From assembly GCA_903842505.1 (NCBI GenBank), contig CAIMMI010000243.1, forward strand, positions 1 through 59,247: 59,247 nucleotides of DNA, written 5' to 3'. Shown piece by piece: positions 1 to 59,247 of the stretch; within the stretch, counting starts at the first letter, position 1, and every line of letters begins with the position of its first letter. The notes under the pieces were generated by a model. The model was not told where the DNA came from and did no database searches. It was given only the letters and a program-made list of their open reading frames with translations. This DNA comes from an uncultured Verrucomicrobiota bacterium. GTDB lineage: Bacteria; Verrucomicrobiota; Verrucomicrobiia; Limisphaerales; UBA9464. The translations under genes and the position numbers were made by a program.

Positions 1-290
1 GCAGAGGGAGGCAACGGTGTGTGGCATTCGAATCCAACCGATGAGTTTGTGGGGATTGATGGTGCCATGGCCACGCGAAGGGTTCGGTACCGGGATCCGG
101 AAACAGGGACCCGGTACGAGTTCCCGGCGTCGGTGGACGACTTTCCACCCGGACTCATCGCACTGCTGTATCCGCCATAGTCCAGTTGACGGCGCAGTTT
201 GTGAGGGCCGTTCGAAATGGAATTCTTGGTAAACTGGCCTTGAGGGACGTCCTGGGCAGTTTGAGGATGGCTATGCTTGCCTACCTTTGA
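1..290 (+). pseudogene. transposase remnant (IS4-like), 5' end outside the window
   Basis: Frame 1 is open from the left edge to a TAG at 178-180 and reads like the end of a DDE transposase catalytic core (VRYRDPETGTRYEF, then PPGLIALLY). Directly after that stop, a different frame (from about 182 to the TGA at 288-290) reads QLTAQFVRAVRNGILGKLAL, the pattern of an IS4-type transposase C-terminus. The usual stretch between these two parts is missing, so the gene has lost an internal segment and changed frame. It cannot encode a working transposase. Family assignment rests on my recognition of the residues; the start lies outside the window. No terminal inverted repeat was identified downstream. 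Confidence 0.7.
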
Positions 291-546
291 CGCCCGAGGG
301 AGGCAATGGGGTCAAAATTGTCCGTTTTCGTTTTCGTTTCCGGTTTCGACTACGGCAGCCAGCGGAGTGCTGGCGATGGATCGCTCAATGGGAATGAAGC
401 GAGAGGGAGTGCTGGAAGGGAACTCGGTTCGAAGAAACGAACCACCGGTGATGTTTGGGGGCTGAAAACGCCCGCGAATCGGCGATTTCTGGCGGCTGTC
501 GTATGACACTCGTATGACAGCGACTGCGTAAGCTCCTGATACTGAA
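291..546. other. intergenic stretch, no gene seen
   Basis: The DNA between the transposase remnant and the tRNA gene has short open frames on both strands, but none resembles a protein and none has a convincing ribosome binding site. It may include the decayed outer end of the insertion element. Confidence 0.5.
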
Positions 547-620
547 TGGAGCGGGTGAAGGGAATCGAACCCTCGCCTCAGGCATGGGAGGCCCGCGTTC
601 TACCATTGAACTACACCCGC
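547..620 (-). tRNA. tRNA-Gly(CCC)
   Basis: Read on the minus strand the gene folds as a full cloverleaf. The acceptor stem is GCGGGTG with CACCCGC. The D arm is GTTC/GAAC, and the anticodon stem CGGGC/GCCTG encloses the loop CTCCCAT, giving anticodon CCC (glycine, GGG codons). The T arm is GAGGG-TTCGATT-CCCTT. A discriminator T is followed by an encoded CCA at 547-549. The total is 74 nt including CCA. Confidence 0.96.
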
Positions 621-637
621 TTCCGGAACGCGCGGCA

Positions 638-666
638 TGTCTAACGGCGGATGGGGTCGGGTTCAA
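638..666 (-). promoter_or_regulatory. candidate sigma70 promoter of tRNA-Gly
   Basis: On the minus strand TTGAAC (661-666) and TAGACA (638-643) are separated by exactly 17 bp and lie 17 bp upstream of the tRNA 5' end. The -35 box matches four of six consensus bases and the -10 box three, so this rests on spacing and position more than on sequence strength. Confidence 0.35.
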
Positions 667-687
667 GGGTGGAGTTTGGGGAAGTTC

Positions 688-1008
688 GAAGTTTTCGCAG
701 GAGTTCGAAGTTTTCAGATTCAAGTTTCAAGGATGGCCCATGGGGGAGATTGAGATGGTGTTGTTGGAGTCGAGTACGAGTACCGCCCTTTGGGCTGAGG
801 ACGGGTACGAGTACGATGGGGCGGGGGGAGAAGTGGAGGGTGGGAATGAGGGGAATGGCTCGACGGAGTCTCACCCCACCCTGGGTTCCTAGGAATTGAG
901 GAGAGGATGGGGCACGCCTCGTGACCTCGTCGTCTACGGTTGGGGGTGGAGGGCTTGAAACTTGAATCTTGAACACTTGAAACTCCCCAACTTGAAACTT
1001 GCCTCCCG
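688..1008. repeat. dispersed intergenic repeat, copy A (heptad arms and CCCCACC block)
   Basis: The stretch holds TTCAGATTCAAGTTTCAAG near 712-730, then GGCTCGACGGAGTCTC followed by ACCCCACC at 857-880, then CTTGAAACTTGAATCTTGAA near 955-974 and more TTGAAAC units to about 1005. Two direct copies of GTACGAGTAC lie at 774-783 and 805-814. The same arms and block recur at about 3.7, 15.8, 35.3 and 58.1 kb. No gene is evident here. Confidence 0.75.
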
Positions 1009-1033
1009 GGCCCTCCCGCAGCCTTGGTTGGGC

Positions 1034-2005
1034 ATGGGTGTTTTGCTGGTCCTGAGTGATGTCCATCGGGCGGGGGCGATGGAGCAGGGTCGGCGTGGGT
1101 TTGATTCGCGGGCAGTGGCGAATCCGTTCCTGCGGACTTTTCAGCGGGGGTATCGGCGGTACGTGTGGATGGATGATCCGATGGCGCACAATCACCTGCT
1201 GGAGGCGATCGTGCGTCGGGTGCCGGATCCGGCGTGGGTGGTGGCCAATGGGGACTTCACGCTGGATACGGGTTTTGTCGGGGTGAGTGAGGAAGGGGCT
1301 TTCGAAAGTGCGTCGGAAGCGATCGGGATCCTGCGTCGGGCCTATGGGGGACGATTGCGCTGCACGATGGGCGACCATGACATTGGGAAGAAGAGTTTCA
1401 TCGGGGACTCGGGCGGGGTGCGGCGGCGGAGTCTGGAGCGGTGTGAATCGGACCTGGGTATTCCGCGGTTGTGGCACGAGGACTTTCCGGGATGGCGATG
1501 GATCGGGGTGACGTCGACGCTGGCGGCGTGGCCGGTGTTTCGTCCGGAGACGCCGGAGGAGGAGGTGGGGTGGTGGCAGGAGAATCATGTGCGGCATCTG
1601 GAGGACATCGATCGGTTGTTCCGGGAAGCGACGGATGCGGGGATGCGGACGTTGTTGTTCTGTCATGATCCGACGGCGTTGCCGTTCCTGCGTGGGTTGC
1701 CGGGGGTGGCGGCGGCGTTGCCTGGGATGGGTGGGACGGTGATCGGGCATCTGCACACGCGGTGGGTGCTGCGTGTGGGGCGGGTGCTGGCGGGGGTGCC
1801 GAAGGTTTCGTGGGCGGGACATTCCATCCGGCGATACACGGCGGCCTTGAATGAAGCGGGATGCTGGCGCGAGTTTCGGGTGACGCTGTGTCCGTCGCCG
1901 ACGGGGATCCAGTTGCTGAAAGACGGCGGGTATCTGACGTCGGAGTGGTCGGCGTCGGGGCCGCAGGTTTCCTGGAAGGCGCACGGGCTGCCGTGGTCGG
2001 GGTAG
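1034..2005 (+). CDS. calcineurin-like metallophosphoesterase
   Basis: This 323-residue protein shows the metallophosphoesterase motifs in order: SDVH near the N-terminus (D-x-H), ANGDFT (GD), MGDHDIG (a GNHD variant with Asp in place of Asn), CHDPTAL (metal-binding His) and GHLHT (GHxH). Such enzymes hydrolyse phosphoester bonds with a dinuclear metal centre; the substrate cannot be read here. There is no signal peptide, so it is probably cytoplasmic. The frame is open to an ATG at 962, but that extension is encoded by the intergenic repeat, so I start at 1034, just before the first motif. The next gene follows after 15 nt and is probably cotranscribed. Confidence 0.85.
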   Translation: MGVLLVLSDVHRAGAMEQGRRGFDSRAVANPFLRTFQRGYRRYVWMDDPMAHNHLLEAIVRRVPDPAWVVANGDFTLDTGFVGVSEEGAFESASEAIGILRRAYGGRLRCTMGDHDIGKKSFIGDSGGVRRRSLERCESDLGIPRLWHEDFPGWRWIGVTSTLAAWPVFRPETPEEEVGWWQENHVRHLEDIDRLFREATDAGMRTLLFCHDPTALPFLRGLPGVAAALPGMGGTVIGHLHTRWVLRVGRVLAGVPKVSWAGHSIRRYTAALNEAGCWREFRVTLCPSPTGIQLLKDGGYLTSEWSASGPQVSWKAHGLPWSG

Positions 2006-2020
2006 GGAAGGAACGAACGC

Positions 2021-3724
2021 ATGAACATCGAACGACGCTGGGCGGGTGGTGGGTGGGTTGGAGCGACGCTGACCGCGTGGTTGCTGGTCGTGTGTGCCCT
2101 GGGACGCTTGTGCGGCGCGGAGGTCTCGGAGTCCGCCGGGGCGACCCGGGAATTGGCGGCGGTTCTGTTCTTGGATGTGGGGAATCCGGACTGTGCCGGG
2201 CTGGAACAGGAGTTGGAGTCCTTTGCGAAGGCGCGCGGGCTGCGCCTGGAAATTTCGGTGAAGCACGCTCCGGCGGTGGTTGAGCGGATCGGGGTGCACG
2301 AGGCGTTGGAGGCGGCCCGGGCGGCGGGGAAGTTCCGGGAGATGCAGTCGGCGCTCTTCCGGGATCCGGGAGTGCGAGGGAGCGGGTTGGTCCGGTTGGC
2401 CGGTGAAGTGGGGCTCGACGTGGCGGCATTCGAGTCGGCGATGGACAATCGCGTGCATCGTCGCGTGGTGATGCGGGACCTGGCGGAAGCGCGGGGACTG
2501 GGAGTGCAGACGACGCCGGTGCTGTTTGCGAATGGCGCGCGCATGGAAGGCGGCGAGGCGATCCGCAAGGCGTTGCGGACGCCGCCTCCGAAGCCGCCCC
2601 CGACGTGGTCGGAGATGAAGGTGGAGTTGCTGGAACTCGACCTCCGTGGCGCGCCGTCGCGCGGGCCGGCGGCGGCGCCGGTGACGATCATCGAGTTCAC
2701 GGATTTCCGGTGCGGGTTCTGTCGGATCCATTCGCGGACCTTGTCCGAATTGGAGGTGGCGTTCCCGGGGAAGGTGCGTCGGGTGTTCAAGAACTACCCG
2801 TTGGGGCGCGAGGCGGAAGCGTTGCTGCCGCATCTGGCGGGGATGGCGGCGGTGGAGCAGGGGAAATTCTGGGAGCTTCACCATTCGATCATGAGCCGTC
2901 CGTTGGAAGGGGTGGAAGACCTGCTGGAGCGGGCGAGGGCACTGGGGTTGGAGACGAACCGACTGGCGCGTCGATGGGCGGAAGGGGAAGTGGCGGATTG
3001 GATCGAGCGGGATGGGGAGGAAGGCCAGCGGCTGGGAATCCAGGCGACGCCGACCACGTTCATCCATGGTCGTCGGGTGGTGGGGCGGCAATCGATCGAG
3101 ACCCTGAAGGGTTATGCGCGGGAGGCGCTGGGGCTGGGGGCCGAGGCGGGAGCTGGGGCGGGGGTGGGTGGGGTGTCGGGGTTGGATCCGGAAAGCACGA
3201 GCCTGGGGCCGAAGGACGGGGCGGTGTACGTCGAGGTGTTCGTGGATCTGGCGGAGAAGGCGAGCGGGCGGTTGCTCGAGCAGGTGCGGGAGTTTGCGCG
3301 GGAACGGCCAGCGGTGCGGGTCGAGTTCCGGAGTGTGGTGCGGACGAATGGGGCGGCGTCGATGGTGTTGCAGGAATCCGCGCTGGCGGCGGCGGAGCAG
3401 GGTCGCTTCTGGGAATGGTGCGGGGTGTTGGCGTGGGACGAGGGCGTGCCTGGGGCGGAGCGGATGGCGGAACTGGCGCGGGGGTTGGGGATGGATCCGG
3501 CGAAGATCGCGCAGTCCATGGCGGAACATCGACATCGCGGGAGGATCGAGGCGGACACGGCGGAGGCGCTGGAGCGGGGTGTGCTGGGAGGGACGGTGGT
3601 GATGAACGGAACCGTGTTCCGTGGGGAGCCGACATTGGAGAACCTGGCACGGCACATGGATGAGCATGCGTGCTGCGGGAAGGCGGCGGACTTCCAGCGG
3701 CCGAAGGGGTTGCCGGGGAGGTGA
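2021..3724 (+). CDS. exported protein with three tandem DsbA/thioredoxin-like domains
   Basis: The protein has 567 residues and starts after a good ribosome binding site (GGAAGGA). A hydrophobic N-terminal segment (about 9-28) suggests export. Three DsbA-like units follow. Unit 1 (about 46-195) has NPDC where a redox CxxC is expected, keeping only the second Cys, plus a cis-Pro loop (QTTPVLF). Unit 2 (about 220-370) has an intact CGFC at about 231-234 and ATPTTF. Unit 3 (about 400-556) has no Cys at that place (EKAS). Only unit 2 looks redox-competent. The C-terminus holds an extra Cys pair (HACCGK). It probably acts in the periplasm on disulfides of exported proteins; the cysteine-rich ceramidase 150 bp downstream is a candidate client by position only. 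Confidence 0.82.
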   Translation: MNIERRWAGGGWVGATLTAWLLVVCALGRLCGAEVSESAGATRELAAVLFLDVGNPDCAGLEQELESFAKARGLRLEISVKHAPAVVERIGVHEALEAARAAGKFREMQSALFRDPGVRGSGLVRLAGEVGLDVAAFESAMDNRVHRRVVMRDLAEARGLGVQTTPVLFANGARMEGGEAIRKALRTPPPKPPPTWSEMKVELLELDLRGAPSRGPAAAPVTIIEFTDFRCGFCRIHSRTLSELEVAFPGKVRRVFKNYPLGREAEALLPHLAGMAAVEQGKFWELHHSIMSRPLEGVEDLLERARALGLETNRLARRWAEGEVADWIERDGEEGQRLGIQATPTTFIHGRRVVGRQSIETLKGYAREALGLGAEAGAGAGVGGVSGLDPESTSLGPKDGAVYVEVFVDLAEKASGRLLEQVREFARERPAVRVEFRSVVRTNGAASMVLQESALAAAEQGRFWEWCGVLAWDEGVPGAERMAELARGLGMDPAKIAQSMAEHRHRGRIEADTAEALERGVLGGTVVMNGTVFRGEPTLENLARHMDEHACCGKAADFQRPKGLPGR

Positions 3725-3731
3725 GTCGGAG

Positions 3732-3832
3732 TCCCAAGTTTCAAGATTCAAGTTTCAAGGCCGGCTCCGGCTTCAAACTTGAAACTGAAAACTTCTCGCC
3801 CCACCCCACCTTGCCCCATCGGCCCAGAACGG
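3732..3832. repeat. dispersed intergenic repeat, copy B (imperfect inverted arms)
   Basis: The pair TTTCAAGATTCAAGTTTCAAG and TTCAAACTTGAAACTGAAAAC faces each other across a GGCCGGCTCCGG centre (about 3737-3791), which would fold into a long hairpin. It is followed by CTTCTCGCCCCACC (3793-3806), a partial copy of the block seen at 35286 and 58186. Confidence 0.75.
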
Positions 3833-3871
3833 TCTTGCGGGAGGGAGTGAAGATTCGCGACGCTGCGCAGC

Positions 3872-6800
3872 ATGTGGGGACTCAGAAGTCGGGCTTTTCG
3901 CGGGTGCCGGGTGATGACGTTGGCGTTGGCGTTGGGACTGGTATTCGGGTGGGCGGAGCACGGGTTGACGCAGGGGTTCCGGATCACGGGCATTGAGGCC
4001 AAGGGTGGACGGGTGGCGATCCGTCATGAGTCGAGCGGTGGGGTGCATCACCTGCTCCAGCGGGTGGACCTGCGGACGGGGGCGCAGACGGTGGTGGGTG
4101 TGGCGGTGGGAGTTCCGGGGACGGGAGTCCTGGAGGATGCGAAGCCGCCGGCGGAGACCGGGTATTATCGGGTGACGCGAGTGTCGAATGATTCGCCGGG
4201 GGACGCGGACGGGGATGGGATCGACGACCTGTATGAAGCGGGACGGCCGGGATACAATCCGCTGGATCCGAAGGATGCGTTGCAGGTGTCGGCGCAGACG
4301 GGACGGACGCGGCTGGAGGACTACCTGAGGGACGAGTCGAACCTCGCATTGTATCCGTATCTGGTGGGTCGCGGGATCCACGACGTGACGGGGCCGGCGG
4401 CGGACGGTGGCATGATGGGTTATGCGGAAGGGGATCAGCGATCGGAAGGCATTCATGATCGCCAGTGGGCCCGGGCGTTCATTGCGGCGGGTCGTGGGGA
4501 TGGGGCGCCGCGGGTGGTGTTCGTGGTGGTGGACGCGGGGCAGGTCTTCCACTCGATCACGCAGGGCGTGCACGACCGGTTGCAAGCGGACGACGAGCTG
4601 AAGAAGTTCTATTCGTATGCGAACATCGTGTTGAGCGCGACGCACACGCACGGCGGGGCGGGTGGTCATTCGCATCATGTGCTGTACAACGCGACGATCG
4701 GTGGGTTTGCGTGGCAGACGCAGGATGCGTTGGTGCACGGGATCTACATGGCGATCAAGAAGGCGCACCGGAACCTGGCGCCGGGTCGGATCCTGATGAC
4801 CGAAGGGAAGCTCGAGAACGCGAACGAGAACCGGCAGGCGGAGGGATTCCTGCAGAATCCCGAGGTGGCGAATCCGGCGCTCAGCAATCCGTTTGGGAAG
4901 GACAACCGTGACACGACGATGTTCTGCCTGCGGTTCGAGCATTCCAACCGGCGTGAGATCGCGATGTTCAACTGGTTCCCGGTGCATGGCGTTTCGTTCT
5001 CGAAGCAGAACCGCCTTTTGACTGGGGACAACAAGGGACAGGCGGCCTACCTCTTCGAGCAGGCGAAGGGGGCCTTGTATCCGGGGCATGGGCGGTATGC
5101 TTCGTCGTCGGGATTTGTCGCAGGGTTCGCGAACTCGAATCCGGGCGACCTGACGGCAAACTTGCGGAACAGCGAGCCGGGGGGGTGGCCGGAGAATGGG
5201 AAGGACGATGAGAAGCGCGCGACGACGATCGGGCGGCGTCAGTACGAGAAGGCGATGTCGTTGTACCAGGGAGCAACGACGCGGGTGTCGGGTCCGGTGG
5301 ATCACCGGCACCTGTATGTCGACATGACGTCGGTGGAGGTGAATCCGCCGAGCCTCTTTCCGTACAACCAACCGGAGGTTGGGTTCGGCGGGGACAAGGA
5401 TTTGCCGCCGTGGTCGACGTTCATCGGGGCCCTGGGCGTGGACTTTGCGCGGGGGACTCTGGATGGGGAGGCGATGTCGCAGGAGTTGATCGATGCGTTC
5501 CGGGTGGCGAACGGGATCGTGGTGGATCCGATCACGGACGAGTTCGAGCGGCGGCATTATCCGAAGGAAGTGCTGTTGACGACGGGGACGCTGGCGCTCG
5601 AGGGGTTGACGTGGACGCCGCAGACGTTGCCGGTGTCGATCCTGCGGATCGGGAACTTTGCGATCCTGGCGGTGCCTGCGGAGTTCACGGGGATCGCGGG
5701 CTACCGGTTGCGGCAGACGGTGGAAGCAATCCTGCCGCCGGGGACGCGGACGGTGCTGGCGGGGTTGGCGAACGACTATTCCGGGTATGTGACGACGTAC
5801 GAGGAGTACCTGCACGAGACGCGGAGTGCGGGAGGGTTGCCGGTGCAGAGCTATGAGTCGGCGTCGACGCAGTTCGGGGCGTTCACGCTGGCGGCTTACC
5901 AGACCAAGTTTTCGGAGATGGCGACGGCGATGGTGAAGGGGAGCGGGGTGGCGTCGGTGGCGATGCCGCGGACGCACGAGCCTGCGGTGATCTTGCTGCG
6001 GGCGATCGATCCGATCCTGGACCTTCCGCCCTTGCCGCAGGCTGGGCCGGCGGAGTTGAAGGGGAAGGCGGGGTGTCCGCCGGGACAGTTCTGGGACATC
6101 GGGACGGGCTATTGCTGGAGTTGCCCGGCGGGTTACAACCGGACGGTCTTCAGCGTGGAGGGTGGATCGGCATGCGAGCAACCGGCGCGATCCGAGTTCA
6201 GTGGTGCGACCAAGCATGGTCAACCGGGGTGCGGTCCGGGCCAGTTCTTTGACCTGGGAACGGGTTACTGCTGGCAGTGTCCTGCGGGGTACAACCGGAC
6301 GATCTTCCCGGTGACTGGGGGAAATGCCTGCGAGAAGCCGGCGAGTTCCGTGTTCGCGGGGGCGACGCGGCACGGGAATGCGGGTTGTGGCCCGGGTCAG
6401 TTCTTCGACATTTCCACGGGTTACTGCTGGAGTTGTCCGTCGGGTTACAATCGGACGATCTTCAGTGTGGAGGGTGGGACGGCTTGCGAGCGTCCGGCCT
6501 ACTCCGAGTTCGTGGTGGCGCAGAGCGCGAACGGGACGGGATTTTTCGGGACGGATTGTCCGAGCGGTTACGTCTTCGACTTCATCATCGGGCGGTGTTT
6601 CCGCTGTCCGTCGGGGAGCGCGAAGTTCGTGTTCCGGGCGTGGAACGATCCGGCCGGCGCTTGCGAGCGGGTGGTGCCGGCGGCGTATTCGGGCGCGACC
6701 AAGTTCAACGGACTGTGTCCTTCGGGCCAGTTCTGGGACATCGGCACGGGAGGCTGCTGGAGTTGTCCTGGGGGGTACAACCGGACGGTGTTTGCGGTGA

Positions 6801-7549
6801 CGGCGGGCAACGCGTGCGAGCAGGTGATCCCGGCGGCGGTCTCGGGGGCGACGCGGTTCAACGGGCTGTGTCCGCCCGGGCAGTTCTGGGACTTGCTGAC
6901 GGGCGCGTGCTGGAGTTGTCCGGCGAACTTCAACCGGACCATTTTCACGGTGGCTGGGTCGACGGCGTGCGAGCGCGTGTTCGCGGCAGTGCTGGGGGCG
7001 GCTTCGAAGCACGGTCCGTATGCGTGCGAGGCGCGCGGGGCAGGGTGGTTCCTGGACGTTGGGCGAAACGAGTGTTGGTCGTGCAACGGATGGTTGCGGA
7101 ACCTGAATCCGGTGACGAGTCCGGAGGCTTGCACCGGGCCGCTGGCGGCGTTCGGGGATCTGGTGATCGATCCGGTCTGGCTGCGCCCGGTCGGGGAGCG
7201 CGTGTACGGGATTGGCCAGCGGGTCCAGGTGGGTTTCTGGGGTGGGCATCCGAAGAACGTGTTCGGGACGGTGGCGGCGCGGCGGGTGGATCAACTTCCG
7301 ACGTTCCTGGAGGTGCAGCGTTGGACCGGAGCGCTGTGGGAGACGGTTCGGACGGATGCGGATTGGGACACGACCTTCCGGTGGGAGCGGGTGGGGTTGG
7401 CGGCGTCGAAGGTGACGATCGACTGGTTGCCGGGGCCGGGCACGGATCCGGGGACCTATCGGATCCTTCATCGCGGGTTTGCGCTCAAGGCGGGCGGGTT
7501 GTTGGAGGCGTATCAGGGTGAGTCCCCGACGTTCGAGGTGCGGCGATGA
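3872..7549 (+). CDS. neutral/alkaline ceramidase with seven inserted Cys-rich repeats
   Basis: This 1225-residue exported protein has a signal peptide (hydrophobic MTLALALGLVFGW, about 15-27) and one Ca-binding-type DADGDGIDDLYE motif near 110. The catalytic domain (about 160-715) carries the neutral ceramidase signatures: VGRGIHDVTGP, the zinc motif ATHTHGGAGG (His about 258 and 260), WFPVHG (His about 371), NSNPGDLTAN with the presumed nucleophile Ser at about 421, PAEFTGIAG (Glu about 602) and LANDYSGYVTTYEEY. This family cleaves the N-acyl bond of ceramides. The ceramidase C-terminal beta domain (about 1090-1225) is displaced by seven repeats (about 733-1088), each with four Cys (C-P-x-G-Q-F-x-D...C-W-S-C-P...A-C). 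An alternative start is the ATG at 3914. The stop overlaps the next start (ATGA). Confidence 0.88.
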   Translation: MWGLRSRAFRGCRVMTLALALGLVFGWAEHGLTQGFRITGIEAKGGRVAIRHESSGGVHHLLQRVDLRTGAQTVVGVAVGVPGTGVLEDAKPPAETGYYRVTRVSNDSPGDADGDGIDDLYEAGRPGYNPLDPKDALQVSAQTGRTRLEDYLRDESNLALYPYLVGRGIHDVTGPAADGGMMGYAEGDQRSEGIHDRQWARAFIAAGRGDGAPRVVFVVVDAGQVFHSITQGVHDRLQADDELKKFYSYANIVLSATHTHGGAGGHSHHVLYNATIGGFAWQTQDALVHGIYMAIKKAHRNLAPGRILMTEGKLENANENRQAEGFLQNPEVANPALSNPFGKDNRDTTMFCLRFEHSNRREIAMFNWFPVHGVSFSKQNRLLTGDNKGQAAYLFEQAKGALYPGHGRYASSSGFVAGFANSNPGDLTANLRNSEPGGWPENGKDDEKRATTIGRRQYEKAMSLYQGATTRVSGPVDHRHLYVDMTSVEVNPPSLFPYNQPEVGFGGDKDLPPWSTFIGALGVDFARGTLDGEAMSQELIDAFRVANGIVVDPITDEFERRHYPKEVLLTTGTLALEGLTWTPQTLPVSILRIGNFAILAVPAEFTGIAGYRLRQTVEAILPPGTRTVLAGLANDYSGYVTTYEEYLHETRSAGGLPVQSYESASTQFGAFTLAAYQTKFSEMATAMVKGSGVASVAMPRTHEPAVILLRAIDPILDLPPLPQAGPAELKGKAGCPPGQFWDIGTGYCWSCPAGYNRTVFSVEGGSACEQPARSEFSGATKHGQPGCGPGQFFDLGTGYCWQCPAGYNRTIFPVTGGNACEKPASSVFAGATRHGNAGCGPGQFFDISTGYCWSCPSGYNRTIFSVEGGTACERPAYSEFVVAQSANGTGFFGTDCPSGYVFDFIIGRCFRCPSGSAKFVFRAWNDPAGACERVVPAAYSGATKFNGLCPSGQFWDIGTGGCWSCPGGYNRTVFAVTAGNACEQVIPAAVSGATRFNGLCPPGQFWDLLTGACWSCPANFNRTIFTVAGSTACERVFAAVLGAASKHGPYACEARGAGWFLDVGRNECWSCNGWLRNLNPVTSPEACTGPLAAFGDLVIDPVWLRPVGERVYGIGQRVQVGFWGGHPKNVFGTVAARRVDQLPTFLEVQRWTGALWETVRTDADWDTTFRWERVGLAASKVTIDWLPGPGTDPGTYRILHRGFALKAGGLLEAYQGESPTFEVRR

Positions 7550-8133
7550 GGTGGACGCGCTGGATGAAGCGGGCGGTTCCGTGGGTTGCGGTGTTGTCCG
7601 TTTGCGGGTGGGTTCGGACGGGGATGCTGGCGCACCCGGGTCATGATCCAGGCAATGCGCCGGTGCCGACGGAGGTGGTGGCGGTGGTGTTCTCGGATTT
7701 CCACGAACCCGCCTGCGGGAAGGTGAACCGGTTGCTGGATCAGTTGGCGGAGGCTCGGCACCTGCAATTGCAACGGGTGTTCAAGCATGCGCCCGTGAAG
7801 GTGGAGGCGTGGCCGGCGCATGAGGCGGTGCAGGCGGCCGGGGCGCAGGGGCGCTTCCTGGGGATGCATGATGCGCTGTTCCAGCGGGAGCGGGCGGGAG
7901 GCGACACGTTGGAGACGATTGCCCGGGAACTTGGGCTGGACGTGGAACGGTTTGCCCGGGACCTGAAGGAACATCGGTTTGAGACCGGTGTGCGGCGGGA
8001 TTTGGTCGAGGCGCGAGCGATCGGGGTGACGACGGTTCCGACGGTGTTCCTCAATGGGGTGCGGTTGGACGGGATCGAACAGTTGACGCAGTACGTGGAG
8101 AAGGCCGGGAAACCAGCGGCGGAAGGGAAGTGA
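7546..8133 (+). CDS. DsbA-like thioredoxin-fold protein with ExxC active site
   Basis: The 195-residue protein begins on the ATGA that ends the ceramidase gene, so the two are translationally coupled. A hydrophobic stretch at about 9-29 suggests export. The fold follows DsbA-like oxidoreductases: VVFSDF strand, helical insertion, then VTTVPTVFLNG with the cis-Pro. At the place of CPxC it reads HEPACG (about 53-58): the nucleophilic first Cys is Glu, while Pro and the second Cys remain. Classical thiol-disulfide exchange is therefore unlikely unless the lone Cys acts by itself; it may be a chaperone or binding relative. It resembles unit 1 of the triple-domain protein at 2021. Confidence 0.75.
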   Translation: MRWTRWMKRAVPWVAVLSVCGWVRTGMLAHPGHDPGNAPVPTEVVAVVFSDFHEPACGKVNRLLDQLAEARHLQLQRVFKHAPVKVEAWPAHEAVQAAGAQGRFLGMHDALFQRERAGGDTLETIARELGLDVERFARDLKEHRFETGVRRDLVEARAIGVTTVPTVFLNGVRLDGIEQLTQYVEKAGKPAAEGK

Positions 8134-8225
8134 CGCGCCGGGTCTGCGTGGGTTGCCGTGGTGCAGGTCGAGCAGGGGTTTGCGTGTGAAGGTGGCGGGG
8201 AGGAGTCCGGGGAAGGAGGGCTCGA

Positions 8226-9923
8226 TCAGGCGGGTTGGGAGGGCGTGGGGGAGAGATGCCCATTGGCGAGCGACCAGGCCTGATCGGCGAGGGCGAGGAC
8301 GGCGGGGACGTGGGTGATGACGAGGATGGCCGGGGCGGGTCGGAGCGAGCGGAGGCTGAGGAGCAGGTCGCGGACGCCTTCCTGGTCCACGTGGTTGGTG
8401 GGTTCGTCGAGGATGAGGAGAGGAGATCGGACGAGCAGGGCGCGGGCGAGAGCGAGGCGCTGGCGTTGTCCGCCGGAGAGCAGGATCCCATGTTCGCCGA
8501 CCACGGTATCGTATCCGTCGGGGAGTTGCGAAATGAAGGTGTGGGCGAGGGCGGTACGGGCGGCCTGTTCGACCTCGTGGAGCGGGGCGTTGGGGCGGGC
8601 GTAGGCGATATTGTCGCGGATGGTACCGGTGACGAGGGGAGGGTCCTGGGCGACGATGCCGATCTGGCGGCGCAGGTCGGCGATGTCGAGTTCGTCGTAG
8701 GGGATGTCATCGGCGCGAATCGTGCCGGAGTCCGGGCGGTAGAGGCCCAGGACGATCTGGAGGAGGGTACTCTTGCCGGAGCCATTGGCACCGGTGAGGG
8801 CGGTGAACTGGCCTGGGGCGAGCGAGAGCGAGACGAGTTCGAGGACCTGGCGTTCGCGGCCCGGCGTGACGTAGCGGAAAGACAGGTTGTGCAGGGTGAT
8901 CTTGCCGGCGAATGGGATCCGGCGGGTGCCCGGGTAGAGGACCGGTGTGGACTGGGAGAGGAAGGCGTGGAGGGCCAACCACGGTTCGCGGCCGAGGACG
9001 ACGGCGCCGACGCCCAGGCCGGCGTCGCGGACGTAATTCAGCGTGAGTGCAGCGAGGGCGTAGAACGAGAGGAGATCCCCGGGAGTGATGGTGCCGCGGT
9101 CGACGGCGCGGGACCCGATGACGAGGACGATGGCGGAGATGCCGAGGTAGGAGAGTTGCTGGAGGCGTTGATGGATGACGATGCGCCAGGTGGACTGGAC
9201 GCCGAGGGTGGCGAGGGTGTCGATCCGTTCCGCGTGGGCGGCGAGTTCGCGTGGGCCGCCGTGGTGGAGCCAGACCAGTTCCAGGTTTCGGAAGCTGGAG
9301 GTGAGGGCGTGGGCGTAGTCGCCGAGAGCGCGTCGGGTGCCGGTGGCGGCGTCCTGGCATCGGCGGAGGGAGGCGCGGGAGAACAGGTAGATGAAGGGCA
9401 GTGTGGCGAGGAGGACGAGGAACAGTGCGGGTGAACGGATCGCGAGTGCGGTGGCGAGGATGGCGGCGACGGTGCCATTGGGGATCATCTGGCCGGCGAC
9501 GGCGAGGAGGAGGCCTTCGAGTCGTTCGGTGTCGTGGACGGCGAGGTCGTGGAGACGGGTGCGTTCGCGGGCGTCGTGGTAGGCCTTGGGGAGGTTGTAG
9601 ATGTGTTCGAGGAGAGATTTTCGGAAGCGGGCGATGGAGGCCTTGATGCCGCGCTGGATGAGGAGTTGGCCGAGGATGCCGAGGCCAGCGGTCAGGAGAG
9701 CGAGGGCGACGACGCAGGCACCGGCGACGGGGAGGCTGAGTGCGGGGGCGCGGGTCGGGGATCGGTCGAAGATCTGCCGGACAACCCAGATCATGGGGAG
9801 GGCCGTTCCGCACTGGAGGATCGAGATCGTGATCCCGGCGGTGAGGCGGGTCCGTTCCCGGCTGAGGATCCGGACGAGGGATCGCCAGGGACGGCCTGGG
9901 ATTGTCGGAGGCAGCGATGTCAT
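8226..9923 (-). CDS. ABC transporter, fused permease and ATPase (MsbA-like)
   Basis: The 565-residue half-transporter has six hydrophobic segments in about residues 25-290, then a nucleotide-binding domain with Walker A GANGSGKST (about 376), Q-loop VAQDPP, signature LSGGQ (about 479), Walker B LLILDEP and H-loop VITH. Homodimers of this type flip lipids or export peptides and polysaccharide precursors in the inner membrane. The substrate is not readable. It lies 60 bp downstream of a flavoprotein and glycosyltransferase pair on the same strand, so a role in exporting an envelope lipid or glycan is a reasonable inference. The enzymatic motifs all look intact. Confidence 0.88.
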   Translation of the reverse strand: MTSLPPTIPGRPWRSLVRILSRERTRLTAGITISILQCGTALPMIWVVRQIFDRSPTRAPALSLPVAGACVVALALLTAGLGILGQLLIQRGIKASIARFRKSLLEHIYNLPKAYHDARERTRLHDLAVHDTERLEGLLLAVAGQMIPNGTVAAILATALAIRSPALFLVLLATLPFIYLFSRASLRRCQDAATGTRRALGDYAHALTSSFRNLELVWLHHGGPRELAAHAERIDTLATLGVQSTWRIVIHQRLQQLSYLGISAIVLVIGSRAVDRGTITPGDLLSFYALAALTLNYVRDAGLGVGAVVLGREPWLALHAFLSQSTPVLYPGTRRIPFAGKITLHNLSFRYVTPGRERQVLELVSLSLAPGQFTALTGANGSGKSTLLQIVLGLYRPDSGTIRADDIPYDELDIADLRRQIGIVAQDPPLVTGTIRDNIAYARPNAPLHEVEQAARTALAHTFISQLPDGYDTVVGEHGILLSGGQRQRLALARALLVRSPLLILDEPTNHVDQEGVRDLLLSLRSLRPAPAILVITHVPAVLALADQAWSLANGHLSPTPSQPA

Positions 9924-9984
9924 GGAGGGGGACCAGCCGTGGAGGCCGTTTTTGGGGAGGGGGTGCCTGGTCCCCGGGCGGGCG

Positions 9985-11424
9985 TCAGGTGGTGGTTCGG
10001 TTCACGCGTTGCTCTTCGTAGTAGGAGCGCTCGGTGTTGACCTCCCAGGGATCGGCAGGTTCGCCCATGATGCGATGGACGGCGGCGAGGCCAGTGAGCA
10101 TGGAGTGGTCCTGGTTGTTGTACCGATGCTGACCGTTGCGGCCGATGGTCTGGAAGTTGGCGAGCTTCGGGAGCCAGTTGCGCAGGACGTCGAGGTGGCG
10201 TCGGTACTCGGTATCGTAGACCGGGTAGGCCTTGGGTTGGCGGATGACGACACCCCAGGCGACGTCAGCAGCCTTGGCGAGGCCGAGTTGTTCGACCTCC
10301 CTGGACGCGAGGTGGACGAACTCGTCGTCGGGCAGGGTCCAGGTGCTGTCACCGCGGTTGCAGAAGTACTCCATGCCGATGGAGGAAGTGCCGGGATCGG
10401 GGACGAGGTCGGGGCTCCAGTTGCCGAAGTTCTGGATGCGGCCAACGCGGACGTTGGGGGAGTGGATGTAGAGCCAGTTGTCGGCGAAGAGGCCGGTGCG
10501 GCGGACGACGAGGCCGACGAGGACGAAGTCGCGGTATCGGAGGGAGGCGGCGGCCTGGACGATCTCGGCGGGCGGAGCGGGACGCAGGCGGGCGATGAGG
10601 TCATCGAGCGCCATGGTGCTGATGAACTGGGGGGCGTGGATGTCGGTGGACCGATGGTTGCTGGAGCGGGTGACGACGTGGGTGACCTTTCGGCCGTCGT
10701 GATGGACTTCGGTGACCTCCTCGCGGGTGCGGACGGAGCCGCCGAGGGAGCCGATGCGGTCCTGGAGCATTTCCCACATCATGCCGGGTCCGAGGCGAGG
10801 GTAGTGGAATTCCCGGATGAGGGACTTTGGACCGTCCTCGCGTTTGGGGAAGAGGGCCTGGCGGACAGCGGAGCCGAAGGAGAGGTCCTTGATGCGTTGG
10901 GCGGCCCATTCGGCGCGGATCTCGTGGCAGGGAATGCCCCAGACCTTCTCGGTATAAGTCTTGAAGAAGGTATTGAAGAGACGGCGGCCGAAGCGATTGG
11001 TGACCCAATCCTCGAAGGATTCCTCGTGGGAGTTGGGTCGGAGTCGCGCACCGGTGAAGCTGAGGACGGCGGCGGAGCTCTGGATCGGGCCGAGGTTGCG
11101 GAGGGTTTCCCAGACGTCGAGCGGGTACTGGTAGAACTTCTGGTTGTAGAAGATGCGGGAGAGGCGTGGGGTCAGGCGGAGTTCGGGGCCGAGGGTTTCC
11201 TCCCAGAGGCTCTGGACCTCGGGCACCTTGGTGTAGAACCGGTGGCCGCCGATGTCGAAGCGGTAGCCCTTGTGGACCTCGGTGCGCGCGATGCCGCCGA
11301 CGCGTTCGCCGGCTTCAAGGACGACTGGGCGGATGCCGTTGCGGGCGGATTCGAAGGCGGCGGTAAGGCCGGCCGGGCCTCCGCCGATCACGACGAGTCC
11401 AGCCGGGAGTTGAGAATGGGTCAT
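9985..11424 (-). CDS. FAD-dependent UDP-galactopyranose-mutase-like protein
   Basis: I start this 479-residue protein at MTHSQLPAGLVVIGGG, because the Rossmann FAD motif GGGPAGLTAAFE follows at once and because this ATG overlaps the stop of the upstream glycosyltransferase by 4 nt. Further marks are VGGIARTE, the RFDIGGHRFYTK segment, FKTYTEKVWG and the C-terminal FQTIGRNGQHRYNNQDHSM, which closes the FAD site. The family includes UDP-galactopyranose mutase and related amine-oxidase-fold flavoproteins found in polysaccharide clusters; the exact reaction is unknown. No signal peptide is seen, so it is cytoplasmic. The open frame continues upstream but inside the neighbouring gene. Confidence 0.8.
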   Translation of the reverse strand: MTHSQLPAGLVVIGGGPAGLTAAFESARNGIRPVVLEAGERVGGIARTEVHKGYRFDIGGHRFYTKVPEVQSLWEETLGPELRLTPRLSRIFYNQKFYQYPLDVWETLRNLGPIQSSAAVLSFTGARLRPNSHEESFEDWVTNRFGRRLFNTFFKTYTEKVWGIPCHEIRAEWAAQRIKDLSFGSAVRQALFPKREDGPKSLIREFHYPRLGPGMMWEMLQDRIGSLGGSVRTREEVTEVHHDGRKVTHVVTRSSNHRSTDIHAPQFISTMALDDLIARLRPAPPAEIVQAAASLRYRDFVLVGLVVRRTGLFADNWLYIHSPNVRVGRIQNFGNWSPDLVPDPGTSSIGMEYFCNRGDSTWTLPDDEFVHLASREVEQLGLAKAADVAWGVVIRQPKAYPVYDTEYRRHLDVLRNWLPKLANFQTIGRNGQHRYNNQDHSMLTGLAAVHRIMGEPADPWEVNTERSYYEEQRVNRTTT

Positions 11425-12485
11425 GCAGCAGGGGAACGGGTCGGGGCCAAAAGGTCCCGGAGATGAAGCAGGGTGCCGAGTGCAGCCGCGAGGCCGCATT
11501 CCAGATAGAACACGCCATGCCAAGGGATGGTTCCGAGGGCGAACCCGAGTCCCCGTTGGCGGGTGAGAAACGAATAGAACCTGAGGTTGAGCAGGATCAA
11601 CGAAAGGGTGGCGCCGAGCGTCACGAAGCCCGCCAGCGGGTACCACGGCGCCAGGATGGCGGATGCGATGATCGTGAACGCGGCGATGGTGCTGAGCCGG
11701 GCGATGCGGTCGAGGCTGAGGTCCTTCGGGGCCTGACGCCGCGAGAGGATCAGGCGCGTCCAGGGAATGCCGCGTTGGAGGAGGTCCGTGGTGAGGATGC
11801 CGGTCGCGGTCCAACGCTTGAGGTGGGTCGCCTGGAGATCCTTGACGAGGCGGATGCTCCGACCGGTCCCGACGATCCGGCAGCCCAGTTCGATGTCCTC
11901 GATGGATGGCTTGGAGAACCGGGGATCGAACCCGCCCACTGCCTCAAAGGCCTCCCGACGAATGGCCCCGAGGCCCGCCCAGAAGGTGGACGCCCGTTCG
12001 CAGCCCTGTTGGTGGACAAAGTGGTGGAGGAGGTTGCGGTACTGGGACAGGAAGCTGGGATCGGCAGGGCGGTCGTCGTAGGAGCCGAACAGGGCTGAAA
12101 CGTCCGGTTGGCCGTCCAGGAGCGAGCGGACGCGTTCGATGGTGTCCGGACGGATGACGACGTCGGCGTCGACGAAGAGAAGCGTCCGGGAATCTGCGAG
12201 GGCGGCGCCGGCATTGCGGGCGCGGGCCGGGCCGGAACGGAAGGGGACATGGGTGATGCGCGTGTTCGCCGGCAGTCCGTTCAGGTCCTGGTCGGTGACG
12301 GGGACATCGGCGATGACGATGAACTCATCGGGTGGAGGGGCGAGGGCGGCGACGGCCTCCAGGGCGGAGCGGGAGCGGTGGAGCGGGCCGTGGACCGGCA
12401 TGATGAGCGCCACCGTGTGACGTGCCCTGGGATGGGGCGCGACGGCGTCGTGGGTCTGGGCAATCGCTGAAGCGGGTTGGGGCAC
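11421..12485 (-). CDS. family 2 glycosyltransferase, membrane-anchored
   Basis: About 354 residues. The GT-A fold begins at VALIMPVHGP. It has a nucleotide-sugar-binding region with GPARARNAGA, the DxD-like LFVDADVVI, and an acceptor region with GGFDPRF followed by the ED motif (IEDIELGCRI). Two hydrophobic segments near the C-terminus (about 260-320) suggest membrane association. It probably transfers a sugar to a lipid or glycan on the cytoplasmic face. The start is uncertain: I use a GTG at 12485; an AAGGAG lies upstream at 12513-12518 with an ATT codon 4 nt away, and another GTG lies just before ALIMPVHG. The stop overlaps the next gene by 4 nt, so the two are coupled. Confidence 0.8.
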   Translation of the reverse strand: MPQPASAIAQTHDAVAPHPRARHTVALIMPVHGPLHRSRSALEAVAALAPPPDEFIVIADVPVTDQDLNGLPANTRITHVPFRSGPARARNAGAALADSRTLLFVDADVVIRPDTIERVRSLLDGQPDVSALFGSYDDRPADPSFLSQYRNLLHHFVHQQGCERASTFWAGLGAIRREAFEAVGGFDPRFSKPSIEDIELGCRIVGTGRSIRLVKDLQATHLKRWTATGILTTDLLQRGIPWTRLILSRRQAPKDLSLDRIARLSTIAAFTIIASAILAPWYPLAGFVTLGATLSLILLNLRFYSFLTRQRGLGFALGTIPWHGVFYLECGLAAALGTLLHLRDLLAPTRSPAA

Positions 12486-12533
12486 AAGACCAGAACAACG
12501 CGAATGAATGGAACTCCTTGAAGTGCGCAGCGA

Positions 12534-13994
12534 TTGACAGACTCTTCGGAGACGTTGTCGACGGAGAATACACATTGCAAGCGTGTGGGTGGTGAACCGC
12601 ACGGGGGCCGGGCGGGTCCGGAGCGGGTGCGTCGGGTGCCGGGGATTGTCTGGGTTTTGATGCTCCTCTATGGGCTGACGGCGTCGGGTCGGGTTGGAAA
12701 TGTGGATGCGTCGGTGACCCTGGAAATGACGCGGGCCTTGCTGCGCGGGAGCGTGGAGTTGCCGGCGGACTGTGCGGTATGTGCGAAGGGGAAGGATGGG
12801 ATCCGGACGAGCCAGTATGGGTTGGGACACAGTTTGTATCTGATGCCGTACGTGGGGGCAGGACGTGCGGTGGCGAGGGGGGTGCCCCGGATGCCGCAGG
12901 AGATGTGGGAAGAGTTCTTCGTGAGTTTTGCCAATGTGCCCTTGGTGGGGTTATTGCTGGCGTATCTGGCGTGGTCGTGGAGGAGGGCCGGGGCCAGTGA
13001 ATTCCGCGTGGGGGTGGGGCTTGGGTTGTTCGGGTTGGGGACGATGCTGTGGCCGTATTCGAAAGCGCCCTTCAGCGACACGTTGATGGCGTTGGCCACT
13101 TTTGCAGCCTGGTTTCACTGGACGGCCCCGGAAGGGCGTTTCCGAGGGGTGATCACCGGGCTTTGGCTGGGGATGGCGATGCTCAGTCGTCGCCAGTCGG
13201 ATGCGGTGGTTCCGTTGCTGGTCGCGATGGCCGGGCTAGACGCCTTCAGGACGGGGCGATGGGGGAGTCTGGGCGGCCTGATGGGAGGGATGTTGCCGGC
13301 GGCCCTGGCTCGGTTGGCCTACAACGCAGCGCGATTCGGAAGTCCATGGATCGAGAAGCATCCCGGCATCCGCGGGATCGAGATGGTGACGCGGTCCAAG
13401 GGAGATTTTCAGGTCTGGGAGACGCTGGGTGGGGCCGCCTCGGGAATCTTGCCCTACAACCTGATCGCGGTGTTGGTGGCCGCAGCGGGGATCGTGGGGT
13501 TGTGGCGGTACAGTCGACGCGATGCGGTGGTGGTGGGGGTGCTGGTGACGGGCGGGGTTGGCTTCCTGATCGTCCTGCCGTTTTCGTCCGGGGTGAGCTT
13601 TGGGTCCCGGTATGCGGTTTACCTGGTGGCCTTCCTGGGATTGGCCTGGCCCTGGGTCCCGTGGCCGCGGGCGTGGTGGTCCCGGGCCCTGTGGGCACCG
13701 CCGCTGTTGGCTTCGCTCTGGTTGATGGTGGGAGGGGTCGTGCTGGATCCGGTGCCGGTCGGGATCCGGTGCCGGATGACGGATCCGCCGTTCAAGCAGT
13801 GGAAGGCGATGAATGGCGAATGGGCGCGCGTGCTTTCGCCCGTGCATCGGCCGGACCTGCCAGCCCTCGAGGCGCGGGCGGATTGGGGGCATGACGCGTT
13901 CGAACGTCCAGACTTCTGGTGGTGCCATCTTTTGGCCCGGGTCCGTGGCCGCAATGGCGTGACCGAAGTTCCGGGTGGTCCGCCGCGTCCTTGA
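12534..13994 (+). CDS. polytopic membrane protein, GT-C/GT39-like
   Basis: About 486 residues with roughly nine hydrophobic segments. The first loop after TM1 reads GNVDASVTLEMTRALL, with an acidic residue where GT-C mannosyltransferase-like enzymes keep their catalytic Asp, and then SQYGLGHSLYLMPY. This layout fits lipid-linked-sugar glycosyltransferases of the GT39/ArnT type, but similarity is structural rather than by clear motif, so function is tentative. It is divergent from the glycosyltransferase at 11421. The start is uncertain: TTG at 12534 is the frame's first possible start, and GTG at 12585 or one of two GTGs just before PGIVWVLMLLYG are alternatives. The first hydrophobic segment begins after all of them. 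Confidence 0.6.
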   Translation: MTDSSETLSTENTHCKRVGGEPHGGRAGPERVRRVPGIVWVLMLLYGLTASGRVGNVDASVTLEMTRALLRGSVELPADCAVCAKGKDGIRTSQYGLGHSLYLMPYVGAGRAVARGVPRMPQEMWEEFFVSFANVPLVGLLLAYLAWSWRRAGASEFRVGVGLGLFGLGTMLWPYSKAPFSDTLMALATFAAWFHWTAPEGRFRGVITGLWLGMAMLSRRQSDAVVPLLVAMAGLDAFRTGRWGSLGGLMGGMLPAALARLAYNAARFGSPWIEKHPGIRGIEMVTRSKGDFQVWETLGGAASGILPYNLIAVLVAAAGIVGLWRYSRRDAVVVGVLVTGGVGFLIVLPFSSGVSFGSRYAVYLVAFLGLAWPWVPWPRAWWSRALWAPPLLASLWLMVGGVVLDPVPVGIRCRMTDPPFKQWKAMNGEWARVLSPVHRPDLPALEARADWGHDAFERPDFWWCHLLARVRGRNGVTEVPGGPPRP

Positions 13995-14033
13995 GGTCGA
14001 TCGCGTGCCTGGGCGAAAGGGGGATGGATGGGC

Positions 14034-14939
14034 TCAGGAGACCGTCGGCCGCGAGGTGCTGGTCTGGGCGGTGGGTTCGATGTGGACGAGGACATCGAGG
14101 ACGGACGGCAGTTCGCCGCGGACGGCATCCTTCACGAGGTGGGCGATACGGTGGGAGTGCTCGACCGTGAACATGGGGTTCACGTGGACGTGCATGTCGA
14201 CGAGGAGGCGGTTGCCCATGCGTCGGACGAAGGCCTTCTGGACGAGGTCGACGCCAGCGACACTGGCGGCGGCGGCTCGGATGCACTCGAGGATCTCCGG
14301 GGAAGGCTGGGTATCCATGAGTTCCTCCAGCGCGGGGCGGAGGATGCGCCAACCGTTCCAGGCGATGAAGACGGCGGCGACGATGGCGGCGATGTCGTCG
14401 GCCCCGGCCCATGCGGCACCGCCGACGAGGGCAACGGAGATGCCGATCGCGGCGGCGAGGGAGGTGATGGCGTCGGCGCGGTGATGGAAGGCGTCGGAGG
14501 CGACGGCGCTGCTTTCCGTGGCGTGGGATTCCCGGAGGACCCAGCGGAAGAGGGATTCCTTGATGAGGACGACGCCCAGGAGGACCGCCAGGGTGAAGGG
14601 TTCGGGGCCGCGGTGCGGTTGGAGGTACTCGCGGGCGGAATGCAGTCCGATGCCGACGGCAGCGAAGAGGAGGAGGGTGCCGATACCCGCCGCGGCCAGG
14701 GGTTCGGCCTTGCCATGTCCGTAGGGATGTTCGGCGTCGGGTGGTTTTGCGGCGACGGTGATTCCGCGCCAGACGATCAGTGCGCCAAGGAGGTCGGCAA
14801 AGGATTCGACGGCGTCGGCGATGAGGGCGTCGGAATGGCCGTAGATACCGGCGGCGAGCTTGCCGCCGCCCAGGACGAGGTTGACGGCCACGCCGGTGAG
14901 GGTGGCCCGCAGGTTGCGTTGGAGGGCTTCGCTCGACAC
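14034..14939 (-). CDS. cation diffusion facilitator transporter
   Basis: The 301-residue protein has the CDF layout of six membrane segments and a cytosolic C-terminal domain. The metal site of TM2 (HSDALIADAVESFADL), the HPYGHGKAEPLAAA loop and the DAFHHRADAITSLAA segment of TM5 are all present, with His/Asp ligands as in zinc or iron exporters. The C-terminal domain has VDLVQKAFVRRMG, MHVHVNP and VEHSHRIAH. The protein would exchange a divalent metal for protons across the inner membrane; metal specificity is not certain. I use the GTG at 14939, 8 nt downstream of the DUF1080 gene's stop, so the two genes probably share a transcript. The open frame extends upstream but through that gene. 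Confidence 0.88.
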   Translation of the reverse strand: MSSEALQRNLRATLTGVAVNLVLGGGKLAAGIYGHSDALIADAVESFADLLGALIVWRGITVAAKPPDAEHPYGHGKAEPLAAAGIGTLLLFAAVGIGLHSAREYLQPHRGPEPFTLAVLLGVVLIKESLFRWVLRESHATESSAVASDAFHHRADAITSLAAAIGISVALVGGAAWAGADDIAAIVAAVFIAWNGWRILRPALEELMDTQPSPEILECIRAAAASVAGVDLVQKAFVRRMGNRLLVDMHVHVNPMFTVEHSHRIAHLVKDAVRGELPSVLDVLVHIEPTAQTSTSRPTVS

Positions 14940-14947
14940 GACCGAGG

Positions 14948-15742
14948 CTAGAAGCGGGTGTCTGGCTTCCGGAGATCGAGTTCCTGGATCCAGATGTTCC
15001 GGTAGCGGACGTCGTGGCCCTCGGCCTGGAGCTTGAGTCCGCCGGGGACGTCGGTGATGCCCTTGCCGCCGTCGTTGCCACCGTCGATACCGGAGCGAGG
15101 TCCGCCCCAGACCTGATTGATTGGGACGTTGGTGTGGACCAACTGACCGTTGAAGTACATCGAGACCAGGGCTTTTTCGGAGCGTTTGCCGTTCTCGAAT
15201 CGGGCAGCGCGGAAGGTGATGTCGTAGGCGTTCCACTTCCCGACGCCGTTGTAGGCTTGGTAGGGGGAAGGGGTCTCGTTGATGACGGCGCCCATGCCGT
15301 GGGAGGTCTTGTCGCCGTCCAGGACCTGGATTTCGTAGCGGTTCTGGAGATAGACGCCGGAGTTGCCGCCGGGTTTGGCGATGTAGAACTCGACGTGCAG
15401 TCGGAAGTCGCGGAAGGCCTTCTTGGTAACGATGTCGGCGGCGCCGTACTTGCCTCCGGCCGCGGCAGGGTCGTCGGTCATGATGGCGGAGCCGGGATCG
15501 ACGGGATCTTCGACGGCCTTCCATTTGATGGGCAGGGAGGAGGCGAAGCCGGGGCCCTGCCAGTAGGTCCAGTTTTCGTCGAGCGACTTGCGGGAGCCAT
15601 CGAGGAGAACGAGCGCGGAATCCGGGGCTTTGGCGCCCACGCCGAGGGGAGCCTTTTCGTCGTGGCCAACCAGGGCGCAGGACGAAAGGAGGGCTGCGCA
15701 AACGACCAGGGAGCCGGTGGCGAGCGGGCGAAGGAGAGTCAT
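14948..15742 (-). CDS. DUF1080 (3-keto-disaccharide hydrolase-type) lipoprotein
   Basis: The 264-residue protein starts with MTLLRPLATGSLVV and a lipobox (LLSSC), so it should be a lipoprotein. The mature part is a concanavalin-like jelly roll with the DUF1080 marks: DGSRKSLDENW near the start, GDKTSHGMGAVIN, KWNAYDITFRAARFENGK and the closing GGLKLQAEGHDVRYRNIWI. Proteins of this Pfam family are very abundant in Planctomycetes and Verrucomicrobia and include enzymes acting on 3-keto sugars. The substrate is unknown. The frame continues ten codons upstream into the heptad repeat, which argues for the later start. Confidence 0.85.
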   Translation of the reverse strand: MTLLRPLATGSLVVCAALLSSCALVGHDEKAPLGVGAKAPDSALVLLDGSRKSLDENWTYWQGPGFASSLPIKWKAVEDPVDPGSAIMTDDPAAAGGKYGAADIVTKKAFRDFRLHVEFYIAKPGGNSGVYLQNRYEIQVLDGDKTSHGMGAVINETPSPYQAYNGVGKWNAYDITFRAARFENGKRSEKALVSMYFNGQLVHTNVPINQVWGGPRSGIDGGNDGGKGITDVPGGLKLQAEGHDVRYRNIWIQELDLRKPDTRF

Positions 15743-15765
15743 GGGCGGAGAGTGGGAAGCCCGGG

Positions 15766-15870
15766 GATTCAAGATTCAAGATTCAAGTTGGAAGTTCGAA
15801 GTTGGAAGTTTGAAGTTTGAAGCGACGAGGGAGGAGTTGGCGGGGCGGTTCGAGGGAGTCTTGCCCCACC
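15766..15870. repeat. dispersed intergenic repeat, copy C
   Basis: Three successive ATTCAAG units begin at about 15768, followed by degenerate GAAGTT/GAAGTTTGAAG units to about 15820. A block GGTTCGAGGGAGTCTTG then CCCCACC follows at 15847-15870. It is the same two-part design as the copies near 0.9, 35.3 and 58.1 kb. The remaining DNA up to 16059 shows no gene and presumably holds the rpsU promoter. Confidence 0.75.
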
Positions 15871-16059
15871 GGTTGCGTGCGGATCGTCTGGGAAACTGGG
15901 GTTTGGAGAAATCGCGCCTTGCTTCGTGGCGGGAATCCGATACTTCCAGCGGTCCCGTCAACGAGGTTGATGGGAATCCGTCCTGCCTGAGGGTTGGGAC
16001 GGGGCCGGAGATGGCGCTGCGGTGCCGTACCGGTTCTGGGAAAGGATGTGAATTTTGAA

Positions 16060-16257
16060 GTGAGCGAGGTCAAACTGAAGAAGGGCGAGCCCGTGGATCG
16101 CGCGTTGCGCCGCCTGAAGAAGAAGGTGGATCGCGAAGGCACGTTGAAAGAGGTCCGGAATCACCGGCATTTCGAGAAGCCGAGCGAGAAGCGTCGTCGC
16201 CGGATGAAGGTGGCGAAGTTCAACGCCATGCTGGCGGCCCGGTACGCGGACGTCTGA
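16060..16257 (+). CDS. rpsU: small ribosomal subunit protein bS21
   Basis: The 65-residue basic protein reads [20 protein letters not shown], then [21 protein letters not shown], which is the bS21 pattern over its full length. bS21 sits on the 30S platform near the anti-Shine-Dalgarno region and helps initiation. I choose the GTG at 16060 because it gives the family's usual start; another GTG at 16048 would add four residues. AAAGGA at 16041-16046 can serve as ribosome binding site. The gene stands alone and is followed by a strong intrinsic terminator. Confidence 0.93.
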
Positions 16258-16280
16258 GGACGTCTGGCCGGTACGCCCAA

Positions 16281-16319
16281 ACCTCCTCTCCCGCCGGATG
16301 GTGGGAGGGGAGGTCTTTT
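16281..16319 (+). terminator. intrinsic terminator of rpsU
   Basis: ACCTCCTCTCCC and GGGAGGGGAGGT pair with a single G-U type mismatch around a short loop and are followed by CTTTT. It lies 23 nt after the rpsU stop codon. Confidence 0.88.
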
Positions 16320-16421
16320 GATGAACCCGATTTCCTCCTGATGGCGCGATCTGTCCGGGCGTCGCAGGCAGAGGACGATTCAGAGAGTTAGGGACAGGTT
16401 ATCCGAGCGCCAACCCCCCCC

Positions 16422-17354
16422 ATGTACTCGTTATCGACGTGTTGGAATTCGAACCGGCATACGGAAGGCCGGGAGATGCTTCGCGAGATCCGGGAGTTGG
16501 GTTTCACGCACGCGGAGTTGAGCCATGGCATCCGGATGAGTCTGGTGCCGGGAATCCTGGAGGCGGTGGCGGCTGGGGAGATCCGGATTTCGACCCTCCA
16601 CAATTTCTGTCCGCTGCCGATGGGCGTGACCCATGCGGCGCCGAACCTCTTCAAGTTCAGTGCGGATGACCGTCGGGAGCGCGACAGTGCGCGCAAGCAC
16701 ACGCTGAAGACCTTCGAGATGGCGGAGCGTGTGGGGGCGAAGTTGGTGGTGCTCCACACGGGTGCGGCGGACCTGGGCGGGCTATTCGGCACGCCGGACT
16801 ACACCGAGAAACTGGAAAAGATGGTGGAGGCGGGTCTGAAGGATACGCCGAAGTACCAGAAGGTGCTTTCGGAGATCGAAGACAAGCGGGAGCGGAGGAA
16901 GGCTGCGCCGATGCAGCATGCGGGCGACCTGATCCGGGAGTTGGCCGAGGTGGCAGGATCGAAGGGGTTGCTGTTGGGGATCGAGAATCGGGAGGCGGTC
17001 GAAGAGATCCCGTTCGACCATGACATCCAGTTCTTCCTGGAGGAATTGCCCGAGAACGTCCGGTACTGGCACGACTGCGGGCATGCGCAGATCAAGGAGA
17101 ACCTTGGTTTGATCGCGCAGCACGCGATGCATGTGGAATCCCTGGCGCCGCGTCTGGCGGGGTTCCACGTGCACGACGTCATTCCGCCGGGGATGGACCA
17201 CTGTCCGCCGGGATCCGGGATGATCAATTTCAAGGCGCTGGCGCCATTCGTGAAACCGGAGCACATCAAGGTGCTGGAGTTGAATCCGGCGGTGACCGTG
17301 GACGACGTGCGCAAGGGGATTGAGTTCATGAAGTCCGTCTGGGGGCCGGAGTGA
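16422..17354 (+). CDS. sugar phosphate isomerase/epimerase-like TIM barrel protein
   Basis: The 310-residue protein fits the xylose-isomerase-like/AP-endonuclease-2 TIM barrel: STCWNSNRHTEG at strand 1, LGFTHAELSH at strand 2, LVVLHTGA with a metal-type His, LLLGIENREAVEE with Glu, RYWHDCGHAQIKE with Asp/His, and GFHVHD with His near the end. These are the usual divalent metal ligands of the family, so it is probably an active isomerase, epimerase or endonuclease-type enzyme; the substrate cannot be read. There is no signal peptide. No clear ribosome binding site precedes the ATG. Its stop overlaps the GTG start of the flippase-like gene (GTGA), implying coupling. Confidence 0.78.
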   Translation: MYSLSTCWNSNRHTEGREMLREIRELGFTHAELSHGIRMSLVPGILEAVAAGEIRISTLHNFCPLPMGVTHAAPNLFKFSADDRRERDSARKHTLKTFEMAERVGAKLVVLHTGAADLGGLFGTPDYTEKLEKMVEAGLKDTPKYQKVLSEIEDKRERRKAAPMQHAGDLIRELAEVAGSKGLLLGIENREAVEEIPFDHDIQFFLEELPENVRYWHDCGHAQIKENLGLIAQHAMHVESLAPRLAGFHVHDVIPPGMDHCPPGSGMINFKALAPFVKPEHIKVLELNPAVTVDDVRKGIEFMKSVWGPE

Positions 17355-18487
17355 GTTCGGATGGGGCGGGGCGGGGGCGGGGTCGGTTGGCTTCCTGGGC
17401 GCGCTTGGGTGCGGCGGTGGTGCTGATGGGAGTGATCCTGCACATCATCTTCTGCAACGAGGCGCAGTTGCACCTGTCGGAGTCCGGTCAGCGTTGGGAA
17501 AGTCTTTCGAAGTGGGATCAACGGCAGATGGCTTGGTCGCGAGGCCCGGTGGAGTTGTGGCGGACGGTGCGGCGTCTGGATGCGGTGAATCTGGTGCTGG
17601 CGTTGGCCCTGTGTGGAGTGCCGGTGGTGGTGGGCGGGTTGAGGTGGCGACAGGCGTTGCTGGTGCAGGGTTTGAAACTCTCCGTGGCGGAGGTGACGCG
17701 CGTTTCGTTCGTGTCGCATTTCTTCAACGCGTTCCTGCTGGGTTCCACGGGAGGGGATGTGGTGAAGGCCTGGTGTGCGGCCCGGTGGACTCGCGAGAAG
17801 CGGGCGGAGGCTGCGTTGACGGTGGTGGTGGATCGCCTGCTGGGGACGCTGGCGTTGCTGTTGTTCGCGGCGTTGATGATTCCGATGGCGTGGGAGGCTG
17901 CGCCGGGCGTTCCGTTGTTCCTGGGATACCGGCGGTACCAGTTGGTGGCTTTGCTGGTGGCCGGGATGGCGTTGGTGGCGCTGGTGATGGTGGCGGTCGG
18001 ATTCTATTCGGATCTGTTGGCCGCGGGGGCGCCGGTGGCGCGGGTCTTGAGGCGTTTTCCGCGGGGCGACAGCGTCGTGCGTGCGTTGGCGGCCTGCCGG
18101 TTGTTTGGTCGGCAACGGGGTTACCTGGCAAAGACCGCCGCTTGGTCGCTGGTGATCAACCTGGCGATCGTGGGGACTTTCGTGGCGTTGGCCTCCGGGT
18201 TGAAGTTGGAGGTTCCCCTGCGGGTGCTGTGGTTCGTGGTTCCGGCGGTGGTGTGCGTGGCGGCGCTTCCGGTGACGCCAAGCGGGATTGGAGTTCGCGA
18301 GCACCTGTTCGTGTCCTTGCTGGCGATCGAGGCATTTCCCGGCGTGAAGCATGGGGAGGCGCTCGCGTTGGCGTTGCTGGGCTACACCGCGAATCTCGTG
18401 TGGAGCGCGGTGGGAGGGCTGGTCTACCTGGCGCTGCCGGGAACGGATGCGGCCAAGGCGGGTGTGGACGGACCGGCAGGCAGTTGA
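17351..18487 (+). CDS. lysylphosphatidylglycerol synthase-type flippase domain membrane protein
   Basis: The 378-residue polytopic protein shows the UPF0104/LPG synthase transmembrane pattern: LRWRQALLVQG, FFNAFLLGSTGGDVVKAW, an EKRAEAALTVVVDRLLG helix, and near the C-terminus PVTPSGIGVREHLFVSLL with EALALALLGYTANLVWSAVGGL. Relatives without the soluble synthase domain are proposed to flip lipids or lipid-linked intermediates. It begins at a GTG overlapping the previous gene's stop. Its link to the TIM-barrel enzyme is by position only. Confidence 0.82.
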   Translation: MSSDGAGRGRGRLASWARLGAAVVLMGVILHIIFCNEAQLHLSESGQRWESLSKWDQRQMAWSRGPVELWRTVRRLDAVNLVLALALCGVPVVVGGLRWRQALLVQGLKLSVAEVTRVSFVSHFFNAFLLGSTGGDVVKAWCAARWTREKRAEAALTVVVDRLLGTLALLLFAALMIPMAWEAAPGVPLFLGYRRYQLVALLVAGMALVALVMVAVGFYSDLLAAGAPVARVLRRFPRGDSVVRALAACRLFGRQRGYLAKTAAWSLVINLAIVGTFVALASGLKLEVPLRVLWFVVPAVVCVAALPVTPSGIGVREHLFVSLLAIEAFPGVKHGEALALALLGYTANLVWSAVGGLVYLALPGTDAAKAGVDGPAGS

Positions 18488-18634
18488 AGGACGGCGGAAA
18501 CACGGGGTTGAAACAGGGCCGTAAAAGCGCACGCGAAGAAAACGGCACCGAGGAATTTGGGCGCTTCAAGTCATTGGGCCCGTTGGCGTCTCTGCCGTCG
18601 ACGCGGTCGAGTCCGGTGAGGCATCCTTGGGGAG

Positions 18635-21600
18635 GTGAGCAGCACGACGACAACCGGCGCGGTATTTGAACCGCGGTTGCCCCACGCCTTTGGCCAGTAC
18701 GAGTTGCTGGAAGAGTTGGCGCGCGGCGGCATGGGGATCATCTACAAGGCCCGGCAGGCCGGTTTGAACCGCTTGTGCGCCGTGAAGATGGTGCACCGGG
18801 CGGGCGGTTTGGCGGGGACGGATTCCGAGCGGGCGCTGGAATCGGAAGCGGCGGCAGCGGCGAGCCTGTCGCATCCGAACATCGTGCGGATCTACGAGGT
18901 GGGGCGGGAGCAGGGACAGTGGTTCTTCTCGATGGAGTACATTCCCGGGGAGGAGTTGGGGGCCTGGGCGAGGTCGCGGGTGCTGGATACAGCGAGCGTG
19001 GCGCGGTTGGTTCGGGAGTTGGCCGGGGCGGTGGAGTATGCGCATTCCCAAGGGATCTGGCATCATGACCTGAAGCCCGCGAACGTGCTGGTGGATGCGG
19101 AAGGGCGGCTCCGGTTGATGGATTTCGGGTTGGCGCGGCGGAGGGATTTCCGGACGCAGCCGGATGCGTCGGCGGGAGTGGGTTCACCGAACTACCTGGC
19201 CCCAGAGCAGGCGTCGGACCGGTATGGCGAGCCGCGGGCGGTGACGGACGTTTTTGGGTTGGGCGGGATCCTTTACCACCTGTTGACGGACCGGCCGCCG
19301 TTCCAGGGAGAGACGGTGGCGGAGACCTTGAAGGCGGTTCTGGAGTTGGATCCCGTGCGGCCGGGGATGCTGCGGACCGGGGTGCCGGCGGATCTGGAGG
19401 CGATCTGCCTGAAGTGCCTGGAGAAGCGTCCGTCGCGCCGGTATGCGGCGGTGGGTGACGTGGTGCTGGACCTCGACCGTTTCCTCAGGGACGAGCCGAT
19501 TGCGGCGAGGAAGGCTTCGGTGGCGGGTGGGTGGTTGAGGTGGGGATTGAAGAAGCCTTGGTGGCCGCTGTTGGGTGCGGCGGCGGCGTTCGGGGTCGCC
19601 GTGTTCCTGAGGAGGAACCAGGATCGGATCGCCGGGTTGGAAGCCACGGCGAACCAAGCGCGGGTGGCCCGGGATTCGGCCCGGGTTGCCGAGGCCGAAG
19701 CGCGGAGGAACCTGTATGCCGGCGACATGGCGTTGGCGTTCGCAGCGAATGCCGATGGGCGCGCCGTGCGGGTCCGGGAGATCCTGGATCGGCAGCGGCC
19801 GGCGCCCGGGCAGGCTGACCCGCGGGGCTGGGAATGGAGATTCCTGGATGGCTTGGTGCGAAGTGATTCGGTCGGGGTGCTCGGGCGGTTGGACGGGGAC
19901 GTCCAACGGTTGCAGATGCATCCGGATGGGAGACGGTTGGTCGCCGCGGACAATGCGGGCGCGCTGGTGGAATGGGAATTGCCGACCGGACGCGAGTTGC
20001 GTCGGCGGGTGATGAGGCCGGCGGGGTTATCGGGGTTGGTGATGTCGTCGGATGGCCGGTGGCTGGCGTTGAACGATCGTTTGCCGGGAGCGACGAACAC
20101 CTGGGTCCACATCCTGAATTCGGCGACGTGGGCAACGAACCGGAGCTGGGCGGTGCCGGGGTGGGTGGGGCCGCGGGTTGTATCGGGTGACGGGCGGACC
20201 CTGTGGCTGACGGGGAGGGATCTGCTGGTGGCATTGTCGGTGCCCACGGGTGCGGTGCGGGAGGTGCCGCTGGCAGCGCAGGCCCAGCCGGCTGCGGTAG
20301 CCCTGAGCCCGGATGACCAGTGGCTGGTGGTTTCGCATGGACCCAAGGCGGTGGCATGGGTGCCGACCGACGGCCCGGCCGACCTTTCGATCCGTCGTTT
20401 CGAAGCGGCTGTGAAGACGGGCGTCGGGGCGGAACCGGAGGTGCTTTGCCTCGCGTTTTCACCGGATGGCCGGTGGTTGCTGAGCGGGTGCTCGGATGGA
20501 CGGGTACGGGTGTGGGATGCCGAAAGCCGGGAGGTCGTGGCGACGTGGGAAGGCCATTCCGGGGCGGTCCAGGCATTGCGCTTTCATCCGGACGGATCCC
20601 GGGTCGTTTCGGTCGGTCGCGATCCGGTGGGCTGGGTGCGTGAATTTCCGTCCGGTCGTGAGGTGGGCCGGATCCGTGGGTTGCAGGGGTTCACCGCGGA
20701 CGCGGCCTGGTCCGGGGACGAGGTGGTGACGGCGGGTGGGGACCGTGCGGTCGAGCGCTGGAAACCTTCGGCTGGAATGGGAATCACGGCGTTGACGAAT
20801 GTTCCGCCGTCGACTTTCGGTGCGAGCCTGCTGCCAGATGGAGCGCACGCGATGGTGGCGGGCGCGACCGGGGTGCAGATCTGGACGTTGCCTTCCGGCG
20901 AAGTGTTGCAGCAGTTGCCTGCGGATTCGGATGCGCTGGCGTCGGCCTTCGTCCATCAGCCGAAGGCGAGCCACGGGGTGGCTGCCCGGTATTGGGTTGG
21001 GGGACGGATCGGGGTGAGGTCGCTCGAGTTGGAGGGACGGACGACGTCCGTGGAGGAGGTGGGTTGGATTCCGGTGCCGAGGTTTTCCGGTGCGGCGGAT
21101 CTGGTATTTGACCCGGCGGGGAGCCAGTTGGCGGTGGCGGATACGGCCAATGGGGTGAGGGTCTACGGGGTGGAGCCGTTGGAGTTGAAGCACCGGTTCG
21201 AGATGCCGCTGGCGCGGACGGCGGTGTTCTCGCCGGACGGAAAGCGGTTGGCGGCGTTGTCGGAGGGGCGTCTCGCGGTGTGGGACCTGGGCGTGGAGCA
21301 TCCTTCCACGAAGGAGCGCGTGATTCCCAATGTGCAGGCGGTGGGATTCTCGCCCAAGGGAGATCAACTGATGGCGACAACCCTGGAGGGACGGGTGCTG
21401 GTGCTGGACTCGAAGGACCCGGGCAGGAAACCGTTGGCGGTGCTGGCGACGATGCCGGGCGGCTTCCTGAGTGTGGCGATGTCACGGGACGGGTCGCGGG
21501 TGGTGGCGGGATCGATGGCTGGGGCCGTGGTGATCTGGGATCTGGCGACACGGCGGGAGTTGGGATTGCTGCCGATCGGAACTTCCCCGGTTTACTCCCT

Positions 21601-21688
21601 GCGCTTCGCGGACGACGAGACGCTGGTGGTGGCGAGCGGGGAAGGGGTGCGGATGCTGTCGACCGGGCGGAAGTCGGGAAGGGAGTGA
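18635..21688 (+). CDS. membrane-anchored Ser/Thr protein kinase with WD40 repeats (non-RD)
   Basis: The 1017-residue protein starts at GTG after GGGGAG. The kinase domain (about 20-290) has the glycine loop ARGGMGIIYKA, the lysine in AVKMV, the catalytic loop HHDLKPAN (about 143-150), DFGLARR (about 163) and YLAPEQA. The usual HRD is HHD, so this is a non-RD kinase. A single transmembrane segment (about 308-327) is followed by a short helical linker and then WD40-like repeats (about 420-1010) with units such as LAFSPDGRWLLSGCSDGRVRVWD. It probably senses or scaffolds at the envelope and phosphorylates an unknown target. A closely linked phosphatase is not present. Confidence 0.9.
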   Translation: MSSTTTTGAVFEPRLPHAFGQYELLEELARGGMGIIYKARQAGLNRLCAVKMVHRAGGLAGTDSERALESEAAAAASLSHPNIVRIYEVGREQGQWFFSMEYIPGEELGAWARSRVLDTASVARLVRELAGAVEYAHSQGIWHHDLKPANVLVDAEGRLRLMDFGLARRRDFRTQPDASAGVGSPNYLAPEQASDRYGEPRAVTDVFGLGGILYHLLTDRPPFQGETVAETLKAVLELDPVRPGMLRTGVPADLEAICLKCLEKRPSRRYAAVGDVVLDLDRFLRDEPIAARKASVAGGWLRWGLKKPWWPLLGAAAAFGVAVFLRRNQDRIAGLEATANQARVARDSARVAEAEARRNLYAGDMALAFAANADGRAVRVREILDRQRPAPGQADPRGWEWRFLDGLVRSDSVGVLGRLDGDVQRLQMHPDGRRLVAADNAGALVEWELPTGRELRRRVMRPAGLSGLVMSSDGRWLALNDRLPGATNTWVHILNSATWATNRSWAVPGWVGPRVVSGDGRTLWLTGRDLLVALSVPTGAVREVPLAAQAQPAAVALSPDDQWLVVSHGPKAVAWVPTDGPADLSIRRFEAAVKTGVGAEPEVLCLAFSPDGRWLLSGCSDGRVRVWDAESREVVATWEGHSGAVQALRFHPDGSRVVSVGRDPVGWVREFPSGREVGRIRGLQGFTADAAWSGDEVVTAGGDRAVERWKPSAGMGITALTNVPPSTFGASLLPDGAHAMVAGATGVQIWTLPSGEVLQQLPADSDALASAFVHQPKASHGVAARYWVGGRIGVRSLELEGRTTSVEEVGWIPVPRFSGAADLVFDPAGSQLAVADTANGVRVYGVEPLELKHRFEMPLARTAVFSPDGKRLAALSEGRLAVWDLGVEHPSTKERVIPNVQAVGFSPKGDQLMATTLEGRVLVLDSKDPGRKPLAVLATMPGGFLSVAMSRDGSRVVAGSMAGAVVIWDLATRRELGLLPIGTSPVYSLRFADDETLVVASGEGVRMLSTGRKSGRE

Positions 21689-21720
21689 CGGGGGGGCGCT
21701 GCGGAAGGGGAGCAAAACAA

Positions 21721-21754
21721 GTGCGGAGACCGCCGTTGCCGACAGTCTCCGCAC
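21721..21754 (+). terminator. hairpin after the kinase gene, possible terminator
   Basis: GTGCGGAGAC and GTCTCCGCAC form a perfect 10-bp stem around a 14-nt loop, 32 nt after the kinase stop codon. There is no U-tract after it, so it may act as an mRNA 3' stabiliser or a factor-dependent stop rather than a classic intrinsic terminator. Confidence 0.45.
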
Positions 21755-22168
21755 CCCACGTTCCGTATCCGATGTTCCCAGTCTCTAGCTGTCTCCAGTT
21801 GCGCCCGGGTTGACGGGTCTAACAGGCAACTGACAAGCCTGTGCAAACAGGAGCCGTGCCAGAACACCGACGGCTTGGGATCGCGGGGCCAAGGGGATGA
21901 AGTTGTTCGAATCAGGGCAGTGGGTTGGTGCGGGGATGTTGAGATTTGCTCTGGGCGACCGGCGTGGAACAGGGGCGCGTCTGGACACTGCCCCGGAATC
22001 CGGTGGGACGAGTGTCCTCGCGAGCCACGAAGGAACCGCCCGTTTCCCACCCGGCACATCGGCGTCGGAATCGGCAGCGGGATCGAGCCTCAGCCTCCGT
22101 CGACCCCGATCCCGACCCCGAGGAAGAGCTCGACCGGTGGGCGCCCCATCGTTCCCCGGGGTGGCTGT

Positions 22169-22192
22169 CACGCGCCCGAGCACGGGCGCGTG
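22169..22192. repeat. perfect inverted repeat (10-bp stem, AGCA loop)
   Basis: CACGCGCCCG and CGGGCGCGTG pair perfectly around AGCA, directly before the palindromic element at 22201. No U-tract follows. Its role is unknown. Confidence 0.7.
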
Positions 22193-22200
22193 TGCAATCC

Positions 22201-22234
22201 GATGTCGCATATGGGACATGCGGATGCAAACGGG
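22201..22234. repeat. palindromic element, copy 1 (imperfect)
   Basis: GATGTCGCATATGGGACATG is followed by CGGATGCAAACGGG. The same 34-bp string with only a few substitutions recurs at 40986-41019, where the palindrome is perfect. Confidence 0.75.
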
Positions 22235-22332
22235 GGGAAGTGTCGGCATGGCCCCAGGCGTGAGGTGCTGATGACCGTGGCTGGGAACTGGGGCTGGGAA
22301 CTGGACTGGGACTTGGGCAGGGTCGTCGGGTC

Positions 22333-22908
22333 ATGTTGTTGTTCCGGCAGGGAATTCCTGGGGGATGGGTGGAGAAGGTGCGGTCCAATCTGGGACCGGT
22401 GCTGGTGGACCACGCACACCTCGAGAGGAAGGCGGCGACGACCGCGATCACGTTGGAGAAGTACCGGCAATTGTATGGTCGGGTGCATGAGTTGAACGCG
22501 ATTGCGATCGAGGAACTCCAGCATTTCGAGTTGGTGTTGCAGTTGCTCAAGGCGCGTGGGGTGGCCTTTGGTCAGCCGGTGCGGAGTCCGTGGATTTCGG
22601 GGATGATGGGTGCGGTGCGGACCGGGAACAACCGGGAGCAGGTCATTGATCATCTGCTGTGCTGTGCGCTGATCGAGGGGCGGAGTTGTGAGAAGTTTCA
22701 GCTGCTTTCGAGGGCGTTGGCGGCGGACGAACCGGAATTGGCGGCATTCTACGGGAGCCTGGTGGAGTCCGAGGGCAACCACTATGCGACCTACCTCCTG
22801 ATGGCGCGGCATATCGACGAGGCGGAGACGGATCGGCGGTTGGACTGGTTCCTGGACCTGGATGCGCGACTGATCCGGGAACCGCACGCGTTGGCGATCC
22901 TGCACTAG
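22333..22908 (+). CDS. miaE: tRNA-(ms2io6A)-hydroxylase MiaE
   Basis: This 191-residue non-haem diiron enzyme has the ferritin-like ligand pattern of MiaE: VDHAHLERKAATTA, EELQHFELVLQLL with an ExxH, LIEGRSCEKFQLL with Glu, and FYGSLVESEGNHYATYLL with a second ExxxH-type site. MiaE hydroxylates the isopentenyl side chain of 2-methylthio-N6-isopentenyladenosine at position 37 of tRNAs that read UNN codons, using O2. Length matches the family. It stands alone with no MiaA or MiaB gene nearby. The start ATG lies in a region without a strong ribosome binding site. Confidence 0.88.
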   Translation: MLLFRQGIPGGWVEKVRSNLGPVLVDHAHLERKAATTAITLEKYRQLYGRVHELNAIAIEELQHFELVLQLLKARGVAFGQPVRSPWISGMMGAVRTGNNREQVIDHLLCCALIEGRSCEKFQLLSRALAADEPELAAFYGSLVESEGNHYATYLLMARHIDEAETDRRLDWFLDLDARLIREPHALAILH

Positions 22909-23031
22909 GCCGGCGGGATACCTCCAAAGGTGTAGGGCAGCCCCCCCGGGGAGACTTGTAGCGTCGGCAGGGATCGAGTCTAAAGAGGGTGTTCAATTAC
23001 TCCCGGTGAGGCGTTCTCATCGTTGGATCGG

Positions 23032-23053
23032 ACCCCTTCAGCTCCAGGGGTCG
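23032..23053 (+). repeat. small hairpin in the leader of the giant secreted operon
   Basis: GACCCCT and AGGGGTC pair around an 8-nt loop about 40 nt upstream of the first gene of the operon. It could be a leader structure or the leftover terminator of the region before it. No U-run follows. Confidence 0.35.
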
Positions 23054-23093
23054 GATCTCCCGGTTCAGAGAACGTGCGGATCCGGTTTTGGCC

Positions 23094-26000
23094 ATGCATA
23101 CCCGCCTGAACCCAATGCGCCCAGTGGCCCGCCAGTTGGCGGCCTGGTTGTTCCTCCTGATCGCGTCCGTTACCCGCCTTCGAGGCGACGTCATCGACAC
23201 GATCACGAGCCTGACGCTCACCAACCATACCGGCTATGTGCTGGCGTCGGACTCGTTGAACGCGCTCGCGGGTTACACGCGGGACACGATCGACGTGCTG
23301 TCGGTGGTGAAATACGCGCCGTCGAAGCCGAGCACGAACGACGTCTGGGACTACACCTACCAGTTCCGGTTGCTGGACCCGCTGGGGGTGGCGCAGCCGT
23401 TGTTGGTGGGTGGAGGGACCAACACGGTGCTGAGCGAATCCATCGTGGTGAGCCGGACGAGCCCAGTCATCTTGAACCCGGATGTCGCCCGCGTTTCGCG
23501 CCTGACGCCGGCGGGACGGTTGGATCCCTACCAGGATTACCGGGTTGAGCTGAAGTTGCTGCGGCGGCCGAATGGAAGCTTGATCCGGCCGGGGCTGACC
23601 GGGGACGAGGCAACGACAACGGGGGCGCGTTACTTCCATTTTCCTTCCCTGGTGGCGGCGGACTCGGACGTGAACGTGATTCCGGTGCTGGAGAGCGGGG
23701 CGTGGACGCGGACTTACCTGCTCACGGGTGGCGGGTCGAAGAGCAACCTGCAGGCGCAGGTGAACTTCAAGGCGTACCGATGGGACCGGTGGAACCTCTC
23801 GGCGGTGACCAATGACGTCACCTTCAGCTTTGGACTGGAATTGCGGGATGCGGTGACGGACGCCGTGATCCCGCTTGCGGACAACCTCGTCACGGTGGTG
23901 AAGCCGGTTGGGACCTACGTGAACAGCAATCCGATGACACCGTGGGTCGGGAACCTGAGTCATACCGTCGAGTTGTCGCCGTTGACCCAGTTGGATCCGA
24001 TCAACAAGACCTACAAGCTGACGGTGACGATCGGGCATTTCCCGACCCCCGCCTCGATCCTGCCGCTGGAAGGCAACGCGATCCCCCTGGCCAATCAGCG
24101 GTTGCTGCACCTGAACGGGCGGTTGCTGTTCGGTGCGATCGAGACTCGGTACACCTCGATTGCCAACAATCCGGTGCAAGGTTTGATCAGCGCGGGAACG
24201 ATGCCGACGACGGTGGCGGTGGATGGGCAGAGCGGCTTTCTGGCGGGATCGCCCGGTCACACGTACGGGGATGGAACGGCGCTGAGCGTGCGGGTTTCGT
24301 CGGATGGAACGGCGCGGTTGGCGGCCGGGTCTGTTGCGCTGACGGGGCCGAGTCCGGACGAGGAGTACATCCAGAACATCCGGGTGATCCGGGGTGTGGT
24401 GACGCTGGACACGTTGGGAGCCGTGGCGGACGTGGGGGTGTATCATCCCGCTGGGTTCAGTTACGCGTTCGGGACGGCGGGCAAGCTCACGTTGGGCGCG
24501 TCGTTCTTCCAGAACATCCGGTTGGGGCAGGACCTGCATCCCCTGGCAGATCCGGAGTTGGCCTCGTTTGCATCGGAAGTGTGGGCCGTCGAGGAGACCA
24601 AGCCGGTCTGGATGAAGATGACCGGCATCAAGTGGTTGGTGAACCTGGGTCGCTTCGAGTGGACGCCGAGCGGCGAGGCTGTGTATGTGCGCCGGGACGA
24701 GTACGTGCGGTTGGCGGCGTCGCCTGCGGCGTCGGGGAAGATCAAGGCCTCCAACGAGCGCTACTATGAATCGGTCGACCGGGTTCTCAGCCCGAAGGTG
24801 ATCGTTGAACCGAACGACAAGGGTGCGGCGCTGATGACGGTGGAGTTTGGGTTCAAGCCGGGCGGGATGCTGCCCCATTTCCCGCAGGGTTCGATCCTGG
24901 CGTGGGCAGCGGGTGGGGTTCAGAAGGTCGCGAGGGACGAGGTGGACCCGACCCGGAGCTTCTTGCCGGGAGCGGCGGTGCTGGGGACCTATGCGCGGGA
25001 CTGCCAGGAAATCGACTGCGGCACGACCGTCGGGGTGGACAATCTGGTGTTGAAGCCGGTGAACAATGAAATGCGCTTCACGCCGGATGGCGGGTTGCAC
25101 GGCATTGGATCGCTGACCGTGCCCAAGAGTGTTTCGTGGGGTTGGATCGCCGAGCCTTCGATCCAGAAATACGCGCATCAGACCGACGTCTTCGACGAGG
25201 CGAGCTTCCTGATGTCGGGATTCTTCCTGCGGGGGGATCGGGCGACGAACACGAGTCTCTTCCTGAAGCCTGGCACGATCCTGTTCACCGGGTTCACGGT
25301 TTCGAACGAGATCCTGACGCGGGTGGAGCGGCCGAAGAACGCAGGATATGCGACGGGGTCGGCGGACTATGCCGGGATGAACTTCCGGGTGTCGACCGAC
25401 GGCGGCAAGAGGGCGCAGAGCGTGTTGGCGGGGAAGTCGACTGGGGCCTATCCGCTGACGGGACGGAGCAAGTACTACGTGCGCCCGGGTGGTGTGAGTG
25501 GAATCCACGAGGCGGTGTTTGGGCAGTTTCCGGAGGAGTTCGAGTTGTACGGATACCCGGTGAACTTCGACAACTTCGGGTTGTCGTTCCTCGACACGGA
25601 GAACAAGGAGTCGCGGACGCAGGGTTACCTGTTGGTGAAGGGGCCTTCGAACTTTCGGCAGAACTTCGAGGAGTTGAAGTTCAACTGTCTGGGAGCGCTG
25701 ACGGACGCGAAGGTGCCGGCGGCGGAGGCGTCGGTGGCGAAGGTGTTGGAATACTGGACGGCGGATTTCTACACGCGGGCGATCCAGTTCGACCGGAAGG
25801 GTTCGAGCCAGTGTGATCCGGGCAAGGGCGTCCTGACGCTGGCAGTGGATGCCTTCGCGGTGCATGTGGAAGGGACGCTGCATGGCGTGCTGGGCTTCCA
25901 TCCTTCGGGAAACCTGGTGACCCGGGCGGACTGTGAGGCGCCGGATGGGCCGCTGGACCTGCCGTTTGATTCGCGGCTCAAGATGCCGTCGAACTTCAAG

Positions 26001-28505
26001 CTGAAGGGGCCGAAGGCCGAGAAGTACAACGTGGTGCCGGTCTCGGATGCCTACCTGAGCAACTGGGACAACCGGGCGCAGAATCCGCGGGGTGTTGGGT
26101 TCCTGAACTTTGCAGCGAAGCTGGATGTCCCGTTCTTCGAGGACCTCCAGGTGCACGTGCACACGAGTGCCAACCGGGAACAGACGAATGCGCCGTTGTA
26201 CATGATGGGGGGGTGGCCGACGAAGGGCTATCAGGTCGCGGGCAAGGACTTCTTCAACGACAAGACGTTTGATTCCGACAACAAGGGTTTCCCGGGCGAC
26301 GTGAACGTCGTGGAGTACGAGGAAGGAAAGGAATCGCTGGGCGACAAGTACCACGTGCGAGCCATCCGGAACTGGTTGGACATCGTGCAACTGGACGCGC
26401 CGTTGAAGTGGTCGTCCTCGGGGCGGGCGTTCACGGGGTACGAGCAGGTGAAGACCGATCTGGTGGTGATCTCGGCCCATTACGAGCCGAAGTACCTGAG
26501 CGCGATGAACGCGGAGTTGGCCTTCGGGGTCCAGTACGAGGGCGTGCCGCAGATCAACATCGCGAACCTTGCCTTCGATCAGTTGGGAGGTTTGCAGGAC
26601 GCCTTCCAGGACGTGGTGCAGGCGCAGGTGATCGACAAGGGATTCGATGCGTTGAACTCGCTGTTGGTGGCGGGGATCCAGGACGTGATGGACCCGGTGA
26701 TGGATGCGTTGCTGGAGCAACCGATCGATCTCCTCTTCCAGGAACTTTCCAGCAAGTTCGACCCGGGAACGAAGCGGTTCACGATCGATAACACCGAGGT
26801 TCGGGACATCCTGAAGAAGTACTGCGGGACGGCGGGCGGATTGCCGAACAACTTCAGGAGCCTGCTGGAGACGGGATTGCTCGGGGATCTCACGAACCCG
26901 AACGGTCTGGTGGGCCAGATCGACGGCCGGTTGCAGGACGCGGAGTCCGCGCTCCTGCAGATCGAAGGGTTGCTGGCGGAGACCGGGAACGGGAACCGGC
27001 AGTTGGTGACGAAGCTGTTGAAGCAGTTGGTGCAGACGTTGGTTTCGCAGGCGACGGATTCACCGGTGGCGCAGTCGTTGGCCGGCATGGCGGCGGACAT
27101 CGCGGGCGGAGCGATCGATCCCAAGCTGAATGAATTCCTCCAGGCGGCCGACCCGACGCTGGACGAAATCCGGAATGTGATCGCGAGCGTGCGGGGCGTG
27201 TTCACCCAGGTGCGGACGGCGCTGGGTGACGGTCAGGAATTCCTCGTCGAGTTGAAGGCGAAGATGACCGATCTGGTGGCGAGCAACGAGGTGTTGAACG
27301 CCATGACGAGGACCTGTCAGGACATCGATGCGTATCTGTTCCAGTTCGAGGTGGGGGTCGACAATCCGTTCACGCCCGCGAATGCGGCGGCGTTCAAGCA
27401 GTTTGTCCGGCAACGGTTGGGCGACCGGTTGGTGGGTTCCGCAATTCCAGCGGCCTTCACATCGATCCTGAAGCAACGGCTCTACGACCTGGAGTCTGCC
27501 GTGCACGAGGCGGTGGACTCGGTGTTCCAGCAGGTCAACACCATCATCCGGGACACGTTGAGCGACGCGTTGTCGGATATCGACAACTCGATCAACGGGC
27601 TGCTCGGGTCGGTTTCCAGCACGATGGGGGCGGGCCGGATCAACGGGTATGCGCACATCGTGGGTGACTCGCTGAAGGAGTTGCGGTTGGACATCTACGC
27701 GCAGTTCAAGGTGCCCAGCGAGATGGAGTTCAATGCGTACGTCCTGATCCGGGAGTTGGACTCGGAGAGCGAGGAAAACGGCTGCATCGAGAAGGGTGAG
27801 AAGGCGACCGAGGTCCGGATCGGCGCGAAGGACGTGGACCTGAGCTTCATCTCGACGGACCTGACGGCGTCGGTAGAGGCGAAGTTCAGTTTCAAGACGG
27901 TCCCGGGATTCGCGATCATGGGGGTTGGGGCGGGGATCGAACTGACGGGTGAGTTGAGTTTCCAGACGTTCAAGATCACCTACCTGGGGGCCCAGATGGC
28001 GTTTGGTGCCGATGAAAACTACTTCAGCGCGGCGTGTGCGTTGGAGTTCAACAGCTACAAGGCCAAGGGCGGAATCTACTTTGGGAAGACCTGTACGCTG
28101 GATCCGTTCTTCTGGGATCCGGACGTGAAGGAGGTCATCGGCAAACCGCCGTTCACCGGGGTGTATGCTTACGGTGAGGTGTGGATCCCGATCTCCGAAG
28201 CGCTGCTGGGGATTCCGGCGACGTGCCTCTTCGAGATTTCCGCGGGTGTGGGCCTGGGTGCCGGGTACTTCGTTGAGGGCCCGACCTACGTCGGCAAGAT
28301 GCTGCTGGGCTGTTACGGCTCCGTGCTGTGCCTCGCATCGCTGGAAGGCGAGCTGAAGCTCGTGGGCGTCAAGAACGCCGACGGGTTGCAGTTGAAGGGG
28401 GGCGGTCGCCTCGAAGGCTGCCTTGGACCCTGTCCGTTCTGCATCTGCGCCGACGCGCATGTCGACGTGACCTACAAGAACGGGGAATGGGACGTGTCCT
28501 ACTAA
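23094..28505 (+). CDS. giant secreted protein of unknown function (first of three)
   Basis: The 1803-residue protein has a signal peptide (QLAAWLFLLIASVTRLRG, about 15-32). I do not recognise a family. Residues about 35-1160 are beta-rich with few repeats and scattered aromatic strands. Residues about 1165-1510 change to long amphipathic helices (for example LVTKLLKQLVQTLVSQ and RLYDLESAVHEAVDSVFQQV). Residues about 1515-1803 return to glycine-rich alternating strands (FKTVPGFAIMGVGAGIEL, YKAKGGIYFG) and hold a cysteine cluster (GCLGPCPFCICADAH). The C-terminus could be a membrane-inserting or barrel-like region, but this is inference. The frame also opens at TTG 23088. It precedes two further giant exported proteins on the same strand. 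Confidence 0.75.
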   Translation: MHTRLNPMRPVARQLAAWLFLLIASVTRLRGDVIDTITSLTLTNHTGYVLASDSLNALAGYTRDTIDVLSVVKYAPSKPSTNDVWDYTYQFRLLDPLGVAQPLLVGGGTNTVLSESIVVSRTSPVILNPDVARVSRLTPAGRLDPYQDYRVELKLLRRPNGSLIRPGLTGDEATTTGARYFHFPSLVAADSDVNVIPVLESGAWTRTYLLTGGGSKSNLQAQVNFKAYRWDRWNLSAVTNDVTFSFGLELRDAVTDAVIPLADNLVTVVKPVGTYVNSNPMTPWVGNLSHTVELSPLTQLDPINKTYKLTVTIGHFPTPASILPLEGNAIPLANQRLLHLNGRLLFGAIETRYTSIANNPVQGLISAGTMPTTVAVDGQSGFLAGSPGHTYGDGTALSVRVSSDGTARLAAGSVALTGPSPDEEYIQNIRVIRGVVTLDTLGAVADVGVYHPAGFSYAFGTAGKLTLGASFFQNIRLGQDLHPLADPELASFASEVWAVEETKPVWMKMTGIKWLVNLGRFEWTPSGEAVYVRRDEYVRLAASPAASGKIKASNERYYESVDRVLSPKVIVEPNDKGAALMTVEFGFKPGGMLPHFPQGSILAWAAGGVQKVARDEVDPTRSFLPGAAVLGTYARDCQEIDCGTTVGVDNLVLKPVNNEMRFTPDGGLHGIGSLTVPKSVSWGWIAEPSIQKYAHQTDVFDEASFLMSGFFLRGDRATNTSLFLKPGTILFTGFTVSNEILTRVERPKNAGYATGSADYAGMNFRVSTDGGKRAQSVLAGKSTGAYPLTGRSKYYVRPGGVSGIHEAVFGQFPEEFELYGYPVNFDNFGLSFLDTENKESRTQGYLLVKGPSNFRQNFEELKFNCLGALTDAKVPAAEASVAKVLEYWTADFYTRAIQFDRKGSSQCDPGKGVLTLAVDAFAVHVEGTLHGVLGFHPSGNLVTRADCEAPDGPLDLPFDSRLKMPSNFKLKGPKAEKYNVVPVSDAYLSNWDNRAQNPRGVGFLNFAAKLDVPFFEDLQVHVHTSANREQTNAPLYMMGGWPTKGYQVAGKDFFNDKTFDSDNKGFPGDVNVVEYEEGKESLGDKYHVRAIRNWLDIVQLDAPLKWSSSGRAFTGYEQVKTDLVVISAHYEPKYLSAMNAELAFGVQYEGVPQINIANLAFDQLGGLQDAFQDVVQAQVIDKGFDALNSLLVAGIQDVMDPVMDALLEQPIDLLFQELSSKFDPGTKRFTIDNTEVRDILKKYCGTAGGLPNNFRSLLETGLLGDLTNPNGLVGQIDGRLQDAESALLQIEGLLAETGNGNRQLVTKLLKQLVQTLVSQATDSPVAQSLAGMAADIAGGAIDPKLNEFLQAADPTLDEIRNVIASVRGVFTQVRTALGDGQEFLVELKAKMTDLVASNEVLNAMTRTCQDIDAYLFQFEVGVDNPFTPANAAAFKQFVRQRLGDRLVGSAIPAAFTSILKQRLYDLESAVHEAVDSVFQQVNTIIRDTLSDALSDIDNSINGLLGSVSSTMGAGRINGYAHIVGDSLKELRLDIYAQFKVPSEMEFNAYVLIRELDSESEENGCIEKGEKATEVRIGAKDVDLSFISTDLTASVEAKFSFKTVPGFAIMGVGAGIELTGELSFQTFKITYLGAQMAFGADENYFSAACALEFNSYKAKGGIYFGKTCTLDPFFWDPDVKEVIGKPPFTGVYAYGEVWIPISEALLGIPATCLFEISAGVGLGAGYFVEGPTYVGKMLLGCYGSVLCLASLEGELKLVGVKNADGLQLKGGGRLEGCLGPCPFCICADAHVDVTYKNGEWDVSY

Positions 28506-28554
28506 GCCGATGAACCCATCCCGAACCGAAACCATTTTCCGGAGATTTGAACCG

Positions 28555-31500
28555 ATGAAACCACTCTTACTGGCGATCGCCCTGTTGCTTGCGGTTGCGT
28601 CGCCTGCCTTGCGAGTCCAGGGCCAGGTCCTCGAGGACACGGTGTTCACGCTGGGGACAGTTACCCGTGATCAGACGAACCGGAACTGGGCCTACCTTGT
28701 GTTGCAGCCCACGGATTCCGGGTTGTTGGCGGACCGGAAGCTGGCGGTCTATGTGAAGTCGGGGGACACGACCTCGGCGACGCCTTACGAACGGCAGGCG
28801 ATCCTGACGTTGCAGACCGATCCGCTGGCCATCACGGCGTTGCTGCAGCGGGCGGGCAGCATCGGGGAGGACCTCGCGGCGCTCGATGGACGGGTGTCGA
28901 ACCTGTTCGCGGCGCTGATCCCGTCGGGGACGCCGACGTTGGCGGAGCGGTTGAGCGTGGTGATCCGGGGATCCCTGGATAAACCGCAGCACTACCAGAA
29001 GCTCGTCCAGTTGGCGCGGTTTCATCCGGCGGTGGCGATGTGCCTGGGTTTCGGGCATGCGGAGCAGATCGGAAATGGCAAATACACCTTTGAGGTCCGG
29101 GACTTCGACCTGGGGGCGAATGCGGACCGTGGCGTGCTGGGTCGCGTGACGGTGGAGTCGGGGAACCCGATCATCCTGCCGGCGCCGGGGCGTCCGGTGG
29201 AATCGAAGGATCCGTCGGGCAAGGGGCACCTGAATGTGAAATTGCGATGGGCGACTTCGCCGGAGTTGCGGCGGCTATCCCTGCTTTCCTACGGCTTCAA
29301 CGTGTACCGGGTTCCGAAGTTTGTGGCGGATTCGAACCCGGGGTTGTTCCTGGTGGCGGCGCCGAACCGGTTGCAGTTCCTGGCGCAGGTGAAGACCAAT
29401 CCGGCGATCGGACGGGTCACGCAGTTGCCGGTGTTGGCGAGCCGGAATTTCGATGATTCCCCGGCGGCGAATCCGAACTCGGTACTGAATCCCACGAACC
29501 GGGTGGCCTTTGTGGCCGACGACGGCGGGCTCTCGGGCGGCACGTATGTGTTCCAGGATGGGCAACAGTTCTTCTACTACGTGACGGCGCGGGATCTCCT
29601 GGGTCGGGACGGCGTGGTGTCGCAGGGAACGTTGGTGACGATCTGCGACCGGATGCCGCCGGATGCGCCCCGGATTCCGGCGGTGGAGAATCACTATGTG
29701 TTCCAAGGGGGGGCTCCGAAGCAGCACCTCAAGGTCACGTGGAGGCCGGTGCCTTCCACGAACGATGACTCCGGGATCTCGGGCTATTATGTGTACCGGT
29801 GGACGGCGCCGGCGCAGATCCCGCAGAACGCGAACCAGCCATTGCTGAATCGGATCAGTGCGTTGATCCCGCATGTCCCGGGGCAGCCGACGTACACGTT
29901 CATTGATTCCGGGGCAGGTGCTCCCGGTGTGCCGGCGGACGTGAACAAGACCTTCTGGTACACGATCCGTGCGGTGGACCTGTCGAGCTGCGGCGGGAAT
30001 CTCTCGGCGAATTCGGCTCCGGCTTTCGGCGTGTTGCGCGACCGGGAAGGGCCGGCGGCGCCGAACGGCGGAGGGCCGGCGATCCTGTGTTGCGATCCGC
30101 TCCTGGTGGGTGGCAAGGCGTTCGATGTGACGCCGAACGACAAGGTGGATCCGGAAATGGTGGATTTCGACCTCGTCTGCACCCGACGTGACACTGGCAT
30201 CGCGTTTGCCGACTTCTGGTTCTCGTTCAATGGCGGCAGCAGTTCCAACTTCGTCGGCCGCGTGTATTTCGCGGAGACTGCGACCGAGGTGACGCGGCGC
30301 CTGAGCTATCCGCGCCGGCAGTTCGACGGCAACACGCTCTTCGTGGCGTCCGCCCGTTCCGGAGATTTTCAGGGCGATGTTTCGGTGATCGACATCGTGC
30401 GGGTGGGAGGCTTGCCCGAGCGCACCCGGGTTCGGCGGGTGGAGTTCGTGGCGACGACTCGATGCCAGCGCACCCAAGCCGTGGCTGGATCGGTCGGACG
30501 GAAAGGGTGCGATGTGCACCAACCGCAGCCGCCGGCAGCGGTGGGGGACCCGGTGACACCTCCCGAGGACGGAATCATCGTGGTGCTGCCGTTGACGCCG
30601 CAGACCAGGGAGTACCGGCTTTACCGCCGGGTGGATTACGGCCCATTGACGCTGATCAAGCAGGGCCAGACGAACTATGATTCGGTGACGAATGTGGTGG
30701 TGCAGATCCCGGATGAAGACATGCCGGCGAATGCGTCGGTGTTGTGTTACTACGGGCAGCTGTTTGACGAGCACGGCAACGGCAGCCCCATGACGCAACT
30801 CGGAGACTGCATCACGGTGACGCAGCCGACCGCGAAGCCGTTGCTCTCGGCACTGGAGCCGCTTGGCGGTGATGCGGCGCCGCGGATGGTGATCCGTTGG
30901 TTTTGCTCTCCGGCTGGGTTGGAGCGATTCAAGGTGCAGGTTGCGGTCCTGGGTGAGAGTCCTCCCAACTCGATGGGAGCCGTGCTTTCGACGAATCAGG
31001 CATCCGGCATCGGACTTCAGCCGTTGAATCCGTACCTGCCTTTCCCGCTGTGGAAGCTGGTGGACTTCGGCGAGTACGTGACGCCCTTGATCGGGCCGAA
31101 CTTCGGGGATGGGGCGTCCTTCCAGCTGACGGTGCCCGTTGTGCAGGGCAAACGGTATTACGTGAAGGTCACCGGCGTGGTGAAGGCCGGGGGCGCCGGC
31201 AAGACTTCGAACACGGAAACATTCCTGTGGCAGCCACCGCCGGAAGAGGTGGGGCCGAAGGTGCCGTGGCCGCAGCGACCGTTGCCGTCGCTGGCGTTGC
31301 ATCATCCCGGTGTGACTCCGGTGAGGCTGAAGCTGTCGGACTTCGATGGACTGGGAATCAATATCGGGGACCTACGCCGGGCGGATGCGCGCGAGATCAA
31401 GACGGGAGAAGGCGGGACGATCTCGATGTTAGAGGGCGTCGTGAAGCCGGAGTCCTTCATCTACACCAACGGGCAAGGGAACTCGCTGTTCCCGGCGGTG

Positions 31501-31818
31501 CTTTACCGATTCCAGGTCGCCAGCCCGGCGCTGCCCCAGGTCTCGGGTGACCTGGTGCAGGTGTCGCCCCTGATGAAGGACATCGCCGCGGTCACGACCA
31601 ACGTCTCGAACATTGGGGTGTTCACGCGGGTGGACGATCCCTTCATCCGCGTCACCGGGTTGGGCCAGGTTGCCGGCAACAAGGAGCGCAGCCTGGTGCT
31701 GCTCGACACGACCCCGGTGATCCTTGGGGCCAATTACGCCTATCTGCTTGTCCGCTTTGACGACGCGGGTGAGGTCATCAACGTCATTCCGACTACGCTG
31801 GTGGAGGTCACGCCATGA
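28555..31818 (+). CDS. giant secreted protein with fibronectin-III-like segments (second of three)
   Basis: The 1087-residue protein starts with a clear signal peptide (MKPLLLAIALLLAVASPALR); I prefer this ATG over one at 28510 because of it. Several segments have the fibronectin-III feel, for example APRIPAVENHYVFQG...LKVTWRPVPSTNDDSGISGYYVYRW and TFWYTIRAVDLS (about 370-490), and again REYRLYRRVDYG later. No catalytic motif is visible. It lies 49 nt after the first giant gene and its stop overlaps the third gene's start (ATGA), so all three are probably made together. A scaffold, adhesin or matrix role is plausible but unproven. Confidence 0.75.
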   Translation: MKPLLLAIALLLAVASPALRVQGQVLEDTVFTLGTVTRDQTNRNWAYLVLQPTDSGLLADRKLAVYVKSGDTTSATPYERQAILTLQTDPLAITALLQRAGSIGEDLAALDGRVSNLFAALIPSGTPTLAERLSVVIRGSLDKPQHYQKLVQLARFHPAVAMCLGFGHAEQIGNGKYTFEVRDFDLGANADRGVLGRVTVESGNPIILPAPGRPVESKDPSGKGHLNVKLRWATSPELRRLSLLSYGFNVYRVPKFVADSNPGLFLVAAPNRLQFLAQVKTNPAIGRVTQLPVLASRNFDDSPAANPNSVLNPTNRVAFVADDGGLSGGTYVFQDGQQFFYYVTARDLLGRDGVVSQGTLVTICDRMPPDAPRIPAVENHYVFQGGAPKQHLKVTWRPVPSTNDDSGISGYYVYRWTAPAQIPQNANQPLLNRISALIPHVPGQPTYTFIDSGAGAPGVPADVNKTFWYTIRAVDLSSCGGNLSANSAPAFGVLRDREGPAAPNGGGPAILCCDPLLVGGKAFDVTPNDKVDPEMVDFDLVCTRRDTGIAFADFWFSFNGGSSSNFVGRVYFAETATEVTRRLSYPRRQFDGNTLFVASARSGDFQGDVSVIDIVRVGGLPERTRVRRVEFVATTRCQRTQAVAGSVGRKGCDVHQPQPPAAVGDPVTPPEDGIIVVLPLTPQTREYRLYRRVDYGPLTLIKQGQTNYDSVTNVVVQIPDEDMPANASVLCYYGQLFDEHGNGSPMTQLGDCITVTQPTAKPLLSALEPLGGDAAPRMVIRWFCSPAGLERFKVQVAVLGESPPNSMGAVLSTNQASGIGLQPLNPYLPFPLWKLVDFGEYVTPLIGPNFGDGASFQLTVPVVQGKRYYVKVTGVVKAGGAGKTSNTETFLWQPPPEEVGPKVPWPQRPLPSLALHHPGVTPVRLKLSDFDGLGINIGDLRRADAREIKTGEGGTISMLEGVVKPESFIYTNGQGNSLFPAVLYRFQVASPALPQVSGDLVQVSPLMKDIAAVTTNVSNIGVFTRVDDPFIRVTGLGQVAGNKERSLVLLDTTPVILGANYAYLLVRFDDAGEVINVIPTTLVEVTP

Positions 31819-34800
31819 AGCTGAACCGATTGCTGAACTGGATTGCGGTGGCTGCGCTTGGAACCCGGGCGGCAGCCTTCACCTACGAGACCCCGGGTGA
31901 GCTTCACCTCGCAGCGGACCTGGACGGGGACGGCCGCGAGGATGTGGTGATCGTCGACCGTGAAACCGGCGCGTTCCGGGTGGGGTACCAGCTTGCCGCA
32001 GGCGTCCACACGTTTGCAGCGGCGCGAGCCAGCGGCATCGAAGAGGCGAGCACGGCCTCTGCGGGCCGGTTGCTGAATCTGGGTCGTGACGCACTGGTGA
32101 TCGGATCGCCCTGGGGGAACCGGTTGAACCTTCTGGACGCGCCGAACGCGGCGGCAGTGGTGGTTCCGACCTCGGTCTATCCGCCGGGGATTGGACCGGA
32201 GGAGACGCTGGCGATCGACGTGGGTGGAGCTGCCAACACGGGGCACGCGGACCTGGTGACGATCAGTTCGAAGAATGGCGGGACGCCGGGCCTGCGCCGA
32301 ACGGTGCAGCGCTGGGATGGGACAACGGCCTCGACGATCGAGAACCTCGGTCTCGATTCGCTTTTCCAGGGTTTGAATGGTGTCCGGGTGAAGAATGGCG
32401 GGCCAAACCTGCTGGGCGTGCTGGAGCGGACGGGGTTGGACTACACCCTGCGGATCGGGTCGATGGCCTCGGGGACGAACGTGCCGGTGGCCTCGGCGGC
32501 GGGATTCCGTTCGCGGTATGTGTTCGGGAAGTTCGCAGTCGGGCCGCTGCATCACTTCCTGTCGTATGACGGGGGTGGTTCGAACCTGGTGGTTCGGGCG
32601 GTGACGGAGCCGGTCGCCGGGATCTTTGGATTCGGGGCAGCGGCGAATTACAGCCTGGGCCGGAGCATCGGCGAGGTCGTGGTGCTGGAATCGGCGTCGT
32701 CGAACCGGTTGCTGGTGATCTATCGCGGGGGGGCGGAGGCCGGGGTTTATACATTCAACGGGGTTACAGCGCCGGCGTTGGTGCAGACGATCACGGCGCC
32801 TGCCGGGAAGCAGTTGATGGGCGCGCTCCCATTGTCCAACGGCGAGGTGCATTTGCTGACCGGGGCGCCCGGTTCGGGGCGGTCGTCCCAGTTCCTGCAG
32901 TACCGGCAGGATGGGGCGAACTACGTCTTGAAGACGTCGGGTGCGCTTCCCGATCCCAATCCGCTGGGGACTCCGGCGAACGTCTTCCTGTTCACGGAGG
33001 AGCCGTTTGTTTCGGCGACGCCGAACCTGGTGAAGTCGTTGAACGCGGCCGACTGGGTGACGGCGGTGAATCTCGGAGGTGGGAATGTCTCGGCGACGGC
33101 GGAGCGCATGGGCACTCCAGCCCAGGGATTGACCGGGCCTTCGGCTCGTCCACTGGGCACCAAGCCGGCGACCGCAAATTTCGGGTTGGTGAACCAGTTC
33201 GCGTCCTCGATCTCCGTGGCGACGTTCCTGCCGGCGATCGGCGATGAGTCCGGGGATGTCTCGATCTCCCCAGCGCCCGGCCCTCAACTCCGGGCGACGG
33301 TCGTGACGATCACGCCTTCCGTTCCCGCCACGCAGGTGTTGTACCGGACGGGGCCGACCGCGACGTGGGTCGCCTCATTCGGGGCAACCAGCTTCACCTT
33401 GTTCCAGAACACCACGGTCGAGTTCTACAGCAACCCCGCCGGGTTGCCTCATTCGAGGATCCACCGGGCGCGCTATACCTTCCCGGATCCGCCGGCGGAG
33501 CAGGACTCGGATGGCGATGGCGTGCCGGACTTCGTGGAGTTGGCCAATGGCCTGAATCCGAACGGAGGCAACGACAGCGACGGCGACGGGTTCACGGACA
33601 AGAACGAGTTGTTTGCCGGGACGAATCCGAAGTCCACGAACGACGTGCCAGCGATCCGTATCGACGAGCAGACGAGCTTCGATCTGGTGGTGACGCCGCG
33701 CGGTTGGGACGGTGTCGGCAATGCCGAAGTGGCGCTGCGGTTGGATCAGGACATCTCGCTGCGCGATCTGCCGGGAGCGTTGTTGGGACGTCGTCGGACA
33801 GTGCCCCTGATCAGTGCGTTCGGGACTCCCGGTGTTGGGTTCCGCGATGCACCGGCGAATGTGGGTTTGGCGCTCCTGTCGCTTTCAACGGAATCCCACT
33901 TCGAGCTCAACAGCGCCGGGGTGGACCGGAATGTGGGGCGGGAACTGTTGTCCCTGCTGCCGATTCCTGCGGTGGAGCGGGCGGCCTACGTTTACACCCC
34001 TGCGGCCGGGGACCTGCTGGGACAGGCGAATGCCTGGATTGTCGGTGCCAAGGCGGCGCTGGAGAGTTTGACGACACCCCGGGTAGCGACGCGTTTCGGT
34101 GTTTCGGAAACGCTCGGCGCGCTGCTGATGGAGCGGAAGGTGCACCAGATCTTCCTTTCGCGAGGCAAGGCCGGGTTGGGGGAGAGCAATGCCATCACGC
34201 TGTTCCCGCATCGGACCGGTGACATCCTTCGGACCGCCCTGACGGCGGGCGAGGTGGAATCGTTGATGGACTTCGGGCCGGGCGGATTGCCGGCCTGGAA
34301 CCTCACGGCGATGCACCGGCAGGTTTCGAATGCGCTGCCGAACGGGGCGAACCTCCAACTGCGGCGCCTCGCGTCGGACCTCTACCGGATCAGTTCCCTC
34401 AGCAACAACGCGGCTCCCGGGCGGTATCCGTTGCCGGTGGATGCACTGCGGCAGTTCATCGTGACGGGTGTCCTCCACTCGAATTACGTGGCGGCCACGG
34501 TGTTGACCCCCGCTGAACGAGTGGCGGCCAGGGCGGCTTCGGATGCGCTTCTGAACGCGATCGCTCCCCGCCCGGTGACCACGTTGGATGTGGTGGTGAC
34601 TCCTTCGACCTTCGACGGGGACTGCACGGTGGTGGAAACGCTCGTTGGATCCCAGTCGCGCAACCTGTTCACGGCGCCGGGCGTGCCGTTCAAGTTCCCG
34701 GATTCCTTCGAACTTGTGGCTGGGGCGGTGGTGCGCGTCCGGGCGTTCTCGGATCTGGATGAGGCTTGCGCCGGACAAGACCTGCAAGTGATCGAGGCGA

Positions 34801-35261
34801 ACCTGTTGTCCGTGCCGCCAGTGCCGCTGGTGGACGTCGATGGTGACTTGTTGCCGGACGCGTGGGAATGCGTGTTCCTGGCGGGCAATGGCGATCCGTC
34901 GGGCGACCTGGACGGCGATGGCATCAGCAACCTGCAGGAGTACCTCGACGGCACCGACCCGGGTGACAACGTCTACAAGGCCCTGGCCGTGGTGAACCTG
35001 AGTCCTCCGTTCATCGACATCAGCGTTTCGGGCGGCGGACTCCAGAAGGTGGCGTGGACCTTTCCGGCGGCGTATGCGGGCCGGTTTGAATTCGAACTCT
35101 ACGCGGCGTCGGACCTCCTGTCGTGGAGCGATCCGCGTGTGGATGGATTCACGCGAACCGGAATTCCGCCCACCCGTTTGCCGGGGGGAGCATTCGAGAT
35201 CAACCTGCCCGTGAGCGACGAAGGGAATCGGTTCTTCATCCTCGTGCAGCGTTTGAGGTGA
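31815..35261 (+). CDS. giant secreted protein with FG-GAP and TSP3-type calcium repeats (third of three)
   Basis: The 1148-residue protein has a short signal peptide (about 1-20). A VCBS/FG-GAP unit follows (LHLAADLDGDGREDVVIVDR, about 30-50) with likely propeller-type repeats to about 490. A chitobiase-C-terminal-like beta domain (about 480-555) precedes TSP3-type acidic repeats (DSDGDGVPDFVE and DSDGDGFTDKNE, about 558-595). A second acidic calcium motif (DVDGDLLPDAWE...DLDGDGISNLQE) lies at about 1008-1050. The C-terminal 90 residues form the FELYAASDLLSW...RFFILVQ module common at the ends of verrucomicrobial exported proteins. No enzyme motif is seen. It is coupled to the second giant gene by ATGA. 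Confidence 0.8.
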   Translation: MKLNRLLNWIAVAALGTRAAAFTYETPGELHLAADLDGDGREDVVIVDRETGAFRVGYQLAAGVHTFAAARASGIEEASTASAGRLLNLGRDALVIGSPWGNRLNLLDAPNAAAVVVPTSVYPPGIGPEETLAIDVGGAANTGHADLVTISSKNGGTPGLRRTVQRWDGTTASTIENLGLDSLFQGLNGVRVKNGGPNLLGVLERTGLDYTLRIGSMASGTNVPVASAAGFRSRYVFGKFAVGPLHHFLSYDGGGSNLVVRAVTEPVAGIFGFGAAANYSLGRSIGEVVVLESASSNRLLVIYRGGAEAGVYTFNGVTAPALVQTITAPAGKQLMGALPLSNGEVHLLTGAPGSGRSSQFLQYRQDGANYVLKTSGALPDPNPLGTPANVFLFTEEPFVSATPNLVKSLNAADWVTAVNLGGGNVSATAERMGTPAQGLTGPSARPLGTKPATANFGLVNQFASSISVATFLPAIGDESGDVSISPAPGPQLRATVVTITPSVPATQVLYRTGPTATWVASFGATSFTLFQNTTVEFYSNPAGLPHSRIHRARYTFPDPPAEQDSDGDGVPDFVELANGLNPNGGNDSDGDGFTDKNELFAGTNPKSTNDVPAIRIDEQTSFDLVVTPRGWDGVGNAEVALRLDQDISLRDLPGALLGRRRTVPLISAFGTPGVGFRDAPANVGLALLSLSTESHFELNSAGVDRNVGRELLSLLPIPAVERAAYVYTPAAGDLLGQANAWIVGAKAALESLTTPRVATRFGVSETLGALLMERKVHQIFLSRGKAGLGESNAITLFPHRTGDILRTALTAGEVESLMDFGPGGLPAWNLTAMHRQVSNALPNGANLQLRRLASDLYRISSLSNNAAPGRYPLPVDALRQFIVTGVLHSNYVAATVLTPAERVAARAASDALLNAIAPRPVTTLDVVVTPSTFDGDCTVVETLVGSQSRNLFTAPGVPFKFPDSFELVAGAVVRVRAFSDLDEACAGQDLQVIEANLLSVPPVPLVDVDGDLLPDAWECVFLAGNGDPSGDLDGDGISNLQEYLDGTDPGDNVYKALAVVNLSPPFIDISVSGGGLQKVAWTFPAAYAGRFEFELYAASDLLSWSDPRVDGFTRTGIPPTRLPGGAFEINLPVSDEGNRFFILVQRLR

Positions 35262-35283
35262 GGGACTCGGGGGACGGCGCTGA

Positions 35284-35350
35284 GCGGTTCGTGAGGACAC
35301 TCGCCCCACCCCTCCTTTTGGGGACCTTGAAGCTGAAAACCTGGGACTTG
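35284..35350. repeat. dispersed intergenic repeat, copy D
   Basis: GGTTCGTGAGGACACTCG followed by CCCCACC sits at 35286-35310, then CCCCTCCTTTTGGGG and heptad-like CTTGAAGCTGAAAACC to about 35343. It matches the block at 58186-58210 almost exactly and fills the gap between two convergent genes. Confidence 0.8.
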
Positions 35351-35357
35351 CCCCGGC

Positions 35358-35765
35358 CTATTCGAGGAACCGGGCGCGGAGGTCAGGCGTGGGCAGCAGG
35401 CAGGATTCGTTGCGGCCAAACCAGCGGTAGCGGCGGGCGGCGATGAAGTCATAGGCCGAGTCGCGCCAGGAACGGGGCAAAGCCAGACCGATCACGGCGA
35501 TGGACCAGGGGAAACCGAGGCCGCGGCCGATGGCGATGACGGCGTCCGAACGGGCAAGCGTCCTGCCATGGTCGACGACGACAATCGTGTCGGGATGGTC
35601 TGGATCCAGTCCGTGTTCGCGATAAAGGCGGCTTCCGAGCGGGGACTGGATGGGAAGGAAGTGGAAGCGTGCGGTGGGATCGTGACGGAAGACGAACGCG
35701 ACGGTGGCGCTGCAGAATCGGCAGACACCGTCGAAGAGGATCACGCGTTCGTGAGGGAGTTGCAC
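35358..35765 (-). CDS. thiol-disulfide oxidoreductase of the DCC family (DUF393)
   Basis: The 135-residue protein has the diagnostic ILFDGVCRFCSATVAFVFRHD, in which DxxCxxC supplies the family name, and then the RFHFLPIQS and RSDAVIAIGRGLG segments that complete the small thioredoxin-like fold. Members are thought to act in thiol-disulfide chemistry, but substrates are poorly known. The start is uncertain: the frame is open far upstream across the polymerase gene's 5' end, and I use the GTG at 35765, eight codons before the family core. It is divergent from dinB with about 77 bp between starts. Confidence 0.82.
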   Translation of the reverse strand: MQLPHERVILFDGVCRFCSATVAFVFRHDPTARFHFLPIQSPLGSRLYREHGLDPDHPDTIVVVDHGRTLARSDAVIAIGRGLGFPWSIAVIGLALPRSWRDSAYDFIAARRYRWFGRNESCLLPTPDLRARFLE

Positions 35766-35842
35766 CGGGCGGGAGGTTAGCGGGAGTTCGGGGAAACGCG
35801 ACCCCTTGATCGCGGGCGATGGCGGGGCCAGCCTTGGGCCCG

Positions 35843-36925
35843 ATGCACCGGGTAATCCTGCACCTCGACATGGACGCGTTCTACGCGTCGGTGGAGCAGC
35901 GTGATCGTCCGGAGTTGAAGGGGCGGCCGGTGATCGTGGGGGCGGCCGGTGATCAACGGGGCGTGGTTTGTGCCGCCAGTTACGAAGCACGGAAGTTCGG
36001 GGTGCGATCGGCGATGCCGAGCCGGACGGCAGCGCGGTTGTGTCCATCCGGTGTGTTTCTGCGGCCGCGGATGGATCGGTACCGGGATGAGTCGAAGGCA
36101 ATCATGGCCTTGGTGGCGGAGACGGGGGCAGCGATCCAGCAGGTTTCCGTCGACGAGGCCTATCTGGATTTTTCGTTGGTCTGTGGTGAAGGGGCGGGTG
36201 ACGGCGATGCCGCGCTCGAACGGGCGGTGCCGATGGCAAGGGCCTTGCAGGAACGGATCGTCCGGGAGCGTCAGTTGACGTCGAGCATCGGGGTGGCTTC
36301 GAACAAGTTGTTGGCGAAGCTGGGGAGCGATTTCCGAAAACCGGCGGGGCTGACGTTGATCCGGGACGGCGAGCGGGTGGCCTTCCTTCGGCCCCTGCCG
36401 GTGCGGGCATTGCATGGGGTGGGGACGGTCACGGAAAAGGTCCTGGTCGATGCAGGACTGAAGACCGTCGGAGACCTGCAGGATCATCCCGGGGACCTGC
36501 GGGCGTTGGTGGGATCGTGGGGACCGACGCTGAAGGCGTTTTCGATGGGGGAGGACGACCGTCCGCTGGAGTTGGGGGACGAGATCAAGAGCGTGAGCGC
36601 GGAGAACACGTTCTCGGTGGACACGGACGATCGGCCGGTCTTGAGGCAGTGCCTGCGGGAGCAGGCGGACGATATCGCGGGTCGTTTGGAGCGGCGGCGG
36701 TTGGCGGCGCTGACGGTGCAGGTGAAGGTCCGGTACACGGACTTCACGACGTTGACTCGGCAGATCTCGGTGGAGGAACCCATTGGCCAGGCCCGGGACA
36801 TCTACCGACTCGGATGTTGGCTCCTGGCGCAGCACCGGTTGGTGCACCGTCCGTTGCGGTTGCTGGGCCTGGGGGTGAGTGGGCTTCAGGAGTGCCGCGT
36901 ACAACAGTTGGTGTTCCGCTGGTGA
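35843..36925 (+). CDS. dinB: DNA polymerase IV (Y family)
   Basis: The 360-residue protein has the Y-family palm motifs: LHLDMDAFYASVEQRD with the first catalytic Asp, YEARKFGVRSAMPS, the second acidic motif VSVDEAYLDFS (Asp-Glu), then SIGVASNKLLAKLGSDFRKP, the HhH thumb region LHGVGTVTEKVL, and a little-finger domain ending at VFRW. It performs translesion synthesis and error-prone extension. I start at MHRVILHLDMDAF as usual for the family; an ATG at 35819 adds eight residues. The C-terminus lacks an obvious long clamp-binding tail. No LexA-type operator was identified upstream. Confidence 0.92.
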   Translation: MHRVILHLDMDAFYASVEQRDRPELKGRPVIVGAAGDQRGVVCAASYEARKFGVRSAMPSRTAARLCPSGVFLRPRMDRYRDESKAIMALVAETGAAIQQVSVDEAYLDFSLVCGEGAGDGDAALERAVPMARALQERIVRERQLTSSIGVASNKLLAKLGSDFRKPAGLTLIRDGERVAFLRPLPVRALHGVGTVTEKVLVDAGLKTVGDLQDHPGDLRALVGSWGPTLKAFSMGEDDRPLELGDEIKSVSAENTFSVDTDDRPVLRQCLREQADDIAGRLERRRLAALTVQVKVRYTDFTTLTRQISVEEPIGQARDIYRLGCWLLAQHRLVHRPLRLLGLGVSGLQECRVQQLVFRW

Positions 36926-36946
36926 GCCGGAACCGGTGGCGGGTTT

Positions 36947-38116
36947 TCAGGAACGGCGCGCCGGGGTGACTTCGCCCTGCTCGATGCAGGCTTCCACCAG
37001 GAGGTCGTCGCCAAACCGTCGGTGGCGCAACCCGACGAGGCGCGGCGCGTCTTCGAGGGATTGGAAGCCTTCGCCGGCCACGCCGCGGGGGGCATCGGTT
37101 CCGCCAATCACCTTTGGTCCGTAGAAGAAGGCGGTCCGATGCGCGAGGCGCGCTTCGAGGAAGGCAGCGTGGACTTCGCCGCCGCCCTCGACGAGAAGGC
37201 TCGTGACGGGGAATCGGCCGAGTTCACCCACGAGCCAGTGAAGGTCGATCCGCGGACCGGGGCCTGGGTCGAGCCAGACGGTGACGTAGCGGCGGAGTGC
37301 AGCGACGCGTCGTGCCGGTGCGGAGGCCTTGGCAACGATGATCGTGGCAGCGGCGTGGGCGTCCGAGACCAACCGCGAGGTCCGGGGCGTGCGGGCGCGG
37401 CTGTCGAGGACGAGGCGGATCGGGGCGCGTTCCGTTGCGCCCTTCCGGAGGGTGAGGGACGGGTCATCCGCCAGGATCGTCTGGATGCCGACGAGGATGG
37501 CATCGTGGGCGGCCCGGAGTTGCTGGACGCGGGCGCGGGAAGCTGGGCTGGTGATCCACTTCGATTCGCCGGTGGACGTGGCGATCCGGCCGTCGAGGGT
37601 GAATGCCGCCTTGAGGGTGATGAGTGGGGTGTGGTGAACGATCCAGTGGTTAAACCCGGCGTTGAGTTCCGTGGCCGTTCGGGCGAGCAGTCCGTGTTCA
37701 ACGCGGATTCCGGCCGCCCGGAGCAGGTCGAATCCATGGCCAGCGTGGGCCGGGTTGGGATCGGTGGCGGCAACGACCACCCGGCGGATGCCGGCGGCGA
37801 TGATGGCCTCGGTGCAGGGCGGGGTGCGTCCGTGGGTGCAGCAGGGTTCGAGTGTGACGTAGAGGGTGGCACCCCGTGGCTTGCGACCGTGGCGATCGGC
37901 GTCGCGAAGGGCCTCGATCTCGGCGTGGGGTTGGCCGGCGCGTTGATGCCAGCCTTCGCCAAGGATCCGACCGTTGCGGACGAGAACGGCGCCGACCATC
38001 GGGTTGGGGCGGGTAGCACCCCGCGCGCGACGGGCCAGCGCGAGGGCCCGTCGCATGAACCGGGAATCGGCGACCGCGGCGGAATCGGAACCTGAGGAAC
38101 GCTTGCGGAGCGGCAT
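36947..38116 (-). CDS. ribD: bifunctional riboflavin biosynthesis protein RibD
   Basis: The 389-residue protein has an N-terminal cytidine-deaminase-like domain with zinc sites HAE (QPHAEIEAL) and PCxxxxxxPPC (LEPCCTHGRTPPCTEAI), and a C-terminal reductase domain with LKAAFTLDGRIAT, SKWITS, ILVGIQTILADDPSLT and LVEGGGEVHAAFL. It carries out the deamination and side-chain reduction steps that lead to 5-amino-6-ribitylamino-uracil phosphate. The ATG at 38116 (MPLRKRSS) lies 7 nt after the stop of the gene at 38124, so the two probably share a transcript. No FMN riboswitch was noticed upstream. Confidence 0.93.
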   Translation of the reverse strand: MPLRKRSSGSDSAAVADSRFMRRALALARRARGATRPNPMVGAVLVRNGRILGEGWHQRAGQPHAEIEALRDADRHGRKPRGATLYVTLEPCCTHGRTPPCTEAIIAAGIRRVVVAATDPNPAHAGHGFDLLRAAGIRVEHGLLARTATELNAGFNHWIVHHTPLITLKAAFTLDGRIATSTGESKWITSPASRARVQQLRAAHDAILVGIQTILADDPSLTLRKGATERAPIRLVLDSRARTPRTSRLVSDAHAAATIIVAKASAPARRVAALRRYVTVWLDPGPGPRIDLHWLVGELGRFPVTSLLVEGGGEVHAAFLEARLAHRTAFFYGPKVIGGTDAPRGVAGEGFQSLEDAPRLVGLRHRRFGDDLLVEACIEQGEVTPARRS

Positions 38117-38123
38117 GGGCCGG

Positions 38124-39320
38124 TTATTCGAAGGCGATCGTGACCTGGTTGCCGGAGGTGGACACGGACTTGAGCGTGCGTGCGGTGGCGTCCTCGACGC
38201 GATAGAAGCGTTGTTCGCTGGAGAGCGGAGCCGTGAACCGCTTCGCGACGGGGTCGAGCGTGGCACCGGTCTCGGGCTGGAATGCATCCTGGATGCGGGC
38301 GGCGCCCAGCAGTTTCGGGGACACGGCGGCCGGCGTACCGAAGGTCCAGTTGAACGTCTGTTCGCCTTGGTCATCCGTGAAGCGGACAGAAGCCTGATGA
38401 GGTCGGGCTGGGTCGAGTTCCGCGCCGGGGGTGTGGGTGAGCGTCAGGATGGAGTCCAGTTCGAACGACTCAAAGCTCACCTCCTGGCCGTCGACCGTGA
38501 GGCGGATCGAGTCGGGTTGGATGGAGGTTTCGATGTTGGCGAGGCGGACGACCACGGACGGGATCGGGGTGGCCCGGATCTCGCCGGCGGCGGGAGCGGA
38601 GTCGAGCAGGGTGGCTCGGATCGTGCCGGGAACGCGGGTGACGTAGTTGTCAAAGCGGGCGTCCAGTCTGGACGCGAGATCGATGGCGAAGACGAAGACG
38701 CCGGAGCGGCCGGAGGAATGGGTCTCGTCGAGGCCAAACAGGGAATGGACGGGGACGCTGCTGTTGGTGGAGGAGTAGATCCGGCCGAGGAACTTGTTTT
38801 CGACCGCGGTGAAGATCATGCGGTACCGGTGGTCCGGGTTCAGTCGGTAGACGGATTCATTGACCACGCGGGCCGCGGCCTCGTTGAGGACCATGTTGAT
38901 CTGATGGAACCCGGAAAGGATGTTGTAGTTGTAGGTGTAGCCGGTGGTGGTGCCGAGGCCGAGGTCGGAGGCGCGGGCAAAGACGCCAATGGACTGGGTG
39001 AGGGAGTTGTCCCAGCCGAAGAGGTCGACCTCCACCTGGACGCGTCGGAAGGTGGCAGCCGGGTAAAGGCTGCCGGTGCGGGCGGGGCCGAGGAGGTCAG
39101 GGTTGGGGCTGGCGGGAGCGGTGATGCGGTAGGCGCCGGCCGGGAAGGAGAAGGCTCCGCCCGCGCCAAACGGGGCCAGAGGCGTGTAACGGCTCCAACC
39201 GGTGTCGTTTCCGTCGTTGAAGTCGTCGGACTGGGCGAACAGGGCGGGTCTGGAAGCCGCGAGGAGGAGGGATCCGGCGAGGAGGAGGTGAGGGCGGAGG
39301 AGACAGGGGATCGCATTCAT
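38124..39320 (-). CDS. secreted beta-sandwich protein, unknown function
   Basis: The 398-residue protein has a signal peptide (LLLAGSLLLAASRPALFA, about 12-29). Residues about 32-230 read as a concanavalin/LamG-like sheet domain (DDFNDGNDTGWSRY, then YNILSGFHQINMVLN and SGVFVFAIDLAS), as found in many secreted verrucomicrobial proteins; the rest is beta-rich and ends with a FYRVEDATARTL-type module. No catalytic residues are evident. It is directly upstream of ribD, which seems accidental in function. An ATG is clear but its ribosome binding site is weak. Confidence 0.72.
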   Translation of the reverse strand: MNAIPCLLRPHLLLAGSLLLAASRPALFAQSDDFNDGNDTGWSRYTPLAPFGAGGAFSFPAGAYRITAPASPNPDLLGPARTGSLYPAATFRRVQVEVDLFGWDNSLTQSIGVFARASDLGLGTTTGYTYNYNILSGFHQINMVLNEAAARVVNESVYRLNPDHRYRMIFTAVENKFLGRIYSSTNSSVPVHSLFGLDETHSSGRSGVFVFAIDLASRLDARFDNYVTRVPGTIRATLLDSAPAAGEIRATPIPSVVVRLANIETSIQPDSIRLTVDGQEVSFESFELDSILTLTHTPGAELDPARPHQASVRFTDDQGEQTFNWTFGTPAAVSPKLLGAARIQDAFQPETGATLDPVAKRFTAPLSSEQRFYRVEDATARTLKSVSTSGNQVTIAFE

Positions 39321-39513
39321 GAGCGTGTGGACGATCGAGGTTGGGTGGCAGGATGACCGTCCCTCAAAGTGTCCGCAATGGCCGACGGAAGGTGAAATGG
39401 TTGGGGGAGATGAACTGGGTACTTGCCCTGAGGCGGAGGGGTGACTAGACCATTGGGGAGCGTCCGGGCGCGGTGAACGCGTGCCGGGCGTTTTGATTCA
39501 ACTACCGCGCAAC

Positions 39514-40869
<1,356 letters not shown>

Positions 40870-40904
40870 TCCGGCAGGTCTCCCGGAAGGGGGCAGCGGA
40901 TTGA

Positions 40905-40939
40905 GGGCGTCGGCCGTGAGGCCGGCGCCCTTGTCTTTT
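40905..40939 (+). terminator. intrinsic terminator of icd
   Basis: GGGCGTCGGCC and GGCCGGCGCCC form an 11-bp stem with one G-T pair around a GTGA loop, followed by TTGTCTTTT. It starts 35 nt after the stop. Confidence 0.93.
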
Positions 40940-40985
40940 CTGGGCGAGGAACGGCGGCCTGTTGGGCGGTGAGGAATTACAATGG

Positions 40986-41019
40986 GATGTCGCATATGCG
41001 ACATCCGGATGCGAATGGG
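40986..41019. repeat. palindromic element, copy 2 (perfect palindrome)
   Basis: GATGTCGCATATGCGACATC is a perfect 20-bp palindrome, extended to 22 bp (40985-41006) by flanking G and C, then followed by CGGATGCGAATGGG. The element at 22201-22234 is nearly the same. It may be a protein-binding operator for a dimeric regulator or part of a repeat family. Confidence 0.8.
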
Positions 41020-41040
41020 AGGGGTAGACGTGGGGTGGGA

Positions 41041-41092
41041 TCTACTAAAAAGACTTGATAGTAGTTATAAAAAAGAGTTGGTTAGCAGGGTC
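41041..41092 (+). promoter_or_regulatory. AT-rich island upstream of the PEP-CTERM gene
   Basis: TCTACTAAAAAGACTTGATA followed by GTAGTTATAAAAAAGAG is strikingly AT-rich in otherwise GC-rich DNA and lies 80-130 bp before the start codon. It looks like a promoter or regulator-binding region, but no -35/-10 pair with standard spacing could be placed. Confidence 0.4.
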
Positions 41093-41170
41093 AAGGCGAC
41101 GCCGCTGAGCCCTCGGGAGAACTGGGGGTGCGGCTTACCAACCATCACCTCGAGTTTCCTCCCAATAACC

Positions 41171-41761
41171 ATGAACAAATCACTACTCGGACTTGCCCTG
41201 TGTGTGGCGGGGGCTGCACGAGCCCAGTTATTCCATCTGGGGATCGACATCTCGGATCCGGCCAACGTGGTCTTCTCGGCCACGTCGTTGCCCTCGACTC
41301 AGGATGACTTTGGAAAGCGGGCCTTCGATGGCATCACCCTTGGCCTGTTCTTCAACCCGGCCTTGCCGACGCAAGTCGGTGGAGTCTTCGCCGGGAACCT
41401 GCGCGCCTGGAGCATGCCAATCGTTTACGACACGTGGGCGTCGGATGACGTAACGCCCGGTCTGGTGACGGACCTGAGCATTTATACGACGGGACCGGGA
41501 TTCAACTTCCCTGAAACGTTCGACACCCACTTCCAGGCGTTGGCCGGTTCGGCATCGATCGATCTTTCGGCGTACTTGGCCAACTTCCAACCGGAGGGCA
41601 CCTCGGGGCCGATCTTCGCCGGTTCGTCCGGCAACCTTGGCAGCCCGATTGGTACCTGGCAGATCACGGCCGTGCCTGAGCTTCCGGTGGCGGCGCACCT
41701 TGCCCTCTACGGAGTGGGTTTCGTTGGGTTGGCCGTCTACCGCCGCAGCCGCAAGGCCTGA
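41171..41761 (+). CDS. PEP-CTERM sorting domain protein
   Basis: The 196-residue protein has a signal peptide (MNKSLLGLALCVAGAARA) and a C-terminal sorting signal: VPELPVAAHLALYGVGF then a hydrophobic helix and YRRSRKA. This matches PEP-CTERM tails, which are recognised by exosortase and remove the protein to the cell surface. The mature region is beta-rich with no known enzyme motif. No exosortase gene lies in this window. The start is the ATG at 41171; the frame's earlier opening lies over the palindrome and AT-rich island, so it is not coding. A terminator follows. Confidence 0.85.
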   Translation: MNKSLLGLALCVAGAARAQLFHLGIDISDPANVVFSATSLPSTQDDFGKRAFDGITLGLFFNPALPTQVGGVFAGNLRAWSMPIVYDTWASDDVTPGLVTDLSIYTTGPGFNFPETFDTHFQALAGSASIDLSAYLANFQPEGTSGPIFAGSSGNLGSPIGTWQITAVPELPVAAHLALYGVGFVGLAVYRRSRKA

Positions 41762-41783
41762 ATCCGGCGTTCGGATGGCTCAG

Positions 41784-41823
41784 GAAAGGGGTGTTGGCTG
41801 AGCCGGCGCCCCTTTCTCTTTGT
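41784..41823 (+). terminator. intrinsic terminator of the PEP-CTERM gene
   Basis: GAAAGGGG and CCCCTTTC pair around a 17-nt loop and are followed by TCTTTG. It lies 22 nt after the stop codon. Confidence 0.75.
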
Positions 41824-41878
41824 CGTGATCGCGAAGGCGGGCTTGGCCGATTGGGGCCCATCGGCGCATGCTGGGTTC

Positions 41879-42943
41879 ATGACAGCCCGAAAGTGTTGGA
41901 TGGCCGTGTGCCTGACTTCCCTGCTGGTGGCCTCGGGTACGGGAATGGGTGGCGAAGCCTCGGGCACCCTGGATTTCTATTGGATCGATTCGATGGGGGG
42001 TGGTTCGACGCTGGTCGTGACCCCTGCGGGTGAGTCGGTCCTCTTTGATTCCGGGAATCCGGGCGGGCGTGATTCGGGACGGATCCTGAGGGTTGCGCGG
42101 GAGGTAGCCGGCCTGAAGCGCATTGATCATCTGGTCACGACCCACCTGCACTCGGATCATTTCGGAGGAGCGCCAGAAATCGCAGCGGAGATGCCGATTG
42201 GGATGGTGCACGACAACGGGATTCCGGATCGGGACCCGGATGGAAGGAACGATGCGACGTGGCCGCAGCGGATCCGGGGTTATCGGGAGATGAAGGTCGG
42301 GGGGCGTCACGTGGTGGAGGCGGGTGGCGCGATCGAACTCAGGCCCGGTCGGGACGGAGTGGCGAAGGTGACGATGCGTTTTGTGGCGGCCCGGCAGAAG
42401 ATGGCGATGGGTAAGGCCGGGGGGCTCGATGTCTCGGATTGTGCGGATCCGAATCCGAAGCCGGTGGATACCTCCGACAATGCGAACTCGATCGTGACGA
42501 TGATCGGGATGGGTGGGTTCCGGTTTTTCCATGGCGGGGACCTGACGTGGAATACCGAGGCGGCGTTGACGTGCCCGGTCGATCAGGTGGGGGCCGTGGA
42601 CGTTTATCAGGTCAACCACCATGGGTTGGACGTCAGCAGCAATCCCCGATTGTTGAAGGTGCTGGCGCCGACGGTGGCGGTCTTCAACAACGGCCCGACG
42701 AAGGGTTGTCATCCGACGGTGGTGGAAGCACTCCGTGGTCTGGCAAGCCGACCGGTGATCTATCAGGTCCATCGAAACCAGGCGGCGGCGGACGCGAACA
42801 CGGCGGCGGTGCAGATTGCGAACGAGACCTCGGCAGGCGGGAATTACGTGATGCTGACGGTCGGGGCGGATGGGAAGGGATACGAGGTGAAGGTGCCGTC
42901 GACGGGACACACGCGACGATTCGAGTCGAGGCGGCGGCCTTGA
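41879..42943 (+). CDS. exported metallo-beta-lactamase-fold hydrolase
   Basis: The 354-residue protein has a signal peptide (AVCLTSLLVASGTGMG) and the metallo-beta-lactamase core: IDSMGGGSTLVVTPAGESVLFDSGNPG, THLHSDHFGGAPE (the HxHxDH zinc motif), FFHGGDLTWNTE with Asp, and VNHHGLDVSSNP with a late His. The closest shape is the ComEC/Rec2-type C-terminal hydrolase family found as stand-alone secreted proteins. The substrate is unknown. I start at the ATG at 41879 (MTARKCWMAVC), just before the hydrophobic segment; the open frame extends further upstream without one. Confidence 0.83.
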   Translation: MTARKCWMAVCLTSLLVASGTGMGGEASGTLDFYWIDSMGGGSTLVVTPAGESVLFDSGNPGGRDSGRILRVAREVAGLKRIDHLVTTHLHSDHFGGAPEIAAEMPIGMVHDNGIPDRDPDGRNDATWPQRIRGYREMKVGGRHVVEAGGAIELRPGRDGVAKVTMRFVAARQKMAMGKAGGLDVSDCADPNPKPVDTSDNANSIVTMIGMGGFRFFHGGDLTWNTEAALTCPVDQVGAVDVYQVNHHGLDVSSNPRLLKVLAPTVAVFNNGPTKGCHPTVVEALRGLASRPVIYQVHRNQAAADANTAAVQIANETSAGGNYVMLTVGADGKGYEVKVPSTGHTRRFESRRRP

Positions 42944-43028
42944 GCTTGGGCCAATTCGCGCCAGGCCCGCGAGGGGCATTGACCGGAGGCGATCACCAGA
43001 GGTTAGCTAGCCAATAGTTGGGGGGGAT

Positions 43029-43586
43029 ATGGCAGGAACATTCAGGGAATCGGCGGAGAAGCGGTTGGGGTGGGACAAGGAGGAGTTCGAGTCGCGAGCG
43101 TTCCGCTCCTGCCTGAACTCGTTTCCGCGACTGCTGGTGTGGTTGTTGTGGCCATGGCGGTCCCGGTTGTTCGCCGAGGACATCGCGGCCATGTCCCAGG
43201 TCGCAGAGCTGACGAGCTACAACGACGTGTTTCGGTTTGCGCAGGGCTTGGCTGATGCACGGCGCGACCGGAAATTCTTCCGGGATGCACTGGGGATCCG
43301 GCCACGCGGGCGTCGATTGTTGTCGCTGGCCCGGGATGTCCTTCCCGGGCGCAGATCGCAAGAGGTCCAGGTGGAGACAGCCTACCACCCGGGGGCGACG
43401 TGGAGGAAGTTGGCGGATGTGGAGCCTCGCGAGGCTCCCGTGCAAAAGCCGGCGGTGCCCATCGCGGGTCCGGTGCCCGCCCCGATACCGGACGACCTGG
43501 GAGCCCCGTCGAGTGCCCAGGTGGAGAGTCCTGCACTGGGGGTGCATGCGGCAATTGCGGCGCGCCGCAAGGCGTCGGGTAACTGA
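43029..43586 (+). CDS. conserved hypothetical protein
   Basis: The 185-residue protein begins after GGGGGGA, a fair ribosome binding site. The first 115 residues are mixed charged helices with a Trp-rich stretch (LLVWLLWPWRSRLFAED, about 35-51); the remainder is Pro/Ala-rich and probably disordered. No motif was recognised. There is no signal peptide, though the Trp-rich stretch might associate with the membrane. It is followed by a terminator shared with the convergent cytochrome gene. Confidence 0.7.
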   Translation: MAGTFRESAEKRLGWDKEEFESRAFRSCLNSFPRLLVWLLWPWRSRLFAEDIAAMSQVAELTSYNDVFRFAQGLADARRDRKFFRDALGIRPRGRRLLSLARDVLPGRRSQEVQVETAYHPGATWRKLADVEPREAPVQKPAVPIAGPVPAPIPDDLGAPSSAQVESPALGVHAAIAARRKASGN

Positions 43587-43601
43587 GCAGCGAAACAAAA
43601 C

Positions 43602-43634
43602 GGCCCCCGATACCGCAGGGCGGCAAAGGGGGCC
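43602..43634 (-). terminator. intrinsic terminator for the heme lipoprotein gene (possibly bidirectional)
   Basis: GGCCCCC and GGGGGCC form a perfect 7-bp stem around a 19-nt loop. On the minus strand it is followed by GTTTTGTTT, giving a U-rich tail for the gene that ends at 43678. Confidence 0.7.
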
Positions 43635-43677
43635 TGAAAGACTCAACGTCGGCGGAGCTTCCGCAACGTCCGGGGGA

Positions 43678-44049
43678 TCAATCGGGCTTGTGGACCGAGT
43701 GGCAGGCCTTGCAGTTCACGGCGGCCTTCCACGCGTCGAGTGCGCCGGGTTGATTGGCGGCGAGCGACTTGGCGGCGGCATGGAGGGCGGTGGACTTCTC
43801 GGCCCAGCTCTTGAGGTCCCCCTTGGAAGGCGTGTTGAGGGTCAGTTGGTAGGTGAAATCCACCATCGAAGTCAGTTCGGCGGCGCTGGCTTCTCCCTTG
43901 GACACCTTGGCGGAGAGGGATTCCTTGCCCTTGAAGCCGGCCTCCATGATGTGCTCGATGGACTGGGAGGGCTTCGGCTTGGTGGCGCAGCCCGCGGTGA
44001 GGGCCGCGGTGGCGAGGGAAAGGGCGAGGAACTTGAAATGACGTTGCAT
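43678..44049 (-). CDS. heme-binding lipoprotein with C-terminal CxxCH (cytochrome c'-like)
   Basis: The 123-residue protein has a lipobox (ALTAGC, about Cys-21) after a short signal, so it should be a lipoprotein. A four-helix-like body follows, and a CKACH heme motif sits at the very C-terminus, as in class II (c'-type) cytochromes. It probably binds one covalent heme in the periplasm. It is divergent from the NtrC-type regulator gene and close to the Rieske/cytochrome b operon, so a role in electron transfer or gas sensing is plausible. The ATG at 44049 is preferred over 44103, as the signal follows directly. Confidence 0.8.
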   Translation of the reverse strand: MQRHFKFLALSLATAALTAGCATKPKPSQSIEHIMEAGFKGKESLSAKVSKGEASAAELTSMVDFTYQLTLNTPSKGDLKSWAEKSTALHAAAKSLAANQPGALDAWKAAVNCKACHSVHKPD

Positions 44050-44257
44050 GGCTCGTCTCGTGTCTGACGGGTAGGTACCTGAAGTTAGCCCCGGATCCGC
44101 CATTGCGGTGGGGCGCGGGAAGGAAACCGGAACCGGTGAGGATGGCCAAGAGATTCCTGATGGGGGGATTCCGCCTGCATCGGGACGTCGGCAGCTAGCG
44201 CGTCGGCCAGGTGATTTGGTCGTCGCGCCACGGGGCAGGTCTGGCTAGCGTCTTGAA

Positions 44258-45748
44258 ATGGCCAAGATCGTACTCGTCGACGATGAACTGACCATGGTCC
44301 AGATGATCTCGGAGGTGCTGCGTGGGGAGGGACATGAAGTTTTCCCGTTCACGAGTCCCGCTGGCGTGGCTGAGGCGCTGGTGGAGCGGCATCCGGACCT
44401 GGTGATCACGGACCTGTATCTGGACAAGACCAGGCCACATGGCATGGAGATCATCCGCAAGGCGCGGGCTTTGAGTCCGCCTGCGGTGGTGATCATGATC
44501 ACGGGTTTCGGGACGGTGGAGAGCGCGGTGGAGGCGATGCGCCTCGGGGCGTACGATTACCTGGAGAAGCCCTTCAAGCTGGATGAGCTGAAGCTGTGCG
44601 TCCAACGGGCGCTGAACTTCAAGCAGACGATCCAGGAGAACACGCAACTCCGGCGCGAGCTTCGGCAGAAGTACGGATTCAGCCAGATCATCGGGGCGAG
44701 CAGCCAGATCCAGGAAATCTTCCGGATGATCGAGCGGGTGGCGGACACGGATGCGACGGTCCTGATCCTGGGCGAGAGCGGAACGGGCAAGGAATTGGTG
44801 GCGCGGGCGCTGCACTACAATTCGAGGCGGAATGCCGGGCCATTCGTGCCGATCAATTGTTCTGCCTTGCCGGAGAACCTTCTGGAGTCCGAGTTGTTTG
44901 GGCATCGCAAGGGGGCCTTTACGGGAGCCGTGGCGGACAAGAACGGTCTGTTCCATGACGCGGATGGGGGGACGATCTTCCTGGATGAGATCGGGACGAT
45001 GCCTTCGCAGTTGCAGAGTCGGTTGTTGCGGGTGTTGCAGGAGAAGGAGGTTCGAAGAGTGGGCGACAACGCGCCGGTGCACGTGAACGTGCGGGTGCTG
45101 GCGGCAACGAACGAGAATCTGGAGCGGTTGGTGCGGGACGGAAAATTCCGGGAGGACCTGTATTACCGGTTGAACGTGGTGCAGATCGGGATGCCGGCAC
45201 TGAGGGATCGGAAGGACGACATTCCGATGCTGGTGGCTCATTTCCTCAGGGACAAGGTCCACTCCCGATCCGGGCAGTCATGCCGGATCACGCGTCGGGC
45301 GATGGAGGCGATGTGTGCGCATTCGTGGCCGGGCAACGTGCGGGAGTTGGAGAATGCGGTGGAGCGGGCCTGTGTGTTGTCGGATCTCCCCTTGTTGCGG
45401 GCGCGGGATCTTCCGCCGGTTGTGCAGCGTCTGGCGTCCGGGGACGAGGCTGGGGAGGAGCAGGAAGCGGTGACGTTGGTGGAGCCGGTGGGGCCGGAGT
45501 CCGGTCCGGGGAGTCGGTCAGCGAGGGAATCCGCGAGTGGTCCTGCGGGAAGTGGAGTTGGGGGTGGCTCGGGGGCGCTGGTCGGGATGCCATCGGCGAT
45601 CGTGAGCCTGCGGCGGTTCATCCGGGATCAGGAGCAGGCCTACCTGCAGCATGTGCTGAACCTGGCGAACCAGAACAAGGAAGAGGCGGCCCGGTTGTTG
45701 GACATCAGCCTGGCGACGTTGTACCGGAAGTTGGCGGACGAGGAGTGA
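44258..45748 (+). CDS. sigma54-dependent NtrC-family response regulator
   Basis: The 496-residue protein has a receiver domain (VDDE at 8-11, phospho-Asp in VITDLYLDK at about 51, MITGFGTVES and a KPF Lys), a central AAA+ domain with Walker A GESGTGKE, the sigma54-contact loop GAFTGA (about 220), DGGTIFLDEIG and the arginine-finger region, and a Fis-type helix-turn-helix at the C-terminus (EEAARLLDISLATLYRKL). It activates sigma54 promoters after phosphorylation. No histidine kinase is encoded nearby, so it is orphan in this window. A Gly/Pro/Ser-rich linker of about 60 residues separates the AAA+ and HTH parts. The Rieske gene follows after 99 bp. Confidence 0.93.
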   Translation: MAKIVLVDDELTMVQMISEVLRGEGHEVFPFTSPAGVAEALVERHPDLVITDLYLDKTRPHGMEIIRKARALSPPAVVIMITGFGTVESAVEAMRLGAYDYLEKPFKLDELKLCVQRALNFKQTIQENTQLRRELRQKYGFSQIIGASSQIQEIFRMIERVADTDATVLILGESGTGKELVARALHYNSRRNAGPFVPINCSALPENLLESELFGHRKGAFTGAVADKNGLFHDADGGTIFLDEIGTMPSQLQSRLLRVLQEKEVRRVGDNAPVHVNVRVLAATNENLERLVRDGKFREDLYYRLNVVQIGMPALRDRKDDIPMLVAHFLRDKVHSRSGQSCRITRRAMEAMCAHSWPGNVRELENAVERACVLSDLPLLRARDLPPVVQRLASGDEAGEEQEAVTLVEPVGPESGPGSRSARESASGPAGSGVGGGSGALVGMPSAIVSLRRFIRDQEQAYLQHVLNLANQNKEEAARLLDISLATLYRKLADEE

Positions 45749-45750
45749 CG

Positions 45751-45774
45751 GGGTTTCCCCGCGCGGGAAAACCC
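45751..45774 (+). terminator. hairpin after the response regulator gene
   Basis: GGGTTT/AAACCC with CCC/GGG inside form a stem immediately after the stop codon. There is no U-run, so it may be a factor-dependent or attenuation site between the regulator and the Rieske gene. Confidence 0.4.
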
Positions 45775-45847
45775 TGCCTTCGTGCTGGAAAAAATCTGAA
45801 ACCGCAGCATTTTCCCGCCTCTGCATGAGCGAGGGGCGAAAAACACC

Positions 45848-46393
45848 ATGAGCGGTCCGGATGAAAAACCAGCGGTTGGCCGCCGAGGCTTCATCAAGGA
45901 GGCGGCGGCGGGAGTGGTGGGCGGATGTTGCCTGCTGGTGCCAGCGGCGGCTGGACTGGTGGCGTGGTTGGATCCGCTGTCCCGGTCTGCGGGCGGTGGG
46001 GCGATGGTGAAGGTAGGGCGCCTGGATGGACTTCCGGCGGACGGGACGCCGCAGCGGGTATCCGTGGTGATGGGGCGTCAGGACGCATGGACCCGGGAGG
46101 GAGCGGTTCCGGTCGGAGCGATCTATCTGCGTCGGACGGGCGACCGTGTGGTCCAGGCTTTGCATTCGGTGTGTCCGCATGCGGGTTGTTTCGTGGATTA
46201 CCAGACGGCGCGAGGGCAGTTCTTCTGTCCGTGCCATGACAGCAGCTTTGCGGTGGACGGCAGCATCAATGACCCGCATTCGCCGAGTCCGCGGGGGATG
46301 GATACCCTGGAAGTGGAGTTGCGTGGGGACGAGGTCTGGGTGCGGTTCCAGAATTTCCGGACGGGGATCGAGGGGAAGGTGCCGGTAGCATGA
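45848..46393 (+). CDS. Rieske 2Fe-2S subunit of a cytochrome bc-type complex
   Basis: The 181-residue protein begins with a twin-arginine motif (GRRGFIKEAAAG) and a hydrophobic helix (about 20-40) that would anchor the head domain in the periplasm. The Rieske box has CPHAGC (about 109-114) and CPCHDSSF (about 127), with the two Cys and two His needed for the cluster. It passes electrons from quinol to a c-type heme. Its stop overlaps the start of the cytochrome b gene (ATGA), so the two are coupled. Confidence 0.92.
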   Translation: MSGPDEKPAVGRRGFIKEAAAGVVGGCCLLVPAAAGLVAWLDPLSRSAGGGAMVKVGRLDGLPADGTPQRVSVVMGRQDAWTREGAVPVGAIYLRRTGDRVVQALHSVCPHAGCFVDYQTARGQFFCPCHDSSFAVDGSINDPHSPSPRGMDTLEVELRGDEVWVRFQNFRTGIEGKVPVA

Positions 46394-48201
46394 AGAAGTT
46401 GATTTCCTGGCTGGACGACCGGACGGGGATGAATGGGCTTCTGCATGAAGTCCTTTTCGAGCGGATTCCGGGCGGGGCGCGGTGGCGGTACGTGTGGGGG
46501 AGCACGTTGAGCTTCTGCTTCGTGGTACAGATCCTGACGGGATTGGTGCTTTGGATGGCGTACAGCCCGAGTTCGGCCACGGCCTGGGAGAGCGTCTACT
46601 ACATCCAGAACGAGATGACGGGCGGATGGTTGTTGCGGGGGTTGCACCATTACACCGCGCAGGCGATGCATGTGCTGCTGGTGCTGCACCTTTTGCAGGT
46701 GGTGGTGGACGGGGCCTACAAGGCGCCCCGGGAGGTGAACTACTGGTTCGGGTTGGTCCTGCTGTTCCTGACGTTGGGCCTTGGCCTGACGGGCTACCTG
46801 TTGCCGTGGGACCAGAAGGGGTATGGGGCGACCAAGGTGGCGACCAGCCTGGCGGGGATCGTGCCGGTGGTTGGGCCTTCGATCCAGAAACTGATCGTGG
46901 GTGGATCGGACTACGGGCACCACACATTGACGCGGTTTTTCGCGCTGCACGCCGGGGTGCTGCCCGGCCTCATGATCGCGGCGATCGTGGCGCACGTGGC
47001 GCTGTTCCGGAAGCACGGGATCACGGCGAAGCAGCCGTATCGGAAGCCGGATGCGAACTTCTGGCCGGATCAGGTGCTGATGGACGGCGTGGCCTGCCTG
47101 GCGGTGACGGGTGCGGTGCTGTACTTCACGGTGAAGCACCATGGTGCGGAACTGTACGCGCCTGCGGACGCGACCCAACCCTTCAACGCGGCGCGGCCGG
47201 AGTGGTATTTCCTGTTCCTCTTCGAATTCCTGAAGCTGCACGTCCTGACGGACCTGTTTGGGCATCATGGAGAGTTCGTGGGGGCGATCCTCGTTCCCGG
47301 GGTGGTCTGCGGGGTGCTTGCGGTCATGCCGTTCCTCGCGAAGTGGCGGTTGGGCCACCGGTTCAACCTGGGGTTCCTCGCGGTCCTCTTGGTTTCGGCG
47401 ACCCTGCTGACGGTGCGGTCGATCCGGAGCGATGCCGACAATCCGGGATTCCAGGCGGCCATGGCGCAGGCTCAGGCCCAGTCCGAGCGTATCGGGGCCT
47501 TGATCCGGGCCAACGGCGGGATTCCGCCGGGTGGAGCGGGGACCTTGCTGCGGGACGATCCGGCGACGGCGGGGCCGCGGTTGTTTGCGCAGCATTGCGC
47601 CGGGTGCCATCGGTACGACGGACACGACGGTCTGGGGATGGTCTCCAAGGATCTGCCGAGTGCGCCGGATCTGAAGGGGTTTGGTTCCCGGGAATGGCTG
47701 GCTGGTTTTCTGGAGGCGGGGCAGATCACGAACCACGCGTACTACGGCGGGACTCGGTTCCGGGAGGGTAAGATGGTCAAATACGTCACGACCAAGCTTC
47801 CGAAGTTGCATGCGGGGAAACCCTCCGCACTCGAAGCGATGGTGGCGGCGGTGAGTGCCGAGGCTGGATTGCCGGGACAGCGTGAGAAGGAGGCGAAGGA
47901 CGGCGCATGGATCGAGCAGGGGCGGACGCACGTCCGGGAAACCTTCGCCTGTACGGACTGTCACGCGTTCCGGAAGCCGGATGAGGAGGCGTCGGCGCCC
48001 GAGTTGACCGGTTGGGGTTCGCGGGAATGGATTCTGGCGATCACCACGGATCCGGGGCACGCCCGTTTCTACGGAAAGCGGAACGACCGGATGCCGGCCT
48101 TTGGCAAGGAGGGGCGTTTGACCCCGAAGGAAAGCGGGTTGATCACGGATTGGATCCGGGGAGACGTGGCGCCGGATCGGGTGGCTGCGTCCGTCAAGTG
48201 A
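46390..48201 (+). CDS. cytochrome b with two C-terminal c-type heme modules
   Basis: The 603-residue fusion starts with a cytochrome b N-terminal domain. The heme His pairs are LHHYTAQAMHVLLVLH (13 residues between ligands) and ALHAGVLPGLMIAAIVAH (14 between), a b6-type spacing. The Qo motif PEWY lies at about 269, within PEWYFLFLFEFLK. After the last membrane segment, two c-type heme sites appear: CAGCH (about 403) and CTDCH (about 521). With the upstream Rieske protein it would form a compact quinol oxidoreductase in which the fused hemes replace a separate cytochrome c1. Stop and GT9 stop overlap convergently by 8 bp. Confidence 0.92.
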   Translation: MKKLISWLDDRTGMNGLLHEVLFERIPGGARWRYVWGSTLSFCFVVQILTGLVLWMAYSPSSATAWESVYYIQNEMTGGWLLRGLHHYTAQAMHVLLVLHLLQVVVDGAYKAPREVNYWFGLVLLFLTLGLGLTGYLLPWDQKGYGATKVATSLAGIVPVVGPSIQKLIVGGSDYGHHTLTRFFALHAGVLPGLMIAAIVAHVALFRKHGITAKQPYRKPDANFWPDQVLMDGVACLAVTGAVLYFTVKHHGAELYAPADATQPFNAARPEWYFLFLFEFLKLHVLTDLFGHHGEFVGAILVPGVVCGVLAVMPFLAKWRLGHRFNLGFLAVLLVSATLLTVRSIRSDADNPGFQAAMAQAQAQSERIGALIRANGGIPPGGAGTLLRDDPATAGPRLFAQHCAGCHRYDGHDGLGMVSKDLPSAPDLKGFGSREWLAGFLEAGQITNHAYYGGTRFREGKMVKYVTTKLPKLHAGKPSALEAMVAAVSAEAGLPGQREKEAKDGAWIEQGRTHVRETFACTDCHAFRKPDEEASAPELTGWGSREWILAITTDPGHARFYGKRNDRMPAFGKEGRLTPKESGLITDWIRGDVAPDRVAASVK

Positions 48202-49288
48202 CGGCAAACCCTCGGGCCACCTGCTGGATCACGGAATCCGCCGTGACGGATTCCATGATCCGGGTGAGTTCGATGGGAGAGCCTGCGATGGGGCGGCCGT
48301 CATATCGGTAGAAGTCGAGGAAGCGCCCAGCGACGGCCGGGTTGGGGATGCGGGTCCAGTCGGGACGGAGCGGTTCGACGGGGGGATTGAGCGTTGGGGT
48401 TTCGATCACGCACTGATGAGGCACGCGCACGGCGGCGGCGATGTGCATGAAGGCGGTATCGACCGAGAGGAAGGATCGGGCGCGGGCGACAAGCGCTGCG
48501 GCATGGCGGAGGCTCGGAGTATCGGCGACTCGGAAGGTGGAAGGGGGGAGGGTTGACTGGAGTTGGTGGTGGACGTCGGCTTCGCCGGGGCCTCCGAAGG
48601 CGACGATCGGGACCTTGGGATGCAACTCGGCGAACCGTCGGCAGAACTGGATCCAGCAGTGGGCTGGCCAGCGTCGGAGCGACAGGTTCTTGGTGCCACC
48701 GGAGCCGACGTGGACGCCGAGCCAAGGGGTTCCGGTGATTCCGTGTTCCTGTTCCCAGAGGGAAGCCCACTGCCTCTCGGAGTCCGAGAGGGTGACTTCG
48801 AGTTGGGCTTCGCGCAGTTGGCGCTGGAGGCCGAGCAGCGAGAGCAGTCGCAGGTTGTTCTCGGCTCCGGAGACGGCGTAGTCCTGAGGGATCGAGTCGG
48901 TGACGAGCCAGCGATCGAACCAGGACTGGTTCTCGTACTGATGGGAGAGTCGTCGCTGGGCGTTGATGATCCGGGTGACGATCCGGTACTCGCGTCGGCC
49001 CTGGGGATGGAGGGTGAGGGACAGGTCGTAGCGTTGGGCGCGGAGGCGGAGGAGGAAGGCGAGGGAACGGTGGCGGGGGCCCTGGATCAGGTTGAACTGA
49101 TGGACGGTGTTGATCCGTGGGTTGCCTTCGAGGAGTTGGGCGCTGCCGGGCCAAAGGACGGCGACGTCGATGCGTGCAGACGGAAACTGGAGTCGGAGTT
49201 CGTGGAGGACCGGGGTGGCCTGGAGGGTGTCGCCGATGCCGGCGAGGCTGATGACGAGGATCCGTTGTGGATGGAATGGACGGGGCAT
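48194..49288 (-). CDS. family 9 glycosyltransferase (heptosyltransferase-like)
   Basis: The 364-residue protein has the GT9 pattern: RILVISLAGIGDTLQATPVLHEL at the N-terminus, LGVHVGSGGTKNLSLRRWP in the middle with the nucleotide-sugar region, IVAFGGPGEAD, and the C-terminal FLSVDTAFMHIAAAV. Such enzymes add heptose or related sugars to the LPS core in the cytoplasm. No signal peptide. The start ATG at 49288 lies 2 nt after the stop of the hydrolase gene at 49291, so the two form an operon. The open frame upstream overlaps that gene and is not used. Confidence 0.87.
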   Translation of the reverse strand: MPRPFHPQRILVISLAGIGDTLQATPVLHELRLQFPSARIDVAVLWPGSAQLLEGNPRINTVHQFNLIQGPRHRSLAFLLRLRAQRYDLSLTLHPQGRREYRIVTRIINAQRRLSHQYENQSWFDRWLVTDSIPQDYAVSGAENNLRLLSLLGLQRQLREAQLEVTLSDSERQWASLWEQEHGITGTPWLGVHVGSGGTKNLSLRRWPAHCWIQFCRRFAELHPKVPIVAFGGPGEADVHHQLQSTLPPSTFRVADTPSLRHAAALVARARSFLSVDTAFMHIAAAVRVPHQCVIETPTLNPPVEPLRPDWTRIPNPAVAGRFLDFYRYDGRPIAGSPIELTRIMESVTADSVIQQVARGFAVT

Positions 49289-49290
49289 GG

Positions 49291-50784
49291 CTAGTGCCGT
49301 CTCCAGTAACCGGCGCCGCCGGCGGCACCGGCACGGCCGATGGGGATGATGCGAACCTCCTCGGGGGCGGGCAGGTTCGGGGAAGCGTAGAAGGTCAGGT
49401 CGCGTCGGCCTGGCGGCAGGACGTCGAAAGACCACACGAAGCCACGCCGGACCTGAAGGGCGAACTGGCGGACGGGTTCCTGGCTGCGGACGTCCCATGA
49501 GGCTCGGTAGGCTGAGCGTCCCTTCGGGGTGATCTCGAAGTCGGTGAGGGCTGGGGCATTGGTCCAGCGCCAGGGGGTGGCGGGAGGGAGCGCCGGCGAT
49601 CGGAGGACGGTGGATCGCAGGAGTTCCGTGACGCCGCCCTTGTTGGCCCGGAGGCTGCCGGCGTTCCACAGCATCAGACCGTTGGCTCCGCCGGGTTGGC
49701 GGACGAGTCGGACCTGCGAGGCGATCTCCTGGGCATTGCGGTCCGTGCCGACGCGGGCGGAGGCGATGCCGGCGTAGAGGTGGCGGTTGCGGGAGTTCTG
49801 GGAAGCCCACCAGGAAAGGAGGACAGGGAAGCTCTGTTCCCGTTGGTCGATGTTCCAGTAGAGTTGCGGGGTCAGGTAGTCGACCCAGCCTTCGGTGAAC
49901 CATTTCCGGGCGTCGGCGGAGAGCGTCTCATAGGCATCGAGTCCGCGGATCCCCTGGGGAACGTTCGGACGCCAGATGCCGAACGGGCTGACGCCGAACT
50001 GAACCCAGGGTTTCTGGGCGTGGACGACATCGGCTGCTGACTGGACGAATTCGTCGACGTTGGCGCGGCGCCAGTCCGACAGGGACCGGCCTTGGGCGTG
50101 CCGACGGAAGCTGCGGTCGTCGGGGAAGGGGACCTCGTTACCGGAAGCGTCCTTGACTGGATACGGGTAGAAGTAGTCGTCCATGTGGAGCGCATCGATG
50201 TCGTAGCGCTTCACGAGGTCGGCGATGACGCGGAGGCCGTGTTCGCGGACGGCGGGTTCGCCGGGGTCGAGCCAGACCTGGGTGCCGTAGGAATGGGCGA
50301 GTTCGGGGCGGCGTGCGGCGAAATTGGACGGGGCGATGGGGGAGCGGGAGGTGTCGGCCTTGGCTCGGAACGGATTGATCCAGGCGTGGAGTTCCAGTCC
50401 GCGTTCGTGGGCCTCGCGGGTGGCGAAGTCGAGCGGGTCCCAGCGCGGAGTCGGGGCGATACCCTCGCGGCCGGACAGGTATTCGGACCAGGGTTCGAGG
50501 CTGGATTCGTAGAGGGCATCGCCCTGGGGCCGGACCTGGAGGACAACGGCGTTGAGGCCCGTATTGCGTGCCAGGTCGAGGAGGAGGCGGAGTTCCTGCT
50601 GTTGGCGGGCGACCGGTAGTCCGGGCTTGGAGGGCCAGTCGATGTTGCCCTTGGTGGCGATCCAGAGGGCACGGAGTTCCCTGGGAAGTTCAGGCGGTGG
50701 CGGCGGGGTTCTGGACGCGACGGGGGCTGCGAGACCGGACCAGGTCGCGAGCATCAGGACGGGCAGCCATCGAAAGGGGGACAT
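49291..50784 (-). CDS. GHL10/DUF187-type family 10-like glycosyl hydrolase
   Basis: The 497-residue protein has a signal peptide (about 1-20) and a TIM-barrel core of the GHL10 group: ELRALWIATKGNIDWPSKPG, VVLQVRPQGDALYESSLEPWSEYLSG, LELHAWINPFRA, VWLDPGEPAVREHGLRVIADLVKRYDIDALHMDDYFYPYP, VQFGVSPFGIWRP and YLTPQLYWNI. Relatives include the divisome-localised DigH, which acts on denuded peptidoglycan glycans. A C-terminal FN3-like module (about 405-490) is present. It probably works in the periplasm on cell-wall or envelope glycans. The GT9 gene lies right after it. Confidence 0.87.
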   Translation of the reverse strand: MSPFRWLPVLMLATWSGLAAPVASRTPPPPPELPRELRALWIATKGNIDWPSKPGLPVARQQQELRLLLDLARNTGLNAVVLQVRPQGDALYESSLEPWSEYLSGREGIAPTPRWDPLDFATREAHERGLELHAWINPFRAKADTSRSPIAPSNFAARRPELAHSYGTQVWLDPGEPAVREHGLRVIADLVKRYDIDALHMDDYFYPYPVKDASGNEVPFPDDRSFRRHAQGRSLSDWRRANVDEFVQSAADVVHAQKPWVQFGVSPFGIWRPNVPQGIRGLDAYETLSADARKWFTEGWVDYLTPQLYWNIDQREQSFPVLLSWWASQNSRNRHLYAGIASARVGTDRNAQEIASQVRLVRQPGGANGLMLWNAGSLRANKGGVTELLRSTVLRSPALPPATPWRWTNAPALTDFEITPKGRSAYRASWDVRSQEPVRQFALQVRRGFVWSFDVLPPGRRDLTFYASPNLPAPEEVRIIPIGRAGAAGGAGYWRRH

Positions 50785-50873
50785 GCGAGCAGGGGGACGT
50801 TGGCGGAGGGGGGCGGGAATTCAAATTGAGATTTCGGATTCTTGAAATCGTGTCGCGTGGCATGATCCGGTCC

Positions 50874-51359
50874 ATGCCGAGTTTCGATATCGTTTCGAAG
50901 GTCAATTCGATGGAAGTCGAGAACGCCGTGAATCAGGCGCAGAAGGAATTGCAGACCCGGTTCGATTTCAAGGGGAGCAATGCGGAGATCGTGCTGGAGA
51001 AGTTCGAGGTGAAGTTGCGCGCGCCGGACGCCTTCAAGATGAAGGCGCTGGTGGAGATGGTGGTGTCCAAGCTGGCGAAGCGGGGCATCAGCATGAAGAG
51101 CGTGGACCAGGGCGAGGCGGAGATGTCGCCGTTGGGTCACGCCCGTCAGGTGATCAAGATCAAGCAGGGGATCGAGGGAGCGCAGGCCAAGGAGATCGCT
51201 GGGTTCGTCCGGGGCCTGAACCTCAAGGTCACCGCGGCCATCCAGGGCGATGAACTCCGGGTCACCGGGAAGAACCGGGACGACCTGCAGGCGGTGATCG
51301 CCGCGATCCAGGGCCATGAGTTTCCGGTGGCGTTGGGGTTTGTGAATTTCCGGGATTGA
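50874..51359 (+). CDS. yajQ: YajQ family nucleotide-binding protein
   Basis: The 161-residue protein reads MPSFDIVSKVNSMEVENAVN, then ELQTRFDFKGSNAEI and HARQVIKIKQGIEGAQAKEI, ending with VTGKNRDDLQAVIAAIQG and FPVALGFVNFRD, which are the YajQ/UPF0234 signatures over the full length. Relatives bind cyclic di-GMP or tRNA/nucleotides, and function here is not settled. I use the ATG at 50874 because the family begins MPSFDIVS; an ATG at 50862 adds four residues. It is divergent from the hydrolase gene. Confidence 0.9.
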   Translation: MPSFDIVSKVNSMEVENAVNQAQKELQTRFDFKGSNAEIVLEKFEVKLRAPDAFKMKALVEMVVSKLAKRGISMKSVDQGEAEMSPLGHARQVIKIKQGIEGAQAKEIAGFVRGLNLKVTAAIQGDELRVTGKNRDDLQAVIAAIQGHEFPVALGFVNFRD

Positions 51360-51362
51360 GGG

Positions 51363-51411
51363 GGCTATCTGACCGATCGGACGGATCCGGCTGATCGGAC
51401 TGATCTGGGGC
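51363..51411. repeat. short intergenic repeats with GATCGGAC units
   Basis: The 3' end of yajQ is followed by CTGACCGATCGGACGGATCC and GGCTGATCGGACTGATCTGG. The TGA-CGATCGGAC unit appears twice. This looks like a dispersed intergenic motif; no gene is present. Confidence 0.45.
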
Positions 51412-51414
51412 ACG

Positions 51415-51450
51415 AAAAAGCCGGGCTGGCGGGGGAACCGCGGGCCCGGC
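51415..51450 (-). terminator. intrinsic terminator of the lectin-like gene at 51469
   Basis: On the minus strand GCCGGGC and GCCCGGC pair perfectly around a 17-nt loop, followed by TTTTTCG. The stem starts 18 nt after the gene's stop. Confidence 0.8.
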
Positions 51451-51468
51451 GTGAGAGGGAGTGCGTGT

Positions 51469-53613
51469 TTACGGCCGGTTGAGGCGGTAGAACTGCGTGG
51501 CGGCGGAGGCTGGGACCACGAGGATGGCGTTGGCGCCTTCGGTGGTGACGGCTGGGCCGGCTGTCCAGCCGCTGGTGGGTGAGGAGGACGCCTGGAGGAC
51601 AAAGCCGCTGGTGAGGGCCGAAGCCGGGAACGTGAACCGCGCGGAGCCATCCGGGCTGAGGGAAGCGGCGAGCGAATAGTCGACGAGGACGACCGGGGTC
51701 AGCACGTCGGAGTAGGCCGTGCCGATCTTGATGGCATCGACATCGAGCGAGCCGAATCCGGTGTCCTGCCGGAGGGCGAATGAGACCATGTCATTCGGGA
51801 AGGGCGAGTCCGTTCCGGTGACGCTGGGAGAGGTTTCGTTGGAGGGGTTGACCCAAAGGGTGGAGATGCCGGTCGAGACGTTGTAGCGCACGAGGATCGT
51901 GACCGGTTCACCGGTGGTGAGGACGGTCGGATGCCAGACCGAGGCGGTCGCCGAGTTGTTGGCCAGGCCGATCTGGAACTGGCCGGCCGGAAGGTCGCGT
52001 CGGCCGGCGAAGATCCGGCCACGGAACGAGCCGCCAGCAGTGCCGAGGTAGTGGGCGAAGTAGGAGCCGTTGGCCGAGGTTGGGGCGGAGACGAAATTCA
52101 CGTCGACACGGGCGTAGAGGATGACGCCATCGGCGATGCGGACGGTGGGCGAGTTGTAGGTGATGTTGATGTCCTCGCGGTTGGTGGTGATCAACTGGGC
52201 CTTGCCGCCGTTCACGGTGACCGGGCCGTCGTTGGTCCCGCTGTGCGGGATCCAGAGGCCGGTCAGGTTGAGGAGCGTGCCGTCCGGGTAATCGAAAGGT
52301 TCGTTGAGGATCACGCCGAGGGTCTTGGCAACGGTGACGTTGAAGCTGTTGGTGATGCTGTTGAACCCGTCGGTAACCACGACCTCGACGCGGGAGGCGC
52401 CGGTGGCGGAGTCGCTCGGGGTGACGCGGATCGTGCGGGTGTTTCCGGAACCGGCGACGGCGACGGCGGTGAGAAGCTCGGTGTTCGAGGCGGTGGCGGT
52501 GACCGTGAGGGCGTCATTTTCCGTATCCTTGACCTGGACGACGAGGTTCGTGGGGTTGCCCGGCAGGGTGACGAGATCCGCGAGGCCCGAGAGGGAAGGT
52601 TCTCCGACGATCAGGTCGAAGGATCGGCTTGAGGAATTGCCGTCGGTGTCGCGGACGGTGAGGGCAATGCGGGCGATACCCTGTTGGCCGACAGCAGGCC
52701 GGACGGTGACCGTTCGGTCGGAGCCGGAACCGCCGAAGGCGATGTTGGCGGAGGGAACGAGGGTTTCGTTCCCGGAAACACCGGTGAGGACAAGGTCACC
52801 GACCGGGGTCTCGCCGTCGGCGACGGTGAGGGTGAGGGCGGGAGTAGCGACGCCGGCGGCGGTGCGCTGGGTTGGGAGGGTGGAAAGGACAGGCGGGTTC
52901 AGGGCCGCATTGCCACCTTCGGCGACGTCGGCGAAGCGGGTTCCGACGAGAAGGTTGTCGAGGCGGATGTTCCCGATGCCGGTGGCCTGACGGAGGCCAA
53001 TCTGGCTGATGCCGACACCGAACCCGGCTGTGTCGGTGGAGACCGCTCGGTCGGAGGTCGTAGTCTCGGTCGCGGGATTGATCCAGAGGGTCGCGTTGGT
53101 GGCCCCGAAATCGAGGCGGAGGACGACCTTGTAGGCGGCGTTGAGGTCGAGGTCCTTCTCGATGGGGACGGTGGCGGTGGTGCCGAAGGATATTGCTAGA
53201 CGGTACTTGTCGGCGGCTGCACCCGTAGTGCGGGCGAACACGCGGCCGAGGAAGGTTGAGGCGGCGCCGGTGCCGGTGTCCTTGAAGTGAAAGAAGTATG
53301 CGCCGCCCGAGCTCGGGAGTCCGGTCAGGGTCAGGTCAAACGAGGCGAACAGTTGGCCGGTGCTGATGCCGGTGGGAGAGAACGTGCGGTTGATGTCCTC
53401 GGCTTCTGCGCCCGTGATGAACGCGGCACCGGACTCGATGCTGGACTGTTCGGCGACGCCGCTGTGGTTGATCCAGAGGCCGGGGGCGACGGATGTGGTC
53501 GCGCCGTCCGCGTAGTCGAAGGGTTCGTTGAGGAACCGTTCGGCGTGGGTGACGAAGGGTGCCAGCGCTGTGAGGAGCAGGCCGAGGAACCGGGGTTTGA
53601 GCATCATTGGCAT
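51469..53613 (-). CDS. exported protein with duplicated lectin-like domains and cadherin-like linker
   Basis: The 714-residue protein has a signal peptide (LKPRFLGLLLTALAPFVTHA). It has two related concanavalin-like halves: one at about 25-230 beginning LNEPFDYADG and one at about 430-650 beginning LNEPFDYPDG, with parallel segments (AYFFHFKDTGTG / SYFAHYLGTAGG and TLWINPATETTTSDR / TLWVNPSNETSPSV). Between them are two Ig/cadherin-like beta units with DTDGNSSSR and DTENDALTV. The C-terminus ends with the TQFYRLNRP module. It probably binds or scaffolds polysaccharide at the surface; no catalytic motif is seen. The start (53613) is one of several close ATG codons (53604, 53607, 53631). Confidence 0.78.
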   Translation of the reverse strand: MPMMLKPRFLGLLLTALAPFVTHAERFLNEPFDYADGATTSVAPGLWINHSGVAEQSSIESGAAFITGAEAEDINRTFSPTGISTGQLFASFDLTLTGLPSSGGAYFFHFKDTGTGAASTFLGRVFARTTGAAADKYRLAISFGTTATVPIEKDLDLNAAYKVVLRLDFGATNATLWINPATETTTSDRAVSTDTAGFGVGISQIGLRQATGIGNIRLDNLLVGTRFADVAEGGNAALNPPVLSTLPTQRTAAGVATPALTLTVADGETPVGDLVLTGVSGNETLVPSANIAFGGSGSDRTVTVRPAVGQQGIARIALTVRDTDGNSSSRSFDLIVGEPSLSGLADLVTLPGNPTNLVVQVKDTENDALTVTATASNTELLTAVAVAGSGNTRTIRVTPSDSATGASRVEVVVTDGFNSITNSFNVTVAKTLGVILNEPFDYPDGTLLNLTGLWIPHSGTNDGPVTVNGGKAQLITTNREDINITYNSPTVRIADGVILYARVDVNFVSAPTSANGSYFAHYLGTAGGSFRGRIFAGRRDLPAGQFQIGLANNSATASVWHPTVLTTGEPVTILVRYNVSTGISTLWVNPSNETSPSVTGTDSPFPNDMVSFALRQDTGFGSLDVDAIKIGTAYSDVLTPVVLVDYSLAASLSPDGSARFTFPASALTSGFVLQASSSPTSGWTAGPAVTTEGANAILVVPASAATQFYRLNRP

Positions 53614-53623
53614 TTTCAGTGAG

Positions 53624-53642
53624 GCCGCCACGGTGAGGCGGC
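53624..53642 (-). promoter_or_regulatory. hairpin between the pseudopilin and lectin-like genes
   Basis: GCCGCC and GGCGGC form a 6-bp stem around a 7-nt loop, ending about 10 nt before the ATG at 53613. It could mask or stabilise the downstream gene's translation start, or end part of the upstream transcript. Confidence 0.35.
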
Positions 53643-53689
53643 GGTTTCGTTTCAGTTGGGAAAAGAAAGAAGGGGACGGTCGAGGGAGA

Positions 53690-54454
53690 TCAGTTTGGGG
53701 TTTCGGCGGCCGGATACCAGTACACGACCCGTTCGCGGGCCCATTCGGCGGTGGCGTTGTTGGATTCGTCGGCGGAGCGGATGAAGTCGTTGGTGCGGTA
53801 GGCGCGAGCGGAGCCGTCGACGAGGGCGAAGTTGCCGCGGCCGGTGTGGCGCCCGACGGCGTACTGGCCGGTGACGTTGGACTGGGTGCGGTTGGCGGAG
53901 GCCGAGTTGCCGTCGACTTCGGCGAGGAAGATGGTGTCCGACGGCCTTTGGACGTTGGAGAGCTTGGTGTTGGGTCCGCCGTTCCGACCCGAGCGGTTGA
54001 CGCAGAGTCGGCCGTTCATGCCGAACATGAAAAAGACTCGGCCGTTGAGGTTGGGCGGAATGGTGGGTTTGGCGGCTGACGGGCAGGAAAACAGGGTTCG
54101 GTTGCCGGGGAGCGGGATGTTTGTCCGGCTGTAGAGATCGAGCATCGACTGGAGACGGATCGACGGGGGGACGGAGTTGTACCAGGCCTCCTTGTTCTCC
54201 TCCTCGTTGATGCGGAGGGTGACGTTGCCTTCCTCCGGGACCGTGTCCTGGTAGTCCTGGGCGTACATCGTCATGGCCAGGGACCACTGCTTCAGGTTGT
54301 TCAGACAGGTGATCGAGAGGGCCTTGGACTTGGCGCGGGATAAGGCCGGGAGGAGCATGCCTGCGAGGATTGCGATGATGGCGATGACCACCAGCAACTC
54401 GATCAAGGTGAAGGCGGACGACAGGTGGCGGGGCCGGGTTCTCAGGACATCCAT
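53690..54454 (-). CDS. type II secretion/pilin-like pseudopilin with H-X9-DG domain
   Basis: The 254-residue protein has the prepilin cleavage/methylation segment [21 protein letters not shown] (Gly is replaced by Ala at the cleavage site) and then the ALSRAKSKA helix. The C-terminal part has [20 protein letters not shown], the H-X9-DG element of pseudopilins common in Planctomycetes and Verrucomicrobia. It would be processed by a prepilin peptidase and may form a pilus-like or secretion-associated filament. No secretion ATPase gene lies nearby. It is the upstream gene of a pair with the lectin-like protein 76 bp away. Confidence 0.88.
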
Positions 54455-54629
54455 GGAGGCGAGGGGGCCGGGGTGAGGTGGGTGGCCCCGGAACAGGGTG
54501 GCAAGCTATCTTGCAGAACCTGCTGCGCAAGCCCGGGAACCGAGTGGGAGTTCGTCTTGGGGGTGGAAGATGCGGTGCCCTGAACTGCGGATTGCAGTCG
54601 GGTCCGGTTAGGGGCTTCATCCGCAAGGA

Positions 54630-55664
54630 ATGAGACCGGCACGGCATTTTGCATCGGACAATTACGCGGGGATGACCCCGGAGGCTTGGGCGGCGTTGGC
54701 GGAAGCCAACAGCGGTCACGAGCCGGCTTACGGCAACGATCGCTGGACGCAGAAGGCGGCGGACATGATCCGCGAGGTCTTTGAGACGCCGTGTGATGTG
54801 TTCTTCGTGTTCAACGGGACGGCGGCGAACTCGTTGGCGCTGGCGCATTCGACGCAGAGCTACCATTCCGTGCTGTGCCACGAGGTGGCGCACGTGGAGA
54901 AGGACGAGTGCGGGGCACCGGAGTTCTTTGGGAATGGTTCCAAGCTGCTCCTGCTGCCGGGCGAGAACGGCAAGTTGAATCCGGCGGGCATCGAAGAGGC
55001 GGTGTTGCGCCGCACGGACATCCACTACCCGAAGCCCAAGGTGGTGACGGTGACGCAGTCGACGGAGGTTGGGACGCTGTACACGCCGGGCGAGTTGCGG
55101 GCGATCGGGGCGATGGCGAAGAAGCATCACCTGCGGGTGCACATGGACGGGGCGCGCTTTGCGAATGCGGTGGCGGCGTTGGGTTGCGCTCCGAGGGAGA
55201 TCACGTGGCAGGCGGGCGTGGACGTGCTGTGCTTTGGCGGGACGAAGAATGGCATCCAGGTCGGCGAGGCGGTGGTCTTCTTCAATCGGGAGTTGGCGCG
55301 TGAGTTCGACTATCGCGCCAAGCAGGGCGGCCAGCTCTGTTCCAAGATGCGGTTTGTGTCGGCCCCCTGGGTCGGGATGCTGGCGGACAACGTCTGGCTT
55401 CGGTACGCGTCGCAGGCCAACCGGATGGCCAAGCTGATGCACGAACTCGTTTCAGCGATTCCCGGCGTCAAGATCCTGTTCCCGGTCGAGGCCAACGCCG
55501 TGTTCGTTGACCTGCCCAAACCGGCGATCGAGGCCATGTGGGCGAAGGGTTGGATGTTCTACAACTTCATCGGAGAAGGCGGATGCCGGTTGATGTGTTC
55601 ATGGGACACGACCGAGGAGGACGTGCGCGCCTTCGCGGCGGATCTGGCGGCTACGGTTCGATGA
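54630..55664 (+). CDS. low-specificity L-threonine aldolase (PLP)
   Basis: The 344-residue fold-type I PLP enzyme has HFASDNYAGMTPEAW at the start, the AYGNDRWTQ segment, FVFNGTAANSLAL at the cofactor phosphate site, the VHMDGARFANA Asp and the Schiff-base Lys in CFGGTKNGIQ. These match the threonine aldolase/beta-eliminating lyase family. It would cleave L-threonine (or allo-threonine) to glycine and acetaldehyde. AAGGA lies directly before the ATG, an unusually short spacing. Its 3' end overlaps the convergent CRTAC1 gene by 14 bp. Confidence 0.9.
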   Translation: MRPARHFASDNYAGMTPEAWAALAEANSGHEPAYGNDRWTQKAADMIREVFETPCDVFFVFNGTAANSLALAHSTQSYHSVLCHEVAHVEKDECGAPEFFGNGSKLLLLPGENGKLNPAGIEEAVLRRTDIHYPKPKVVTVTQSTEVGTLYTPGELRAIGAMAKKHHLRVHMDGARFANAVAALGCAPREITWQAGVDVLCFGGTKNGIQVGEAVVFFNRELAREFDYRAKQGGQLCSKMRFVSAPWVGMLADNVWLRYASQANRMAKLMHELVSAIPGVKILFPVEANAVFVDLPKPAIEAMWAKGWMFYNFIGEGGCRLMCSWDTTEEDVRAFAADLAATVR

Positions 55665-57504
55665 CCTCGATTTCCCGGTCGGATTCCGGCACGGGAACAA
55701 TCTGGTCGCGGCCGTTGGGCCAGCGGATCTGAAGGCCCTCGACGCGGAGGGCCTTGCCGAGTCCGAGGGTGACGGGGAGTTCGCTTTGGGAGAGGTAGCT
55801 CCGGGTGGGCATGACCTGCCGTGCGAGCAGGCGACCATCGACGCGTGCGCGGATCCACGCGCCGATGGCGCCGGTGTTGCGATGGCGGCCGACGAGTCGG
55901 AGTCGAAGCCAATGGTGGCCGAGGGCTTGGTCGTTCCGGAAGAGTCGGGGCGGACCGTTGACCTGGGCGATGACGACGTCGAGATCGCCGTCGCGGTCGA
56001 AGTCGGCAAAGGCGCTGCCACGGCCAACGAGGGGTTGGAAGAGGTCGGGGCCGGATTCGGCGGGAGAAACGGGTTGGAAGGCGGGGCCGCCGCCGGCGTT
56101 CCAGAAGAGTTGGGCGGGTTGGCGGTAACGGACATCCGACTGGAGTTTCTCGATCTCCTCCTCGATGTGTCCGTTGGCGGTGAGCACGTCGAGGCGGCCA
56201 TCGAGGTCGTAGTCGAAGAAGAAGAGACCGAACTTGAGGAGGAGGCGGCTGGCGGGGCCGATGCCCTCGGTGAGGGCTTCATCGGCGAAGAGGAGTTGGT
56301 CCTGGCCGGGTTGCGAGACGTACAGGGCGTTCATCTCGTTGGCGAAGTTCCCGATGGCGATGCCGAGGGCGTCGTCTTCGCGGAAGCGGGCAGCATCGAT
56401 GCCCATGGCGCCGCGGGGATGGCCGTAGGCATCGAAGGCGATGCCGGACTGGACACCCACCTCCGTGAAGGTGGCGTCGTGGCGGTTGGTGAAGACGAAG
56501 TTCTGGACCGTATCGTTGGCGAGGACGAGGTCCATCCAACCGTCGTTGTTGATGTCGATGGGGGCGACGGCGAGGGTCTTGGCCATCGGGGCACCCGAGG
56601 CGGCGTTTCGGATCTGGAGGCCGGAGGTGGCGGAGATGTCGATGAAGCGGGGGTTGCCGCCGGGTGGGGTGTCGTTGCGGTAAAGGAAGGGGAGTGACCC
56701 GGGGAAGTTCCAAGGCTGGCCGTAGGCGCGGGAACCTCCGGCGAGCGTTGAATTCATCCGCTGGTCGAGTTCGGGGGACCATTCGATGTAGTTGCCGACG
56801 AAGAGATCGAGGTCGCCGTCCTGATCGAGGTCGAACCAGGCGGCGGCGGTGCTCCACTGGTTTCCGCCGCCGACGCCGGCCGCAGTGGTGACGTCCTGGA
56901 ACTGGCCATTCCCAAGGTTTCGGAAAAGGTGGTTTGTGCCAACGCAGGTCAGGAAGAGATCAATGCGGCCGTCGGCGTCGAAGTCAGCGGCGGCTCCGCC
57001 CATGCCGTAGAGCGGGACGTCGAGCCCGGAACCAGTCGTGACGTCGGTGAAGCGGAGCGGGCCGCCGCGGGGAGAGTCGTTGCGGTAAAGGGCGTGAGTG
57101 GCGCGGGCCGTTGCCGGGTCCCAGGACGTTCCGCTGGTGAAGAAGAGGTCGGTGTCGAGGTCGCCGTCGAAGTCGAAGGCGAGGACGCCTCCGCCCATGG
57201 TCTCCGGCAGGAGCTTTTGGCCGGTGGCCCCGTTGGAGTGGAGGAAGCGGATCCCGGCAGCCTCGGTGACGTCGGTGAACGGGACGCGTGGAGGTGGTTG
57301 GCGGATGACGGTGGCGTCGGGAGCCTGGAGCGGAGTCACGCGTCCTGCGGACGAGCGGGAGGGACGTGCGAACCACCAGATGACACCGGAGGCCACGAGG
57401 CCGATCAGCACCAGCGCCATGAGGGATCGCCGGAGGGCCTGGGCGATCACCTCGTCGTCAGGGCCCGGGCCATTGGCCGGTGCTGGATGCGGCAGGCCGT
57501 TCAC
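55651..57504 (-). CDS. CRTAC1 family protein (FG-GAP repeats plus UnbV domain), membrane-anchored
   Basis: The 617-residue protein has one N-terminal membrane helix (SLMALVLIGLVASGVIWWF, about 28-46) followed by FG-GAP/VCBS beta-propeller units with repeated calcium-type loops (DFDGDLDTDLFF, DFDADGRIDLFL, DLDQDGDLDLFVGN, DINNDGWMDLVLAND, DYDLDGRLDVLTANG, DFDRDGDLDVVIAQ). The C-terminal 90 residues are the UnbV/ASPIC domain (GHHWLRLRLVGRHRNTGAIGAWIRARV, RSYLSQSELPVTLGLG). It should face the periplasm. Family members are common in large verrucomicrobial secretomes but lack a defined function. It is 3 nt after the HTH gene, so the two are cotranscribed. Confidence 0.88.
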   Translation of the reverse strand: MNGLPHPAPANGPGPDDEVIAQALRRSLMALVLIGLVASGVIWWFARPSRSSAGRVTPLQAPDATVIRQPPPRVPFTDVTEAAGIRFLHSNGATGQKLLPETMGGGVLAFDFDGDLDTDLFFTSGTSWDPATARATHALYRNDSPRGGPLRFTDVTTGSGLDVPLYGMGGAAADFDADGRIDLFLTCVGTNHLFRNLGNGQFQDVTTAAGVGGGNQWSTAAAWFDLDQDGDLDLFVGNYIEWSPELDQRMNSTLAGGSRAYGQPWNFPGSLPFLYRNDTPPGGNPRFIDISATSGLQIRNAASGAPMAKTLAVAPIDINNDGWMDLVLANDTVQNFVFTNRHDATFTEVGVQSGIAFDAYGHPRGAMGIDAARFREDDALGIAIGNFANEMNALYVSQPGQDQLLFADEALTEGIGPASRLLLKFGLFFFDYDLDGRLDVLTANGHIEEEIEKLQSDVRYRQPAQLFWNAGGGPAFQPVSPAESGPDLFQPLVGRGSAFADFDRDGDLDVVIAQVNGPPRLFRNDQALGHHWLRLRLVGRHRNTGAIGAWIRARVDGRLLARQVMPTRSYLSQSELPVTLGLGKALRVEGLQIRWPNGRDQIVPVPESDREIEVIEP

Positions 57505-57507
57505 GGA

Positions 57508-57990
57508 TCAGGGCTTTTCCGCGGCGGGGACTTCCTTGAGGTCGTTGAAGTTTCCGGATTCGCAGCAGTGGACGAAGGTCTCGGTGACCGTCTTGAGCTG
57601 CTCCCAGCGGCCGCGGATCTTCTTGGCCTCGGCGGGCGTGATCGAATTGTCGGCGGCGGCGGATGCCACGACGGCGAGGAGGTCGGCGAACTCCTGAACG
57701 ATCTGATTGGTGGCCGGGATGAGGTAGTCGGGGTGGCTGTGGGTGGTCTTCGGGTTGCGGATGAAGAAGCCGCCCGAGCGTTCGCAGATCCAGTGGATCA
57801 GTCGAAGGTCCCGCGTGCTCTGGAACAATTGATCCACCCGGTCGAGTGGATTGTAGGACTGCGACAGTGCCTCCGGATCGGGCGTTTCCGCCCATTTGTA
57901 GATCAGGGAGAGCGACAGGTTGAGGTCAGAGGAGATTTGCTTGGCCGAGGTCGACTTGAGCACCTCCCTCAGGACTTCGTGGGATCGCAT
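57508..57990 (-). CDS. HTH protein related to phage CII-type regulators
   Basis: The 160-residue protein begins MRSHEVLREVLKSTSAKQIS and SDLNLSLSLIYKWAE, which reads as a helix-turn-helix; the rest is helical, with EFADLLAVVASAAADNSITP and a Cys pair (VHCCESGNF). It resembles phage-regulator-CII-like proteins that are kept in Verrucomicrobia chromosomes. It probably binds DNA but its target is unknown. It lies 3 nt before the CRTAC1 gene. Confidence 0.65.
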   Translation of the reverse strand: MRSHEVLREVLKSTSAKQISSDLNLSLSLIYKWAETPDPEALSQSYNPLDRVDQLFQSTRDLRLIHWICERSGGFFIRNPKTTHSHPDYLIPATNQIVQEFADLLAVVASAAADNSITPAEAKKIRGRWEQLKTVTETFVHCCESGNFNDLKEVPAAEKP

Positions 57991-57993
57991 GGC

Positions 57994-58248
57994 GAGGATT
58001 TAGCATCGCTTGGATCCGAATGGAAGGGCGGCGGAGTGAGGGGAGTTTCAAGTTTTCAGGTTCAAGTCTCAAGCGGCCCCGAAAGCGGCGGGGCGAGACT
58101 CCGTCGAGCCGTTGCTGAAGCCGCAAGTTTTCAGATTCAAGTTTCAAGCACTGGCCTTGAAACTTGAAACTTGGGACTCCCAAACGGCTCGTGAGGACAC
58201 TCGCCCCACCTCTCGATGGGGGCTTGAAACTTGGGGCTTCCGAGCGGC
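57994..58248. repeat. dispersed intergenic repeat, copy E (largest)
   Basis: The gap contains heptad arms near 58045-58073 (TTTCAAGTTTTCAGGTTCAAG), a reversed block at 58090-58110 (GGGGCGAGACTCCGTCGAGC), a perfect hairpin TTCAAGTTTCAAG / CTTGAAACTTGAA (58136-58148 and 58156-58168), the forward block at 58186-58210, and CTTGAAACTTGGGGCTT to about 58240. No gene is present. It is the most complete copy of the family in the window. Confidence 0.85.
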
Positions 58249-58800
58249 TTACCGGACAACAAACGATTCGATGAGCGGGGCGAACGCTTCCATGGGAGGA
58301 GTGATCATATCGGGGTCCTTGCCGCGGTCGTCGTAGCGGCGGACGGTGACGGCGATCTCGAACTGGGGAAGTCGTTCGAAGGCGGCGGCTTCGTCTGGGG
58401 ACATGGGGCCGCCCTGGAGGGCGAGGCTCTTGCGGGAGGCGTCCGAGAGATCCTCGAAGTAGCCGGCCTCCTTGAAGCACAGGTACCGCTTGGAGGCGGC
58501 GTGGAGTCGGATGGGTTCGACGATGGAAGGCGGGAACCACGCGGAAAGACGGTTGGCTCCCACGTGCTCGTGTCGGGTATCGATGCCCTTGTCGGCGACG
58601 TCCTCGCCGAGATCGTGAAGGAGGTGTCCGTAGTCGTGGAGGAGGCTGGCGACGATGATCTCAGGAGACTGTCCCTCGCGTTGGGCAAAGGTGGCGCATT
58701 GGAGGGCGTGCTGGGTCTCGGTGATGGACTCGCCATACATGCGGTGTCCGTTCCGGCGGTAGACGCTCAGGATCTCGTGGACGACGTCAGCAGGTTTCAT
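58249..58800 (-). CDS. PhnZ-like HD-domain mixed-valent diiron protein
   Basis: The 183-residue protein has the HD-domain pattern of PhnZ/TmpB-type oxygenases: His-31 in TETQHALQCA, HD at 55-56 in SLLHDYGHLLHD, His in RHEHVGANRLSAWF and in IRLHAASKRYLC, and a late Asp in RRYDDRGKDPD. PhnZ cleaves hydroxyaminoethylphosphonate oxidatively. The active-site loop reads MYGES at 21-25: aligned to PhnZ by the E-to-His spacing, Glu-24 is kept but the Tyr of the YxGE pattern is shifted by one position. The substrate may therefore differ. No phosphonate transporter or PhnY gene is nearby. The upstream gene (58870) lies 69 bp away on the same strand. Confidence 0.82.
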   Translation of the reverse strand: MKPADVVHEILSVYRRNGHRMYGESITETQHALQCATFAQREGQSPEIIVASLLHDYGHLLHDLGEDVADKGIDTRHEHVGANRLSAWFPPSIVEPIRLHAASKRYLCFKEAGYFEDLSDASRKSLALQGGPMSPDEAAAFERLPQFEIAVTVRRYDDRGKDPDMITPPMEAFAPLIESFVVR

Positions 58801-58869
58801 GGGTCGGATGGTGTGGTGGTTGGGTTGGAAGCGGAAAGCAAAGATGCGGTGACAGGGGAAGGTTTCGGT

Positions 58870-59247
58870 TCACCAGATCCATGGGATGAAGCGCCGGACG
58901 CGGTCGGAATAGGCCGGATAGTCCGGAAAGCGTTGGCGCATCCATTCCTCTTCGACGCGGGCCTTGCCGAGGAGGGCGAGGGCGTGCGCGAAGGCGAGCG
59001 CAACCGCAGTCGGGCTGGACCAGACCAGAGCCCAGCCGAATCCAAAGGACATGAGGCAGCCGTAGAGGGGGTGTCGGACGAGGCCGTAGACGCCGGTTTG
59101 CACGATGCGGGAGGCGCGATCCGAGCAGGGATAGGGCGAGAGTTGGCGTCCCATGGCGACGGCGCCGCCAACGCCGAGCCAGGCGGCAACGAGGAGTAAG
59201 GGAATACCCAGGGCGCGAACGGGACCGGGCCACGGATAGGCGTGGCC
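58870..59247 (-). CDS. isoprenylcysteine methyltransferase/PEMT-like membrane methyltransferase (5' end outside the window)
   Basis: The frame is open from the right edge through the ATG at 59154 to the stop at 58870, so the gene probably starts beyond the window and at least 125 residues are visible. The visible part has a hydrophobic segment (GIPLLLVAAWLGVGGAVAMG), then GVYGLVRHPLYGCLMSFGFGWAL with the RHP motif and RVEEEWMRQRFPDYPAYSDRVRRFIPW, the ICMT/PEM2-type catalytic C-terminus that binds S-adenosylmethionine. Members methylate lipids or small molecules at the membrane. The substrate is unknown. Confidence 0.82.
   Translation of the reverse strand, partial: GHAYPWPGPVRALGIPLLLVAAWLGVGGAVAMGRQLSPYPCSDRASRIVQTGVYGLVRHPLYGCLMSFGFGWALVWSSPTAVALAFAHALALLGKARVEEEWMRQRFPDYPAYSDRVRRFIPWIW

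Follow-up and report, generated by a model that had tools for sequence, protein, structure and literature searches.

Neutral ceramidases form a well-studied family of enzymes cutting ceramide, a lipid mainly of eukaryotes. In the crystallised chains from Pseudomonas aeruginosa (2zws) and human (ASAH2; 4wgk), the stretch between the catalytic and C-terminal domains comprises about 30–45 residues, whereas it comprises about 400 in the ceramidase described here; both domains align with their counterparts in this protein, and the crystallised chains contain no Cys repeats and no counterpart of its residues 1–161. Tandem Cys repeats on prokaryote-type enzyme domains, as found here, are described for rusticalin in excerpts of two reports, with a pattern of Cx6Cx6-7Cx8Cx7CC and 33–34 residues per repeat (PMC6339383; PMC7379824); a rusticalin repeat was rejected as the identity of the present one, because the Cys spacing differs. 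Small Cys-rich modules likewise occur in tandem in TNFR/ephrin-receptor-type domains (Ephrin_rec_like, TNFR_ELAPOR1), whose Pfam matches to the four-Cys repeat (E 0.24–0.63) fell below significance and the Pfam cut-off. The best sub-threshold Pfam match of the repeat block was CBM_14/peritrophin-A (E 0.0015, 19.1 of 22.1 bits, 17 residues), a chitin-binding domain that was likewise the best sub-threshold match of a repeat-bearing Streptomyces protein (E 0.035). These matches cover 16–17 residues, and CBM_14, presumably with a six-Cys pattern, differs from the repeat (four Cys) in Cys number and spacing. A known repeat family was rejected, since searches of Pfam, NCBIfam and PDB sequences gave sub-threshold matches only, with no significant family or fold match in any of them; WD40 matches, which have the short string D-x-x-T-G-x-C in common in the alignments shown, were dismissed. 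No ceramidase with Cys repeats was described in the literature searched (titles and abstract openings).

Architecture of the ceramidase and its repeat array

The window, i.e. the whole 59,247-nucleotide stretch of DNA analysed, encodes a repeat-bearing neutral ceramidase of 1225 residues (3872..7549, + strand, ATG start). As predicted originally, it combines a catalytic with a C-terminal domain: Ceramidase_alk (PF04734; 4358..5902, +; residues 163–677; E 1.8e-129, 433.1 bits, cut-off 32.1), which was aligned to 2zws and 4wgk, and Ceramidse_alk_C (PF17048; 7148..7540, +; residues 1093–1223; E 1.5e-25 to 1.6e-26, 90.3 bits, cut-off 30.5) were both above the Pfam cut-off, in order and within one protein. 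The C-terminal match spanned profile positions 46–169, leaving the first 45 positions unmatched where the repeats lie. With 336 of 1200 bits, the protein scored under the cut-off of NCBIfam equivalog NF041649; it is a family member by Pfam, outside NCBI's strict equivalog. The region upstream (3872..4355, +) comprises, as judged by eye, a signal-peptide-like N-terminus and an N-terminal region of ~125 residues with DADGDGIDDLYE (TSP3-like), and the residues before the catalytic domain had no Pfam match at E up to 1. The signal-like N-terminus suggests that the ceramidase is exported.

The positions of the four zinc ligands (two His, Glu, Tyr), which we take to be His97, His204, Glu411 and Tyr448 in Pseudomonas, were identical in the alignment with 2zws and 4wgk, and the catalytic Arg region was conserved together with them. 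Zinc-ligand motifs were present in the five orthologues examined, the Glu motif reading PSEFT in genome G012. The amidase "Ser region" of the original prediction was recovered as an NPGDL motif, but its residue is Thr (NPGDLTANL) in the window ceramidase and the five orthologues examined; the family serine at this position is presumably Pseudomonas Ser274 and human Ser354. The repeat-less Kitasatospora ceramidase also carries Thr here, so the Ser-to-Thr variant exists outside the repeat-bearing group as well. An enzyme inactivated by this change was dropped as an explanation in view of the Kitasatospora protein and of the statement, in an excerpt of a review, that Ser354 positions an Arg (PMC6952831). 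Ceramide hydrolysis is the predicted activity of the repeat ceramidase.

The linker between the two domains is filled by seven four-Cys repeats starting at Cys 735, 787, 839, 896, 949, 1000 and 1052 (start-to-start spacing 51–57 residues; final Cys 1087). The 356-residue block 733–1088 holds 28 of the 30 cysteines (hypergeometric P about 1e-13), Cys12 and Cys352 being the only ones outside it, and these positions bear out the seven repeats with 28 Cys that had been proposed. The pattern C-x12-C-x2-C-x16-C is common to repeats 1 (type A; 6074..6229), 2 (type A; 6230..6385), 3 (type A with a spacer longer by 5; 6386..6556), 5 (type B; 6716..6868) and 6 (type B; 6869..7024). Repeat 4 (variant V; 6557..6715) follows C-x12-C-x2-C-x18-C with GYVFD...CFRCP, and repeat 7 (terminal variant T; 7025..7132) follows C-x15-C-x2-C-x15-C with GWFLD...CWSCN, extending to GWFLD...ECWSCNGW; all lie on the + strand. 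The proposed QFxD...CWSCP core was accordingly found in five of the seven repeats (as CWQCP in repeat 2), but not in repeats 4 and 7. Repeat 7 was weak with the first repeat model (E 2.6e-4); model A2, built with this repeat among its units, gave E 9.2e-17. Each unit has one close Cys pair (CxxC). Among 13 compared units, the non-Cys residues G4, D8 and P18 were invariant, and Q5, F6, T11, G12, W15, R23, T24 and E35 were conserved at 90% or more.

A structural model of repeats 1–3, based on an alignment of 18 rows from 4 genomes, showed one beta-hairpin per repeat (pLDDT 68); the full-length model (pLDDT 31) gave no usable fold containing both domains. Foldseek returned TNFR2, HVEM, Meckelin or ELAPOR1, all Cys-rich extracellular proteins, as 9 of its best 10 PDB chains (best E 0.2, none significant). 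The lower ranks, both here and in a viral structure library, also included elongated proteins of unrelated kinds, adenovirus fibres among them; one match in the viral library fell under 1e-3 (8.4e-4, unnamed protein, TM 0.22), and VIA-align found nothing that reached Z 2.

Occurrence and conservation of the repeats

The original prediction proposed looking for the insertion in ceramidases of related bacteria. Among 320 genomes of the order searched, the repeats were present in 7/7 with the ceramidase C-terminal domain (PF17048), and the repeat ceramidase is no single-genome oddity. The accompanying claim that known ceramidases lack the insertion held on alignment or comparison for the P. aeruginosa, human and Kitasatospora enzymes, but within this order the insertion is routine. 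Records holding five plasmid ceramidases contained no repeat (tblastn, E up to 1). Searches covered 313–320 genomes of the order and a phylum sample of 387 genomes; the genomes with the seven loci are related, belonging to one order and two of its families, and the loci do not count as independent events. Marginal genomes were taken as chance by length and score: 11 at E 5.6e-4 to 0.0094, in which the pieces were short and two contained stops, and two at E 4.6e-4 and 6.7e-4, sequence reading of the marginal loci comprising the first 60 bases of one locus. An exact-peptide-pattern scan of the genome contigs matched 15 stretches, 3 of them relatives.

Complete ceramidases carried 5 to 9 copies across the order (7 in G633 and 9 in G022 as read from the sequence, for which the repeat profile gives 7 and 8; the ninth unit of G022 is interrupted by a frame break), and the block lay outside both Pfam domains, which argues against the cysteines being buried catalytic-domain loops, as the original prediction had also considered. 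Units at the same place grouped together across genomes, namely the first, long-spacer, V and T units. Unit placement was scripted with simple patterns, which labelled some type B units as A and missed one G633 unit; the V unit of G633, missed by the script pattern, is readable in the sequence, and the G634 sequence ends before the V unit. All aligned repeat cysteines were kept (28/28 in G006, G016 and G633; 20/20 in G012). Between the window and G006, dN/dS was 0.093 in the repeats and 0.097 in the catalytic domain, so that purifying selection is equally strong on both; dS was saturated in two region comparisons with G016. Together with dN/dS, the codon-position G+C of the frame (0.62/0.52/0.82) indicates that it is truly coding.

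A phage origin was rejected after searches of phage records and viral contigs. In the phage records, tblastn detected nothing for the repeat block at E 1 and nothing for the catalytic part at 1e-10, while the repeats of the Streptomyces protein produced a single weak match that looked like chance (E 0.03); two viral-contig scans yielded no relative.

The three-gene block and its DsbA-like proteins

The ceramidase gene is the centre of a three-gene module, DsbA-like/repeat ceramidase/DsbA-like (1991..8078, +), whose limits were set by DNA homology to a contig (L092) of the same-genus genome G006. By blastn, the two shared 1991–3722 (80%) and 3921–8078 (84%), plus repeat-to-repeat matches inside, and nothing else longer than 150 bases between window positions 1–25000 and the 20-kb contig. 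The upstream gene (2021..3724, +) encodes a DsbA-like protein of 567 residues and three domains (Pfam DSBA E 5.4e-31, Thioredoxin_4 E 4.6e-30), whose N-terminus looks signal-like by eye. A CxxC site occurs only in its middle domain, which scored 44.4 bits for PF01323 (cut-off 25.6) and contains CGFC (about 2711–2722) and a cis-Pro-type ATPTTF; the match of the protein to NCBIfam NF041057 (E 3e-34, 118.7 of 190 bits) was under cut-off. The downstream gene (7546..8133, +), whose start ATG overlaps the ceramidase stop (ATGA), encodes a DsbA-like protein of 195 residues and one domain (Thioredoxin_4 E 2.5e-13, DSBA E 3.9e-12), in which the N-terminus again looks signal-like by eye and EPAC stands where the CxxC of the DsbA family is expected.

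New here is the presence, in 7/7 loci, of a DsbA-like gene with CGFC adjoining the repeat ceramidase on the same strand; at each locus, one DsbA-like domain has lost the first Cys of its CxxC. All four PF01323 matches of the window's own genome (E 0.001) flank the ceramidase gene. The ceramidase contig holds all DsbA matches in 5/7 genomes (3/5 in G016 and 2/3 in G022), and any DsbA match (E 1e-5) was found in 57 of the 306 other order genomes searched. Searches of the own genome (95.6% complete) at E 0.01 detected neither DsbB (PF02600) nor VKOR (PF07884); a reductase or isomerase role of the DsbA-like protein is possible. The adjoining DsbA-like genes, absent from the original prediction, lend support to its guess of a disulfide module.

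Proposed function of the array

The reading that we favour, with a probability of about 0.5, is a secreted ceramidase whose disulfide-closed linker array anchors the enzyme at a lipid surface or directs it there, and is folded by its own DsbA-like partner or partners. Weighing against this reading are the lack of DsbB and VKOR matches, the lost first Cys in one DsbA-like domain per locus, the absence of a significant family or fold match for the repeat, and the relatedness of the seven loci. The small modules of the linker would line up as a rod, disulfides between the repeat cysteines, probably two, closing each of them, and the DsbA-like thiol oxidoreductase(s) would act on the repeats following export, the adjoining protein catalysing disulfide formation. 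The ceramidase would be encoded with such oxidoreductases because 28 Cys per chain must pair correctly, and the location of DsbA-relative genes in the same block suggests a purpose-built, disulfide-stiffened attachment arm. Rather than merely spacing the domains, the array would bind something, tethering or directing the catalytic domain to a surface that contains its lipid substrate; the simplest candidate would be eukaryotic cells or debris, with their membrane or coat. The protein represents a new architecture in its family; a purpose-built disulfide array may serve environmental bacteria in attacking the lipids of eukaryotes, and the ceramidase, paired at every locus found with a DsbA-like protein of its own, would provide a natural client/catalyst pair for dedicated disulfide formation outside model bacteria.

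The strongest competitor, possible though less probable, is a passive, protease-resistant disulfide stalk or spacer that sets inter-domain distance or rigidity and binds nothing. The variation in copy number, from 5 to 9, resembles that of length-tuned stalks, the Foldseek results show a weak likeness to extended TNFR-like rods, and an excerpt on Myxococcus TraA describes an analogous Cys-rich stalk (PMC12045341). However, in every genome where the V and T units can be placed, they stay recognisable and in the same order; several non-Cys positions approach Cys-level conservation, beyond the obvious needs of a spacer; and in the phospholipase-C-like Streptomyces protein described below the units precede the final portion of the enzyme domain, where a spacer would be less sensible. 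It is improbable that the repeats act as a redox switch of enzyme activity, which the DsbA-like partners would toggle between reduced and oxidised states: the tight linkage with thioredoxin-fold proteins, bearing one CxxC and one crippled site, and the failure to detect DsbB or VKOR would suit such a switch, but 28 Cys in even numbers within small modules appear structural, not regulatory. Still less credit is due to zinc-ribbon-like metal binding through the four Cys of each repeat, including the CxxC pair; this guess of the original prediction is disfavoured by the probable export of the protein, the DsbA-like neighbour at 7/7 loci, the single close Cys pair per unit and the absence of zinc-binding families or structures among the matches. 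Errors of assembly or reading frame, or a repeat arisen by chance, can practically be dismissed, as they found no support apart from a genome in 362 contigs, and the block recurs in six further genomes with dN/dS far below 1.

A broader, tentative reading sees in the four-Cys module an undescribed, transferable, surface-binding unit in unrelated lipid hydrolases of at least two phyla, a span drawn from genomes of the order and phylum plus one Streptomyces protein, with other phyla sparsely covered. Its hosts would be ceramidase and PI-PLC-like enzymes, and its targets surfaces that bear lipids and are probably eukaryotic. Within genomes of the Verrucomicrobia type, the module would travel as a compact block with a dedicated DsbA-like folding partner that works free of DsbB/VKOR. 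If lipid surfaces are indeed bound, the array would be a portable targeting module.

The Streptomyces protein, WP_327136241.1 from a plasmid of Streptomyces sp. NBC_01343, contains the repeat twice (tblastn E 5e-7, 33%), in an enzyme different from the ceramidase. For its front part, all 12 PDB matches at E <= 1 were PI-PLC (E 0.024 to 0.26, singly non-significant); a Pfam PI-PLC match was absent, and MPGSHD, DLR and YHG, which we take to be PI-PLC motifs, were present. From these weak scores and motifs, this one protein looks like a phospholipase-C-like lipid hydrolase; by eye, its repeats sit inside the enzyme domain, before its last part. None of the six annotated features of the 8.5-kb Streptomyces stretch was named DsbA, the hypothetical ones having been scanned only in part. 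An NCBIfam scan of one of two repeat-less Streptomyces homologues, the other being 78% identical to it, detected a stretch resembling a lectin-like beta-propeller, with a match to NF052348 at E 2.9e-17 that stayed under cut-off.

Architecture and variation of the cysteine-repeat insert

The repeat ceramidase (1225 residues; window 3872-7549, + strand) was matched by the Pfam models for two neutral/alkaline ceramidase domains, the catalytic one (residues 163-677, E 1.8e-129) and the C-terminal one (residues 1093-1223, E 1.5e-25). The latter profile was matched from position 46 onward only, with the cysteine-repeat insert directly preceding the matched part. Alignments with the solved ceramidases 2zws (Pseudomonas) and 4wgk (human) span both domains, leaving out the insert, and show that the zinc ligands of the putative amidase are conserved. 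A ceramidase from a Kitasatospora plasmid, which matches the window protein at 39% over the catalytic part, has only a short linker between its catalytic and HPKN-containing C-terminal domains, a join read by eye (MAFFT sets the C-terminal part against window repeats 1-2). Based on the Pfam limits and the alignments with repeat-less ceramidases, the insert was placed at about residues 726-1095. On the Kitasatospora plasmid (L125:1402-4470), the ceramidase gene adjoins an annotated sphingomyelin phosphodiesterase gene, and the two possibly form a pair for two-step sphingolipid degradation.

The seven four-cysteine units of the original prediction have their first cysteines at 735, 787, 839, 896, 949, 1000 and 1052 (51-57 residues from start to start) and hold 28 of the 30 cysteines of the protein. 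Five units follow the pattern C-x12-C-x2-C-x16-C with the core GQF[WF]D..TG.CW[SQ]CP...NRT; units 4 and 7 are distinct variants. Seven units were also counted in the orthologues of G006 (same genus), G016 and G633, five in that of G012, and nine in that of G022, the ninth interrupted by a frame break; in G634, whose contig ends within the locus, four are visible, one of them partial. The G022 frame breaks inside repeat 9 (L010 near 2872) and the C-terminal domain resumes in another frame, possibly owing to an assembly error.

In a tree of units, the first, long-spacer (unit 3), variant (unit 4) and terminal (unit 7) units each clustered by place across genomes, whereas the remaining units were intermixed; G016 and G022 show recent duplications. 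From this tree we infer that the array was ancestral to this ceramidase set, is ordered, and varies in length through internal duplication. Between the window and G006, dN/dS was 0.093 for the repeats, 0.097 for the catalytic domain, 0.111 for the C-terminal domain and 0.181 for the N-terminal part. All 28 cysteines were retained in comparisons with G006, G016 and G633, as were 20 of the 20 aligned in G012.

DsbA-like neighbours and the three-gene module

Beyond the original prediction, Pfam searches identified DsbA-like genes on the same strand in front of the ceramidase gene (2021-3724, +) and behind it (7546-8133, +), the start of the latter overlapping the ceramidase stop codon as ATGA. 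Each of the seven ceramidase loci has, beside the ceramidase gene and in the same orientation, a gene for a DsbA-like protein with a CGFC site; because the genomes are related, the loci do not represent seven independent events. In five loci this gene lies downstream and its product carries an xxxC domain joined to the CGFC domain; in the window's genus (two genomes), the CGFC protein is encoded upstream of the ceramidase, and the downstream gene encodes a protein with EPAC only. Domains in which the first cysteine of CxxC is replaced (EPAC and similar) were seen fused to or beside the CGFC domain in all seven loci.

All four PF01323 matches of the source genome (E 0.001) fall within the two neighbour genes. 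At E 1e-5, DsbA matches were obtained in 64 of 313 order genomes, comprising 7/7 with the repeat ceramidase and 57/306 without it. They were confined to the ceramidase contig in the source genome, G006, G012, G633 and G634, and 3/5 and 2/3 lay on that contig in G016 and G022, respectively. At the DNA level, the window and G006 are homologous over 1991-8078, with homology ending at both flanks; this region is a discrete three-gene module whose surroundings differ within one genus. DsbB and VKOR were not found in the source genome at E 0.01, which argues against the textbook pathway.

Distribution of the repeat

All genome counts of the distribution searches include the source genome. The repeat block matched 5 of 96 relatives, and only these gave full-strength catalytic matches (E < 1e-90); many of the others gave weaker, partial PF04734 matches. 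At E 0.001, PF04734 was matched in 79/96 relatives; among the matches listed, most are confined to about the profile's first half and lie in numerous frames 450-1700 residues long. These half-profile matches point to a different ceramidase-domain-like family, common in the order. One PF04734 match (G021:C150:23095-23739) falls in a 22,671-residue open frame that, if genuine, would be a giant gene. The ceramidase C-terminal domain was present in 7/320 order genomes, all seven with repeats, and in 1/387 sampled genomes of the phylum, the source genome itself. The repeat profile matched 5/50 genomes of the family, 18/313 of the order at E 0.01 (the seven repeat-ceramidase genomes and 11 with marginal short matches) and 3/387 of the phylum at E 0.001 (the source genome and two marginal ones). 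Copies in the public assemblies D8_MAG_00040 (pond MAG), Umea1_bin-3761 and F1-140-MAGs082, labelled Verrucomicrobiales or Verrucomicrobia, probably belong to the same records as G006, G022 and G012.

A tblastn search of 72,556 plasmid records matched four: three weak WD40 hits (E 0.01-0.07) and a hypothetical protein of Streptomyces sp. NBC_01343 (E 5e-7; L042:3065-4540, 491 residues). The latter carries two units of the type C..G.F.DPR...CWSCP...PVT..ACW inside its enzyme domain, by eye ahead of the domain's last part, and contains MPGSHD...DLR...YHG, a motif set resembling that of PI-PLC. It reached none of the Pfam PI-PLC models; the PDB matches of its small family (12 at E <= 1, best 0.024) were PI-PLCs without exception. 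Two homologues align over residues 4-289 only and lack such units in the alignment. In one (L123:1483-3624), the C-terminal part includes a stretch similar to beta-propeller lectins (NCBIfam, E 2.9e-17, under cut-off); the other (L124) is 78% identical to it, and the NCBIfam result applies to the L123 homologue only.

Predicted structure and role of the array

The enzyme family is already known, and the cysteine module is an accessory to it. No description of the combined architecture was found in the open-licence literature searched; one may exist elsewhere. An AlphaFold2 model of repeats 1-3 (18 rows; pLDDT 68, pTM 0.38) contained one short hairpin per unit, and a longer model was unsuccessful (pLDDT 31). 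Foldseek searches of the PDB with the three-repeat model gave no significant match; TNFR2, Meckelin, HVEM, ELAPOR1 and similar cysteine-rich extracellular proteins took the top ranks, with adenovirus fibres and others lower. VIA-align yielded none with Z of 2 or more. The predicted TNFR/ephrin-receptor-like resemblance is a lead only, and a C1-C2 and C3-C4 pairing within each unit is a guess.

Its signal sequence would export the ceramidase, which would then encounter the DsbA-like protein encoded alongside; the CGFC domain of this protein would oxidise the cysteine pairs of each unit. The finished array would form a compact, protease-resistant rod presenting the zinc-dependent amidase to lipid surfaces. 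Among the roles originally proposed, a passive stalk, in which the array would serve as a plain spacer, is a possible but less favoured one, mainly because two unrelated lipid-hydrolase-like proteins share the module, which, with one Streptomyces protein as its basis, would point to surface targeting. A redox switch operating through the cysteines is improbable, and units acting as metal modules are more doubtful still. Elsewhere, the window encodes three successive very long ORFs (23088-28505, 28510-31818 and 31815-35261; 1805, 1102 and 1148 aa); the first two have no Pfam match at 1e-5, and the third contains a bacterial TSP3 repeat. At 18635-21688, WD40 repeats are fused to a eukaryote-style protein kinase.
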